A DNA stretch of 46,782 nucleotides. It comes from Thiogranum sp. GTDB taxonomy: Bacteria > Pseudomonadota > Gammaproteobacteria > DSM-19610. The DNA is taken from assembly GCA_030148915.1 (NCBI GenBank), contig JASBSN010000049.1, forward strand, positions 1 to 46,782. Reading direction: 5' to 3'. Of this stretch, positions 1 through 46,782 are shown piece by piece; position 1 is the stretch's first letter, and each line of letters starts with the position of its first letter. The notes under the pieces are model-generated. The model saw nothing but the letters and a program-made list of their open reading frames with translations, did not search any database and had not been told where the DNA came from. The position numbers and the translations under genes are program-made.

Positions 1-2303
1 TTGCGCAACCGCAGTGCGTTACTGATAACCGACACCGAGCTGAAACTCATGGCCGCCGCGGCCAGAATCGGCGACAGCAACACACCAAAAACGGGATAAA
101 GCACCCCCGCGGCGACCGGCACTCCGAGCGAGTTATAGATAAAGGCGAAGAACAGGTTCTGTCGGATGTTAGCCATCACCGCCCGGCTGAGACGACGCGC
201 ACGGACGATACCCCGCAGGTCACCCTTAATCAGGGTGATGCCGGCACTTTCCATCGCCACATCGGTCCCGGTACCCATGGCGATGCCAACGTGGGCCTGG
301 GCCAGGGCCGGCGCGTCGTTAATGCCGTCGCCCGCCATAGCCACCACCCGCCCTTCACTTTGCAGTTTTTTGACGATCTGTGATTTTTGCTCGGGCAGCA
401 CTTCGGCCTCGACCCGATCGATACCCAACTTCTCGGCTACGGCGAGCGCAGTGGTACGACTGTCACCGGTCAGCATCACGATCGCCAGCCCTTCTTGGTG
501 CAGGTTGGCGATGGCCTCGCGGGTCGTCGATTTGACCGGATCGGCGACGCCTATCAGGCCCGCGGCCTGACCGTCGATGGCCACCAGCATGACCGTCTGG
601 CCGTCGGCGCGCCCCACTTCGGCCAATTGAGGTAAATCGACCGGATCGATGGACAGACTTTCGAGCAGCTTTACATTTCCCAACGCCACAGCGCGCCCGT
701 CGATGGTGCCTGTGACGCCTTTACCGGTAACGGAGCGAAAATTTTCCGCCGCCAGCAGCGCCACCCCCCGGTCCTCGGCGCCCCGCACGATAGCCTCGGC
801 CAGCGGGTGCTCACTGGCACGCTCGAGACTTGCCCCCCAGCGCAGGATATCCTGCTCCTGAAAACCATCGACAGCGATGATTGACGCCAGCTGCGGTTTA
901 CCCTCGGTGAGCGTACCGGTTTTGTCGATGACCAAGGTGTCGACTTTGCGCAGAATTTCCAGACTTTCTGCGTTCTTGATCAGCACACCTAGCATAGCGC
1001 CTTTACCGGTACCCACCATGATCGACATCGGTGTCGCCAGCCCCAGCGCGCACGGGCACGCAATTATCAGCACCGCGACAGCATTGATTAACGCATGGGC
1101 CAACGCCGGCTCCGGCCCCCAAAACCACCAGACAACAAAGGTCACCATGGCGATGCCGACAACTGCCGGGACAAAGTAACTGGAAACAACGTCCACCAGC
1201 TTTTGGATGGGCGCACGAGACCGCTGTGCCTCGGCCACCATCTGCACAATCTGCGCCAGCAACGTGTCGGCCCCCACCTTTTCAGCACGCATGAGCAGGC
1301 TGCCGGTACCGTTGACAGTCGCGCCAATCAGTTTCGCACCTGCGGTTTTTTCCACCGGAATCGGTTCGCCGGTGACCATGGACTCGTCAACATTGCTTTC
1401 GCCATCGGCAACGATACCGTCGACAGGGACTTTATCACCCGGACGTACTCTCAAGACGTCACCCGGTTGGACGTGCTCGAGGGGAATATCTTCCTCGCTA
1501 CCATCGCCGCGAACGATACGGGCCGTGTTTGGCGCAAGTTCCAGCAATGCCCTGATCGCGGCATTGGTACTGCTGCGCGCGCGCAGCTCCAGCACCTGCC
1601 CCAGCAGCACCAAGGCGGTGATAACGGCTGCGGCTTCGAAATAAACCGGTATCACGCCCATTTCGTTGCCGACCGACGGCGGGAAAATGCCAGGAAACAA
1701 CACGCCTGTCACGCTATACAACCAAGCCGCGCCGACACCCAGCGCTATCAAGGTAAACATGTTCAGATTCCAGGTTGCCACAGACTGCCAGCCACGAACA
1801 AAGAACGGCCATCCGCCCCACAGCACCACCGGTGTCGCCAATGTCAGCTCGAACCACTGTCGGTAATAGGGGCTGACGAGTTCCGCTACCGGTTGCGGCC
1901 AGAATTCACTCGCCATGGCACTGACGAACACCGGTATAGCAAGCATGGTGCTCCACCAGAACCGCCGCGTCATGTCATCGAGCTCCCGGGTATTCTCGTC
2001 GCCCTGTACAGAGCGCGGCTCGAGCGCCATACCGCATTTTGGACAGTTTCCCGGTCGGTCGCTGATAACTTCGGGGTGCATCGGACAAGTGTATTCTGTG
2101 CGGGCCCTATCCACGGACACAATCAGGGGTTCCAGGGCCATACCGCATTTTGGACAGTCGCCAGGCCCCTTTTGTTGTATATCCGGATGCATGGGGCAGG
2201 TGTAGAAGGTCTTATCGGGGGGGCAACCGTCCTCGTGGCAGTTGCGAGTTTTACCGATATCAGAGACTGAAACGACTGACGCCCGATGTTTATTCGTCAA
2301 CAT
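1..2303 (-). CDS. copA: Copper-translocating P-type ATPase (CopA type), 3' end cut by window edge
   Basis: P1B-type ATPase that exports Cu(I) across the inner membrane. The N-terminus carries two tandem heavy-metal-binding motifs of the form YTCPMHP...[10 protein letters not shown] (about residues 38-95) in place of classic CxxC HMA domains. Next come the membrane CPC motif ([11 protein letters not shown]), the phosphorylation site DKTGTLTEG, the SEHPL motif and the hinge [10 protein letters not shown]. The TM7 YN pair (FIYNSLG) and the TM8 MSFSS motif are the Cu(I)-ATPase signature, which argues against Cd/Zn. The reading frame is open through base 1, and the last visible residues (SNALRLR) lie close to the usual family end, so only a few residues should be missing. 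An AAGGAGG ribosome site sits just upstream of the ATG at 2303. It lies 67 bp downstream of a thioredoxin-fold gene on the same strand, probably in one operon. Confidence 0.95.
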
Positions 2304-2370
2304 AACCGACCCTCCTTTGCGCTCGGCGGACCCCGCGCCTTACGCTTAACTCCGGTATTTCGTGAAGTCT

Positions 2371-2598
2371 TTATTTAAGGTTAAAGCACTCACGCAATTC
2401 GTGCTCTGTCGGCTGGCAGCGGAATTTTACCTCGTCATCCACGATCAGATTCGGTGAATGCCGAATCTGGTATTTTTGCACCAGTTGAGGCTCGTCTTCA
2501 GCATACACCAGCCGGTGCTTTACACCTATTTCCTCCAGCTCTTTCACCAGATTTTTGCTATGTGTGCAACCTTTAGAGGCGATAATCATGACGTCCAT
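2371..2598 (-). CDS. Small glutaredoxin/thioredoxin-fold protein
   Basis: A 75-residue protein that starts with a beta strand followed by a C-T-H-S motif (about residues 11-14), the position of the glutaredoxin/thioredoxin active site. Only the first cysteine is kept, as in monothiol types. The cis-Pro region (IRHSPNLIVDD) and the overall length fit a minimal glutaredoxin. A GGGAGA ribosome site precedes the ATG. It is immediately upstream of the copper ATPase on the same strand, so it may handle thiol damage or copper transfer, but this is inference from position. Its exact substrate cannot be read from the sequence. Confidence 0.75.
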   Translation of the reverse strand: MDVMIIASKGCTHSKNLVKELEEIGVKHRLVYAEDEPQLVQKYQIRHSPNLIVDDEVKFRCQPTEHELRECFNLK

Positions 2599-2746
2599 TC
2601 GGTTTCTCCCATGGTTGTAACTGAAACTATATGCTTTGCTCTTTCACTGGCGTTTGCGGCGAAAGATTCAATCAAGATGGTGACGGTAAGCGTGTATATA
2701 TACCCATCTGACAAACCCGTAATCTTTCTGTCATCTTTCGGTAATT

Positions 2747-2775
2747 CGAACACGGGTAGGAGGCTACCGTGTTCG
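2747..2775. repeat. Strong inverted repeat (candidate operator)
   Basis: CGAACACGGGTAG, a 4-base loop, then CTACCGTGTTCG pair over 12 bases with a single bulged G. No T-tract follows, so it does not look like a rho-independent terminator. Its position in the divergent region upstream of the copper operon fits an operator or RNA leader structure. Confidence 0.5.
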
Positions 2776-2864
2776 CTTAAGTTCACTATAGCCCACGTAA
2801 AGCAACTTATCCTATGACACAGGTCAACGGTATGGGCAATGGCCGGGCTTTTTTAGATACCGCA

Positions 2865-2879
2865 GCCTAACGTTTAGGC
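2865..2879. promoter_or_regulatory. Short perfect dyad upstream of the flavoprotein gene
   Basis: GCCTAA and TTAGGC are exact reverse complements separated by three bases, 65 bp upstream of the plus-strand ATG at 2944. This is a candidate binding site for an unidentified regulator. Confidence 0.3.
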
Positions 2880-2943
2880 ACGAATAGTTTTATACTTCCC
2901 TGCATCCGACACTTAATCACCCGAAAATGCGGCGACGAATCCC

Positions 2944-4128
2944 ATGAAAAAAAATATTACTATCATTGGCAACGGTTTCGCTTCTTTGTTTTTTATCGGC
3001 TATTTTCTTTCATTGCCTTTGTTCCCATTTTTTTTGTCATTTCTGCGTAGAGTTTATTCGCGTTACCAGGTCACTGTTATCGGCAACGGCCGGTTCATCT
3101 ATTTCCCCGCGATTCCCGAATTCATAACGGGGAAGAAAACCAAGAAAGGCATAACCATCGATATACGCCCTTACTTGCGGCGCCGAAATATACGTTTTAT
3201 CGATGATCAGGTTGTAGATGTACGGGACGGGGGGAGAACGGTTCTGACCACACAGGGACCTTTCAGCAACGATGCCTTGTTTATCGGCACAGGACCTGGA
3301 TTCATGCTGGACGATATTCCCGGCACCCGCGAGTACACCTTTTCGCCCTGTGGCGGACCGGACGCTATGGAAGAGTTCATGCATCGCCTGAGCGGTCTGC
3401 GGGAGGGCGTCATTTACGTGGGTTTCAAGCTAAACAGACGCGACGGCTTCGTCGCCGGGCGCGGCGGGCAAATGTATGAATGCGCCTGTCTACTGGACTA
3501 CGCTCTGACACAAAAGGGTGTAAGGGACAAATTCAAAATCCATCTGTTTTCGCCAAACATCGAACCGGGAGAAACCGGTGCTGTAACCGACAGGCTGCTC
3601 GAGCGCGGCATTATTCTTGACTACGGTTATGAGCCCGCTGAGTTCGTTGAGGGCGGCATGCGCGATGTCGACGGCTCGCTGAGAAGAGCAGATTTGATCC
3701 TGTTTACTCCCGGCATTACGGCTCCCGCCTGGGTGCGTGGTTCCTGTCTGCCGCTCTCCGCGGGTGAGCATATCGATGTCGACCGATTCGGTCAGGTAAA
3801 GGGCTTGCAGAGGGTCTTCGCGGCCGGCGATTGCAGTAGCCACGAAGCGCCGCCGCCCTGGGTGCCTCACCAGGCGCACATGGCGCAGTTGCGCTCCGCA
3901 GCGGCGGCAAAAAACCTGCGGGCGGCGCTGCGTGGCAGGGAACCATCACACACTTACCGTTTCGAACTTTCCTGCATCCTGAATATGGAAAATGACGCAT
4001 TATGGCTGCACGCCGCCAACGACAATAAGCCGCCGTTCTGGAATATTTTTCCACGCCATTCGCAAAAACTCATCGCCGTGAAGAATGGATTTGAGCGGTT
4101 GTACCTGTTTTATCTGCGCTATCTGTAA
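2944..4128 (+). CDS. FAD-dependent pyridine nucleotide-disulfide oxidoreductase (NDH-2 / sulfide:quinone reductase-like)
   Basis: A 394-residue flavoprotein. The N-terminal FAD-binding strand (ITIIGNGFAS) is followed by an unusually hydrophobic stretch (residues 15-35). A second nucleotide-binding region lies near the middle, and the second FAD motif VFAAGDCSS is at about residue 296. After it comes the helix in which NDH-2 and SQR proteins carry an HxAHMAQ-type sequence (here PHQAHMAQ). The C-terminus is hydrophobic/aromatic (FERLYLFYLRYL), consistent with membrane-surface attachment. Family membership suggests electron transfer from NAD(P)H or sulfide to quinone. The cysteine pair expected in a true SQR is not evident, so the donor is left open. 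It is monocistronic and divergent from the copper operon. Confidence 0.75.
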   Translation: MKKNITIIGNGFASLFFIGYFLSLPLFPFFLSFLRRVYSRYQVTVIGNGRFIYFPAIPEFITGKKTKKGITIDIRPYLRRRNIRFIDDQVVDVRDGGRTVLTTQGPFSNDALFIGTGPGFMLDDIPGTREYTFSPCGGPDAMEEFMHRLSGLREGVIYVGFKLNRRDGFVAGRGGQMYECACLLDYALTQKGVRDKFKIHLFSPNIEPGETGAVTDRLLERGIILDYGYEPAEFVEGGMRDVDGSLRRADLILFTPGITAPAWVRGSCLPLSAGEHIDVDRFGQVKGLQRVFAAGDCSSHEAPPPWVPHQAHMAQLRSAAAAKNLRAALRGREPSHTYRFELSCILNMENDALWLHAANDNKPPFWNIFPRHSQKLIAVKNGFERLYLFYLRYL

Positions 4129-4186
4129 CAGCCCCTGGCTACTGGCGGCTAAAGGGGTTAGCTTCGCAGACTTGCCACAAGTTACT

Positions 4187-7100
4187 TTAACCTAAGCCCA
4201 CATCCACATGATGCTCTCCGTGATCGTCCACCAGCGGTATCACGCCCTGCCTTTGTCGTTCACCCGACAGGGCGTCATTAGATGTCACTACGCCATCTAC
4301 TGTCACGCTTATCACACGCTCTGAGCTTTCACCAACACGCCTCACAGTAATGTGGTAGAAAGTCTCTCGATAACGGTAGCGGATTTTGTACATATCCCAG
4401 TGGTCCGGAATACGGGGAGCAATAAGCAATCGGTTTACTTCCAACTGCACACCCAACAATGTTTCCACCGTCAGCCTGTACATCCAACCGGCCGCCCCGG
4501 TGTACCAGGTCCAGCCTCCTCGGCTGGTGTGCGGTGGGACCGCATAAATATCCGCGCACATGACATACGGTTCGACTTTGTAACGTTCGATTGTTTCCGG
4601 CTGGCTACCGTGATTGACGGGGTTAAGCATCGCGAACAACTCCCAGGCGCGCTCTGTTTCGCCCATCCTGGCAAAGGCCATTGCGGCCCAAATCGCGGCG
4701 TGGGTGTATTGTCCGCCATTCTCGCGGACCCCGGGCACATAGCCCTTGATGTAGCCGGGCTCGAGATCGGATTTATCGAAAGGCGGGGCGAGCAGCTGGA
4801 TCACGCCGGTATCACGGTGCACCAGGTGTTCGTCGAGCGCCGCCATCGCGCTACGGGCTCGCGCAGGATCGCCGGCCCCGGAAATAACCGCCCAGCTCTG
4901 GCTGATTGAATCAATTTTACCCTCGTCGTTGTCCGCAGAGCCCAAGGGGGTGCCGTCATCGAACCAGGCACGCCGGTACCAGCCACCATCCCATGCATGG
5001 TCCTCGATGTTTTTACGCAGTTGGGCCGCCTGTGCGCTACATACTTCGGCAAAAGCGCCGTCACCCTGGCTTTCAGCCAGGCTGGAAAACAGGTGCAGAT
5101 TCTCATACAGAAACCAGGCCAGCCAGACACTCTCACCCTTGCCATCACGACCGACGAGATTCATTCCGTCGTTCCAGTCGCCAGAGCCGATCAGCGGCAG
5201 CTGATGTTCGCCAAAGCGCAGGCCATGCTTGATGGCCCGCACGCAGTGTTCGTAGAGCGTTGCGCTTTCAGTAGAACGTTGCGGCTGATCATAATAGGCC
5301 TCCTCTTCGGGGTATAACTCCCGGCCTTCGAGAAAATGAACCGATTCGTCAAGTACGCCGGTATCCCCTGTGGCCGACACATAGCGGCAGGTCGCATACG
5401 CCAGCCACAGATAGTCGTCGGAGAAATGGGTACGTACACCTTGCCCATTGGGTGGGTGCCACCAGTGTTGAACATCGCCCTGGACAAATTGGCGTCCGGC
5501 ACAGCGAATCAACTGCTCACGAGCCAGCCAAGGGGTGGTGTGGATCAGTGCCATGGTATCCTGTAGCTGATCGCGGTAACCATAGGCGCCGCCGGACTGA
5601 TAGTAGCCACTACGGCCCCATAGCCTGCTGGACAGAGTCTGGTAGATCAGCCAGCCGTTAGCCAGAACATCCAGGGCCGGGTCCGGCGTCTCCACGTGCA
5701 CCGCATCCAGTGTTCGGTTCCAGTGGTCCCAAACCGCTTCCAAGGCCTGCCGGGCGCCGGCCGGTCCGACGAATCGCCGGATGAGATGTTGTGCTTCGTC
5801 GGTGTTTTGCGCCGCACCGATTACGAACACGATCTCGCGCTCCTGCCCCTCCGCCAATGTCACCTGGGCCTGTAGCGCGGCACAGGGATCGAGGCGAGCA
5901 CCGGTGCGTCCCGACAAATTCTCGCGATGCATAGCCGCCGGATTGGCAAGCGAACCGTTGCGGCCGATAAACTCGGTACGGTTTCCACTCAGCGTACGAT
6001 CCGGCTCACTGACCTGTGCAAACATGATCCGATTGGCGCACTCATGACCGTACGCGTTCTTCACAAACAGTGCACCGCTGTGCAGCTCAGCTTCGGTAAC
6101 AATATGCATCAGATTGGTGTGCCGCCACTCGCCGAGGACCAATTCCCAGTATCCGGTCAGCGATAGCCGACGCGGCGCAGCCGAATGGTTGCGCAGCTTT
6201 ACCACGACGAATTTTACCGGTGCATCCATGGCGACGTAGGTAAAAAGTTCCGAGGAAATGCCGGCTTCGTAGTGTTCGAACACACTATAGCCAAAGCCGT
6301 GTCGACACACGTAGCCGGAGCTACCGCGAGCCGGAAACGGTGTGGGCGACCAGAACACACCCGTGTCCTCATCGCGGATGTACAGCGCCTCGCCGCCGCT
6401 GTCGCTCAGCGGATCGTTCTGCCAGGTGGTCAGCCGGAACTCGTGGGCATTTTCCACCCACGTATAGGCACTCCCGCGCTCACTGATAACCGTACCAATA
6501 TGCGGGCTGGCGATGACATTGGCCCAGGGCGCCGGTGTATTCTGACCGGGTTCCAGCGTGACGACATATTCACGTCCGTCGGGTGTAAATCCTCCAAGGC
6601 CGTTAGAAAAAATTCGCTCTCGCTTCGGCAACGGATGGATCGGATCGTCGGCCGGTTTCTGCCGCGCAACCAGACGCGGCGGCATGCGCTCTGAGCGCAC
6701 CCGACGTTGCACCTGCTCGGCCAACGTCTCAGCGCTGGCGGTGAGTACCACACGAGCGACCGTCTGAAACAGCACCCGGTCCTCTTCGGAGAGTTCTTCG
6801 GCTCGCCGCACGAATACCCCCCCCGGTTTGTCAATGATATGTGCTTCGGGACCGGCGTTGATAAGCCCCATGATCAGGTCGTGGAGTACCGCTCGGTAGC
6901 CCGAAAAGTCTTCGTTGATAATCACCAAGTCGGACCTCAACCCCTTCATGCGCCAATACGCATGGGCCTGCAGGACCTGTTTGACCAGCTCAATGCGGTT
7001 AAGATCGCCGATGCGGATCAAAACGATGGGCAGATCCCCCGAGACGGCGAAACTCCACAGCCCGGGCTGACCGAGCTGGTTGCGGGCGATGACAGTGGGT

Positions 7101-10100
7101 GGCGCACGATGCAGAGCGTTAGCGTAAATAACAGAAGCGGCCAGACGTCCATAGACTTGCGCCTCGGCCTCCGTCGCGTTTAGAAGGCGCAGTACTTCCT
7201 GGCTGTGAAACCATGCCATTTCAAATGCCCGTTCGACGAAGTGCCGGTCACAATACTTCTCAAGCAGCAACATCGCCGCCTCGCGCGTGTCGGCAACACC
7301 GGATATTATCTGTACGCTCGCCGATGCGTCCGCAGCCAGGCTAATGCTACGGCGGATTGCCACGATGGGGTCGAGCACCGGACCTTCGCTGTTGGACAAA
7401 TGCTCCGCCTGCGAGGAGCGGTCACGGCGTTCCAGCGCCAGCGGGTTGACCGCCGATCGGCCCCGACCGATGAATTTTGCGCGATCAGTCTCGTAGGAAG
7501 CCTCACTGGTAACGGCGCCTGGCGCCGCAAACAGGTGAAACATCCACGGTACCTGCTCACCCGGGGTGCGCGGACGTCGGGTGCAGAGAATCGCCTGACG
7601 GTCCGAGAGAATTTCCGTCTGCACAAACAAATTACTGAACGCGCGATGCGACAAGTCGGCATTCATGGGCGCCAATACGACTTCGGCGTAACTTGTCACC
7701 TCGATGTGACGCAGGCGGGAAGACAGGTTGGTGAGCGTGACGCGGCGAATCTCGACGTCATCTTCCGGCGACACACTGATTTCTGTGTGAGACTCAATGG
7801 CTTGATCACGGCGCCGGTATTCAGCCCGTGCCTGGACGAAGATCGCCTCGTAGTGGTCGGCTTTGCGCAGCGTCGGCTGGTAGGCGGTTGACCAATAGCG
7901 CTCTGTGTCGCGATCACGCAAGTAAATGAATGTGCCCCAGCAGTCGGACGTAGCGTCCTCCCGCCAACGCGTGACGGCCAGCTCGCGCCAGCAGCTGTAA
8001 CCTCCGCCGGCGTGGGTCGCCATGGTATGGTACCTGCCGTTTGACAACAGGTGGACCTCGGGGACAGGGGTATTGGGGTCGGTGAATACGCGCATGATCG
8101 CGGCGCCTTCGGCGGCGGCCGGACGGGCCGCGGCGCTGACTTCAGCGGCATGCGGGTGCAAGGTGCCCACCTGTTTCGGCACGCGCTCCTGCAACAACAA
8201 CTGCGTCGCCCGCACCAGCGGGTCAGACATAAAGCGGCGCTGCATCGGCCGGTTCAGCAACACGTGATCAAGTGCCAGGAGCGTCATGCCCTGATGGTGC
8301 GCCATAAAGGCCCGCACAATGGCGTGATTTTTTCCCCGGGGTACCCGAGCCGGCGTGTAATCGACGGCCTCATAGAAACCATAGCCGCCGATAAAACCTT
8401 CCGCGCCAAGCCGCTGCATGTTACGACAGGCCTCCTGCGGCACCACCGTCAGCGCCAGAGCGCTGGCATAGGGCGCAATGACCAGGTCATCACCCAGTCC
8501 ACGCTTGAGGCCCAGTCCGGGCACGCCGAACGCCCGGTACTGATAGACCTGATGCATATCGGTGGCGTTATAACAGGATTCGGAAATACCCCAGGGCACG
8601 CCGCGTTGTCGGCCGTACTCAATCTGGCGCGCTACCGCCGCCTTACAGGTCTGCTCAAGCAAGGTATTCTGATAACCGGGCATAATGAGTCGCGGCATAA
8701 GGTACTCAAACATCGAACCGCTCCAGGAAATCAGGCTCACATTGCCGCCATGGCTGGTCAGCATACGGCCGAGTTCGAACCAGTGCCTCTGTGGCACCTG
8801 TCCCTGCGCAATGAGAAGGAAGCTTGCCAGGCGCGCCTCGGATGCGAGCAGATCGTAGCAAGACGGATCGCGGCGCCGCTCGCCGACGTCGTAACCAATA
8901 GCCAGCAGGTCGCGGGACGTATCGTAGAGAAACTCGTAGTCCATCGCCGCGAGGTCCCGACAACGGTTCACCAGATCATCGATGGTCCTCACTCGCGCCT
9001 GTGCAGCCTGGTAACGAGACCCCGGCGCGCCGACCGACAGTGGTGTATCGGTCACAACGCCGCGTACAGCCGCCAGTTCCGCCAGGGTGGGGATAGGGTC
9101 AGCGTTGTTAGTCTCCGCCAGCAGGAACTTCAGGTCTTCCTGGAGTGCGCGCGACTGCCGGTCGAAAGCCTGTGTCCAGTAGTACAGTTCGCCATCTATA
9201 TCAATATCCGTCGGCAGATACGCCGCCAGTCCTGCGCCCGCCTGATGGACGGTATCCAACAAGTCGGTAGCAACAGACAGGGACAGTGGTTGAGCGGTGC
9301 GTAAGCCTGCCTCCAGTGCATCGCGCAGAAACCTGACCTGCTTGTCCAAATCCGGTGCCGGGGATGCGGGGAGGTTTTCGCTCAATACCTCCAAGGTGTC
9401 TTTCAGCCCTTCAAAGGCATTTAGCGTCAGCACCGTTTGGTGCTCCAGTTCAATGAGCCCCGCCTCCAACGTAAGCAGGCTGCCGGACAGATTGCCGCTG
9501 TCCACCGACGAGACATATTGCGGGCGCAGGGGTTGCAGTGTTCGCGTGTCATACCAGTTATAAAAATGACCGCGGTAGCGCTCCAGCTTTTCCATCGTCG
9601 CCAGTGTGTTCTCGGTACGCTGCAGGAGCTCACCGGCACAAATATAACCCAAGTCATACGCCGCGAGATTCGCCAGCAACGACATACCGATGTTGGTCGG
9701 CGAGGTCCGGGAAGCGATAACCGCTGCGGGATACTCCTGGAAGTTGTCCGGTGGCAGCCAGTTCTCCAGTGGCCCGACGAAATCGGAAAAAAAACGCCAG
9801 GTTCTGCGGGCCGAAGCACGCAGGAACTGGCGTTGCTCGGCGCTCAGGTTCGGCGCGGGGGATACGAGCGGCAGGCTGATCCACCAACCGATGACCGGCG
9901 AAATAAACCAGAGCAGCAAAAGCGGAGCCCAGTAGAACCACTCCGCCGAGCGGGTATGCCACAGTATCAAGGTCAGTCCCGCGGCCATAGCCGGTGCAGC
10001 CCACATCTCTATGACGAAGTCTGTCAGCGTCTTGCGCGCATTGCGTCGCGCGTAGGAAGGTAAATGCCAGAGCAGCAATCCTCTGCGGGTAAACAACATC

Positions 10101-12985
10101 TGTACACCCGAACGCAGGATTGCGTCAACGCTGATCACCGCCTCATACGGCAAAAAGACCAGGCTTAGAAAAGCCACCATGATGGGACGACCGGCGGACT
10201 TTCCAGCCAGAATTAAATGTACCAGCCAAGCTCTCGCTTGCGGCTTGCGGACAAGCTCGATAGCGGCGCCCAGCAAGGTGGGCAGGAACACCACTGTTGC
10301 CACCAGCAGAGTCCAAAAACCCGCCGATCCAGGCGCGAACAACCAGCCACCGGCCAACAGCGCGAGCAGTGAAGGCGGTACAAGGCTGCGGCGCAGGTTG
10401 TCCACAATTTTCCACACGGACAAGGCCGTTAGTGGGTTAGCCGGCTGCCTAGCCTTCGCTCCGCGCCCGGCGGGTGGCCCCGGCACACGCGGCAACAACC
10501 AGCCCGCTAGTTGCCAGTCACCACGTATCCACCGGTGCCGACGGCTGACCTCTACAGCATAGCTGGTCGGATGCTCTTCGATCAGATCGACATCGGTCAC
10601 CAACGCGGAACGTGCATAGCCGCTTTCGACCAGATCGTGACTTAGAATGAGGTTTTCAGGAAAGCGGCCATCGACAGCCTGACGGAAAGCGTCCACGTCG
10701 TAGATGCCCTTGCCGATGAACGAACCCTCACCGAACATATCCTGGTAGACATCGGAAACCTGCCGGGTGTAGGGGTCGATACCTGACTCGCCGGCAAAAA
10801 GCTTAGCGAATCGAGACTGCCCAGCGCTGGTCAGACTGATCGAAGCGCGTGGCTGGAGTATGGCGTAACCTTCGACAATGCGCCCTTTGTCGGCATCGAA
10901 CAGCGGCCGATTGAGGGGATGGGCCATGTTACCTATCAACGTGCGCGCCGCATCGCGGGGCAACTGGGTGTCGGTATCCAGAGTGATGACATACTTGATC
11001 GAGGCAAGGATGGACACGTCGCCGACAATCTCCGAGAAAACACCTTTCCCCTCGCCGCGCAGCAGACTATTGAACTGCTCCAGCTTTCCGCGCTTGCGCT
11101 CATAGCCCATCCACACCCGTTCGTAAGGATTCCACTCCCGCGAGCGGTGAAACAGATAGAAGACACAGGGGCGGTCTGCACGATAGGTTTCGTTGAGCGC
11201 CTCGAGCGCTGCGCGGGCGTGGGCGAGCAGTGCCTTGTCTTGCGGTAGCGTGCGCTCGGTTGCGTCGTGGAAATCGGTCAGCAAGGCAAAAAACAGATTA
11301 GCGTCCCGATTACCGAGATAGCGAATTTCCAGGGCCTCAAGCAGGTCATCGATCGCCTCTACGCTACTGAGAAGCGTGGGAACAACCACCATGGTGCGGT
11401 GCTCCGATGGAATGCCGGTGGAGAAATCCAAGCGGGGCAAGGCGATCGGCGGCAGGGCCAGTGTGACCCAGAGATTTACCAGAGGCAGGGCCAGTGCCGA
11501 GACCCCCATCAGTCCGGTAACTGCAAAAAACCAGTACCGCCAGTCAGTCGGCTCAAAGCCCCCGAACGGCAAAAGTACCACCCCCGCGGCGGTCGCGGTT
11601 AGCAACAGGATCGGACTAAGGTAAAGAAACAGGCGCGAACCCCGGCTCACCCGGTTGGCCCGCTGACGCCATGACACACGGCAGCCTACAGTGCGCTCCA
11701 GTTCCTGCCGAGCGGGACCGATCAGGTAGTAGCCGACGTGCGCCTCGCGCTCACCGCTCCCCGCTTGCTGTGCCGCATCGCGGGCTAACGAAACGGCCGC
11801 GCGCGCCACGGCCAACTCTGTGTGTGCACTGTTGCCACACCCGCGAGCCATGTCTTCGATAACGTGCCGGTAACAGTCGCGGGTAGCGAAATCCTGCCCT
11901 GCGTACATGCCCGCCGGGTCTTCACGCAACGTCTGCTCGACGACACTGAGCGACTCGACGTAGTCTTTCCAGTTCATCGCGCCAATAAAGCGCAGGCTAC
12001 CGATACTGTTGGCGATTGAGAGCTGATTGGTCGCCGCTGTTCGACCGGCCGCCTCGGACAATTGCGTGGCGGTCACGCCTTGTTCGATCAGTTTTTGCTC
12101 GACCCAGGTCTGAACGAATGCCAGAGCGGGTCCCTGCGCTTGCAGCCTGCCATAAAACTCTTCCACAAAAGGCGCGGTCAGCGGTACATCGGCATGGGCG
12201 AACTCCGCGAGCAAGCGGATAAGTTGCTTCGGCTCTTTTTCGGCCGTTTGCAGCATACGGTCAGCCCAGTCGATGGCCGCATTGCGTTCCTCACGTCGAC
12301 GGGCGATACGTGAGCCGACCCGGCGCAGATTTTCCAGTAAGGCCAACTGCAACATGATCGGGAATGCCCACAACTCGCCCAACTTCAACGGCTCGGCGCT
12401 CTGGTAAGCAGAGACAAACTGGGTGGCGTTGTCGCAATCGATACGACCATCCATGTGGGAGATCAACTGCAGCGCCAAGTCATAGATGCGCGGGAAGCCC
12501 GCCGAGGGACCATCAGCCAGGCGTGGCAACTGGCGACTGTAGCCACGCGGCAAATGTCGCCGTGCCAAACCGATCTGCTGCTCGATCAGATAGAAATTAT
12601 CCAGCAGCCAAGCCTCGGCCGGTGCGACCGGCTGTCCGGGCGTGGCCGCTGCTGTGACGACGTCATAGGCGGCCAGTAGCACACGTGCATTGTCCGCCAG
12701 ACGCGGCAATAACCTGTCAGGCCCCGGCGACAGATCAAGGCTATGCTTCGCGGCCAGTTTTACGGCGTGGCGCTTCAGCTGCTCAAGACTCAACAACTCG
12801 GAGCGAAGCAATTCCGTATCCCGGTCGTGATGCGGCGCATTCCGTGTGCGGGCCAGAAATACAAAATCTTTGATAGCGATGAAAAATTCCTCGCGAAACC
12901 CCCCCAGCGCCGGAACAGCGCCGGCCCCTCGACCTTTATTGCCGTAGTCTCCGAAGCTTAGTCCCCCACAAGGACTTATCGCCAT
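4187..12985 (-). CDS. ndvB: Cyclic beta-1,2-glucan synthase (NdvB/Cgs family)
   Basis: A giant inner-membrane enzyme of 2932 residues, matching the usual 2800-2900. Domain order: an N-terminal soluble region; membrane segments near residue 445; a GT84 glycosyltransferase core (about 520-860) with TLDTDTQLP (near 664) and RRHRWIRGDWQ (near 818); further membrane segments (about 870-1060); a glucoamylase-like domain (about 1340-1570) with GISESCYN and AHHQGMTLLALDH; two GH94 N-terminal beta-sandwich repeats (about 1630-1900 and 2110-2390); and a GH94 phosphorylase domain with GYRDQLQDT and GSGDWNDGMN (near 2600). This is the architecture that initiates, elongates, trims and cyclises periplasmic beta-1,2-glucan from UDP-glucose. 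No strong ribosome site precedes the ATG, so the start could lie slightly downstream. No transporter gene (ndvA) is adjacent. The likely role is in osmotic balance and the envelope. Confidence 0.93.
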   Translation of the reverse strand: MAISPCGGLSFGDYGNKGRGAGAVPALGGFREEFFIAIKDFVFLARTRNAPHHDRDTELLRSELLSLEQLKRHAVKLAAKHSLDLSPGPDRLLPRLADNARVLLAAYDVVTAAATPGQPVAPAEAWLLDNFYLIEQQIGLARRHLPRGYSRQLPRLADGPSAGFPRIYDLALQLISHMDGRIDCDNATQFVSAYQSAEPLKLGELWAFPIMLQLALLENLRRVGSRIARRREERNAAIDWADRMLQTAEKEPKQLIRLLAEFAHADVPLTAPFVEEFYGRLQAQGPALAFVQTWVEQKLIEQGVTATQLSEAAGRTAATNQLSIANSIGSLRFIGAMNWKDYVESLSVVEQTLREDPAGMYAGQDFATRDCYRHVIEDMARGCGNSAHTELAVARAAVSLARDAAQQAGSGEREAHVGYYLIGPARQELERTVGCRVSWRQRANRVSRGSRLFLYLSPILLLTATAAGVVLLPFGGFEPTDWRYWFFAVTGLMGVSALALPLVNLWVTLALPPIALPRLDFSTGIPSEHRTMVVVPTLLSSVEAIDDLLEALEIRYLGNRDANLFFALLTDFHDATERTLPQDKALLAHARAALEALNETYRADRPCVFYLFHRSREWNPYERVWMGYERKRGKLEQFNSLLRGEGKGVFSEIVGDVSILASIKYVITLDTDTQLPRDAARTLIGNMAHPLNRPLFDADKGRIVEGYAILQPRASISLTSAGQSRFAKLFAGESGIDPYTRQVSDVYQDMFGEGSFIGKGIYDVDAFRQAVDGRFPENLILSHDLVESGYARSALVTDVDLIEEHPTSYAVEVSRRHRWIRGDWQLAGWLLPRVPGPPAGRGAKARQPANPLTALSVWKIVDNLRRSLVPPSLLALLAGGWLFAPGSAGFWTLLVATVVFLPTLLGAAIELVRKPQARAWLVHLILAGKSAGRPIMVAFLSLVFLPYEAVISVDAILRSGVQMLFTRRGLLLWHLPSYARRNARKTLTDFVIEMWAAPAMAAGLTLILWHTRSAEWFYWAPLLLLWFISPVIGWWISLPLVSPAPNLSAEQRQFLRASARRTWRFFSDFVGPLENWLPPDNFQEYPAAVIASRTSPTNIGMSLLANLAAYDLGYICAGELLQRTENTLATMEKLERYRGHFYNWYDTRTLQPLRPQYVSSVDSGNLSGSLLTLEAGLIELEHQTVLTLNAFEGLKDTLEVLSENLPASPAPDLDKQVRFLRDALEAGLRTAQPLSLSVATDLLDTVHQAGAGLAAYLPTDIDIDGELYYWTQAFDRQSRALQEDLKFLLAETNNADPIPTLAELAAVRGVVTDTPLSVGAPGSRYQAAQARVRTIDDLVNRCRDLAAMDYEFLYDTSRDLLAIGYDVGERRRDPSCYDLLASEARLASFLLIAQGQVPQRHWFELGRMLTSHGGNVSLISWSGSMFEYLMPRLIMPGYQNTLLEQTCKAAVARQIEYGRQRGVPWGISESCYNATDMHQVYQYRAFGVPGLGLKRGLGDDLVIAPYASALALTVVPQEACRNMQRLGAEGFIGGYGFYEAVDYTPARVPRGKNHAIVRAFMAHHQGMTLLALDHVLLNRPMQRRFMSDPLVRATQLLLQERVPKQVGTLHPHAAEVSAAARPAAAEGAAIMRVFTDPNTPVPEVHLLSNGRYHTMATHAGGGYSCWRELAVTRWREDATSDCWGTFIYLRDRDTERYWSTAYQPTLRKADHYEAIFVQARAEYRRRDQAIESHTEISVSPEDDVEIRRVTLTNLSSRLRHIEVTSYAEVVLAPMNADLSHRAFSNLFVQTEILSDRQAILCTRRPRTPGEQVPWMFHLFAAPGAVTSEASYETDRAKFIGRGRSAVNPLALERRDRSSQAEHLSNSEGPVLDPIVAIRRSISLAADASASVQIISGVADTREAAMLLLEKYCDRHFVERAFEMAWFHSQEVLRLLNATEAEAQVYGRLAASVIYANALHRAPPTVIARNQLGQPGLWSFAVSGDLPIVLIRIGDLNRIELVKQVLQAHAYWRMKGLRSDLVIINEDFSGYRAVLHDLIMGLINAGPEAHIIDKPGGVFVRRAEELSEEDRVLFQTVARVVLTASAETLAEQVQRRVRSERMPPRLVARQKPADDPIHPLPKRERIFSNGLGGFTPDGREYVVTLEPGQNTPAPWANVIASPHIGTVISERGSAYTWVENAHEFRLTTWQNDPLSDSGGEALYIRDEDTGVFWSPTPFPARGSSGYVCRHGFGYSVFEHYEAGISSELFTYVAMDAPVKFVVVKLRNHSAAPRRLSLTGYWELVLGEWRHTNLMHIVTEAELHSGALFVKNAYGHECANRIMFAQVSEPDRTLSGNRTEFIGRNGSLANPAAMHRENLSGRTGARLDPCAALQAQVTLAEGQEREIVFVIGAAQNTDEAQHLIRRFVGPAGARQALEAVWDHWNRTLDAVHVETPDPALDVLANGWLIYQTLSSRLWGRSGYYQSGGAYGYRDQLQDTMALIHTTPWLAREQLIRCAGRQFVQGDVQHWWHPPNGQGVRTHFSDDYLWLAYATCRYVSATGDTGVLDESVHFLEGRELYPEEEAYYDQPQRSTESATLYEHCVRAIKHGLRFGEHQLPLIGSGDWNDGMNLVGRDGKGESVWLAWFLYENLHLFSSLAESQGDGAFAEVCSAQAAQLRKNIEDHAWDGGWYRRAWFDDGTPLGSADNDEGKIDSISQSWAVISGAGDPARARSAMAALDEHLVHRDTGVIQLLAPPFDKSDLEPGYIKGYVPGVRENGGQYTHAAIWAAMAFARMGETERAWELFAMLNPVNHGSQPETIERYKVEPYVMCADIYAVPPHTSRGGWTWYTGAAGWMYRLTVETLLGVQLEVNRLLIAPRIPDHWDMYKIRYRYRETFYHITVRRVGESSERVISVTVDGVVTSNDALSGERQRQGVIPLVDDHGEHHVDVGLG

Positions 12986-13164
12986 ACTTAGTTATTGACA
13001 GAATTTAGAATCAGGAGAATACCCTACCAATTAGAAGCGCGCAATCATATTTACTTTATTTTCAACTGGTTATGCAACAGCACGAGTTTCAACGCCGCGT
13101 CGCTTTTGAGTCTTGATCCGGGCCTCCAACTTGAGGGGGCACATTTTCCCGATTTACTGTTGGT

Positions 13165-14010
13165 TCACAGATACTTTTCTGGTTGAGATTCAAAGCGTCT
13201 CAGACACTGTTCAGAGCAGAAGACGTATTGCTCCCCCCGGTACCGTATTTTATGGGCAGCCGTCCACTCGTCTACCCGCATGCTACAAACAGGATCGCGC
13301 AGCCAGGAGTGCGGTTCGGCTTTGCGGTCACGCAATGCACCATCTTCCAGCCAAAGTATTCGGTCGGCAACCTCTTCGCAACGTGGATCGTGCGTTACCA
13401 TGACGACGGCGCAACCTTCGTCTCGAGCTATATCGTGCAGTATCATCATCACTTCCTGGCCCTTTCTGGAATCGAGATTACCCGTGGGTTCGTCGGCAAA
13501 AATAATCGGCGGGCGGTTAATAAGGGCTCTGGCGATGGCCACGCGCTGCTTCTCGCCACCCGATAAGGTTTTTGGCAACGCGAGTCGACGCTGGCACAAC
13601 CCCAAGCGTTCCAGAAGCTGCTCCGCACGCCCGCTCGCCGCTCTTATCCCGCCGGGCGTCAACTGTGCGGGAAATAACACATTCTCCTCGACAGAGAGTG
13701 CATCTAGAAGATTGAATGACTGGAAAACAAACCCGATCTTGTGGGCGCGCAACGCCGGAAGCCTGGATTCCTTCAACGCAGTAATTTCAGTATCTTCGAC
13801 GAAGATCCGGCCAGCATCCGGTTTCAACAAGGCTCCGAGCATGGACAAAAGTGTCGTTTTACCCGAACCGGACGGGCCCATAACCAGAACCAGTTCACCC
13901 GGGCTGACGTCCAGACTGACATTGTCTACTGCTCGCACCAGGGTAGACCCTGTGCCGAATCGCTTGCTCAACTCAACGGCTCGTAGAATGTAGTCTTCGG
14001 CCACCGGCAC
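13165..14010 (-). CDS. ABC transporter ATPase (LolD/MacB type) fused to a C-terminal YHS metal-binding domain
   Basis: A 281-residue ATPase. Residues 1 to about 230 form a complete LolD/MacB-type nucleotide-binding domain: Walker A GPSGSGKTT, Q-loop VFQSFNLLD, signature LSGGEKQRVAIARAL, Walker B IIFADEPTGNLD and switch histidine VMVTHDPR. Residues 239-281 are an added YHS domain: DPVCSMRVD at the start, FCSEQCLRRF in the middle and ending PEKYL. The cysteines are those that bind metal in YHS/TRASH modules. The ATPase would power the two FtsX-type permeases encoded just upstream (3-bp and 1-bp gaps, one operon). The fusion suggests the exporter acts on, or is gated by, a metal such as copper. 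That substrate is inference. Confidence 0.9.
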   Translation of the reverse strand: MPVAEDYILRAVELSKRFGTGSTLVRAVDNVSLDVSPGELVLVMGPSGSGKTTLLSMLGALLKPDAGRIFVEDTEITALKESRLPALRAHKIGFVFQSFNLLDALSVEENVLFPAQLTPGGIRAASGRAEQLLERLGLCQRRLALPKTLSGGEKQRVAIARALINRPPIIFADEPTGNLDSRKGQEVMMILHDIARDEGCAVVMVTHDPRCEEVADRILWLEDGALRDRKAEPHSWLRDPVCSMRVDEWTAAHKIRYRGEQYVFCSEQCLRRFESQPEKYL

Positions 14011-14013
14011 ACC

Positions 14014-15123
14014 TCAACTCTGGAATACGTTCATGGGGTCGACAACGGCTACCCTCCGCGCCGGCAACAGTGACGCAAGCCCGGTAACCAAAAGCGCAAT
14101 AATACCGATGCGTACCAATGACGTGCCGCTGACCGCAATCGAAATTTGCGGCGCGGCGGCTGGCAGTAACGGCAGTAGCGTATAAGCCACAACTAGCGCA
14201 ATCAAATAACCGCACAGCGCAATTGCTGCTGTCTGCATAAACGCACTGGTGTATATATGGCGGTTACGAAAACCCAATGCCTTGACGATGGCGAGCTCTT
14301 GCTGCTTGTGCACCACATGGTAGTAGGCTGTGAAAGCAACAATAAGTACAGCGAGCAATGTGCCGATGATGGTCATGATTTGGATGATCTCAGTGCCCAT
14401 TTGCATCGCCATTTCCCGGTCGCGACGTATGAATTCGTCTCGCGGCAAAGCATTTACCTTATCAACATTTTCCTCAATACGAGCAGCGAGCGCTTGCGGC
14501 GACACACCAGGCGCCGCCTTGACCATGATATAACTCACCGATCCGCCGGCATCCATGAGCTTAGACAGGTCGCTTTTGGTCACAAAAGTCACCGAATTCG
14601 CCATGGAAAAACTGCCGCGCGACAAGCCCGCGATGCGGAAACTGCCATCCAGGATGGATATATTATCGCCGAGGCCAATATCGGTCAGGCGTGCAATGAC
14701 ATCCGGGATCACGGCTTCGCCCGAATCAGGCAAGGGTTTTCCAGACTCCATGGCCCATGAACCGCCCCGTGAGGCGTCGGGGGCCAAGCCGACGATATAG
14801 GAAAACCATTGCTTTCCACCCGCGGACATGACGGTATTCATATACAATATGGAAGTAACATCAGACACTCCTGGCATAGCGGCAATACGATCTTCCTTCC
14901 AATCCCAAAGCATTGAGCTGGCCATGTGCATATTGGATACACCGTCCTGCATCACCCACACGTCGGCATCGGTATTCTCAATATAGGCGACGATCTGCCT
15001 TGACTCACCCTCGAACACCGCCTGAAAAAAAATCACCAGGATAAAGGCACTGGCCACGCCGAGCGAACCGGCGATCAGTCGCAGCGGTTCTGCGAGCAGA
15101 CTTTTCAGGCTCCAGCGGAACAT
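14014..15123 (-). CDS. ABC transporter permease (FtsX/MacB domain)
   Basis: A 369-residue permease with one N-terminal membrane helix (LRLIAGSLGVASAFILVIFF), a periplasmic MacB-like domain of about 220 residues, and three C-terminal helices of the FtsX domain (IIGTLLAVLIVAFTAYYHVV onward, with the family stretch ELAIVKALGFRNRHI). It ends in RRVAVVDPMNVFQ, like its neighbour's GLDPMTVFRG, so the two permeases are paralogues. It is the middle gene of a three-gene operon with the ATPase-YHS fusion. Mechanotransmission-type exporters of this class move lipoproteins, peptides or siderophores; the cargo here is unknown. Confidence 0.88.
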   Translation of the reverse strand: MFRWSLKSLLAEPLRLIAGSLGVASAFILVIFFQAVFEGESRQIVAYIENTDADVWVMQDGVSNMHMASSMLWDWKEDRIAAMPGVSDVTSILYMNTVMSAGGKQWFSYIVGLAPDASRGGSWAMESGKPLPDSGEAVIPDVIARLTDIGLGDNISILDGSFRIAGLSRGSFSMANSVTFVTKSDLSKLMDAGGSVSYIMVKAAPGVSPQALAARIEENVDKVNALPRDEFIRRDREMAMQMGTEIIQIMTIIGTLLAVLIVAFTAYYHVVHKQQELAIVKALGFRNRHIYTSAFMQTAAIALCGYLIALVVAYTLLPLLPAAAPQISIAVSGTSLVRIGIIALLVTGLASLLPARRVAVVDPMNVFQS

Positions 15124-15124
15124 G

Positions 15125-16255
15125 TCAGCCCCTGAATACCGTCATGGGGTCCAGGCCCGAGATGAGGTGTATCGGCAGCAGTGCGCCAACTATGGCAACC
15201 AGAAAGCCTGCAATCACTGTACGCAAGAATGGTAGCGGTTGCATCACTGAAAGTAGATACAGCGGTTCATTGACCTCAATTAGCCGGGCTATCGCCAACG
15301 CGATAATGACGGCAAGCGGAAAAGCGACAGATGTCAGAATCAAAACCTCCAGCAACATGCCGACGGCAAGTTTAACTTGAGAAAAACCCAATGCCTTAAG
15401 CACGCCAAAACTGCGCCGCCGCGAGTTGACTGCCGCAAACATAATAATACTGATAACGAGCAAACAGATGAGGTAACTGATGCTGATCAGCGCGTTCATG
15501 ACCGGTCCAAACAGTGTTTTCCCCAAGGCGGCGTCATTCTCCGCAAGCGCCGCGGGGCGAAAAACATCGACGTCGGGCACGGCCGCGTTGATTTTCATGG
15601 CAACCCGCCTCGCATCCGCTCCTGAGTCGAGATCCACGAGTAGAAAACTTAGCAAAGCCAGGTTACTGATATCTCCCACAAGATCAGAATTAAAATAAAA
15701 GTCGATCAGATCGTCATAAGTAATGAAGGCAAATGGTGTGAACATCGCCGCTGCATCGCGGGTGATTCCGGTGACCGAAAACTCATAATCGGCAACAACG
15801 AATGCTGAGCCGATCGTCAGGCCATGTAGATCCGCCAGCGACTTATCAATGACAATCTGATTCTGAGCACGTATCGACGTGCCTTTGACAATGGGGGACG
15901 GCCCTCCCACGGTATCATATACTACAAAGAAGATCGGCGTCTTCCGACCGTGATTGTCATAGATAACCGGCAACAGTGTCATAGGGTGAGCCTCGCGAAC
16001 ACCGTCGACGGCTTCAACTTCGATTCGACTTAATTGCCGCAAGTTGGAGCGACTGGCAATAAAATTCGAAACACCGGCCTGCGTGACAATCAAATCAGCA
16101 CCACGCTTCAGTACGACCTGCCGGAGTTGAGTAAATAGCCCCTGCTGGAAACCTTCCAACAGCAGTACGACCGCCAGCGTAGCTGCAATCGCCACACATA
16201 CGAACAGGGTACGGCCACGTTCATACATCATTTGACGCCAGATTAGCCTGCCCAT
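15125..16255 (-). CDS. ABC transporter permease (FtsX/MacB domain), first gene of the operon
   Basis: A 376-residue permease with the same plan as the next gene: an N-terminal helix (TLFVCVAIAATLAVVLLLEG), a periplasmic domain, and three C-terminal helices with SFGVLKALGFSQVKL. The layout of two different permeases plus one ATPase implies a heterodimeric membrane core, as in DevC-type exporters. No membrane-fusion protein gene is next to it. The operon promoter should lie upstream of 16255. Confidence 0.88.
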   Translation of the reverse strand: MGRLIWRQMMYERGRTLFVCVAIAATLAVVLLLEGFQQGLFTQLRQVVLKRGADLIVTQAGVSNFIASRSNLRQLSRIEVEAVDGVREAHPMTLLPVIYDNHGRKTPIFFVVYDTVGGPSPIVKGTSIRAQNQIVIDKSLADLHGLTIGSAFVVADYEFSVTGITRDAAAMFTPFAFITYDDLIDFYFNSDLVGDISNLALLSFLLVDLDSGADARRVAMKINAAVPDVDVFRPAALAENDAALGKTLFGPVMNALISISYLICLLVISIIMFAAVNSRRRSFGVLKALGFSQVKLAVGMLLEVLILTSVAFPLAVIIALAIARLIEVNEPLYLLSVMQPLPFLRTVIAGFLVAIVGALLPIHLISGLDPMTVFRG

Positions 16256-16522
16256 GCCAGCCCCTCTGTCAATTCGCGCACTTGGTTGAAGTGTACGTTA
16301 TATATCTTACCGCCACCGGAAACCGATGCCACCACTATTAATGCACGCCGCAAGCTGTTCCTGGTGAGCGTGCAGAAGATCGACAGCGGTCAACCATATA
16401 TCCCTCCACTCGAAAAGCCCTTTCATTGAGATAGCTCGATTACTCAGGTCTATTTTCGTACTATCAGTTATAAATGTAGCCTACATTCGTCGTCAGCGGC
16501 TAATCGTGCGCTTCCCGGCGGC
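16256..16522. other. Intergenic region upstream of the ABC operon
   Basis: I see no gene here on either strand. It must contain the promoter of the minus-strand ABC exporter operon. Its plus-strand end runs into decayed coding sequence (see the next entry). Confidence 0.4.
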
Positions 16523-16659
16523 AACCAGCGCCGTGTTTATATCTGTGGGTACCTGAAACGACAAAAAATCGCCATCTCCATGCGATTTTCCCGCGTGGAG
16601 AGGCACAGAAACAGAGCGACCGTCTGACCGGGTTGCTTCGCACCAAGGGCGAACACTAG
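16523..16659 (+). pseudogene. 3' remnant of a second DsrC-like gene
   Basis: Reading from 16540 in the frame that stops at TAG 16657-16659 gives YLWVPETTKNRHLHAIFP followed by a tail ending RLTGLLRTKGEH. This matches the C-terminus of the intact DsrC-like protein at 37110-37754 almost residue for residue (WGPERGSNRYLHTIFP, then RLAGLLRTKGEH). Codons also align at the DNA level (ttttcccgcg...cagaaaca...aagggcgaacacta). Just upstream a different frame reads NQRRVYICGYLKRQK, resembling the RVxxKYLKR helix of DsrC proteins, which would imply a frameshift near 16560. No start and no N-terminal half are visible. As in the intact copy, the residue at the first DsrC cysteine is not Cys (here Asp). 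It is broken, and abuts a peroxiredoxin remnant. Confidence 0.65.
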
Positions 16660-16661
16660 GC

Positions 16662-17050
16662 GGCAAGGCCACCCGTCTCTCGGCCATGCTCGTCTGCGCA
16701 CCGGTGGTGCTGATCTTCTATCGCGGCGCCTGGTACCCGTATTGCGACATGCAATTACATGCGCTGAAGGAGAGTCTGCCCTATTTCCAGCGCTATGATG
16801 CGCAACTGGTCGCGGTCACGCCGCAAACTCCGGACCGCTGCGCCAAACAAATCGCCAAAGACGCTTACCCTTTTCCGATTCTGAGCGACCTCGACGATAA
16901 AGTTATGAAAGCCTACAATCTGCACTTCGAGGTCCCCAACGCACTGAGGGATCTCTATATACAGGGCTTTAAACTCGATCTCGCCGACTACAAGCCGCCG
17001 CCAAACGGGGCCGGTGGATCAACAGGATGCTGTATCGCCACCCCGGACCG
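16662..17050 (+). pseudogene. Decayed peroxiredoxin (AhpC/TSA-like) gene
   Basis: The open frame (ATG at 16686; similarity begins at about 16662 with GGKATRLSAM) resembles peroxiredoxin-like thiol proteins: VVLIFYRGAWYPYCDMQL, LVAVTPQTPD, FPILSDLDD. In the family the active site reads RGxWCPYC; here the peroxidatic cysteine codon is TAC (Tyr), one transition from TGC. The frame loses similarity after about residue 108, where PATYVID is expected, and runs into the 3' end of the opposite-strand CNNM gene. The N-terminus is also missing, as it is joined to the DsrC-like remnant. I call it a non-functional remnant. A short expressed protein cannot be excluded. Confidence 0.6.
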
Positions 17051-17054
17051 GCGC

Positions 17055-18086
17055 TCAGCGGATGTCACGCAATACTATACCGCGTAATAACCGGCCAAGA
17101 ATGTCTGCACCGGTTATCACTCGTTTTTCATCGGCCCAAATAAGAATAAGATCATCATCGATAACATCATCTACTTCAGACTTCGCACGCACTCTCAAGC
17201 GCGGCAATACTTTACCGATCAAAGTATGTGGATTCCGGACGATAATGGGTCGATGACAGTATATATAAGGACTGAATGCCCCTCTGCCTAACAGCGCCTC
17301 CCGCAGGAAGGCATTGACGTTCAGCACCATACAAGGTTCATTTTTCTCATCAACAATTATCACCCACTTTTTCCCAGACCTGTTTAAGCTATGCAAAAAC
17401 GGGTCACGGGCGTCGCGCTCGAACTCGGGAAACACGGGCAGCCCCGCTTCATTAGGCAAGCGAATGATGCTCTCGGGATCCACATATTCACCTTCCTGGG
17501 TGACTGCGATGTCATCCAGCGCCAGAAAGTTTATGGCGCCAACACCCTCCAGGCGACTGACATCTGACTCTTTCGCCTCTATATGTTTGCGTATCACCGT
17601 ATGCAGATCCCGTTCTCGGTAATACCCTATACCCTCGCCACCCAACCACCAATTCAGCACCATGGCAGAGGGTTTTGCTACTGGGAAAAGAATAATCTGA
17701 TAAATACGCAACAACGGCGCCAGCAGCGACCCCATGCGCATGGCATGGCGGGAAAAGTACGCCTGAGGTGTGATCTCGCCCACCAGAGTGATAAGAAATG
17801 TTGAAAAGAAAAAGGCGGTTACCCCTACCATCACCGACTTAGACAGTAGCGTCAACAACACATTGATGGCCACATTGCCCCAGAGAATCGTGGTCAGAAG
17901 AAAATTGAAGTCCTTGCGTAGCGCAAGTATCTTCACCGCAGCAGGATTTCCCGCCGTGGCCTCCACTTCGAGCCGCAAGCGGCTGATACCGAGTAATGCC
18001 AGGTTCAAACCGGAGAACATCGCTGACTGGCTGATACAAAACACAATGCCCGTCCATATCAGTGCATTGACCGACAACGATTCCAT
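17055..18086 (-). CDS. CNNM (DUF21) / CBS-pair membrane protein
   Basis: A 343-residue protein. An N-terminal DUF21/CNNM transmembrane domain (about residues 5-165, with FCISQSAMFSGLNLALLGISRLRLE and the GEITPQAYFSRHA motif) is followed by a CBS pair (about 200-340). It lacks the C-terminal CorC_HlyC domain of longer homologues. Family members are proposed to transport or sense Mg2+ and other divalent ions, with the CBS domains binding nucleotides. It lies 40 bp downstream of a Na/Pi cotransporter gene on the same strand, so the two may be cotranscribed. Confidence 0.85.
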   Translation of the reverse strand: MESLSVNALIWTGIVFCISQSAMFSGLNLALLGISRLRLEVEATAGNPAAVKILALRKDFNFLLTTILWGNVAINVLLTLLSKSVMVGVTAFFFSTFLITLVGEITPQAYFSRHAMRMGSLLAPLLRIYQIILFPVAKPSAMVLNWWLGGEGIGYYRERDLHTVIRKHIEAKESDVSRLEGVGAINFLALDDIAVTQEGEYVDPESIIRLPNEAGLPVFPEFERDARDPFLHSLNRSGKKWVIIVDEKNEPCMVLNVNAFLREALLGRGAFSPYIYCHRPIIVRNPHTLIGKVLPRLRVRAKSEVDDVIDDDLILIWADEKRVITGADILGRLLRGIVLRDIR

Positions 18087-18126
18087 ACGCAGACTCCCGC
18101 CCTATTGTAGCAAAACGCGCAGCCCT

Positions 18127-19818
18127 TTAGTGAGGATGCCAATGCTGCTGATCACCGGCTTGTTGTTCAACAATCTCTTTCGCCTGCGGAATTCTCACCT
18201 CAGCTACAGTATACAGCTCGCTGAGGTTGCGCATCGCCTTGACCATCTGCCGGGCCATACGCCGGATCCGGCTGTTTTGCTCAAGCGTATCTATCATTAC
18301 AGGAATCGGCACCTGCAACTGCGCACCGGCACGCAGCAACGCTGCCTTTGCATCATCATACGACATCTGCACTCGATGCAATTGCGCCTCACACTCTGCA
18401 AAGGAGAAGTTTTCGGCTTCAGGGTCGGCAAGTTTCATCAGACTGACCACATTAACGCGGTAGTGAGCAATACCATCTATCAATTTTTTGTCCGTTATAA
18501 TTTCCAATTCAGCCTGTACCCTGGCGACTACTATCGCCTGTTCCGCGCAGGCCAGCAGATGTTGCTCTGCTCGTAACACCCGCGCAAGCTGATCAGCGAC
18601 TTCGCTACTGAGCAAACCTCTTCCCAGTCTGCTGATAAACTCGGCCACTGCGTTCGCCAGTTTATTGGCGATCACCCTATCGCTTGCCATGCGCTTACTC
18701 GGTACGGATTCGGCGCTCAATGCCTCAAGCGTCATGCGCCTTGCAACCGCAGCAATACGCGATAATTCCAGCGCCAGTGCATTCAGGGCGAGCATGGGTG
18801 ACACGGCGACCGTTCTGTCTAGGTACCTGGGGCGGCCCTCAATCTCCTCCTGAGTGACAAAGCGTTTTCCCAGGAAGCGCGTCAACCAGCCGCTCGCAGG
18901 CCACATCAGCAGCACGCCGAAAGTATTAAATGTGGTGTGGAACAATGCCAGGGTAACCGCCGGATTATCCTCCAGGCCCAGCAGTCTTCCGGTGTTTTTC
19001 ACGGTCCAAAACAACAATGGCAGTATCAACAGCGCCACTATCCCCGTGACCAGATTAAAAGCTATGTGCGCGGCTGCCACCCTTTTGGCATTTGAAGTCG
19101 CGCCGATGACGGCTAGCGCCGCTGTCGAGGTTGTACCCACATTGGCCCCGATTACCATTGCCGCCGCCGCATAGAGTCCGAGCACACCGCCGGTGGTCGC
19201 CGTCAGGGTGATGGCGATAGCGGCACTCGATGACTGAGTAAGCACAGTCATGAGAAACCCGATAGCCACATACACTAACACGCCCCAAACGCCATCTGCG
19301 GTGAACTTTTGCAGATCAATGACAGCCACCAGTCCCTCAAAGGCGTCCTTGAGCACGTCAATACCAATAAAAAACAGACCAAAGCCCACCAGCGCAATCC
19401 CCAAAGGCGCACGCCTACTGTCGCCACCGGTAAGACGCAAGAGCATGCCAAGGCCGATCATTGGCATGGCAAAAGCTTCCACCTTGACTTTAAAGCCAAC
19501 GATGGCCACTAACCAGCCCGTCATGGTCGTGCCAATATTTGAGCCATAGATGACACCTAGCGCCTGATACAGGGTGATCAGACCGGCATTGACAAAGCCG
19601 ATGGTGGCGACCGTGACAGCACTGGACGATTGCACGAGGGCGGTAATAGACAGCCCGGTCACGATGCCGCGAGCAGGTGAGTGGGTCCACTTACCCAGCA
19701 TGTCACGTAAAGCGTGGCCGGCGGCCTGCTTGAGGCTCTCGGTGATCATACTCACCGCCAGCAGGAATAACCCCAGCCCGCCAGCCAGCTGGCCTATGAT
19801 GAGAAAGTGCTCTTGCAT
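18127..19818 (-). CDS. Na+/phosphate cotransporter family protein with PhoU-like domain
   Basis: A 563-residue protein. The N-terminal half is two inverted Na/Pi cotransporter (NPT2) repeats with the hallmark QSSSA motifs (ALVQSSSAVTVATIG near residue 62 and TQSSSAAIAITL near 194) and about eight membrane helices. The C-terminal part (about 345-545) is helical and PhoU-like. This is the NptA/YjbB layout, which moves phosphate with sodium, in some bacteria as an exporter. No pho box or pst genes are nearby. Confidence 0.9.
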   Translation of the reverse strand: MQEHFLIIGQLAGGLGLFLLAVSMITESLKQAAGHALRDMLGKWTHSPARGIVTGLSITALVQSSSAVTVATIGFVNAGLITLYQALGVIYGSNIGTTMTGWLVAIVGFKVKVEAFAMPMIGLGMLLRLTGGDSRRAPLGIALVGFGLFFIGIDVLKDAFEGLVAVIDLQKFTADGVWGVLVYVAIGFLMTVLTQSSSAAIAITLTATTGGVLGLYAAAAMVIGANVGTTSTAALAVIGATSNAKRVAAAHIAFNLVTGIVALLILPLLFWTVKNTGRLLGLEDNPAVTLALFHTTFNTFGVLLMWPASGWLTRFLGKRFVTQEEIEGRPRYLDRTVAVSPMLALNALALELSRIAAVARRMTLEALSAESVPSKRMASDRVIANKLANAVAEFISRLGRGLLSSEVADQLARVLRAEQHLLACAEQAIVVARVQAELEIITDKKLIDGIAHYRVNVVSLMKLADPEAENFSFAECEAQLHRVQMSYDDAKAALLRAGAQLQVPIPVMIDTLEQNSRIRRMARQMVKAMRNLSELYTVAEVRIPQAKEIVEQQAGDQQHWHPH

Positions 19819-20062
19819 ACCCCTAAACCATGTCTTAAATCAGTGCCGCCCCCTCAAAAGCCATTTGTCTGAAACGTCACTACCGGTAACCCCATCGGTT
19901 GCGCCGTAAAAAGCCAACTTCGCCATTTCTTACTCGGGAGACTCACGTCTGTTAAAGCTCGACCGATGGTGCCAATGATAGGCGCATGCCGCTAGAATTC
20001 GACGCAGGAAGTGATATAGACGATTTCGGCAGCAGGCTCGGAGCCCACCACCGCACACTGTT

Positions 20063-21088
20063 TCACGCTCCGATCGATTCCATTTCCGGGCTATACTTAC
20101 CGGAACGCGCGGCGCCATTAAGCATGGCACGCCGATACAACGCCGCCTGAGTATTCTCGGCATTGGTAGCGTCGCCTTTCCAAGCCTGTAACGCGGGTTC
20201 TTGCAATGCTCGCCCATAGGAGAAACTCAACTCCCAGGGCTGTGGCACTAAACAGTTCATGGCGTTGAGGTTGGCGGTTGCCTCTTGCGGTGTCTGCCCG
20301 CCGGAAAGAAAATTGATGCAGGGCACGGCAGCCGGTACTGTGCGCCGTAATATCCTTATAGTCTGAGCAGCGACCTCCTCCGGACTGGCCTTGTGCGAGT
20401 GCGCTTTACCTGGTATCACCATGTTCGGCTTCAGCAGCATGTGCTCAGGCACCACATGGTGCCGGTGCAGTGCGTGAAACACTTCATGAAGCACAGTTTC
20501 GGTGACTTCAGCGCAACGATCGATACTGTGATCGCCATCGATAAGGACTTCCGGCTCGACAATAGGTACTATTCCTTGCGCCTGGCAGATGGCAGCGTAA
20601 CGCGCTAGTACTTCGGCGTTGGCTTCTATGGCAAGCTGGCTCGGAGTAGCGTTGGAAATGTTGTAGACATCGCGCCATTTTGCGAATCGGGCACCCTGGT
20701 TTTTGTAGCCCTCCAGGCGTTGCGCAAGACCGTCGAGACCTTCGGTAATTTCATCGCCTGGCGCGTTGGCCAGCGCAAACTTGCCCTTGTCGACCTTAAT
20801 ACCCGGAACAATACCGTGCTGCGCGACCAGCTCAGAGAGCGGCATGCCATTATCGGCGTGCTGGCCAAGGGTTTCCTCAAACAAAATAACTCCGCTGATG
20901 AACTCACTCAGCCTCGGGGTTGACAATATCAGTGAACGGTAACTGCGGCGATTTTCCTCGGTCGACTCAACCCCGATCGCCTTGAAACGTTTGGCGATGG
21001 TCGGGCTGCTTTCATCTGCGGCAAGAATACCTTTACCCTTTTGAACCACAGCATCGACTGTCGCTTGAAGCTGGTCTTCCACGCTCAT
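20063..21088 (-). CDS. Class I fructose-bisphosphate aldolase
   Basis: A 341-residue Schiff-base aldolase of the classic animal/plant-like class I type. It has GKGILAADESSPTIAKRF near residue 18, YKNQGARFAKWRDVY in the middle, VEPEVLIDGDH, the Schiff-base lysine segment MLLKPNMVIPG, and FLSGGQTPQEATANLNAMN. It cleaves or forms fructose-1,6-bisphosphate in glycolysis/gluconeogenesis, and also acts in the Calvin cycle of autotrophs. An AGGAGAT ribosome site precedes the ATG. It appears monocistronic. Confidence 0.95.
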   Translation of the reverse strand: MSVEDQLQATVDAVVQKGKGILAADESSPTIAKRFKAIGVESTEENRRSYRSLILSTPRLSEFISGVILFEETLGQHADNGMPLSELVAQHGIVPGIKVDKGKFALANAPGDEITEGLDGLAQRLEGYKNQGARFAKWRDVYNISNATPSQLAIEANAEVLARYAAICQAQGIVPIVEPEVLIDGDHSIDRCAEVTETVLHEVFHALHRHHVVPEHMLLKPNMVIPGKAHSHKASPEEVAAQTIRILRRTVPAAVPCINFLSGGQTPQEATANLNAMNCLVPQPWELSFSYGRALQEPALQAWKGDATNAENTQAALYRRAMLNGAARSGKYSPEMESIGA

Positions 21089-21320
21089 AGCAGATCTCCT
21101 CGATCCGGCCAGGACACACCTTGACTGTAAAGCAGCACCCCAAGCTTCACAGCGACCCGCTTAGTTGCGCTTTCGCACGAAATATGGACACCCGAACCTG
21201 GAAGTCTTTGTCAGCTCAGCGCCATCATCTACGTGACCATCATACTTAACAAGCAAAACTAATAATATGGCGCTTTACACAGGAACACCTTGATATCCGT
21301 CAATTACTTGTTACACTTTT

Positions 21321-22418
21321 ATGTGCTTTTTTGTGCCACGCACCCACCATGCAAACAGGACATTCTTGTTGCGGCCAGCCGACAACACGCCGGCACAAAA
21401 AGATACCGGCATCTCGACCAAGGTCGTTTTTCTTCGTCAGCCTTCCTCTTATCCCGAGCATCCTGACGAGATAGGCGTTATTCAAACCCATATGTCCTGG
21501 GTTTTTCTGCTCGAGCGCTTTGTGTACAAGCTGAAAAAACCAGTAATCTTCGAGTTCCTCGACTTCAGCACCCTGGAGCGCCGTCATCATGATTGCCTGG
21601 AAGAAGTGCGCCTTAACCGGCGTTTTGCGCGAGATGTTTACCTTAGTGTAGTTCCTCTGACGCAGGACGCATCCGGCCGGCTACATTTGGACGGTGACGG
21701 CGAGCCCGTCGACTGGCTGGTCAAGATGCGGCGACTGCCGCAAGAAAGCATGTTGGATCAGGTGATCGCTGCACGTCGGGTGAAAGAAGCCGAGGTGCAG
21801 GCTGTTTCAAAGATACTGGCCCGGTTTTACCTTCGCGCAGATCCTGCGAACATAACACCGCCCGAGTATCGACGGCGTTTCGCGCAAAACATCCATGCCT
21901 ATACGCTTGCTTTGTCGGAAACCGGTTACGGGCTCCCCCAACGCCAGATCACCACGATCGAGAAGACTCTCCAGCAGTTTCTTTCCCGCAGATCGAAGCT
22001 TTTCGATGCGCGGGTAAACAGGCGAAGGATCGTGGAGGCCCATGGAGATCTGCGCCCCGAACATATTTGTCTCATCGATCCCCCGGCAATCATCGACTGT
22101 CTGGAGTTCAACCACACACTGCGGATCCTCGATCCAGCCGATGAACTGGCCTTTCTGGCTCTGGAGTGCGAATATGCTGGAGCACCCTACATTGGCCAAG
22201 CCGTATTCGACAGCTACCAACAATTGACCAATGACTATCCTGCGCATGCCCTGGTGCTCTTCTATAAGGCGTTCCGGGCTTTCCTGCGCGCCAAATTGAC
22301 CATCCGGCATCTGGACGACCACGATGCCCGTAAACACCCCAAATGGGTACAGCGTGCCGACGACTATCTCCAGCTCGCGCAGCAATATGCCGGCACGCTC
22401 ATCGGTCAGGAGCCCTGA
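21321..22418 (+). CDS. COG2187 aminoglycoside-phosphotransferase-like protein
   Basis: A protein of up to 365 residues. Homologue-like sequence begins near residue 33 (KVVFLRQPSSYPEHP, then THMSWVFLLERFVYKLKKPV), so the true start may be downstream of the first ATG. The kinase-type catalytic loop is EAHGDLRPEHICL (about residue 236), followed by IIDCLEFN and DELAFLALECE, the metal-binding part. COG2187 proteins often carry a C-terminal P-loop kinase domain; this one ends without it. The substrate is unknown. It is convergent with prs, with a 13-bp tail overlap. Confidence 0.8.
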   Translation: MCFFVPRTHHANRTFLLRPADNTPAQKDTGISTKVVFLRQPSSYPEHPDEIGVIQTHMSWVFLLERFVYKLKKPVIFEFLDFSTLERRHHDCLEEVRLNRRFARDVYLSVVPLTQDASGRLHLDGDGEPVDWLVKMRRLPQESMLDQVIAARRVKEAEVQAVSKILARFYLRADPANITPPEYRRRFAQNIHAYTLALSETGYGLPQRQITTIEKTLQQFLSRRSKLFDARVNRRRIVEAHGDLRPEHICLIDPPAIIDCLEFNHTLRILDPADELAFLALECEYAGAPYIGQAVFDSYQQLTNDYPAHALVLFYKAFRAFLRAKLTIRHLDDHDARKHPKWVQRADDYLQLAQQYAGTLIGQEP

Positions 22419-23397
22419 ATTGCCAAGAGATCGACAATTGAACCGTCGCAATGAATACGTTTGATCGCTTCGGCAAACAGGGGTGCGGCGTCAAGGACCT
22501 CCAGCTTTTCACGCACGGCGCCCCCAGGGATGCGGAATGGCGCGACACTATTGGTGATTACCACTCGTTCCAGTGCGGGTACCGCCAGGATAGTTTCGGC
22601 ATCGCCCACAAATAATCCATGTGAAGCCGCGGCAAAAATCCTGCTGGCGCCACGCTCATGGCAGGCTTTCACGGTGCGCGCAATCGTCCCTCCGCTGACA
22701 ATCATATCGTCAACAATAATCGCGATCTTAGCTTCCACATTGCCGACCACGGCCTCGCCGCTGACTACGCGCGCGCTACGTTTTTTTCCATGAAAGCACT
22801 TGCTACGGTAGTACCTGTTTGTTGTTCCAGCGCTTCTCTAAACTGCTCAGCCCGCTTGATTCCACCAACGTCCGGGGAAACAACAATCAGATCATCACTC
22901 GGAAGGGACATGAAATATTCAATGAACAAGGGAACTGCTACCAGGTGATCGGTATGACACCGAAAGGCATTTTGGTAGGCCGCAAGATTATGCACATCCA
23001 TGGTCACCACGCGGTCCACGCCGACAGCTTCAAGAAGACTGGCAACATAGCGGGTTATAACCGGATCCCGGGGCTTCGTCTTGCGGTCCTTGCGGGCATA
23101 ACACAAGTAGGGAATGACCGCAGTAACACGTATCGGCGATGCATCCTTGAGCGCTGCGATAAAAAATAGCAGACGTACCAGTTTGTCGTTTACGGTCTGA
23201 TCGACATCACCATACAGCGAGGCGATGACAAAAATGTCCCTGCCGCGGACATTCTCCAGCGCCCGCACCTTGTGCTCTCCGTCCTCAAATTCCCTTTCCT
23301 CATGTTCGGCAAGGCATATATTTAATGACTCCGCGACACACCCACCAAAATCACGGCTGCTATTGAGGGCAAAAACCCGTAAATTATCCGTGATCAT
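22406..23397 (-). CDS. prs: Ribose-phosphate pyrophosphokinase, interrupted by a -1 frameshift
   Basis: PRPP synthetase makes 5-phosphoribosyl diphosphate from ribose-5-phosphate and ATP. The first frame (23397 to 22765) encodes 210 residues with [16 protein letters not shown], the VTMDVHN region and [14 protein letters not shown], then stops at TAG just after MEKNVARA. The second frame (entered near 22780, ending at TGA 22406) supplies the missing end: [18 protein letters not shown], the PRPP loop [12 protein letters not shown], and a normal C-terminus. Joined, they give about 330 residues, a normal family length. The break is at a run of seven A on the coding strand; eight would restore one frame. 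It could be a sequencing or assembly indel, a true pseudogene, or programmed slippage at A AAA AAC. Confidence 0.85.
22780..22786 (-). other. Slippery heptamer A AAA AAC at the prs frame break
   Basis: On the coding strand the zero frame reads GAA AAA AAC GTA, so A AAA AAC sits in the phase of a canonical -1 slippage heptamer. A -1 shift leads directly into CGT AGC GCG CGC GTA GTC, the frame that completes PRPP synthetase. I see no convincing upstream Shine-Dalgarno-like stimulator or stable downstream hairpin. A missing base in a homopolymer is the simpler explanation. Confidence 0.4.
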
Positions 23398-23403
23398 CGC
23401 CCA

Positions 23404-23590
23404 GTACCATGAAAGTGTTCGAGGAACCCGCTGAATCGGCTGCTGCCGCTACCGTGAGCGAATACCACGAGCCCCCTTGGGAATTGACGGGAACTGCAAG
23501 ACCACCCTTCAGCGTGACCTTAGCAGCCTGAAAGCTTAGTTCCGTGTGCCTACTGGGTGGGGATTCATACACCGCAACATCACCCGCCAA
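23404..23590 (-). pseudogene. Remnant of an alpha/beta-hydrolase (dienelactone hydrolase-like) gene
   Basis: The minus strand reads VAVYESPPSRHTELSF, AAKVTLKGGLAVPVNSQG and then, after a one-base frame change at a run of five G (about 23481-23485), [15 protein letters not shown]. This is the typical N-terminus of the dienelactone-hydrolase-like proteins found beside or fused to phosphoribosyltransferases. Coding similarity ends right after GSSRFSG and the frame stops near the prs start codon, so the catalytic core is deleted. It lies between the phosphoribosyltransferase and prs, on the same strand. Confidence 0.6.
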
Positions 23591-23656
23591 TCACGAGGCT
23601 CGCGACGAAAGCCATACAAAGCCCCGGCGCCTGGTTCTCTGGCCTCTCCATGCGCT

Positions 23657-24322
23657 TCATGAAATCTTTTCCGCCGGTTCGTCCCATGCTTTGGCGAGCA
23701 TCTGACGCACCTCTTCATCGCTGACCTGGGAAAAATCAGCATACCATTGACCAATAGCCTGGAAAGGCGCGGGCTCGGCAAGGCAGACTACTTCGTCGGC
23801 TTGCTGAGCCAGCATCGCCACCGTCTCCGGAGGTGCCACGGGCACGGCAACTACAATGCGTGAAGGCTGCTGCGCGCGCACCGCCGCCACCGCGGCGCGC
23901 ATGGTCGCGCCGGTCGCCAGACCGTCGTCCACCAGAATGATGCATCGATCCGCGAGGTTCGGCCACTGCCTCTCACCACGGTAAACCTGGTCGCGGCGCT
24001 TTAGTTCCTTGCGTTCTTCCTCCGCTACCCGTTCGATCGCCTGCGAGGATATCGAAAGGGCCTGGACTATTTCCTCGTTTATGACCATGCCGCCGCCGCT
24101 GGCAATGGCCCCCATAGCCAGTTCTTTCTGTCCCGGAGTGCCGAGCTTTCTTACCAGCATCAGATCCAGCGGGGCGCCGAGGACTTGGGCAACTTCCATG
24201 GCAACCGGTACCCCTCCGCGCGGTAAACCCAACACAATGACGTTATCACGGTCGAGGTAGGCAGGTAATGCCTCTGCAAGCGCCTGCCCGGCGGCTTTTC
24301 TATTTGCGATAGGTAACTGCAT
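23657..24322 (-). CDS. Phosphoribosyltransferase family protein
   Basis: A 221-residue type I phosphoribosyltransferase-fold protein. The start has VLGLPRGGVPVAMEVA and the PRPP-binding loop is CIILVDDGLATGATM (about residues 125-139). A long helical insertion (AIERVAEEERKELKRR) lies between. Members of this family are often linked or fused to an alpha/beta hydrolase, and a broken hydrolase follows here. The physiological base substrate is not known. It sits upstream of prs, which makes its PRPP cosubstrate. Confidence 0.85.
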   Translation of the reverse strand: MQLPIANRKAAGQALAEALPAYLDRDNVIVLGLPRGGVPVAMEVAQVLGAPLDLMLVRKLGTPGQKELAMGAIASGGGMVINEEIVQALSISSQAIERVAEEERKELKRRDQVYRGERQWPNLADRCIILVDDGLATGATMRAAVAAVRAQQPSRIVVAVPVAPPETVAMLAQQADEVVCLAEPAPFQAIGQWYADFSQVSDEEVRQMLAKAWDEPAEKIS

Positions 24323-24519
24323 ACTGAGTTCCCTGATTCTCTGCCTCTTCGCGTCGACACTTTATTAAGCCGATGTATCTAGTCTAGTGTAGGTGAAACT
24401 AAAGACCTCGGGCGGCATCGCCTCGGAGCGATAGAACATCCCAACAACCGACGTAACAGACTCGATCGGAAGACGTCTTACCAAAAGCTTCTTTGATGCT
24501 GACGCTTTGGCGCAGATGT

Positions 24520-25041
24520 CTATTTAATCACGCCACAGGCCATGCGGGCGCCGCCGCCGCCAAGCGGGGCCGGTTTGTCGGAGTGGTTGTCACCGCCGAG
24601 ATGGATCATGAGTGCATGGCCGCTTACCTCGGATAACTTCAGACGTGGCGCCAGCACGGGCTCGCGGGCGCCGCCGCTGGCGTCAACAAATAATGGCGGC
24701 AGATCACCCAGGTGTCCGTCACCCCAGGGAGTATCGTGCTTATTGGATTTTTGGGGGTCGAAGTGACCACCGGCTGCCAGCGCCGCGACCATTTTGCCGT
24801 TTTTTTCCTTTGGCTGACAGCTAGGGTTTTCGTGGATATGGAAGCCGTGTAGTCCGGGTTTCAGATGGCTGAGCGCCGGCGTGAATACCAGTCCGTAGGC
24901 TGACTCGCTGATGGTTACCGTTCCCACCGAGGACGTCGTGCCGTGGTCGTTGACCATCTTCATCGGGACAACCAGCTCGGCCTGCGCCGCATTTGCGGCA
25001 GCGGTTAAAGTAACGCTAAAGATCATGTGTTTGACATTCAT
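24520..25041 (-). CDS. sodC: Periplasmic Cu-Zn superoxide dismutase
   Basis: A 173-residue protein with a signal peptide (residues 1 to about 22, ending ANAAQA). It has the copper-binding [11 protein letters not shown] segment, zinc-loop histidines ([17 protein letters not shown]) with FVD, and the C-terminal [16 protein letters not shown] followed by ARMACG with the active-site Arg and disulfide Cys. It dismutates superoxide in the periplasm. A CTGGAGGAAA ribosome site precedes the ATG. It is on the same strand as, and 260 bp downstream of, the arsenite exporter, possibly in the same transcript. Confidence 0.95.
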
Positions 25042-25292
25042 CGTGTTTCCTCCAGTTTTGCCATAGTCGCCATCAAGCTCGGGTAATACTTAGCCGGGAA
25101 GCATTGCACTGCATGCGCCGCGCTACACAGGATCCCGCCGTTGTTAGCCTCGCCGGGGTGACCTGGCATCGACAATACCAGTAAGGTCGTCGCCAGAATA
25201 GTAAAATCCCAGAACGATGGTAGCTTTGAGTGTCGCCGTTGAAAAAAGAGATCTACCGACAAGGGCGGTAGTGGTTGGTTGCGCCGAGACAA
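25038..25292 (-). CDS. Possible small hypothetical protein between acr3 and sodC
   Basis: An 84-residue open frame that starts 11 bp after the acr3 stop and overlaps the sodC start by four bases (ATGA), an arrangement compatible with translational coupling. It has one hydrophobic stretch ([13 protein letters not shown]) and three cysteine/histidine-containing segments, but no recognisable family. It could equally be untranslated spacer, as I see no clear ribosome site. Confidence 0.3.
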
Positions 25293-25302
25293 CGACGGCG
25301 AA

Positions 25303-26358
25303 CTAGACAGAAGCTAACCGCGGGCTGCGTTCATACCAGTCACGACTGCCGTTGACGATCCGGACAACCGACAGCATTACGGGCACCTCGACCAGCACAC
25401 CCACCACCGTGGCCAGCGCCGCGCCGGAATCCAGTCCGTAAAGACCGATTGCCGTCGCGACCGCCAGCTCGAAAAAATTACTGGCGCCGATCAGCGCCGC
25501 CGGTGCGGCGATGCCGTGGACTACACCCAGTCGCCGGCTAAGCAAATAAGCCAGGCCGGAGTTGAAATATACCTGCACCAGGATCGGTATCGCCAGCAGG
25601 AAGATGATCACCGGCTGGTCAATAATCTGCTTGCCCTGAAACCCGAACAGCAACACCAGTGTGGTCAACAGGGCCACCAGCGACAACGGTTGCAGGCGAT
25701 GCAATACCTTCGACAAGCGGGCGCCACCTGGCTCAAGTGACAGTAACCAACGCCGCGCGATGACCGCGACGGTAACGGGTAGCGCGATATACAGCACCAC
25801 TGATAACACCAGGGTAGCCCAAGGCACGTGGAGCGAGGAGATTCCCAGTAACAATGCCACAATGGGGGCGAAGGCAAACACCATGATCACGTCATTGAGC
25901 GCTACCTGCGACAGGGTGAAGCCGGGATGGCCCTGCGTCAAATGGCTCCAGACGAACACCATGGCGGTGCAGGGCGCCGCGGCCAGAATTATCAGTCCGG
26001 CGATATAGCTGTCTATCTGTTCAGCCGGTAACCAGGAAGCAAACAATCCACGAATGAATAACCAGGCGAGCAAAGCCATGGAAAAGGGTTTCACCGCCCA
26101 GTTGACGAACAGCGTTACGGCCACCCCTTTCCAGTGCTCGCGCACCTCATGCAGAGAACGAAAATCGATCTTCAACAGCATCGGTAGAATCATCAACCAC
26201 ACCAATACGGCCACCGGCAGATTGACGCTGGCGACTTCCATCGCACCTAGACGCGTGAACGCTTCGGGGAACCAGTGCCCGAACGCGATACCGGCGCCGA
26301 TGCACAGCAACACCCAGACACTCAGATAGCGCTCAAACAGGCTCATCGGCGCGCTCAT
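25303..26358 (-). CDS. acr3: Arsenite efflux transporter, ACR3 family
   Basis: A ten-helix arsenite (As(III)) exporter of the ACR3 type. The conserved membrane cysteine is in AAAPCTAMVFVWSHLT, and the later signature is GASNFFELAVATAIGLYG. I choose the ATG at 26358 (MSAPMSLFERYLSVWV, 351 residues) over the upstream ATG at 26394 because it overlaps the arsC stop as ATGA and matches the family N-terminus. It is last in arsR-arsI-arsC-acr3. Confidence 0.93.
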   Translation of the reverse strand: MSAPMSLFERYLSVWVLLCIGAGIAFGHWFPEAFTRLGAMEVASVNLPVAVLVWLMILPMLLKIDFRSLHEVREHWKGVAVTLFVNWAVKPFSMALLAWLFIRGLFASWLPAEQIDSYIAGLIILAAAPCTAMVFVWSHLTQGHPGFTLSQVALNDVIMVFAFAPIVALLLGISSLHVPWATLVLSVVLYIALPVTVAVIARRWLLSLEPGGARLSKVLHRLQPLSLVALLTTLVLLFGFQGKQIIDQPVIIFLLAIPILVQVYFNSGLAYLLSRRLGVVHGIAAPAALIGASNFFELAVATAIGLYGLDSGAALATVVGVLVEVPVMLSVVRIVNGSRDWYERSPRLASV

Positions 26359-26783
26359 GTGGATGAAGCTTCCCGCAAGCGGGTCAGTAAGCATTCCACC
26401 CGCTGTCTGATGGCATCCCGCGTGAGGCGAAATATCCGCAATATCTCATCGTCGCTGCCGGTGGCCCGCGCCGGATCATCCAGCGGCCAGTGCTCTTTTT
26501 GGGTAGCCGCAGGCAAGATGGGACAATGTTCGTCGGCATGACCGCAGACCGTCACGACCAGATCGGCCGCCTGCAACATCCGTTCATCGACTCGCGTCGA
26601 TTCCTGCCCCGAGATATCGATACCGGCCTCTCTCATCACGGCAATCGCGCGGGGGTTTTTGCCGTGGGCCTCGAGCCCTGCAGACTGAACCGTCACGCCA
26701 TCGTCTGCCAGCACCCTGGTCCAGCCCTCTGCCATCTGCGAACGACAGGAGTTGCCGGTGCACAGAAACAGGATATGCATCAT
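26355..26783 (-). CDS. arsC: Arsenate reductase, low-molecular-weight phosphatase/thioredoxin-coupled type
   Basis: A 142-residue arsenate reductase of the LMW-PTPase fold. The P-loop CTGNSCRSQ has the nucleophile Cys8, and the relay cysteines are Cys80 and Cys87 (VCGHADEHCP), the set used by the thioredoxin-linked ArsC class. It reduces As(V) to As(III) for the ACR3 exporter. Its start overlaps the arsI stop (ATGA) and its stop overlaps the acr3 start, so all three are translationally coupled. Confidence 0.94.
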   Translation of the reverse strand: MMHILFLCTGNSCRSQMAEGWTRVLADDGVTVQSAGLEAHGKNPRAIAVMREAGIDISGQESTRVDERMLQAADLVVTVCGHADEHCPILPAATQKEHWPLDDPARATGSDDEILRIFRLTRDAIRQRVECLLTRLREASST

Positions 26784-27223
26784 CGGCAGCCGCGATTCAC
26801 AGCTATTTTCGGCACACAGCAGCCTTGCGCCGGGGTGTTGTTTTCGGAGTCGTTAAAGGTGGGACTACTGTCAAGCGTATGAAAGGCCTCCCAGGCAATT
26901 CCCTGTGGATCAAGACTCCAGTACTTATCGGAACGCGCATAACAACAAGCCACATCGGTTTGCTCTCGACCGGCTATCCCCGCGGCCTCCAAGCGCTCCT
27001 GCACATCCTCCAGCTGTTGCGGGTTGTCGGCCTGAATGCCGACGTGATCGAGACCGGTGTGTTTGCCGCGCGCGGATATCGCGAAGTTAACCGCCGGGTC
27101 AAGCACTTCCCACTTGGCATAGTCCTCCTTGACGACAGTCGGTTGCGTGCCGAACATGGCCGAATAAAAACGGATATTTCGGTCAAGATCTTCGACCGCG
27201 ATATGAACATGTAGGCGACTCAT
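26780..27223 (-). CDS. arsI: ArsI/CadI-family glyoxalase-fold protein (probable organoarsenical C-As lyase)
   Basis: A 147-residue vicinal-oxygen-chelate protein. It begins RLHVHIAVEDLDRNIRFYSAMFG, with metal ligands His near residue 7, His60 (GLDHVGIQ) and Glu112 (IAWEAF). The vicinal pair Cys93-Cys94 in DVACCYARSDKYW is the ArsI hallmark for binding trivalent methylarsenicals. The C-terminus adds GCC and GC cysteines. Family knowledge: ArsI cleaves the C-As bond of MAs(III). A CAGGAGA ribosome site precedes the ATG. It is the second gene of the ars operon. CadI-like cadmium resistance is the alternative. Confidence 0.88.
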   Translation of the reverse strand: MSRLHVHIAVEDLDRNIRFYSAMFGTQPTVVKEDYAKWEVLDPAVNFAISARGKHTGLDHVGIQADNPQQLEDVQERLEAAGIAGREQTDVACCYARSDKYWSLDPQGIAWEAFHTLDSSPTFNDSENNTPAQGCCVPKIAVNRGCR

Positions 27224-27241
27224 AACGTATCTCCTGTAAAT

Positions 27242-27595
27242 TCACGCGCAGCAACTGGCTTCGGGCCGGTTCGGCATAGCGGCCAGCGTTTGCGCGTCTT
27301 CTTTGTAAGGTGACAACGCCGCTACTCCTTCGAGCGTTGCCATCAATGTCCGCTGCATCCAACCGGGCAGCTCCGGTTCCAGGCGGTAATACATCCATCG
27401 GCTCGCACGCCGTGTCCGGACCAGACCCGCTTCGCGCATCTGTCCGAGGTGGCGCGAGATTTTCGGCTGTGACAGCGCCAACGCATGGGTCAACTCACAG
27501 ACGCACAGCTCCCCCTGACGTTGTAACAGCATGGCAATTCGCAGCCGGGTCGTGTCGGCGAGCATTTGAAAAAAAAGTTCAGGTTCGGAGTGCAT
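27242..27595 (-). CDS. arsR: ArsR-family arsenite-responsive repressor
   Basis: A 117-residue winged-helix repressor. The metal site CVCEL starts the recognition region (GELCVCELTHALALSQPKISRHL, about residues 29-51), as in ArsR proteins that bind As(III) through cysteines. A further Cys pair is at the C-terminus (ASCCA). It leads the arsR-arsI-arsC-acr3 operon and presumably represses it from the palindrome upstream of its start. Confidence 0.94.
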   Translation of the reverse strand: MHSEPELFFQMLADTTRLRIAMLLQRQGELCVCELTHALALSQPKISRHLGQMREAGLVRTRRASRWMYYRLEPELPGWMQRTLMATLEGVAALSPYKEDAQTLAAMPNRPEASCCA

Positions 27596-27615
27596 TGTTT
27601 AAGTATACGGCTAAT

Positions 27616-27638
27616 CATATATATGTCAACTCATATAT
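27616..27638. promoter_or_regulatory. Probable ArsR operator
   Basis: ATATATG, six bases, then CATATAT form a perfect 7-6-7 dyad (27619-27638) within an AT-rich stretch, 24 bp upstream of the arsR start. Size, position and AT-rich arms fit an ArsR-family operator. It could also affect the divergent flavoprotein gene. Confidence 0.6.
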
Positions 27639-27805
27639 TGTACCTACCTCTTGTTAATGAAGGCACCCTGCTTCGAGGCTATCATCCTGTTCCGGGTAAA
27701 TATCGTGGGCGCCCACCCGAACCAACGCATAAGGTGCTGCCGTCACCGACCGCCCTTCGGCACGGCGCCGTCGACCGGGCTTCTGAAGGCATGAGGATTT
27801 CGCTT

Positions 27806-29512
27806 ATGAATGAACAAGACGCGGCCAATGCGGTGCCGCCATGGGCGGCGGGCACCGCCGAGCGCATGCACGAACTTGATCCACAGCTGAACGCCGAAGA
27901 GATTGAACTCCTTCAAGCTCACGGGTCGGTCAGAACGTTTGCCGCGGGCGAGCGCTTGTGGACAGCGGGTGATCGCGCGCCCATGATGCTGGTCCTTGAG
28001 GGGCAAATCGACGTAGTCCGAAACACGGATGAAGGCGAAGCGGTCGTTATCAGCCACGGCCCCGGACACTATGTCGGCGAAATCATCACCATGACCGGCG
28101 GCCGTGCGCTAGTGAGCGGGCGCGCCGCCAAGGCCTTGACTGCCCTGGTTATCGAATCCACCGACCTGCGTCGATTCATAGCCACGGAGGCGGAGCTCGG
28201 GGAAAAACTGTTATTGAGCTTCATTCTCCGGCGCATGCGCATGATTGCTGAGAATCTCGGCAACGTCGTCCTGGTTGGCAATCCGCAAAGAGCGGCAACC
28301 GCCGAGCTGCAGAATTTCCTATCGCGAAACGGCATCCCCTTTACGGTCACCAACCCCCGCGAAACCGATGCGCGCGCGCTGATCAGTCGCCATGAATTAA
28401 ACGAGGATGACCTGCCGGCGGTGATCGTCAACGACACGGTACATAAACGACCGTCCATCCGAATGTTGGCGGACACCTTGGGTTTCACCGCTGAAATCGA
28501 TCACGGCGTCACTTACGACCTCGCGGTCATCGGCAGTGGGCCGGCGGGCTTGGCGAGCGCCGTCTCCGCGGCCTCCGAAGGCTTGAGCGTGCTGGTGCTC
28601 GAACAGTGCGCGCCCGGCGGCCAGGCCGGCAGCAGTTCACGCATCGAGAATTACGTGGGTTTTCCAACCGGCATCAGCGGCCAGGCGCTGATGGGGCGTG
28701 CGTATTTGCAAGCGCAAAAATTCGGCGCACACATTGCGATTGCCCGAGAGCTGCTGAGCATGGAGTGCGGCGAGCCCTGCCACCGGCTGCGTATGGACGG
28801 CGGCGATCAGGTATTGGCTAAAGTGGTGGTAATTGCCAGCGGGGCTATTTATAGGCAACCGAGCATCGGGAATCTGGGGCGCTATGGCGGTGTACACTAC
28901 GGCGCCAGCCATGTCGAGGCACAGCTGTGCCGCGGACGCGACGTGGCGATCATCGGCGGCGGCAACTCAGCCGGCCAGGCGGCGGTGTATCTTTCACGCC
29001 GAGCGCGCCACGTACACGTTTTGGTGCGTGGCGGTGGGCTGGGCGCAAGCATGTCTGATTACCTCGTGCGGCGTATTGATCACATCCCGAACATTTATCT
29101 GCATACTCACAGTGAAGTTGAGGCTATTCAGGGTGATGAAGCTATGGAAAGCGTCACGGTGCACAACAATCGTGATGACTCAACCAGCACCTTGGCTGTC
29201 TCACATCTGTTTATCTTTATCGGAGCGCAACCCGGTACGGCGTTTGTCGGTGACCAAGTGGCCCTGGACGATAAAGGCTTTGTGCTCACCGGGGATGCGC
29301 TCAGCGATGAGGCGCTGACAGCGCATGGATGGAGTCTGAATCGCCGACCTCATCTCCTGGAGACCAGTTGCCCCCGGGTTTTCGCCGCCGGCGACGTGCG
29401 CTCGGGTTCCGTCAAACGCGTCGCCTCGGCGGTGGGCGAAGGTTCGGTATGCGTGCAATTCATCCACACGCTCTTGAACGAACTCGCCGAGAGCGGGAAA
29501 GCTGCCAGATGA
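27806..29512 (+). CDS. Thioredoxin-reductase-like flavoprotein with N-terminal cyclic-nucleotide-binding domain
   Basis: I choose the ATG at 27806 (568 residues), preceded by a GAGGAT ribosome site; the open frame extends farther but would overlap arsR. Domains: a cNMP-binding-like domain (about 20-135, GEAVVISHGPGHYVGEIITMTGG), a thioredoxin/glutaredoxin-like segment (about 150-230), then a two-dinucleotide-fold reductase (from 238; FAD motif VIGSGPAGLAS, NADPH motif IIGGGNSAG near 385, and a final FAAGDVRSGSVKR). Where thioredoxin reductase has its CxxC, this protein has GASH (GVHYGASHVEAQL), so it cannot perform classic disulfide reduction. The partner is unknown. It is divergent from the arsenic operon. 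Confidence 0.88.
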   Translation: MNEQDAANAVPPWAAGTAERMHELDPQLNAEEIELLQAHGSVRTFAAGERLWTAGDRAPMMLVLEGQIDVVRNTDEGEAVVISHGPGHYVGEIITMTGGRALVSGRAAKALTALVIESTDLRRFIATEAELGEKLLLSFILRRMRMIAENLGNVVLVGNPQRAATAELQNFLSRNGIPFTVTNPRETDARALISRHELNEDDLPAVIVNDTVHKRPSIRMLADTLGFTAEIDHGVTYDLAVIGSGPAGLASAVSAASEGLSVLVLEQCAPGGQAGSSSRIENYVGFPTGISGQALMGRAYLQAQKFGAHIAIARELLSMECGEPCHRLRMDGGDQVLAKVVVIASGAIYRQPSIGNLGRYGGVHYGASHVEAQLCRGRDVAIIGGGNSAGQAAVYLSRRARHVHVLVRGGGLGASMSDYLVRRIDHIPNIYLHTHSEVEAIQGDEAMESVTVHNNRDDSTSTLAVSHLFIFIGAQPGTAFVGDQVALDDKGFVLTGDALSDEALTAHGWSLNRRPHLLETSCPRVFAAGDVRSGSVKRVASAVGEGSVCVQFIHTLLNELAESGKAAR

Positions 29513-29554
29513 CGGATAGGGTCGCTCCCGAGCGCGCACTATTGGAGACCGCCT

Positions 29555-31243
29555 GTGCATGAGACCTTAAATATGATGTTGCCGCTCGCAGTCTTACTTG
29601 CGGCCGGCGTGATCTCCACCGCATTGTTGCCGCGCTTCGGAATCCCGGCAATTTTCGGGTACTTCTGCGCCGGCGTGGTTGTTGGTCCGTCTGTCACCGG
29701 CTGGGTGCCGATGTCCGATACGGTGGAATTGCTGGCTGAATTTGGCGTTATTTTCCTGCTGTTCGATATCGGTCTGCATTTTTCCCTGAAGCAGCTATGG
29801 GCGGCAAAAAAAGACTTTCTTACCATGGGTCCGTTGCAATGGGCTGGCACGACGGCGGTGATTGCCGGCGCGCTGGGGCTATTGGGCATCGCACCGGTAA
29901 CGTCAATTTTGCCAGTCGCCGGTGCGCTGGCACTGTCCTCCACCGCCGTTGCACTGCAAACCCTCAACGATCGTGGCGAACAAGGCACGCCCATGGCGCA
30001 TTCGGCCACAGCACTCCTGATATTTCAGGACGTGGTCGCCGTGATCCTGCTGGCCCTGATCAGTGCGGATACCGCCAACAGCGACTCGGCCACCTCGTTG
30101 ACGCTTGCCCTGGGTAAGGCTGCGCTCTCCATTGCCGCTGTGGCGGTCATCGGACGATTGTTGCGCCCGGGCTTTGCCTGGATTGTCGGCGCCGGACTCG
30201 ATGAGGCCTTCACGGCGGCCGCCTTGCTGGTGGTGGTGGTGACCGCGAGTCTAACCGGGCTGGCCGGTCTGTCGTTACCGCTCGGTGCGTTTCTTGGCGG
30301 CATGCTGCTCTCGGAATCCGAATACTGCTACATGATCAAAACCGAGCTGAAACCGTTTCGTGGGCTGTTACTGGGCCTGTTTTTCATCACCGTGGGTATG
30401 TCGCTGGATGCCAGCGTGGTCTCAGCTTATCTGGGGATCACATTGGCCGTTGCCGGAGCGTTGCTACTGGTCAAAGGGGTGCTTGTGGCACTCGCGGCAA
30501 GGCTGACCGGTATCAGCGCGGCGGTGTCACTGCGCCTGGGTTTCACCCTCGGTCAGGGTAGCGAATTCGCTTTTGTCATCTTGACCGCCATGGCGGCCTC
30601 CGATGCCATTGCGCCCACGTTGGCCGCGATCCTGACCGCCTCGGTGGTCATCACCATGGCACTTACGCCTGCGCTGGCGCCGCTGGGCGATCGGTTGAGT
30701 GCGCGGTTGGCGGCGCGTCTGCTCGACGACGATTCAGCCGGCGACGAGGCGTCACGCCATGTGCTCATAAACGGCGCTTCCGACACTGAACTGACCGTGG
30801 CGAGCGCGCTCACCGCCTTCGGCCATCGCTATCTGGCCCTGGATTCTGACCGAAAGGCCGTCGCCCGGGCACGTTCATTGGGTTTCAGCGCCGGGGTGGG
30901 CAATCTCAATGATGCCCAACTGGTAGAAAGCTTTGCCGAGACGCCCGATGTTTTGATCGTCGGTCGCACCACGCATAAGGATGCCCAGGCGCTGATCCGG
31001 CGCCTGAAACAACGTCGCCCCAACCTGGACATCATTACCCGAGTGGCCGATGAAACCGATGCCGTACCGCTTCGCGGCTTGGGCGCGGTGGTCTGTGTCG
31101 CGCCTAAAGACCCTGATAATCGCACCCTCGCCATTGAAACGCTGCGGTATCTCAACGTCGCCGAAGACGACATCCAGGCGTGGGCACAACGTTTCGACGA
31201 CAATCCGCAATGGGAGAAGGCGGATAAGGCGCATGCCGTCTGA
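29555..31243 (+). CDS. CPA2-family cation:proton antiporter (KefB/C-like) with RCK/TrkA-N domain
   Basis: A 562-residue membrane protein. The N-terminal part has about 12 helices of the Na+/H+ exchanger fold, with GPSVTGWVP, LLFDIGLHFSL, LSSTAVALQTL and FQDVVAVILLAL near helices 3-6. The C-terminal RCK/TrkA-N Rossmann domain starts near residue 402. Its first strand reads HVLINGASDTELTVAS and lacks the GxGxxG expected for NAD binding, so ligand control may be altered. KefB/C-type proteins exchange K+ for H+, often after electrophile or oxidative stress. It lies 42 bp downstream of the cNMP-domain flavoprotein, so the two probably form an operon. Confidence 0.9.
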   Translation: MHETLNMMLPLAVLLAAGVISTALLPRFGIPAIFGYFCAGVVVGPSVTGWVPMSDTVELLAEFGVIFLLFDIGLHFSLKQLWAAKKDFLTMGPLQWAGTTAVIAGALGLLGIAPVTSILPVAGALALSSTAVALQTLNDRGEQGTPMAHSATALLIFQDVVAVILLALISADTANSDSATSLTLALGKAALSIAAVAVIGRLLRPGFAWIVGAGLDEAFTAAALLVVVVTASLTGLAGLSLPLGAFLGGMLLSESEYCYMIKTELKPFRGLLLGLFFITVGMSLDASVVSAYLGITLAVAGALLLVKGVLVALAARLTGISAAVSLRLGFTLGQGSEFAFVILTAMAASDAIAPTLAAILTASVVITMALTPALAPLGDRLSARLAARLLDDDSAGDEASRHVLINGASDTELTVASALTAFGHRYLALDSDRKAVARARSLGFSAGVGNLNDAQLVESFAETPDVLIVGRTTHKDAQALIRRLKQRRPNLDIITRVADETDAVPLRGLGAVVCVAPKDPDNRTLAIETLRYLNVAEDDIQAWAQRFDDNPQWEKADKAHAV

Positions 31244-31328
31244 TCGACGGTTTCGCCTGCCCTTCCCCCTCGATCCAGACCGAGGCCAGGCAACATGAGC
31301 AGGGATTCACAAAAAGCAGGATGGGTGC

Positions 31329-31808
31329 CTACTGCATATAGGCATGATTCTCTTCGTATTGAAGCCGAACGATCTCTGCATCGCCCATGGGCACCATCTC
31401 GACAAAGCCGTGGATGTCTTGGGCGCTCAATCCCTGACTTTCGGCGGCCAGTTTGCACATCTTAAAGCGTATCAGTCCACCTACTGACAAGCTTTGCGCC
31501 CGCTTTTGCAGATTATCATATTGGCTGTAATTTTTTATGGCGAAGAATTTGATGGATGATCCGTGTAGCACAACCACAATAGACTGCTCGAACGGATCCG
31601 CTCCGGTGAGCTTACTCAAGTAGCTTACCCGATCCAACACATGCGCCAGCTGGTCGAGCTCGCCGGTGGTAACATCATAAACGACCTTCATCGGCTTATA
31701 GTCAGTCTGTGTAACCTGTGCACGACCCCAGGGCGCCTGTTCGCCCGCCACCACCGCGCAGACCGATAAACACAAGCCAAGCGCAAGCAAAATCTTCGGA
31801 TACAGCAT
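31329..31808 (-). CDS. Secreted DsrE-family protein
   Basis: A 159-residue protein. The ATG at 31808 is chosen because GGAGG lies seven bases upstream and the next residues form a signal peptide (MLYPKILLALGLCLSVCAVVAGE). The mature part is a DsrE-like fold: VVYDVTTGELDQLAHVLD, then VVVLHGSSIKFF and the conserved cysteine region RFKMCKLAAESQGL. DsrE-like proteins carry or sense sulfur at that cysteine. It follows nsrR at the 3' end of the nirK cluster with a 40-bp gap, suggesting joint expression. The function in the periplasm is unknown. Confidence 0.82.
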   Translation of the reverse strand: MLYPKILLALGLCLSVCAVVAGEQAPWGRAQVTQTDYKPMKVVYDVTTGELDQLAHVLDRVSYLSKLTGADPFEQSIVVVLHGSSIKFFAIKNYSQYDNLQKRAQSLSVGGLIRFKMCKLAAESQGLSAQDIHGFVEMVPMGDAEIVRLQYEENHAYMQ

Positions 31809-31848
31809 TAACGATTCCTCCACATGCGAAACGCGTAGCGTACAGGTA

Positions 31849-32268
31849 TCAATTGAACAATTTTTTTACCGTACTGCGGCTTTGCAACAGATCGGCCAGC
31901 GAGTGCTGCTTTATTTCATTAATAAACATATCCTGTGCTCTGGAAAACACACAGCTCAGCTCACACGAAGCGCGCAGCGGACAGCGTGACTTATCACAGT
32001 CGATCAATGGCCTGATGCCTTCGAACTCCAGAAACAGCTGGCCAATATTGATCTCTTCCGGTGGCTTGTTAAGCTCCATACCGCCGCCCTTGCCGTGATA
32101 GGTCCTGATATAACTTAGACCGGAAAGACGGTGCACCACTTTGCGCAGATGTTCGTGCGAAATACCATAGTATGCGGCGATTTCCGCCATCGTGATACGA
32201 CGCTTGTTATTCACCGCGACATACATCAAAACTCTGTACGCGTAGTCGGTGTAGTGACTGATTTGCAT
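31849..32268 (-). CDS. nsrR: Rrf2-family regulator, NsrR type (nitric oxide sensor)
   Basis: A 139-residue winged-helix regulator. The start at ATG 32268 (MQISHYTDYAYRVLMYVA) aligns with the family; the longer open frame upstream is not NsrR-like. The three cysteines are Cys91, Cys96 and Cys102 (CDKSRCPLRASC), exactly the positions that hold the Fe-S cluster in characterised NsrR. A fourth Cys106 follows. The HTH includes AAYYGISHEHLRKVVHRLS, and HGKGGGMELN forms the wing. NO damage to the cluster would relieve repression of the nirK cluster, in which it is the fifth gene. Confidence 0.88.
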   Translation of the reverse strand: MQISHYTDYAYRVLMYVAVNNKRRITMAEIAAYYGISHEHLRKVVHRLSGLSYIRTYHGKGGGMELNKPPEEINIGQLFLEFEGIRPLIDCDKSRCPLRASCELSCVFSRAQDMFINEIKQHSLADLLQSRSTVKKLFN

Positions 32269-32374
32269 AGTAAAAGGGCTTCTTCGCGGCGCCGGGCAGT
32301 TGCATGCAAATATCCTCCATATCGACCGGCAAATCAACCGTCGCCCAGTACTTCACCGCGGCAAGCCTTCGCTA

Positions 32375-33457
32375 CTATTCAGCCTTTTGCTTCTTTTTCT
32401 TTTTCTGTTTTTTGATTTTCTCGCCCTTGAATGCCGCATGATCATACATGCCGTAGGGTTGGCGCAGCTCATCACTCATATAAAAATCGGGATCGTAGGT
32501 CGCGTCCTTGTCTTTCCAAACGTACCAGTCATCCTTCTTTATGCCATCGTATTCGACCACCGTTATCGCGCCGCCCGGCGCTTTCCCATTATTTGACGTG
32601 TGGTGATCAATGTGATCGTGATTGATCCAGCGCCCCGGGTTGTTCATGCGCACGATAACGTCTTTCCGAGAGCCGACCGGCACGTCCACCACATCCGCCC
32701 AATACGGCGAATCGAGCGGCAGACCGTCTTTGTGGGTTACCAGGACATCATGGCCGTGCAGATGGTAGGCCGTCTCGACACTGACGCTATAAAGTCTCAG
32801 CCTGAGTACATCCCCTTTTTTTACGCGCAACGGCTGATCGGTCGGGAAGGCCTTACCGTTGATCGAAAAATAGTTCGGCAGCTCTCTGGGATCTCCGCCC
32901 TTGCCAAACTCCATTGCCACATCCGAATTCCAGGCAGAGAACATGAGGATGGCATCTTTGGTAACCTCTTTCTCGATGGGAGTGGGGTTTTGCGGGTCGA
33001 CAATCAGCGGTCCCCACATACCTCGTAAGCCGACATGCTCTGGGACGTTGACATGGCAGTGGTACCAGAGACTACCGGGCTTGTCAGCGACAAATTTGTA
33101 CACATAACTGTCACCCGGCTCGATCGCCTGCTGGGTAATGTTCGGCACGCCATCACTGCGCCACGAATTGGTCTGATAGACTCCATGCCAATGCACGGTA
33201 TGGTTCAACGTCGTGAAATTATGCACAGTCACTTCAACGTTATCGCCTTGCTTGACGTGGATCAGCGGCCCGGGGACCTGTCCGTTAAAAGCCCAGACTT
33301 TGGTCTTGAACCCCGGGGCCACTTCCAGCATGACCTCTTCAATTGTCATTTCAAACTTTCTTAATTCGGCGTGACTACTTTTAAAGGGGAACGCCGACAA
33401 TGCGAACCCCAGCAGCAGAAACACCGTCACACTCGTGCCTAATGATGTTTGCTTCAT
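32375..33457 (-). CDS. ncgA: Two-domain multicopper oxidase (NcgA/BCO-like)
   Basis: A 360-residue periplasmic protein with a signal peptide (about 1-30). Copper motifs: HTVHWHG (HxH) and WYHCHVNVPEHVGLRGMWG in domain 1, and YHLHGHDVLVTH and NHDHIDHH in domain 2. The type-1 cysteine is present only in domain 1 (HCH); domain 2 has HDH. That is a two-domain multicopper oxidase with its type-1 site in domain 1. Nitrosomonas carries such an oxidase (NcgA) in the NsrR-regulated ncgABC-nirK operon. The C-terminus is an extremely lysine-rich tail (KIKKQKKKKKQK). It is encoded 12 bp after the monohaem cytochrome gene. Confidence 0.87.
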   Translation of the reverse strand: MKQTSLGTSVTVFLLLGFALSAFPFKSSHAELRKFEMTIEEVMLEVAPGFKTKVWAFNGQVPGPLIHVKQGDNVEVTVHNFTTLNHTVHWHGVYQTNSWRSDGVPNITQQAIEPGDSYVYKFVADKPGSLWYHCHVNVPEHVGLRGMWGPLIVDPQNPTPIEKEVTKDAILMFSAWNSDVAMEFGKGGDPRELPNYFSINGKAFPTDQPLRVKKGDVLRLRLYSVSVETAYHLHGHDVLVTHKDGLPLDSPYWADVVDVPVGSRKDVIVRMNNPGRWINHDHIDHHTSNNGKAPGGAITVVEYDGIKKDDWYVWKDKDATYDPDFYMSDELRQPYGMYDHAAFKGEKIKKQKKKKKQKAE

Positions 33458-33469
33458 TGTTACCGCCCT

Positions 33470-33835
33470 CTATTTTTGCTTCTGCGTGCAGCACAACGAG
33501 CGCAGATACTGCACCAGCGCACTGATCTGATCGTCCGAGAGATTTCCGTCCCAATTAGGCATCAACACCGACTTGTCAACGGATTTCCCACCGTGCTTGA
33601 TCGCCTTGAACAGGTCCTTGTCAGTACGCGTCATCATTTCTTTACGGTCGGTATGATCCCTGGGCAGCACTTCCATATCCGCAACGTTAATGCCATAGCC
33701 GTCACCCTCAATGCCGTGACACTGCGTACAGTAGGTTCGATATAGGATCTTGCCCGCCTCAATCTCGTCTTCGCTGGCATACGCCGTCTGAATCGCCGCT
33801 AGCAGAGACATGCTGATGATAATTTTCCGGATCAT
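33470..33835 (-). CDS. Periplasmic monohaem cytochrome c (NcgC-like)
   Basis: A 121-residue protein with a signal peptide (MIRKIIISMSLLAAIQTAYA) and one haem c motif CTQCH (about residues 36-40). A probable axial methionine is in VLMPNWDG near residue 92. The end has a Cys-Cys pair (LRSLCCTQKQK). It overlaps the preceding dihaem cytochrome gene by four bases (ATGA). By position it should shuttle electrons to NirK or the multicopper oxidase. Confidence 0.88.
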   Translation of the reverse strand: MIRKIIISMSLLAAIQTAYASEDEIEAGKILYRTYCTQCHGIEGDGYGINVADMEVLPRDHTDRKEMMTRTDKDLFKAIKHGGKSVDKSVLMPNWDGNLSDDQISALVQYLRSLCCTQKQK

Positions 33836-34557
33836 GGCCTCTTCTCCCCGATGAGTTTGAGATAATCAACCAGTTTGTGGATCTCAGGTTCCTGTAGATG
33901 CTTGTTCGGCATCATGGAATGCGGATCCCACGCCACCGGATTCTTGATATAAGAAACCATGAATTCCGGCTGCAGCCTGTTCCATGCGCTGTACAGCTCC
34001 GGGCCGGACAATCCTCCCACCCCCTCCTCGTCGCGATGGCATGCAGAGCAGCCCTTGAATTTGTTAAAATTCATTTTGCCGAGCATCGGAGAAACTTCTT
34101 TCGGCTGGTACGCCGTTTTCAGTGGCGGTCGAGCCTTCAGGTGTAGCGTCAAAAGAAATTCGGCGACATCACCGGCCTTGGGCTTGGCGACAGACGGGTG
34201 CTCCGGCAATGTCTTCTCGTCGATGACGTCGCCATCGTCTGTCACCACTGTATGATCCGGAGGAAAGCCGCCTCCGGGTCTTATCCGGCTGGGCGATTGG
34301 AGCCAGCCCTGCAGCCATTCTTTTTTGAACTTGTCACCGGCATAGTAGAGAGGCGGGCCTTTTCGGCGCAGACGTTCGCTCATGTCATTCACATCGAAAT
34401 CATCTGCTGACAAGGCGTGACAGCCCGCGCATTTATCTTGTATATATTTTTCCGTATCTGAGGCGATCGCCGTCTGCGCGGCTACAACACCGATAATACC
34501 CAACAGGATGACGCTACCAACAGTTGCGCTATCCGGACTCCGGTTAATGACAGGCAT
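33832..34557 (-). CDS. Dihaem cytochrome c (NcgB-like)
   Basis: A 241-residue exported protein with an N-terminal hydrophobic segment (SVILLGIIGVVAAQTA) and two haem c sites: CAGCH near residue 39 and CSACH near residue 170. Likely axial methionines lie in the C-terminal part (DPHSMMPNKH). It is the second gene of the nirK cluster, downstream of nirK and coupled to the monohaem cytochrome by an ATGA overlap. Probable periplasmic electron carrier for nitrite/NO chemistry. Confidence 0.88.
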   Translation of the reverse strand: MPVINRSPDSATVGSVILLGIIGVVAAQTAIASDTEKYIQDKCAGCHALSADDFDVNDMSERLRRKGPPLYYAGDKFKKEWLQGWLQSPSRIRPGGGFPPDHTVVTDDGDVIDEKTLPEHPSVAKPKAGDVAEFLLTLHLKARPPLKTAYQPKEVSPMLGKMNFNKFKGCSACHRDEEGVGGLSGPELYSAWNRLQPEFMVSYIKNPVAWDPHSMMPNKHLQEPEIHKLVDYLKLIGEKRP

Positions 34558-34605
34558 GACAAACCCTCACTTCGTTTCTGTGAAAAGAATCATTCCCTGG
34601 ATCTA

Positions 34606-35541
34606 TTACCTTAGGATGAGATTCCCGTTTCGGCCTTTGTCCGGATCAGCGCCCTTATAGTTCATCAGCACCGTGATAGCGCCATTGAGCGCATGCTTCA
34701 TGCGGTGATCTACGATGGCGTTATTGGTAGCCCTGTCGGCCGGACTGACAATATCAAAGACCATTCCGTGGGCTGGCGGCACGTCAACGGTCTGCATGTC
34801 ATAGCGCACGTTTTTCGGATTGCCGTTATCCCATACCCTTTCCCATATCCCGGCAATAGGATGAAACGCGGCCGATTCATTAATGCTTGCATTGACAAAA
34901 TACAGTCTTACGCGCTCACCCGGCTCTGACTCGAGCGCTATACTGGCGTTGGAATCGTGAACCGGGTCATAGTGAAATAGTTTGCCGTTGATAAGAGAGC
35001 CTTCCCACCCTCTGCCCATAGTGATGTCTTTCGGTTTTGTACCTTCTTCGAACAGGTCCCCCTGGACGATGACGTACTCGCGATCAGGTTTCGGAAATTG
35101 CGCGCTGTAACCTTCGCGAGGATCCACAATAATCACGCCATACATACCTCTTGAGATATGTTCCGACATCGCCTCCGAACCGCAGTGATAAATAAACACG
35201 CCCGGCACTTTTGCCTTGAACTTGAACTTTTTTGTTTTTCCCGGCTTTATGGGGGCGAATTCATCCAGCACATCGACTTGCGCAGCGTGAAAATCCATAG
35301 AGTGGCTCTGGTGATTACTCTCGGCGTTATGCAGGGTGAAATCCACCACATCGCCTTGCTTGACGCGAATCAGCGGCCCCGGAATGGTGCCGCCGAATGT
35401 CCACATGGCGTGAGTGGTACCGGCATTGTCAATTTGCAACGGCAGCTCCTTGGCCGTCATTTCGACACTTACGGTTTCGGCGAGGGCGACATCGGTCAGG
35501 CCGACGCACAACAACAACAGCGAAATGGCAGGTCTCTTCAT
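34606..35541 (-). CDS. nirK: Copper-containing nitrite reductase, Nitrosomonas-type NirK
   Basis: A 311-residue periplasmic enzyme (signal peptide about 1-21) that reduces nitrite to NO. Copper ligands: HQSHSMDFHAAQVD (catalytic Asp and type-2 His), YHCGSEAMSEHISRGMYG (type-1 Cys, His, Met and the second type-2 His), FHPIAGIWERVWDNG (catalytic His) and VDHRMKHALNGA (third type-2 His). All key residues are present. The compact length matches the ammonia-oxidiser type. It leads a minus-strand cluster: nirK, dihaem cytochrome, monohaem cytochrome, multicopper oxidase, nsrR, dsrE. Ribosome site GGGAGA; an NsrR-type operator lies 18 bp upstream of the ATG. Confidence 0.93.
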   Translation of the reverse strand: MKRPAISLLLLCVGLTDVALAETVSVEMTAKELPLQIDNAGTTHAMWTFGGTIPGPLIRVKQGDVVDFTLHNAESNHQSHSMDFHAAQVDVLDEFAPIKPGKTKKFKFKAKVPGVFIYHCGSEAMSEHISRGMYGVIIVDPREGYSAQFPKPDREYVIVQGDLFEEGTKPKDITMGRGWEGSLINGKLFHYDPVHDSNASIALESEPGERVRLYFVNASINESAAFHPIAGIWERVWDNGNPKNVRYDMQTVDVPPAHGMVFDIVSPADRATNNAIVDHRMKHALNGAITVLMNYKGADPDKGRNGNLILR

Positions 35542-35558
35542 AATTATTCTCCCACTTT

Positions 35559-35581
35559 TAAATGTATTTCAATTACATGTT
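35559..35581 (-). promoter_or_regulatory. NsrR-type operator upstream of nirK
   Basis: TAAATGTATTT, one base (C), AATTACATGTT. The right arm read on the other strand is AACATGTAATT. Both arms match the 11-1-11 NsrR consensus arm (AAGATGYATTT) at most positions, centred on ATGTA. The position just upstream of the nirK ribosome site suits repression. The nsrR gene lies in the same cluster. Confidence 0.7.
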
Positions 35582-35644
35582 ATATTGCGTAATGATGTTT
35601 TTCAAGCGCATTAATGATAAATTATTCCAAGCGGTGTCGGGTGC

Positions 35645-36823
35645 CTAGCGCACTGACCGGTAGCCCTGAGTACGGTTGCGTTTGCTCAACACCAGCTGCC
35701 ACAACTGCCCCTGCCGTGAGCGAAAAAAACCGGCGCAACTCATCAGATAGTACTTCCACATGCGGTAGAACCGACGATCATATTTTTGTGCCAATTTAGG
35801 CCAGGCTGCGTCAAAATTATCCCACCAGGCCATTAGGGTGCGTTCGTAGTCGGTGCCGAAATTATGCCAGTCTTCAATCAGAAAACAGTTCTCAACAGCG
35901 CCCGCTATCTGGCGTGCCGACGGGAGTTTCCCATTCGGGAAAATATACTTGTCGATCCATGGGTCCACGGTGTGTGAAGTGGCATAAATACCAATGGTAT
36001 GCAGTAAAAAAAGACCGTCATCTTTCATTAAACGCGCCGCAGTATCGAAATAGACGCGATAGTTTTTCGGTCCCACGTGTTCGAACATGCCGACAGAGAC
36101 CAGTTTGTCATACTTCCCCTGCAGCTCACGATAGTCCATTAGCTCGATATGCACTGGCAATCCGGCACACCGCTCCTGCGCAAACCATTGCTGCTCTCGG
36201 GAAACGGTTATACCGGTCACTTCAGCTTGATAATATTTTGCGGCGTGCCGAGCCAGACTGCCCCAGCCACAACCGATTTCCAGTAACCGTTCTCCCGGCT
36301 GCAAATCGAGCTTTTTGCAGATCATATCCAACTTGTCGTGTTGGGCTTGTTCTAGATTGTTTGCGTAACGCCAATAGCCGCAGGAGTAAGTCATATTCCT
36401 GCCCAGCATGGCCCGGAATACGTCATTGCCGGCATCGTAGTGATGCTCGCCCACCTGAAAAGCCCTCTGGCTCGACTGCAGGTTCAATACAGTCTGGCGG
36501 ACCACTTCGGCCAGCAAGCGGACTCGGGGCCGACCGGCCAATTTTTCGTCAATGTCAAAGCGCAGCAGGCGTGTAAACAGCTCATCCAATGCTTCGGCAT
36601 CCCATAAGCCATCCATATAGGTCTCACCGAAACCCAATGAGCCGTGTCTCAGAATGCGCTGGTAGACGATGGGATCGTAAACCTGTATATCCCAGGGTTT
36701 GCTGGCGTTGAAGCCCACCCCTGCGCGCTGCGCAAGTTTCTGCAGTATTTCGGGAGCCTCGATGCCGGAGTGATCGACCATGTCGCATCTGACATCGCAC
36801 GATCGGTTTTCGTCTCTCCGCAT
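35645..36823 (-). CDS. cfa: Cyclopropane-fatty-acyl-phospholipid synthase
   Basis: A 392-residue SAM-dependent methyltransferase that adds a methylene bridge to unsaturated membrane acyl chains. It has the family HHYDAGNDVFRAMLG segment (about residue 128), the SAM site LEIGCGWGSLARHAAKYY (about 182), the motif SVGMFEHVGPKNY, and FPNGKLPS. The first ~20 residues are not obviously conserved, so a slightly later start is possible. It appears monocistronic, downstream of an AT-rich intergenic region. Confidence 0.93.
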   Translation of the reverse strand: MRRDENRSCDVRCDMVDHSGIEAPEILQKLAQRAGVGFNASKPWDIQVYDPIVYQRILRHGSLGFGETYMDGLWDAEALDELFTRLLRFDIDEKLAGRPRVRLLAEVVRQTVLNLQSSQRAFQVGEHHYDAGNDVFRAMLGRNMTYSCGYWRYANNLEQAQHDKLDMICKKLDLQPGERLLEIGCGWGSLARHAAKYYQAEVTGITVSREQQWFAQERCAGLPVHIELMDYRELQGKYDKLVSVGMFEHVGPKNYRVYFDTAARLMKDDGLFLLHTIGIYATSHTVDPWIDKYIFPNGKLPSARQIAGAVENCFLIEDWHNFGTDYERTLMAWWDNFDAAWPKLAQKYDRRFYRMWKYYLMSCAGFFRSRQGQLWQLVLSKRNRTQGYRSVR

Positions 36824-37081
36824 AAATGAGCCCTTTCTTGATTTTTAGTAGCTTGTTGGCGGAGACGATATAATCACGGCTAGTTATTAACAAACAATAT
36901 TTATTGATCTTTTATATCTACAGATTCGATACAAGTAGCGGCGGCCTTGTGGTGGGGAAGGTGTTCTTACCACCCCGGGGTCCTCCGTTACGGAAGCCAC
37001 AACGCCATAGCAATGCAATCAAGTATTTAATATATTTGTTATAATGCCGATAATCGGCACCCAAGCCAGTTCTACCCGACA

Positions 37082-37095
37082 GGGCATATTTGCCC
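37082..37095 (+). promoter_or_regulatory. Small hairpin in the leader of the DsrC-like gene
   Basis: GGGCA, four bases, TGCCC lie 14 bases upstream of the ATG at 37110, next to a weak GAGAGAG ribosome site, so they could affect initiation. The upstream sequence to about 37020 is AT-rich, suiting a promoter. Confidence 0.3.
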
Positions 37096-37109
37096 ATGAG
37101 AGAGAGTCT

Positions 37110-37754
37110 ATGCTACGCATTCGAGTCCTGATGAAGTTCACCGACGAACCGGTAAAACGCACCCCCGTCACCCTCTACCTGGACACCGATCCGCAGCATC
37201 CGATCGAGGGTGCCACCGACCGCGGAGGTGTCGCGACGTTTGATATCCCGCCTGCCAGCGGAAAAATCGTAGTGAACGGATCAACCCGGCATCACGGGAG
37301 GCTCGACGGCGACATTGCCATTGCCCTGTGGTCCCCGACCGACGCCGATAGTGTGGCCGAATACGGCGCCCCTGGGGGTGGCGAGAGCGGCAGCATCGCT
37401 TATCCCAGCATGCAGATCCGCACGCTTGAGGTGAACGGGAAATCGGTCGAAACCGACAGTGAAGGCTATTTGGTCAACCTGGATGACTGGTCGGAGGCGT
37501 TTGTACGCGCACAGGCGGACCACGAAAATCTGCCGCTCACCGACGAAACCTGGGAGGTGATCCGCTTCCTGCGAGACTTTTATGAAACCCATCAGATCCA
37601 GGCCAACGTCCGCGAAGTTATTAAGCATTTTCGCAAAATATGGGGGCCCGAGCGCGGCAGTAACCGGTATTTGCACACCATTTTCCCGCGCGGTGGGCCG
37701 CAGAAACAAGGCAATCGATTGGCGGGTTTGTTGCGTACTAAGGGCGAACACTAA
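37110..37754 (+). CDS. Cysteine-less DsrC/TusE-like protein with an N-terminal beta-type domain
   Basis: A 214-residue protein from ATG 37110 (an in-frame ATG at 37044 is less likely). Residues 1 to about 100 look like a small Ig/carboxypeptidase-regulatory-like beta domain (LRIRVLMKFTDEPVKRTPVTLYLD, then ATDRGGVATFDIP). Residues 106-214 are a full-length DsrC/TusE domain: EGYLVNLDDWSEAFV, LPLTDETWEVIRFLRDFY, REVIKHFRKIWGPERGS and YLHTIFPRGGPQKQ. DsrC normally ends KQACKIAGL...GCV with two redox cysteines; here the tail is KQGNRLAGLLRTKGEH, so both are replaced (Asn202, Glu213). It cannot form the DsrC trisulfide. A regulatory or binding role is inferred. A decayed second copy lies at 16523-16659. 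Confidence 0.85.
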   Translation: MLRIRVLMKFTDEPVKRTPVTLYLDTDPQHPIEGATDRGGVATFDIPPASGKIVVNGSTRHHGRLDGDIAIALWSPTDADSVAEYGAPGGGESGSIAYPSMQIRTLEVNGKSVETDSEGYLVNLDDWSEAFVRAQADHENLPLTDETWEVIRFLRDFYETHQIQANVREVIKHFRKIWGPERGSNRYLHTIFPRGGPQKQGNRLAGLLRTKGEH

Positions 37755-37781
37755 CCCGAGGCCGACGCTCCCGACGAAAGA

Positions 37782-38228
37782 TTACAACCCAGTCTTGGCG
37801 CGGCCCAGTGCCCGTAACAAGGCCGGGCGGTTTACCACCAGATCAGCCAGTGTGTAGGTATCCAGAACCGCATAAAAAGCTTGCTCGGCTTTCTCGAACG
37901 CCCCACGCAACACACAAACCCGTTCTATACGGCAGTCCGAGGCGCCCTGAGTGAAACACTCCACCAGGGCGCTGCCGTCCTCCGACTTGCGCACCACCTC
38001 CCCGACGCGGACGCGTTCAGGATTGACGTTCAGCTGCACGCCGCCCCCTTTGCCCCGCGTTGTTACCACGTAACCCTCGGTGGCTAAAAACAAAATGACT
38101 TTCATCAGATGATTTCTCGAGATCTGATAGGCCTGCGCGATCTCACCGACCTGCGCCCGCCGCTCCGCGTGGGTACCGAGGTAAATCAGCACACGCAACG
38201 AATAATCGGTAAATGTAGTCAATCGCAT
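37782..38228 (-). CDS. nsrR: Second Rrf2-family regulator, NsrR type
   Basis: A 148-residue regulator beginning MRLTTFTDYSLRVLIYLG. The HTH has YQISRNHLMKVILFLATEGYV and the wing TRGKGGGVQL. Three cysteines lie at 91, 99 and 105 (ECFTQGASDCRIERVC), and the C-terminal helix reads LDTYTLADLV as in NsrR. The first gap is longer than in the copy at 31849. It is divergent from nnrS, an NO-response gene, and convergent with the DsrC-like gene (27 bp apart). Likely NO-responsive control of nnrS and its own gene. Confidence 0.88.
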   Translation of the reverse strand: MRLTTFTDYSLRVLIYLGTHAERRAQVGEIAQAYQISRNHLMKVILFLATEGYVVTTRGKGGGVQLNVNPERVRVGEVVRKSEDGSALVECFTQGASDCRIERVCVLRGAFEKAEQAFYAVLDTYTLADLVVNRPALLRALGRAKTGL

Positions 38229-38279
38229 CGATTAGGCTCAACAGGGGCGGTCGCTGGCCCGGAACGGTCACTATACCTT

Positions 38280-38298
38280 TGTCGCTAAAAACGCGACA
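38280..38298. promoter_or_regulatory. Dyad in the nsrR-nnrS intergenic region
   Basis: TGTCGC, seven bases (TAAAAAC), GCGACA: perfect six-base arms between the divergent nsrR and nnrS starts. It is a candidate operator but does not match NsrR. The AT-rich stretch at about 38340-38365 may hold the promoters and at best an NsrR half-site. Confidence 0.35.
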
Positions 38299-38408
38299 GC
38301 GCGGGGCCACGATCACAGGGTGATTTTTCAGCTTGTCTTTAATTGTAGCATATTATATCTTACTTTTAATTACGCGCGTTCCACGCAAGCGAGGAAGCTG
38401 TTGAACCC

Positions 38409-39617
38409 ATGCCCATGATGAACATCGACACCGCCGGATCCAACCCGAATCGCCGCTTCGCCCTTTTTGCGCTGGGTTTCCGGCCCTTTTTCAGCCTCGC
38501 CGGACTCTTCGCGGTGCTAGGTATGCTGCTGTGGATGCTGATGTTTGGGTTCTCGCTGCAATTGCCGCTGAGCGGCCTGTTACCGACCATCTGGCATGCC
38601 CACGAAATGGTTTACGGTTACGCCATGGCGGTCATTGCGGGGTTTCTGCTGACGGCGGTCGGAAACTGGACCGGTATCCCCAGTTTTCAGGGCTGGAAGC
38701 TGTTTATCGTCGTGGCGTTTTGGCTCATCGCACGGGTGGCCTTTTTTCTTCCAGTGGAAGGCTCTTTATCGCTTTCGGCTGTGGCGGATGTTTTGTTTAT
38801 GCTGGGACTGATTATGGGTGTAAGCCTCCCGGTAATCCGCGCCAGGCAGTGGGCGCAACTGGGCATTATCTTTAAGTTGGTCTCGATGCTGCTGGCCAAC
38901 GGTCTGTTCTATGCCGGGGCGCTGGGTTATCTGAGTCACGGCATCTCTTGGGGGCTTTATACAGGGTTCTATCTCATTGTGGCGTTGGTCTTCATGATGG
39001 CTCGGCGAGTCTTGCCCTTTTTCATCGAACGGGGTGTGGACGAGCCCTTTTCGGCACGCAATCGACGCTGGATTGATATCGCCAGTCTGGTGCTGTTCCT
39101 CGTCTGGGCCAGCCTGGATATTTTCACGCAACAGCGGCTGCTGATCGGCTGGCTTTCTTTGGCTTTGTTGGTAGTACATGCCTGGCGCTTGTTTGACTGG
39201 CATACCGCAGGAATCTGGAAAAAACCGCTGTTGTGGTCGCTGTATCTGGCCTATGCGTTCCTGTCTGTCGGCTTTTTATTGAAGGCGCTGTCTGTTTGGC
39301 AGGGTGTTTCACCTTTTCTTGCCTTACACGCGTTCGCCGTCGGTGGTGTCGGGCTGATGACCATCGGCATGATGTCGCGCGTCGCCCTGGGCCATACCGG
39401 GCGAAATGTTTTCGAGCCGCCCGCGGTATTGGCGCCGGTGTTTGCGCTGATCGTTCTGGCGGCGATCGCACGGGTGGCGTTTCCGTTGCTGGATGCGGGA
39501 CACTACAAGCTCTGGATCACCCTTTCACAGGTACTGTGGATAACCGGGTTCGCCGCGTTCTCGGCGGTGTATATACCCCAGCTCATGCGGCCACGGGTTG
39601 ACGGGCAGCCCGGTTAA
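38409..39617 (+). CDS. nnrS: NnrS family membrane protein (nitric oxide response)
   Basis: A 402-residue protein with about 12 membrane helices. Family marks are LGFRPFFSLAGLFAVLGM at the start, WHAHEMVYGYAMAVIAGFLLTAVGNWTG (about residues 62-90), and near the end LHAFAVGGVGLMTIGMMSRVALGHTGR. Conserved histidines in these motifs fit the haem/copper binding reported for NnrS. It protects cells from NO stress, probably by limiting iron-NO complexes. It is divergent from the second nsrR. Confidence 0.93.
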   Translation: MPMMNIDTAGSNPNRRFALFALGFRPFFSLAGLFAVLGMLLWMLMFGFSLQLPLSGLLPTIWHAHEMVYGYAMAVIAGFLLTAVGNWTGIPSFQGWKLFIVVAFWLIARVAFFLPVEGSLSLSAVADVLFMLGLIMGVSLPVIRARQWAQLGIIFKLVSMLLANGLFYAGALGYLSHGISWGLYTGFYLIVALVFMMARRVLPFFIERGVDEPFSARNRRWIDIASLVLFLVWASLDIFTQQRLLIGWLSLALLVVHAWRLFDWHTAGIWKKPLLWSLYLAYAFLSVGFLLKALSVWQGVSPFLALHAFAVGGVGLMTIGMMSRVALGHTGRNVFEPPAVLAPVFALIVLAAIARVAFPLLDAGHYKLWITLSQVLWITGFAAFSAVYIPQLMRPRVDGQPG

Positions 39618-39649
39618 CACCCACGCCTCATTGTCTGCAGATAGCCTTT

Positions 39650-39772
39650 TTAGGGAAGCTGATTAATTCCCTTTTTGTCATTCTGGCGTAAGCCAGAATC
39701 CAGTGGTTTTGATAACCTGGATCCCGGCCTACGCCGGGATGACGGTAAAGGCATTAATCAGCGCTTCCTTAA
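39650..39772. mobile_element. MITE-like repeat element with terminal inverted repeats and two hairpins
   Basis: The ends are TTAGGGAAGC-TGATTAAT and ATTAATCA-GCGCTTCCTTAA, inverted copies differing by a two-base GC insertion and one mismatch. Inside, GTCATTCTGG...CCAG and CTGGATCCCGG...GATGAC pair as a further inverted repeat, each half also a hairpin (TTCTGGC/GCCAGAA and ATCCCGGC/GCCGGGAT). The length of about 123 bp, with no coding capacity, fits a non-autonomous element of the kind dispersed in proteobacteria. It sits between nnrS and ptsP, where it may also act as a transcript terminator or processing site. Confidence 0.7.
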
Positions 39773-39818
39773 CCGAGGCTTGGCGAGTGCGCTAAGGTAA
39801 CGGTGTCAATGGAGTGGA

Positions 39819-42113
39819 ATGATGATAGCCAGAACTGCCACGCATGAGCACCGCCTCGAAGCATTAACCCGCATCATCCATGAAGTCGACGTTGCGCCCA
39901 ACCTGGATGCCGCTCTGGGGGTCATCGTACGCCGTACACGGGAAGTTATGGCAGCCGATGTGTGCACCGTATACTTCACGGTTCACGAGCAACGCCGCCA
40001 CGTGGTCGCTGCCACAGACGGCCTGTCTTCAGACCTGGTAGGACGGGTACAAACCGGTTTCGGCAGCGGCTTGATCGCCCAAGTGGCCGGCAGCAGTCGG
40101 CCGGTGAACATGGCCCAGGTTCCGGAACCACTGAATCAGGAGTTCCTGGCGCAAGCGGGGGCCGGCGATTACCGCGCGTTTCTCGGTGTTCCTGTGATCC
40201 ACAAGCGCCGCGTTCAGGGCGTGCTGTTGGTGCGCCAGCGCGAGGCGCGTCGCTTCGATGATGCCGATGAAGCCTTTCTGACCACGCTGGCCGCTCAACT
40301 TGGCAGCGCGATCGCCTACGCGCGGGCCAACGGCGAGATGTGTAATGTCTGCCGAGCGGAGGCAGACGAGCCGCGGCGCTTCGACGGAAGTCCCGGCGCA
40401 CCCGGAATCGCTATCGGCAAAGGCTTTATGTCATTCACGGCCGACCTTCAGGCGGTTCCCGACCGCACGCCTGAAGACCCCGCCGAGGAAGAACAACGCT
40501 TTCGCCGGGCAGTGTCCTCGGTGCGCGCGGAAATCACTCAGATTGCAGACGAACTCAACGAAGCGCTCTCGCCGGCCGATCGAGCGCTGTTCGATGCCTA
40601 TGCACTTATGCTGGATAGCCCGGAAATAGTCGCTTCGGTCATACAGCGCATTCATCAGGGAAACTGGGCGCCGGGCGCGCTTCGCCAGACGATCGACGCG
40701 CACGCCGAGCGATTCGAAAGGATGGGCGATGCCTATTTGCGCGAACGCGCCACCGACGTCCGGGAACTCGGTACCCGCCTACTGCTGCGTTTACAAGGGG
40801 GCGGCACAAGCGTCGAGGACTGCCCGCCGGACAGCATACTCGTTGGCCGCCGGATCAGCGCCATAGATCTCGGACTGCTTCGACCCGGTCGCGTGCGCGG
40901 TATCATTTCGGCACAAGGCTCGGCGCTGTCCCATGCGGCGATTATCGCTCGTGCCCTGGGGCTGCCGGCCGTAGTCGGTGTGGCCAATCTGCCCCTCTCG
41001 GCCCTGGACGGTCAGGAGATCATCGCCGACGGCAACACGGGTCAAATATACCTCAGGCCCGACCCGGCTCTACGCCAGGCGTTTAGCTCGCTTATCGAGC
41101 AAGAGCGCGAACTCAGTGAGTCGCTGTCATCGCTGCAGAATCTGCCGGCGAAGACGCCCGATGGCATGGAGGTGGCGTTGTATACCAATACCGGCCTCGC
41201 CGCCGAGCTGTCGCTCGCCACCGCCGTCGATTCTGCCGGCATCGGGCTGTTCCGCTCCGAGCTGCCGTTCATGCTGTATGACCGTTTTCCCAGTGAACAG
41301 GAACAGGTCAGTCTGTATCGAGAGGTACTGGAGGCGGTCGCACCCCGGCCCGTCAACCTGCGCACGCTGGATGCCGGCGGAGACAAACCGCTGAGCTATC
41401 TGACTATCGATGAACCCAACCCCGCACTGGGATGGCGCGGTATCCGGCTCACCCTGGATCATCCGGATATCTTTCTCACTCAGTTGCGTGCCGCGCTTCG
41501 CGCCGACATCGGCCTCGGCAATCTCCGCCTACTGTTGCCGATGATCAGTGACAGTAACGACTTGGAACAGGCACTCGTGCTGATTGACCAGGCGCAACGG
41601 CAACTGCTCGCAGAGGGCCTTGCGGTTACGCGTGCGCCCGTCGGCCTGATGATCGAAGTACCCGCGGCCCTGTTTCAGCTGCCGCAATTGGCACAGCAGG
41701 TAGACTTTCTCTCCGTGGGCACCAATGATCTTGCCCAGTACCTGCTCGCCGCCGACCGTAACAACCCCAAGGTATCCGGGCGCCTGGACCCCTGCCATCC
41801 GGCACTCTTGCACGCCCTCCGGCACATCGTTCATACCGCCATATCCATGCACAAGCCCGTCACCGTGTGTGGCGAGATGGCCAATGATCCGGGCTGCGCA
41901 CTGCTGCTGGCAGGAATGGGTTTCCAAGGGTTGAGCATCAGCGCAACGGCGATACCGCGCGTGAAATGGGCCATTCGCAGCGTATCCGCCGCCCGCCTGA
42001 AGACCCTGGCCGAACAGGCGCTCGCCTGCGACCGACCGGAAGCGATTCATCGCTTGCTGGAACAGACCTTACGCGAGGCCGGACTGGAACGGCTGTACCG
42101 GCCACCGCCGTGA
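39819..42113 (+). CDS. ptsP: Phosphoenolpyruvate-protein phosphotransferase PtsP (EI-Ntr) with GAF domain
   Basis: A 764-residue enzyme I of the nitrogen-related phosphotransferase system. An N-terminal GAF domain (about 15-165) is followed by the HPr-binding domain (about 195-320, GIAIGKGF onward), the phosphohistidine domain with His372 (GSALSHAAIIARALGLPAVVG), and the PEP-binding barrel (GIGLFRSELPFM, TLDAGGDKPLSY, SVGTNDLAQYLLAADRN, VCGEMANDP with the catalytic Cys). All catalytic marks are present. It passes phosphate from PEP to NPr and EIIA-Ntr, which are not in this window. A GGAG ribosome site precedes the ATG; the MITE lies just upstream. Confidence 0.95.
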   Translation: MMIARTATHEHRLEALTRIIHEVDVAPNLDAALGVIVRRTREVMAADVCTVYFTVHEQRRHVVAATDGLSSDLVGRVQTGFGSGLIAQVAGSSRPVNMAQVPEPLNQEFLAQAGAGDYRAFLGVPVIHKRRVQGVLLVRQREARRFDDADEAFLTTLAAQLGSAIAYARANGEMCNVCRAEADEPRRFDGSPGAPGIAIGKGFMSFTADLQAVPDRTPEDPAEEEQRFRRAVSSVRAEITQIADELNEALSPADRALFDAYALMLDSPEIVASVIQRIHQGNWAPGALRQTIDAHAERFERMGDAYLRERATDVRELGTRLLLRLQGGGTSVEDCPPDSILVGRRISAIDLGLLRPGRVRGIISAQGSALSHAAIIARALGLPAVVGVANLPLSALDGQEIIADGNTGQIYLRPDPALRQAFSSLIEQERELSESLSSLQNLPAKTPDGMEVALYTNTGLAAELSLATAVDSAGIGLFRSELPFMLYDRFPSEQEQVSLYREVLEAVAPRPVNLRTLDAGGDKPLSYLTIDEPNPALGWRGIRLTLDHPDIFLTQLRAALRADIGLGNLRLLLPMISDSNDLEQALVLIDQAQRQLLAEGLAVTRAPVGLMIEVPAALFQLPQLAQQVDFLSVGTNDLAQYLLAADRNNPKVSGRLDPCHPALLHALRHIVHTAISMHKPVTVCGEMANDPGCALLLAGMGFQGLSISATAIPRVKWAIRSVSAARLKTLAEQALACDRPEAIHRLLEQTLREAGLERLYRPPP

Positions 42114-42167
42114 AGCCCAGTCCGGCGCTCTGCGACTTATCACCCGACACGACACCGGTTATTCGTA

Positions 42168-43241
42168 TCAGAAACGAATATGTGTCGAGTGATTGAGCGT
42201 ATACCTCGCGCCCGACCAGTTATCAATATGGAAGCGGGTGAACGGCAGATCGGTCATGGCGAAAAATCGTTCCCAGCCGATGCGGTCGATCCATTCACCC
42301 AGGCGCTCCCACTCCATGGCATCGTCCTTGTAGCACTGGAGAATATTCTTCACCACGGCCGTGGCCTCCGGCCAGCGCGGTGGGTTATTCGGTAAGCCGG
42401 CGGCCACCAGCTTCTGCATACTGGGTTTGGAGCGCGCGTTGGAGTTCTTGCCGCCAACCCAGATCGCCAGTTTTGAATGCTCGGGGTCGTTGATCTGCAT
42501 CGGCGGACAGGGCGGATAACAGGCACCGCAGCAGATGCATTTCTTTTCATCCACCTCCAGCGACGGCCGGCCGTTGACCAGGGCCGGGCGGATCGCGGCA
42601 ACCGGACAGCGCGCCACGACCGAGGGTCGTTCGCAGATATTGGCCACCATATCGTGGTTGATTTTAGGCGGCTTGGTGTGCTGAATATTGATAGAAATAT
42701 CGGCCTGCCCACCGCAATTAATCTGACAGCACGAGGTGGATAAGCGCACCCGGTTGGGCATTTGTTCGTGGATAAATTCCTCATGCAGGGCATCCATCAT
42801 GGACTTGGCCACGCCGGAGGCGTCGGTCGCCGGGATATCACAATGCAGGAACCCCTGGGTATGGGCGATCATGGACATGGAATTGCCCGTGCCGCCGACC
42901 GGGAAGCCCTCTTCGCCCAACTTCTCGATCAGGGCCGCGACCCGGTCGCCGTCCCCCAGCATAAACTCGATGTTGCTGCGTATCGTGAACCGTACGTAGC
43001 CGTCGCCGTACTCGTCGGCAATATGACAGAGCTTGCGAATGGTGTCGGTATCCATTTGTCGTTGGGTACCGGCGCGCACCGTCCAGATTTCATCGCCCTG
43101 AACGGACACATGGTGCAGGACACCCGGGCGCGGGCGTTCATGCCAGTCCCACTGGCCATAGTTCCTGCGCATCAGCGGATGCATGTAGGGGAACGGGTCC
43201 GGCACCCCGCTTTCGATCGCCTGACGTACGGTATTTTGCAT
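42168..43241 (-). CDS. dsrB: Dissimilatory sulfite reductase beta subunit
   Basis: A subunit of 357 residues starting at ATG 43241, which overlaps the dsrA stop (TGATG) and has AAGGAG seven bases upstream. The sirohaem/4Fe-4S region includes STSCCQINCGGQADIS, and the ferredoxin domain has KKCICCGACYPPCPPMQIND. It partners with DsrA to convert sulfide or DsrC-bound sulfur to sulfite in sulfur oxidisers (reverse Dsr), or sulfite to sulfide in reducers. The oxidative direction is inferred from the window's other genes. dsrE, dsrF and dsrH do not follow; the next gene is the convergent ptsP. Confidence 0.94.
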   Translation of the reverse strand: MQNTVRQAIESGVPDPFPYMHPLMRRNYGQWDWHERPRPGVLHHVSVQGDEIWTVRAGTQRQMDTDTIRKLCHIADEYGDGYVRFTIRSNIEFMLGDGDRVAALIEKLGEEGFPVGGTGNSMSMIAHTQGFLHCDIPATDASGVAKSMMDALHEEFIHEQMPNRVRLSTSCCQINCGGQADISINIQHTKPPKINHDMVANICERPSVVARCPVAAIRPALVNGRPSLEVDEKKCICCGACYPPCPPMQINDPEHSKLAIWVGGKNSNARSKPSMQKLVAAGLPNNPPRWPEATAVVKNILQCYKDDAMEWERLGEWIDRIGWERFFAMTDLPFTRFHIDNWSGARYTLNHSTHIRF

Positions 43242-44479
43242 CACATGACTCCTTCTTTTTCGGCGTGACGCTCACGCCACTTGTCGGCCTCTTCTTCCCA
43301 GGTGTCCATGCGCACGAACGAATTGCTTCGCGGTTGTGCCACCATGGCGGGTTCCACGTCGAGCCCCACACCTTCGAGAAAGTTTGCCAGCCCGATACGT
43401 TCGATCATTTCGCCACAACGTTCGTGTTCCAGGCCGTTCTCGGCCCAAAAATCGATAATGGTCTCCGCGAGCTCCACCAGACTCTCGTAATCTTCAGCGG
43501 ATTGCAGTTTTTTGAAGGGCACTATTACAGTTCCGAACAGATCGCCGATCTTGAGGGTACGTTTACCGCCAACAAGAATCGTCACACCGCGGTCTTTGCC
43601 CGGCGAAAGCGCTTTGGTCATCACGTTGATGCAGTGCATGCAGCGCACGCAATTGCGGTTGTCGATATCAATGCTGTCATCGTCTTTGAGCGTCATGCAG
43701 CGGGTCGGGCAACGGGTGATGACATTGTCAATAACGTATTGCCTGCCCTTTTTCTCGACAAACGCCTTGACCTCCTGCGGTTTGACCTGGATTTCGTCAC
43801 GCCAGGTACCGATAACCGCCATGTCGGAGCGCTGCACGGAGTTCATGCAATCGTTGGGACAACCGGAGAATTTGAACTTGAACTTGTAGGGTAGCGCCGG
43901 ACGGTGCAGGTCGTCGGTAAAGGAATTCATCACCGTGCGATGCGCTACCGCCTCATTAAAACAGGAATGCTCGCAACGCGCCGCGCCGACACACGACATC
44001 GAGGTACGCACCGATGGGCCTGCACCGCCCATATCGAAGCCGAGCTCGTTGATGGCATCGAAGGCATCCTGGACTTTCTCAGAGGTGCAACCCTGAAACA
44101 TCATGTCACCGCTCTGACCGTGCAGGGCGAGCAGACCGGAACCGTGTTCGTCCCACACATCACAAAACTTGCGCAAAATATCGGTATCGTAGTGCATACC
44201 CGGCGGCGGCATAATGCGCAGTGTATGGAACTCCTTCGAGGCCGGGAACTTGTCGGCCACCTCGGAGAAACGCGGTATGACCCCGCCGCCGTATCCCATC
44301 ACGGACACGGTGCCACCTTTCCAGTAACCCTTTTTGTTGGCGTAGGAGTATTCAAGCTGCCCGAGCAGATCGGACATCATTTCATTTTTCTCCGCCAGCC
44401 GTTTAAACCCGGTGACGAAACTGGGCCATGGACCACTTTCCAGCTGATCCAGGTTGGGTGTGTCATGCTTCTTTTTCAT
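43241..44479 (-). CDS. dsrA: Dissimilatory sulfite reductase alpha subunit
   Basis: A 412-residue protein, choosing ATG 44479 (MKKKHDTPNLDQLESGPWPSF) with GGAGG eight bases upstream; this matches usual DsrA length. Cluster-binding cysteines: SCVGAARCEHSC and GCPNDCMNS (sirohaem-linked 4Fe-4S), then CPTRCMTL and CVRCMHCINVM in the ferredoxin domain. It is translationally coupled to dsrB. The upstream region is strongly AT-rich with a dyad. Only dsrAB are present here; dsrEFHCMKLJOPN must be elsewhere or absent. Confidence 0.95.
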   Translation of the reverse strand: MKKKHDTPNLDQLESGPWPSFVTGFKRLAEKNEMMSDLLGQLEYSYANKKGYWKGGTVSVMGYGGGVIPRFSEVADKFPASKEFHTLRIMPPPGMHYDTDILRKFCDVWDEHGSGLLALHGQSGDMMFQGCTSEKVQDAFDAINELGFDMGGAGPSVRTSMSCVGAARCEHSCFNEAVAHRTVMNSFTDDLHRPALPYKFKFKFSGCPNDCMNSVQRSDMAVIGTWRDEIQVKPQEVKAFVEKKGRQYVIDNVITRCPTRCMTLKDDDSIDIDNRNCVRCMHCINVMTKALSPGKDRGVTILVGGKRTLKIGDLFGTVIVPFKKLQSAEDYESLVELAETIIDFWAENGLEHERCGEMIERIGLANFLEGVGLDVEPAMVAQPRSNSFVRMDTWEEEADKWRERHAEKEGVM

Positions 44480-44646
44480 GCGTAAAGCCTCCAACTGAAT
44501 AAAATATAAGCAGAAGTCCAAACACCCTGGGCACAACGCTCACAGCGGGTGGGCCTCCCCGGTTTACCAACTACTCCGTCTTTACCCTGATTCCCATAAG
44601 GTCTTAGGCATAATTTGAATATAAGCCAACAATAATTAAATACAAA

Positions 44647-44671
44647 CGATATTTATTGCTAGTTAATATCG
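44647..44671. promoter_or_regulatory. AT-rich dyad upstream of dsrAB
   Basis: CGATATT, eleven bases, AATATCG: perfect seven-base arms about 170 bp upstream of the dsrA ATG, inside an AT-rich stretch (about 44590-44695) that contrasts with the GC-rich genes around it. Candidate operator/promoter region for dsrAB. The regulator is unknown. Confidence 0.4.
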
Positions 44672-44716
44672 CTATTATCAATTTAATTTCCACGGCTCCT
44701 GGATTTCATCAGTACG

Positions 44717-45076
44717 CTACTGTGAGCGCATATGGCGCTCGAGATACTCTTGCAAGGCCACTGCATTATTGAATTTTTCATTTTTTGCCCCGTAAACCAG
44801 CGTTAATCGGCCCACACGGGCCTGCCGGACGAGATCCTTGATGGCTTCCGGATGGCTATCCAGTTCGCCGAAATAACGGCCCTTGAAGCCGTCCCATTTG
44901 CGTGGGTCATGGGCGAACCATTTGCGTAACGCCGCACTGGGCGCCAGGTCCTTGCGCCAGGCATCCAGCGACAATGCCTGTCGGGCGACGCCACGCGGCC
45001 ACATTCTATCCACCAGCACCCGGTAGCCATCGCCGGATGCCGGCGCCTCATAGGCGCGTTTGGGAGGCGCTATCAT
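44717..45076 (-). CDS. DUF488 family protein
   Basis: A 119-residue protein with the DUF488 (YeaO-like) marks: VLVDRMWPRGV near residue 20, DAWRKDLAPSAALRKWFAHDP, and FKGRYFGEL. Basic and aromatic residues in these motifs are conserved in the family, whose biochemical role is not settled. Its ATG overlaps the stop of the upstream gene (TGATG), so it is translated in tandem with it. Upstream of the AT-rich dsr promoter region. Confidence 0.85.
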   Translation of the reverse strand: MIAPPKRAYEAPASGDGYRVLVDRMWPRGVARQALSLDAWRKDLAPSAALRKWFAHDPRKWDGFKGRYFGELDSHPEAIKDLVRQARVGRLTLVYGAKNEKFNNAVALQEYLERHMRSQ

Positions 45077-45537
45077 CAGCCGTAGCCTACCCTGGAATTC
45101 TGCTCTTTCGCGTTGCGAGCCAGCTTGGCCTCCTCTGAGTTATAAGCCTTGCCTGACCAGAGCATTTCATAGGCAATCTCTTCGTTGCCGTTCTCGCACA
45201 GATCCAGTACCTGGTTGAACAGGGGTTGGAAAGTGTCGCTGCGGTGCGAACGTTCATGCAGATCAAAAGATCGCCAGAAGGTAACAATCAACGCCTCGCG
45301 ATGTTTGAACGGACTCGCAACGGCCTGTCCGATGGTGGAACCCTCGTTGGAAATGTTGCCGCTGTTGAGCACGACAAACCCACCGACAAAGCCGCTATCG
45401 GAATGATAGGTTTTGACGTTCTCACACAGCACCGCCACCCGCTCCTGAAGATCATCCACCGTGAACCCCGGTTTGATGATGACGCGGTTCACGGTCACAA
45501 TACCGTCGTGCGGGAAGTTCTCAATCAATGCGGACAT
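45076..45537 (-). CDS. Conserved hypothetical protein, possibly a dimeric alpha/beta-barrel (ABM-like) fold
   Basis: A 153-residue protein I do not recognise with certainty. The order of segments (NRVIIKPGFTVDDLQERVAVL, then SDSGFVGGFVVLNSG, then REALIVTFWRSFDLHERSHRSDTF) resembles antibiotic-biosynthesis-monooxygenase-type ferredoxin-like folds. The C-terminal third is helical and charged. No signal peptide. It is first in a two-gene unit with the DUF488 protein and divergent from a LysR regulator that may control it. Confidence 0.7.
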   Translation of the reverse strand: MSALIENFPHDGIVTVNRVIIKPGFTVDDLQERVAVLCENVKTYHSDSGFVGGFVVLNSGNISNEGSTIGQAVASPFKHREALIVTFWRSFDLHERSHRSDTFQPLFNQVLDLCENGNEEIAYEMLWSGKAYNSEEAKLARNAKEQNSRVGYG

Positions 45538-45741
45538 AATGCTATCTCCTTAAATCTGTGCGTCAGTGCGTCGCTATGCCGATCACAATGACGATCTCAA
45601 GACAGAGAACCAGCATGACCCAGGGGTGTTGTCGAAAAAAATGTTTCACCCTCATGGCCCGCGTCTCGCTGGTTTGTTTACTTATTATTGAGCCTAGACA
45701 CGGAATTGATATTTGTAAAACGATGAATTTTTGCGGATAAC

Positions 45742-45756
45742 ATCGATATCGTCGAT
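45742..45756. promoter_or_regulatory. Short dyad before the LysR gene
   Basis: ATCGA, five bases, TCGAT, ending 14 bp before the ATG at 45771, between divergent genes. The position suits autoregulation by the LysR protein. It shows a T-N11-A-like spacing only loosely. Confidence 0.3.
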
Positions 45757-45770
45757 ACTATACGCGGCCT

Positions 45771-46616
45771 ATGGACACAGAACTCGCACGTACCTTCCTC
45801 GTTGTCGTGGCTGCCGGTAATTTCAGCACGGCGGCGGAGCACCTCCACGTCACGCAATCAACGGTAAGCGCACGGATTCGTTCCCTGGAACAATTGCTCG
45901 GATGCGCGCTGTTCGTGCGCAACAAGGCGGGGACCAGCCTGACACCGGCAGGCCGCCAGTTTCAGAAACACGCGACTAACCTGGTGCGTACCGTAGAGGC
46001 AGTACGACAGACAGTCGGTATCCAATCAGGCTTCCGCGCCACCCTCACCCTAGGGGGTCGATTCGGTTTGTGGGAACAGTTGCTGCTGCGCTGGTTAACC
46101 TGGATGCGACAACATCAAGCCGATGTCTCGGTGCGGGCTGAAATCGGCCTGGATGCAGAGCTGATGCAAAGGCTCATTGAAGGCAGTATTGATATCGGCG
46201 TCATCTACACACCACAAAGCCGCCCGGGCATGACGGTGGAACACTTGCTGGATGAACAACTCGTGCTGGTCGCCACGCAGCCCGATGCCACCGGACCGGG
46301 CGATCCTGACTACGTGTTTGTGGATTGGGGGCCTGAATTCTTCCACAAACACAGCGTGCACTTCCCCGATCGGGGCAACACACCACTGGTGGCCGGCATC
46401 GGCTGGCTCGGCATGCAGCATATTCTTGCCGAGGGTGGCTCAGGGTATTTTCCGTTGCGCCTGGTCCGTGAACAGCTCAATAGCGGCCATCTCACACTGA
46501 TAGAGCAGGCACCTAAATTCGCCTTACCCGCTTACGTCGTATATCCCACGGAGGCAGAGCCCACGGTGATTGGGCCGGCCGTCGCAGGCTTGCGTCAGGT
46601 CGCAACTGAGCCATAA
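45771..46616 (+). CDS. LysR-family transcriptional regulator
   Basis: A 281-residue regulator. The N-terminal winged HTH (about residues 1-60) reads ELARTFLVVVAAGNFSTAAEHLHVTQSTVSARIRSLEQLLG. The effector domain has two lobes from about residue 90 and includes GSIDIGVIYTP, the typical hinge region. It is divergent from the ABM-like/DUF488 pair, the usual arrangement for a LysR protein and its target. The effector is unknown. Confidence 0.93.
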   Translation: MDTELARTFLVVVAAGNFSTAAEHLHVTQSTVSARIRSLEQLLGCALFVRNKAGTSLTPAGRQFQKHATNLVRTVEAVRQTVGIQSGFRATLTLGGRFGLWEQLLLRWLTWMRQHQADVSVRAEIGLDAELMQRLIEGSIDIGVIYTPQSRPGMTVEHLLDEQLVLVATQPDATGPGDPDYVFVDWGPEFFHKHSVHFPDRGNTPLVAGIGWLGMQHILAEGGSGYFPLRLVREQLNSGHLTLIEQAPKFALPAYVVYPTEAEPTVIGPAVAGLRQVATEP

Positions 46617-46782
46617 CGGGAGCGCACGACAACAAAGGCGTAGCAACCTGCTGGCGCCGAACGGGGCTCCCGTTTCGGAAAAGGGCGCGCTGACCCTTCC
46701 AGGCGCGGCGCTCATCGAAGCGGATTCAGTTCGTTACAGGACCCTGGATCTCTGCCGCCAGCTCACGTAAGCCGTGCAATGC
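46617..46782. other. Window end, no gene seen
   Basis: Open frames here are short, overlap the end of the LysR gene or run off the edge, and show no family features. Confidence 0.3.

Follow-up and report, generated by a model that had tools for sequence, protein, structure and literature searches.

A nirK-first variant of the ncg-nirK module, probably NO-responsive, in Thiogranum sp.

Six genes of Thiogranum sp. (positions 31329-35541) probably constitute an NO-responsive, nirK-first variant of the ncg-nirK module, in a lineage apart from that of Nitrosomonas europaea and with a DsrE-fold gene as a local addition. The window analyzed was the whole 46,782-nucleotide stretch of contig JASBSN010000049.1. 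All six genes were intact open reading frames on the minus strand, transcribed in the order nirK, dihaem cytochrome c, monohaem cytochrome c, two-domain multicopper oxidase, nsrR-like and dsrE-like (Table 1); ORF positions and family searches bore out the genes and order given in an earlier note made from the sequence. In what follows, A denotes the oxidase, B and C the dihaem and monohaem cytochromes, and K nirK. The genes are closely spaced (K-B, 48 bp; B-C, 4-bp overlap; C-A, 12 bp; nsrR-dsrE, 40 bp). For nsrR, we preferred the ATG at 32268 to the listed TTG, which leaves 106 bp between A and nsrR, a gap that could have room for a separate promoter. For dsrE, the ATG at 31808 was preferred on our reading of the sequence, with GGAGG in front of it. 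A promoter and terminator scan gave no more sites than in shuffled sequences, and an Rfam search of 30500-39000 gave no matches.

Table 1. Features of the nirK-first locus and its upstream neighbor (positions in the window)
Feature	Position	Strand	Evidence
nirK (K), copper nitrite reductase, first gene of the operon	34606..35541	-	family profile, 4kns match, invariant residues
ncgB-like dihaem cytochrome c (B)	33832..34557	-	cytochrome c domains, CxxCH at 43 and 170
ncgC-like monohaem cytochrome c (C)	33470..33835	-	cytochrome c domain, CxxCH at 36
ncgA-like two-domain multicopper oxidase (A)	32375..33457	-	Cu-oxidase domains, 2zwn/3g5w matches
nsrR-like Rrf2 repressor, 139 aa	31849..32268	-	Rrf2 domain, NsrR model score, Cys spacing
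DsrE/YchN-fold protein, local add-on	31329..31808	-	predicted fold; N-terminal hydrophobic helix
NsrR-like palindrome ATGTAATTGAAATACAT (written as minus strand)	35562..35578	.	15/16 positions; overlaps promoter-like site
cfa, cyclopropane fatty acyl phospholipid synthase	35645..36823	-	family search; same site in L091

The four core genes were all related to ncgABC and nirK, and the proposed assignment to this module stands. NirK scored 183.6 bits against TIGR02376 (Cu_nitrite_red), under the cut-off of 296.3, and its closest solved chain was 4kns (E 5e-97). Residues H80, D83, H85, H119, C120, H128, M133, H227 and H279 were invariant in an alignment of 20 sequences; we take them to be candidate type-1 and type-2 copper ligands and catalytic residues, an assignment by which NirK has the two ligand sets expected in this module. 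The adjacent cytochromes, with B ahead of C as in the module, carry two CxxCH motifs in 241 residues and one in 121. The oxidase is related to NcgA and was closest to 2zwn (E 1.5e-143) and 3g5w (E 4.6e-110). Both 3g5w and 4kns are presumably N. europaea proteins. The A-B-C-K order, typical of the module though not defining, is replaced here by K-B-C-A.

The earlier note had described this order as the opposite of that in N. europaea, where the cluster reads A-B-C-K (PMC4940428, Table 1). This is inexact, as only A and K are swapped; a simple reversal (K-C-B-A) was ruled out by the unchanged B-C order. To place the arrangement, we surveyed 80 named loci, the best 80 of 341 relatives and therefore biased toward the NirK of the window, with 13 incomplete or cut clusters dropped ahead of counting. 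Among these best 80 of 341, K-B-C-A was found at 39 loci, A-B-C-K at 26 and B-C-A-K at two, and the oxidase was kept in all 39 complete K-first loci. The recurrence of the same four-gene order in 39 of the 80 argues that it is more than chance and contradicts the idea that it is special to this cluster. In an even sample of classes, K-B-C-A was the minority order. The four-gene tree placed K-B-C-A on one side (96*) and A-B-C-K, including N. europaea, on the other (100*), with B-C-A-K between them. The trees of B and of C each required one change between the two main orders. In the oxidase tree both orders formed a single family, with B-C-A-K nested on the K-B-C-A side. The placement of the oxidase far from NcgA, which the earlier note had named as grounds for abandoning its reading, was thus seen neither in the trees nor among the closest solved chains. 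The trees give conflicting signals on B-C-A-K as a possible ancestral order: it lay close to the base of the NirK tree when this was rooted with distant NirKs, in disagreement with its nested position in the oxidase tree. We found no description of the K-B-C-A order in the literature searched, whose coverage left out most subscription journals and preprints. The cluster is a real and widespread variant of the known ncg-nirK module in both order and regulator, apparently not described before.

The repressor scored 100.5 bits, below the cut-off of 182 for the NCBIfam NsrR model, and is therefore called NsrR-like. It has an Rrf2 domain and three conserved cysteines spaced C-X4-C-X5-C, and a candidate palindromic operator lies before nirK, matching 15 of 16 positions of what we take to be the NsrR consensus. 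Site counts covered 37 of the 39 K-B-C-A loci, as the sequence ahead of the cluster was too short in the other two. Among these loci, all from the best 80 of 341, a palindrome of at least 13/16 was present upstream of the first gene in 8 of 37 K-B-C-A and 12 of 26 A-B-C-K loci, and upstream of the last copper gene in none of either (0/37 and 0/26). Within K-B-C-A it accompanied 8 of the 12 clusters with a linked Rrf2 gene and none of the 25 without one. NsrR control of the Thiogranum operon, as first suggested, is therefore plausible from the operator-like site. The 25 of 37 K-B-C-A loci that lack both the linked Rrf2 gene and the palindrome (from the best 80 of 341) count against the NO-responsive reading. 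Among the 39 K-B-C-A loci (best 80 of 341), 12 had a linked NsrR-like gene, 18 had a NorR gene beside nirK and none had both, while NorR adjoined nirK in none of the 26 A-B-C-K loci; all nine NorR proteins tested exceeded the family cut-off. The core genes of the K-first loci thus form a compact block linked to one NO sensor or the other, never to both in the loci examined (best 80 of 341), and the Thiogranum window belongs to the NsrR type. Regulator states were clustered on the tree (four changes versus 9.2 when shuffled), so few independent events lie behind these counts. An FNR/DNR-like box of at least 9/10 was found upstream of nirK in 8 of the 37 K-B-C-A loci (from the best 80 of 341), none with a linked Rrf2 gene.

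NsrR repression is relieved by NO. In the absence of NO, NsrR carrying its Fe-S cluster would shut the nirK promoter; damage of the cluster by NO would then allow the operon to be transcribed from nirK as far as nsrR, possibly with dsrE as well. After its export, NirK would reduce nitrite to NO with electrons from the two cytochromes, the multicopper oxidase might, by analogy with ncgABC in N. europaea, keep NirK activity tolerable, and fresh NsrR would reset the switch. In N. europaea, nirK and ncgABC confer nitrite tolerance, and having nirK but no ncgABC is detrimental (PMC5080386); even in that species, what ncgABC do is described as not fully worked out (PMC6967387). The negative feedback first proposed for the cluster does not follow from this scheme: NO relieves NsrR and is the product of NirK, so that induction would amplify itself unless NO were consumed by the module. 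Negative autoregulation would arise only through the repressor gene within the operon.

An ordinary denitrification operon, with a respiratory NirK, cytochrome donors, the oxidase as a copper-handling helper and control by the host's denitrification regulators, is possible but rather unlikely. The FNR/DNR-like boxes, hosts named as denitrifiers and a cNorB-like COX1 protein (L220) read from the sequence of the genome would suit it. Against it are the invariable presence of the oxidase in the K-first loci noted above, its sharing with nitrifiers, the dedicated NO sensors linked to the lineage, and a narG search of the genome that gave nothing over the cut-off.

We hold it slightly less likely that the genes encode a periplasmic NO-oxidizing chain, in which NirK would convert NO to nitrite and pass electrons through the cytochromes to the multicopper oxidase and O2. 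If NirK acted as an NO oxidase, induction by NO would be true negative feedback. Both sensors of the K-first lineage, NsrR and NorR, detect NO, the narG result agrees with this chain, and in each of the two main orders the genes for the copper enzymes flank those for the cytochromes. It has also been suggested that N. europaea NirK may oxidize NO to nitrite (PMC10999283), and a "nitric oxide oxidase" is mentioned as an enzyme still to be identified (PMC6967387). However, gene order is poor evidence for electron flow, B-C-A-K breaks the pattern of cytochromes in the middle, K-first hosts include organisms named as denitrifiers (Denitromonas, Thioalkalivibrio denitrificans), and the FNR/DNR-like boxes at 8 of 37 K-B-C-A loci (from the best 80 of 341) suit a reductive role. 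More doubtful again is the fuller version, where the K-first clusters would be a distinct NO-inducible branch encoding such a chain (NirK, NcgB/C, NcgA, O2), with NsrR and NorR interchangeable and B-C-A-K a surviving intermediate.

The last gene of the cluster had no match by sequence in Pfam, NCBIfam or PDB, DsrE families included, and is therefore named a DsrE-fold protein. Its predicted fold is of the DsrE/YchN type (1l1s, E 8.7e-7; 2qs7, 3mc3, 3pnx, 2hy5, 1jx7), Cys 118 is nearly invariant, and its hydrophobic N-terminal helix suggests that it is probably exported. Such a gene was present in none of the 80 nirK loci (best 80 of 341), did not adjoin the operon in a same-genus genome (G014) that has both operon and nsrR, and nirK was found in none of the 15 dsrE neighborhoods examined. 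The search for recurring dsrE neighbors yielded little; in one locus, a SoxH-like hydrolase gene was directly behind dsrE. With relatives of dsrE lying away from nirK, both the proposed sulfur link and the proposed negative feedback are weak, and the link was discarded as a trait of the module. It is thus very improbable that DsrE functionally couples this nitrite/NO module to sulfur metabolism, even if dsrE follows nsrR on the same strand, the fold is DsrE-like and the host is a sulfur oxidizer with two dsrA genes, one within the window. The DsrE-fold gene is best seen as a local addition outside the module, although it may be co-transcribed.

The operon was found in one of 16 same-genus genomes, accompanied by cfa and nsrR with otherwise different flanks; cfa also has this position ahead of nirK in Thiogranum sp. 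BWSM_146 (L091). The operon has a scattered distribution in the genus; it probably arrived by horizontal transfer, and cfa with it.

The K-first lineage, a sister of the A-B-C-K lineage, offers natural contrasts: control of the same enzymes falls to NsrR, NorR or FNR/DNR-like regulators, the hosts include lithotrophs as well as species named as denitrifiers, and some of these hosts are in culture. This makes NO production versus NO removal by the module directly testable. Metagenome nirK counts mix the two lineages and call for caution.

Compared with known systems, the Thiogranum cluster shares with ncgABC-nirK of N. europaea four orthologous genes, B ahead of C and the NsrR link (PMC4940428, in part). 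Its oxidase is nearest 3g5w/2zwn and its NirK nearest 4kns. Unlike the N. europaea cluster, it has K first and A last, falls on the opposite side of the four-gene tree and carries a repressor gene at the end of the operon. The K-B-C-A clusters with a divergent norR (Haliea, Denitromonas, Cognatazoarcus and others; L092, L099, L120, L122, L128) share its order and clade, but NorR and sigma-54-like boxes replace NsrR and the palindrome. The B-C-A-K clusters (Marinobacter guineae, L134, and a MAG, L133) have the same gene set, with nirK last and the oxidase in third place, and differ from each main order in the position of a single copper gene; in M. guineae the same kind of repressor lies behind the cluster (96* in a repressor tree that leaves out the proteins of L105 and L109). 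In the zetaproteobacterial cluster, as described in the available part of PMC3603346, nirK likewise adjoins homologs of ncgB/ncgC and ncgA, but two ncgA homologs are reported. Finally, the DsrE-fold protein resembles DsrE/DsrF and YchN proteins in its predicted fold and in the cysteine at 118, and differs from them in its hydrophobic N-terminal segment and in having no Pfam or PDB sequence match.

The six genes are read on the minus strand in the order nirK (K), dihaem cytochrome c (ncgB-like, B), monohaem cytochrome c (ncgC-like, C), two-domain multicopper oxidase (ncgA-like, A), Rrf2 repressor (nsrR-like) and a small exported-looking protein (dsrE-like), the same genes and transcription order as an earlier note had described. 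The core genes are tightly spaced, with 48 bp between K and B, a 4-bp overlap of B and C and 12 bp between C and A; with the preferred starts, ATG 32268 for the repressor and ATG 31808 for the last gene, gaps of 106 bp and 40 bp follow the oxidase and the repressor, respectively. The genome, in which the window is contig C5, is 3.22 Mb and 99% complete. The closest solved chain to its NirK is 4kns and those to the oxidase are 2zwn and 3g5w, 4kns and 3g5w being N. europaea proteins. The residues assigned as candidates to both copper sites and to catalysis were invariant in an alignment of 20 NirKs, as were the candidate copper ligands in 20/20 aligned oxidases.

Coordinates of the features discussed (positions in the window unless a locus is named)
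Feature	Position	Strand	Remark
nirK to dsrE-like gene cluster	31329-35541	-	six genes
dsrE-like gene	31329-31808	-	last of the cluster
nsrR-like gene	31849-32268	-	Rrf2 repressor
NsrR-type palindrome	35562-35578		predicted site
Low G+C stretch	32001-36000		~52%; low end of 52-63% over 2-kb bins
DsrC-domain protein	37044-37754	+	236 aa
Second Rrf2 gene	37782-38228	-	divergent from nnrS
nnrS	38409-39617	+
Second dsrAB pair	42168-44536	-
GH94/glucoamylase-like protein	4187-12985	-	2932 aa
Broken second partial cfa	L035:4533-6236		Thiogranum sp. BWSM_146
Second nirK and nnrS	L110:2658 and 6971		Pseudohongiella MAG

This K-B-C-A (K-first) arrangement is a minority order in an even sample of the class. 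NcgB matches at E <= 1e-3 were found in 31 of its 369 genomes; 21 had a match < 1e-20, among them the genome of the window, and in these the order was read. K-B-C-A was present in the window's genome and G021, and A-B-C-K, the N. europaea order, in 17; the cluster of G209 is split across two contigs in a manner compatible with A-B-C-K, and G212 had no nirK within the stretch read. Scanning named genomes with a NirK alignment yielded 341 relatives. The 80 best were analysed, a set biased towards the window's NirK, and comprised 39 K-B-C-A, 26 A-B-C-K, 2 B-C-A-K and 13 incomplete or cut loci. As locus L131 is the G021 contig, the two samples overlap and their counts are not additive. K-B-C-A hosts among the best 80 included Haliea, Sediminihaliea, Shewanella salipaludis, Thioalkalivibrio denitrificans, Denitromonas and Cognatazoarcus, as well as MAGs labelled Rhodospirillaceae, Sneathiella, Campylobacteraceae and Gemmatimonadetes; the B-C-A-K loci came from one MAG and Marinobacter guineae. 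A Pseudohongiella MAG carries a distant second nirK (33%) and nnrS a few kb from its K-B-C-A cluster.

The two main gene orders separated in quick trees, all made without bootstrap. The B and C trees each required one change between K-B-C-A and A-B-C-K, and the NirK tree separated a set of 42 K-first rows (SH-aLRT 98) from a set of 35 on the A-B-C-K side (100). The oxidase tree held A-B-C-K together, with the remainder, including both B-C-A-K rows, opposite. A joined four-protein tree of 65 complete loci (64 plus the window) and two N. europaea chains placed K-B-C-A on one side (96) and A-B-C-K with N. europaea on the other (100), B-C-A-K lying in between, on the K-B-C-A side. Being one copper-gene move from either other order, B-C-A-K is a natural intermediate; both of its rows are long-branched and the single-gene trees conflict on their placement. 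Two Nitrospirae groundwater MAGs (L153, L161) have K-B-C without a recognised oxidase, and their NirKs fall within the A-B-C-K clade.

Just upstream of nirK, a strong predicted site matches 15 of the 16 positions of an NsrR-type palindrome consensus; the highest scores upstream of the other genes examined were 8 before ncgA, 10 before nsrR and 11 before dsrE. The whole window holds 3 sites with at most three mismatches against 0.46 expected. Among the best 80 of 341, a palindrome of at least 13 preceded the first gene in 8/37 K-B-C-A and 12/26 A-B-C-K loci; ahead of the last copper gene there was none in either order (0/37 and 0/26). The palindrome thus tracks the operon head, irrespective of the gene standing there. 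With a cut-off set after the scores were seen, palindromes of at least 13 occurred in 8/12 K-B-C-A loci with a linked Rrf2 gene and 0/25 without one in this set.

NorR adjoined nirK in 18 of the 39 K-B-C-A loci among the best 80 (17 by the adjacency rule plus L123, whose match overlaps the called nirK start), an NsrR-like gene was found in 12, both in none and neither in 9, of which 4 begin <300 bases from a contig end; L126 and L114 have NorR at a greater distance. All nine NorR proteins tested (9/9) exceeded the NCBIfam NorR cut-off, and NorR adjoined 0/26 A-B-C-K loci of the same set. A sigma-54-like box matching at least 8/11 consensus positions was present in 16/18 NorR loci vs 1/12 NsrR loci, a score of 8 being reached by 19% of simple shuffles. 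Regulator states were clustered on the tree (4 changes vs 9.2 in shuffles), which argues for few independent events. The repressor behind the oxidase in the window, in L091 (the Thiogranum sp. BWSM_146 locus) and in L098 groups with the one that follows the B-C-A-K cluster of Marinobacter (96). The other Rrf2 gene in the window encodes cysteines spaced C-X7-C-X5-C, the wider type as in Rrf2 beside A-B-C-K clusters; between it and nnrS the palindrome reaches at best 10/16, none of note.

As for the last gene, its earlier label 'dsrE-like' holds for the predicted fold, the AlphaFold model (pLDDT 92) matching DsrE/DsrF-like proteins, DsrEFH and YchN, but a sequence-family search gave no match. 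At E <= 1e-3 it had no relative at the best 80 of 341 nirK loci, some of whose contigs end soon past the oxidase; relatives were found in 102/369 class genomes, 25 of them < 1e-27. The closest, in same-genus G008 (69%) and G016 (65%), come from genomes where the NirK search gave no orthologue. G014 (Thiogranum sp. BWSM_146), with the operon and nsrR, has only a 53% relative, on a different contig, and nirK or the oxidase was found in 0/15 dsrE neighbourhoods examined. Absence from these nirK loci and relatives lying elsewhere mark this gene as a local add-on, possibly co-transcribed with the operon.

The window also holds a second dsrAB pair. Its DsrA scores 575 bits to TIGR02064, over the cut-off; the first copy is on contig C35, at ~68% identity, and another dsrB-like frame stands at the start of contig C40. 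The DsrC domain (PF04358) of the 236-aa protein is C-terminal and without any cysteine, and the ~125 residues before it have no family match.

Besides the window's, only G014 of 16 same-genus genomes has a NirK orthologue. Both share the block cfa-nirK-ncgBCA-nsrR; of the window's flanking genes, those looked for (thioredoxin-reductase-like, kef, nnrS and ptsP) were all absent from the 14.8 kb examined of the G014 locus. From sequence comparison, this patchy presence and the altered flanks suggest that the operon was acquired by horizontal transfer, to which the low G+C adds a slight hint. Beside the nirK operon of G014, a broken second partial cfa stands just upstream of cfa. The window also encodes a protein combining GH94 and glucoamylase-like domains, presumably as in cyclic beta-glucan synthases.

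In N. europaea, nirK and ncgABC confer tolerance of nitrite, and nirK does harm when ncgABC are missing (PMC5080386). NirK most likely reduces nitrite to NO with the cytochromes as partners, NcgA and the cytochromes making NO production bearable. No narG was found above cut-off in the genome; its COX1-family protein (L220), without an NCBIfam match at 1e-20, looks like cNorB in sequence. NsrR is relieved and NorR activated by NO, so an NO-making operon under either would be self-reinforcing. If the module removes NO, such control would be homeostatic, and the regulator data raise this role as a possibility.

The ncg-nirK module itself is already known. The K-first lineage with its NsrR/NorR alternation and intermediate order is apparently new, the portions of the literature searched holding no description of them. 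The N. europaea cluster is ncgABC-nirK, according to Table 1 of PMC4940428. The earlier note had called the window's order reversed, which the kept B-C order rules out: B precedes C as in N. europaea, and just the two copper-enzyme genes have been exchanged.

Follow-up and report, generated by a model that had tools for sequence, protein, structure and literature searches.

The two-domain DsrC gene and its surroundings

The window, which is the whole stretch of 46,782 nucleotides analysed here, contains a gene for a DsrC-like protein that lies among genes for regulators, NO- and nitrite-related proteins and a second copy of dsrAB (Table 1). We use KGEH-DsrC as a working name for this protein and its relatives, after the KGEH end of the C-terminal arm. 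An alternative in-frame ATG at position 37044 would lengthen the protein by 22 amino acids; the starts of homologues match position 37110.

Table 1. Genes, protein domains and predicted regulatory sites discussed in the text, with positions in the window.
Feature	Position	Strand	Basis
NirK-like two-domain copper oxidase	34606..35541	-	TIGR02376, 183.6 bits, below cut-off of 296
NsrR-like box before NirK-like gene	35559..35581	-	4 of 23 positions off consensus
CMAS (cyclopropane synthase-like), divergent from DsrC gene	35645..36823	-	Pfam
Composite LysR-type operator (predicted), CMAS/DsrC intergenic region, overlapping TATCTACAGATTCGATA at 36915-36931	36890..36919	-	2 mismatches
NsrR-like box ATCAAGTATTTAATATATTTGTT, 70-92 nt before start codon	37018..37040	+	7 of 23 positions off E. 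coli consensus; 0.005 of shuffles
Two-domain Cys-free DsrC protein, 214 aa (two-domain KGEH-DsrC)	37110..37754	+	ORF, Pfam, NCBIfam, AlphaFold2
Transthyretin/carboxypeptidase-regulatory-like beta-sandwich, residues 1-73, followed by low-confidence linker (residues 74-102)	37110..37328 (residues 1-73)	+	AlphaFold2, fold match
DsrC/TusE-fold domain, residues 103-214	37416..37751	+	Pfam, TIGR03342, alignment, fold match
C-terminal arm GGPQKQGNRLAGLLRTKGEH, Asn202 and Glu213 at DsrC Cys positions	37692..37751	+	Alignments
Rrf2 regulator, NsrR/RirA type, convergent with DsrC gene	37782..38228	-	Pfam, NCBIfam
NnrS	38409..39617	+	Pfam, 348 bits
dsrB, second dsrAB copy	42168..43244	-	NCBIfam
dsrA, second dsrAB copy, 68% identical to main DsrA	43241..44479	-	NCBIfam
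Composite LysR-type operator (predicted) CGAT-N10-AATAAATATCGTTTGT upstream of second dsrA	44642..44671	-	0 mismatches
LysR-type palindrome CATCGATATCGTCGATA before LysR gene	45741..45757	+	
LysR regulator; LysR proteins encoded next to two-domain genes at other loci are 46-53% identical	45771..46616	+	

An earlier note, made from the letters of the DNA, had read residues 106-214 as a full-length DsrC domain in which both arm cysteines are replaced, behind an N-terminal domain of Ig or carboxypeptidase-regulatory type, and had suggested predicting the structure of both domains. This description was borne out, and the fold type suggested for the N-terminal domain proved a good guess. Residues 107-209 match the Pfam family DsrC (PF04358; E=6e-32, 110.7 bits against a cut-off of 24.9) and the protein scores 97.4 bits with TIGR03342 (TusE/DsrC/DsvC), above the curated cut-off of 53.5. 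In the AlphaFold2 model, built with 54 homologues (mean pLDDT 89.4, pTM 0.84), residues 102-214 adopt the DsrC fold, with a Z of 16.2 over 112 residues aligned to A. vinosum DsrC (1yx3). Confidence is low for the last three residues, in agreement with the flexible end of the DsrC arm. The long insertion of 7-8 residues that precedes the arm of DsrC (PMC4164917) is present and aligns without gaps to the DsrC of A. vinosum. In the same alignment Asn202 takes the place of Cys100 and Glu213 that of the penultimate Cys111, with the spacing of 11 kept, and the whole translation does not contain a single cysteine. The penultimate redox cysteine is described as strictly conserved across DsrC sequences (PMC3397948); the KGEH protein lacks it as well as the second arm cysteine found in dsrAB organisms, and sulfur carriage via arm cysteines is impossible for it. 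The genome encodes nine genes with the DsrC fold.

The N-terminal part of the model (residues 1-81) resembles transthyretin, 5-hydroxyisourate (HIU) hydrolase and the carboxypeptidase-regulatory and CnaB folds with Z values of 8-9, an arrangement that is common. Unlike HIU hydrolase, residues 1-104 do not contain the YRGS tetrapeptide. No family for this part was found in Pfam or NCBIfam, or in PHROGs when the domain alone was the query.

The gene described by the earlier note as a tail-to-tail NsrR gene is indeed a convergent Rrf2-type gene, but its product stays below the cut-offs of both candidate models (119.6 bits against 182 for NsrR, 121.3 bits against 193 for RirA). It has three cysteines in the region in which NsrR-type proteins bind an Fe-S cluster. 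Another Rrf2-type regulator gene (31849-32337) adjoins copper oxidase and cytochrome c genes. Further upstream, a very long ORF (4187-12985; 2932 aa) appears by eye to be cyclic beta-glucan synthase-like.

The dsrAB genes that the same note had placed 5 kb away are real, but they are a second copy (42168-44479), which the other dsr operon genes do not accompany; its DsrA scores 575 bits, and that of the main copy, located in another part of the genome, 658 bits. Comparable second copies occur in Thiohalobacter and in four other genomes (G010, G019, G124, G400), some of them beside genes for CBS, LysR or a divergent DsrC. A DsrC variant with one arm cysteine (KQACK..RAWSTG) was seen at two loci (L119, L005); in Thiohalobacter about 2 kb separate it from the second dsrAB. 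Since members of the Chromatiaceae combine the two-domain gene with only one dsrAB, it does not need the second copy; a dependence on the latter was rejected because most carriers lack a second copy.

Conservation and phylogeny of KGEH-DsrC

From genome contigs 71 full-length two-domain homologues were recovered, chiefly from Chromatiales and relatives; many of the carrier genomes are MAGs. Among cultured strains, Thiocapsa roseopersicina DSM 217 and Allochromatium humboldtianum DSM 21881 encode the two-domain form. Two gammaproteobacterial-type two-domain genes came from a single assembly labelled Desulfobulbaceae (L024, L025), possibly by contamination. Since 38 columns are invariant across 54 homologues with 52-80% identity, the two-domain protein is not a product of chance. 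Across 59 dereplicated homologues the arm GGPQKQGNRLAGLLRTKGEH hardly varies. Asn202 is invariant in the 54 homologues, a count partly biased where the search pattern spanned this residue: one pattern spanned GGPQKQGN, and the KGEH end was part of no pattern. An independent search with the N-terminal domain alone recovered the same arm in every protein whose contig reaches the arm. Single-domain members, which lack the N-terminal domain, have this arm in common with the two-domain form.

In a tree of 81 DsrC-family domains, which has few columns and does not resolve the inner branching, two-domain and single-domain KGEH proteins form one clade (support 100/99). It is joined (96/87) to a second Cys-free clade (100/98) that ends in RKGGY and comprises loci L004, L115, L116, L122, L123 and L129. 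RKGGY proteins resemble KGEH-DsrC in being Cys-free, in occurring in dsrAB genomes and in their neighbouring position in the tree; they differ from the two-domain form in clade, in the sequence of the arm, in the absence of the N-terminal domain and in their location near the dsr operon. Of six genomes examined, five have the RKGGY gene no more than about 5 kb from the main dsrA (L004, L115, L122, L123, L129). The RKGGY proteins possibly correspond to what has been named RspA. Among open-licence papers, where absence proves little, we found no description of the Cys-free KGEH subfamily.

Occurrence in dsrAB genomes

The distribution of the family was determined in an even set of 369 genomes of the class and a second set of 398 genomes of the phylum, with carriers counted by an exact DNA pattern of the arm, which undercounts them. 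The pattern was present in 21 and dsrA in 119 of the class genomes. Nearly all arm genomes (20/21) contained dsrA, against 99 of the 348 others (Fisher p 7e-10, uncorrected for relatedness). The one arm genome without dsrA, G254, is an assembly of 81% completeness, and its congener G114 has both genes. The phylum set added two arm genomes, each with a completeness rating of 100% and with dsrA, which brings the carriers with dsrA to 22 of 23. Genomes with narG show the same pattern, since the arm occurs in 9/28 of those with dsrA and in 0/34 of those without (p 3e-4). By our reading of the matches, DsrA or DsrB was also found in 46 of the 50 genomes reached through homologues.

The complete genome G662 encodes a KGEH gene inside a dsr cluster, with dsrK and DsrL-like and DsrJ-like genes, and close to a gene for uroporphyrinogen-III methyltransferase, an enzyme of the siroheme branch. 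A large molybdoenzyme encoded nearby was considered as a nitrate reductase and rejected, since its best scores are to PhsA/DMSO-reductase types.

The earlier note had proposed that the protein binds or regulates DsrAB and had suggested looking for co-occurrence of the architecture with dsrAB. As evidence against it, the note had named a predicted structure without the DsrC fold, or homologues in lineages without any dsr/tus genes. Neither turned up: the fold is that of DsrC, and the sampled lineages without dsr lack the protein. The co-occurrence, the G662 cluster and a predicted operator in common with the nearby dsrAB (see below) fit such a partner. What that reading missed is that the family is associated chiefly with the metabolism of nitrate, nitrite and NO; it did mention the NsrR neighbour but made no use of it.

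Nitrate, nitrite and NO gene neighbourhood

The unbiased samples contain 17 single-domain members, of which 14 are encoded immediately downstream of nitrate reductase genes and in the same orientation, eight of them after narGHJI and six after nirB/nasA-like genes, with gaps of about 6 to several hundred nt; narG and narI were confirmed by NCBIfam and NirB domains by Pfam. At one of the narGHJI loci (G402) a small cytochrome-like gene intervenes, and the nirB-linked molybdoenzyme of L166 lies below the curated cut-offs of nitrate reductase models, for which reason it is named only nasA-like. The other three single-domain genes lie at a contig edge by a kinase gene of the kind found in nas-type clusters, in the dsr cluster of G662, and in G083 with no such neighbours. 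Within dsrA genomes narG is more frequent where the arm is present (9/20) than where it is not (19/99; p 0.02). The genome of the window has no narG, and a NirB match is missing in many Chromatiaceae members.

At 58 dereplicated two-domain loci, the 107 genes at positions ±1 include LysR (18), CBS (9), NnrS (4), HPP (4) and Rrf2 (3), and another four HPP genes lie at ±2; in a set of 79 control genes at a distance, none of these five families was among the 25 commonest families listed. A role of an HPP protein in the transport of nitrite has been reported for cyanobacteria and chloroplasts (PMC7438415, citing Maeda 2014). As dsrAB-containing sulfur oxidizers are nearly the sole hosts of a family whose gene neighbours usually serve N-oxide metabolism, KGEH-DsrC probably couples both metabolisms.

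Predicted LysR and NsrR sites

Regions upstream of 70 two-domain genes were scored with the 23-nt E. coli NsrR consensus and a shuffle test. The five loci that score best by shuffle, among them that of the window, are exactly five at which an NsrR-type gene adjoins the two-domain gene; at a sixth locus of this kind, L171, the box has 6 mismatches. NsrR-like boxes were rejected as a general trait of two-domain genes, since they stand out only beside an adjacent regulator. The box before the DsrC gene of the window is weak (7/23 off), and that of the NirK-like gene is closer to the consensus.

A palindrome ATCG-N7-CGAT, which fits the T-N11-A form typical of LysR sites, is found upstream of the two-domain gene at 23 of the 27 loci that have a divergent LysR gene and at 11 of 43 others, against an expected background of 0.03 per 300 nt. 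This palindrome forms part of a longer, composite element, CGAT-N10-AATAAATNTCGTTTGT. At up to three mismatches this element has two matches in the window genome, and both fall in the window (44642-44671 and 36890-36919). The reversed pattern matches the genome once at the same threshold, so single weak hits are not significant, and shuffles of the window lead to an expectation of 0.01. The two-domain DsrC gene and the second dsrAB of the window thus have a predicted operator in common, although its copy at 36890-36919 is oriented toward the CMAS gene and not the DsrC gene. Composite operators precede the second dsrA in three genomes, namely that of the window, G019 and, more weakly, Thiohalobacter, and further copies stand before HPP or CBS operons and, in Thiocapsa, before a sigma-54-type regulator. 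Upstream of the main dsrA of six relatives the LysR palindrome was not found. In Thiohalobacter (L192) the element also precedes a CMAS homologue with 70% identity, and the CMAS gene seems to belong to one predicted LysR regulon with these genes in two genera. Taken with the NsrR-like boxes, these sites predict that two-domain KGEH-DsrC may be under the control of NsrR- and LysR-type regulators.

Proposed role of KGEH-DsrC

Among the main processes in sulfidic waters is the oxidation of sulfur by reverse-acting DsrAB coupled to nitrate reduction; nitrite and NO should be able to react with the DsrAB siroheme. We know of no protein that directly connects the two pathways. We tentatively propose, at somewhat less than even odds, that KGEH-DsrC is a sulfur-incompetent DsrC linked to NO and nitrate which, by docking on DsrAB, shields this siroheme enzyme or slows it down. 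Docking of the DsrC domain, on the second DsrAB encoded nearby as well, is suggested by the features that it has kept from DsrC, namely the fold, the insertion and the length of the arm. The amount of the two-domain protein would rise in response to NO, sensed by the NsrR-type regulator, or to a signal that LysR perceives, and the Cys-free arm of the protein would enter the DsrAB channel in place of the arm of DsrC. The terminal thiol of DsrC is replaced by a carboxylate in KGEH-DsrC. Once docked, the arm may keep nitrite and NO away from the siroheme, and docking would brake sulfur oxidation while N-oxides are processed. The transthyretin-like domain might supply a second contact or a ligand site, which is a guess. 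Put in its boldest form, that a Cys-free DsrC made with nitrate reductases and controlled by NO and LysR plugs the DsrAB channel and so sets sulfur oxidation against N-oxide reduction, the proposal is a little more speculative still. Where the single-domain gene adjoins a NirB-type siroheme nitrite reductase, as it does in several carriers, NirB could be an alternative partner.

That the true partner is a nitrogen enzyme throughout, with KGEH-DsrC as an accessory or regulatory protein of nitrate reductase or NirB and dsrAB as mere host background, would account for its position as the last gene after narGHJI or nirB/nasA-like genes and for the enrichment of the arm with narG in dsrA genomes. 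We regard this as unlikely, because two unrelated kinds of nitrate reductase precede the gene and the arm is absent from all 34 narG genomes without dsrA, while the window genome has no narG and many Chromatiaceae members have no NirB match. Somewhat less credible is a positive subunit that enables DsrAB, above all the second copy, to reduce nitrite or sulfite fully, as might follow from an arm that cannot form a persulfide. The operator and the CBS/LysR neighbours that the second dsrAB has in common with the two-domain gene, and the frequent presence beside the latter of HPP, of the nitrite-transporter family, fit such a subunit; yet most carriers have a single dsrAB, and members in Nar/Nas operons would have to act likewise with the main DsrAB, an enzyme that works in the oxidative direction.

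A signal protein for sulfur or N-oxide status, acting as a sensor or in connection with transcription and with the transthyretin-like domain as ligand sensor, would be consistent with a small Cys-free protein often encoded beside LysR, Rrf2 or CBS genes. The protein has no DNA-binding domain, its single-domain relatives lie in enzyme operons without adjacent regulators, and the linkage to dsrA would go unexplained, so that we consider this explanation very doubtful. The loss of both functional cysteines might also be taken as decay of a functionless DsrC copy. We rejected this on conservation, and its probability is negligible given the near-invariant arm, the conserved neighbours and the predicted operators.

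If the docking proposal is correct, KGEH-DsrC would be a protein that joins sulfur oxidation directly to N-oxide reduction, and the two-domain form a specialised transthyretin-like fusion that is co-regulated with a second sulfite reductase. The family also provides candidate functions for some of the 6-11 DsrC-like genes in such genomes. Since the family follows nitrate reductases and yet is nearly confined to dsrAB genomes, the link between sulfur and nitrogen can be tested in cultured strains.

Comparison with known DsrC-family proteins

KGEH-DsrC resembles the DsrC of A. vinosum in fold (43% identity at the Z given above), in the long insertion before the arm and in the length and spacing of the arm. 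The two-domain form differs from it in the replacement of both cysteines, in the extra N-terminal domain and in an insertion of one Gly residue before the arm, and it is encoded with N-oxide genes whereas DsrC belongs to the dsr operon. TusE has the DsrC fold in common with KGEH-DsrC, but it retains the terminal cysteine and lacks the insertion. DsrC variants encoded by phages also miss functional arm residues and are thought to have a modified role; in their case one cysteine and the insertion of 7-8 residues are missing (PMC4164917), while KGEH-DsrC lacks both cysteines and keeps the insertion. A further architecture, a tandem DsrC-DsrC fusion of 271-279 aa, was found at three loci (L111, L112, L132) in Thiohalobacter and another genome.
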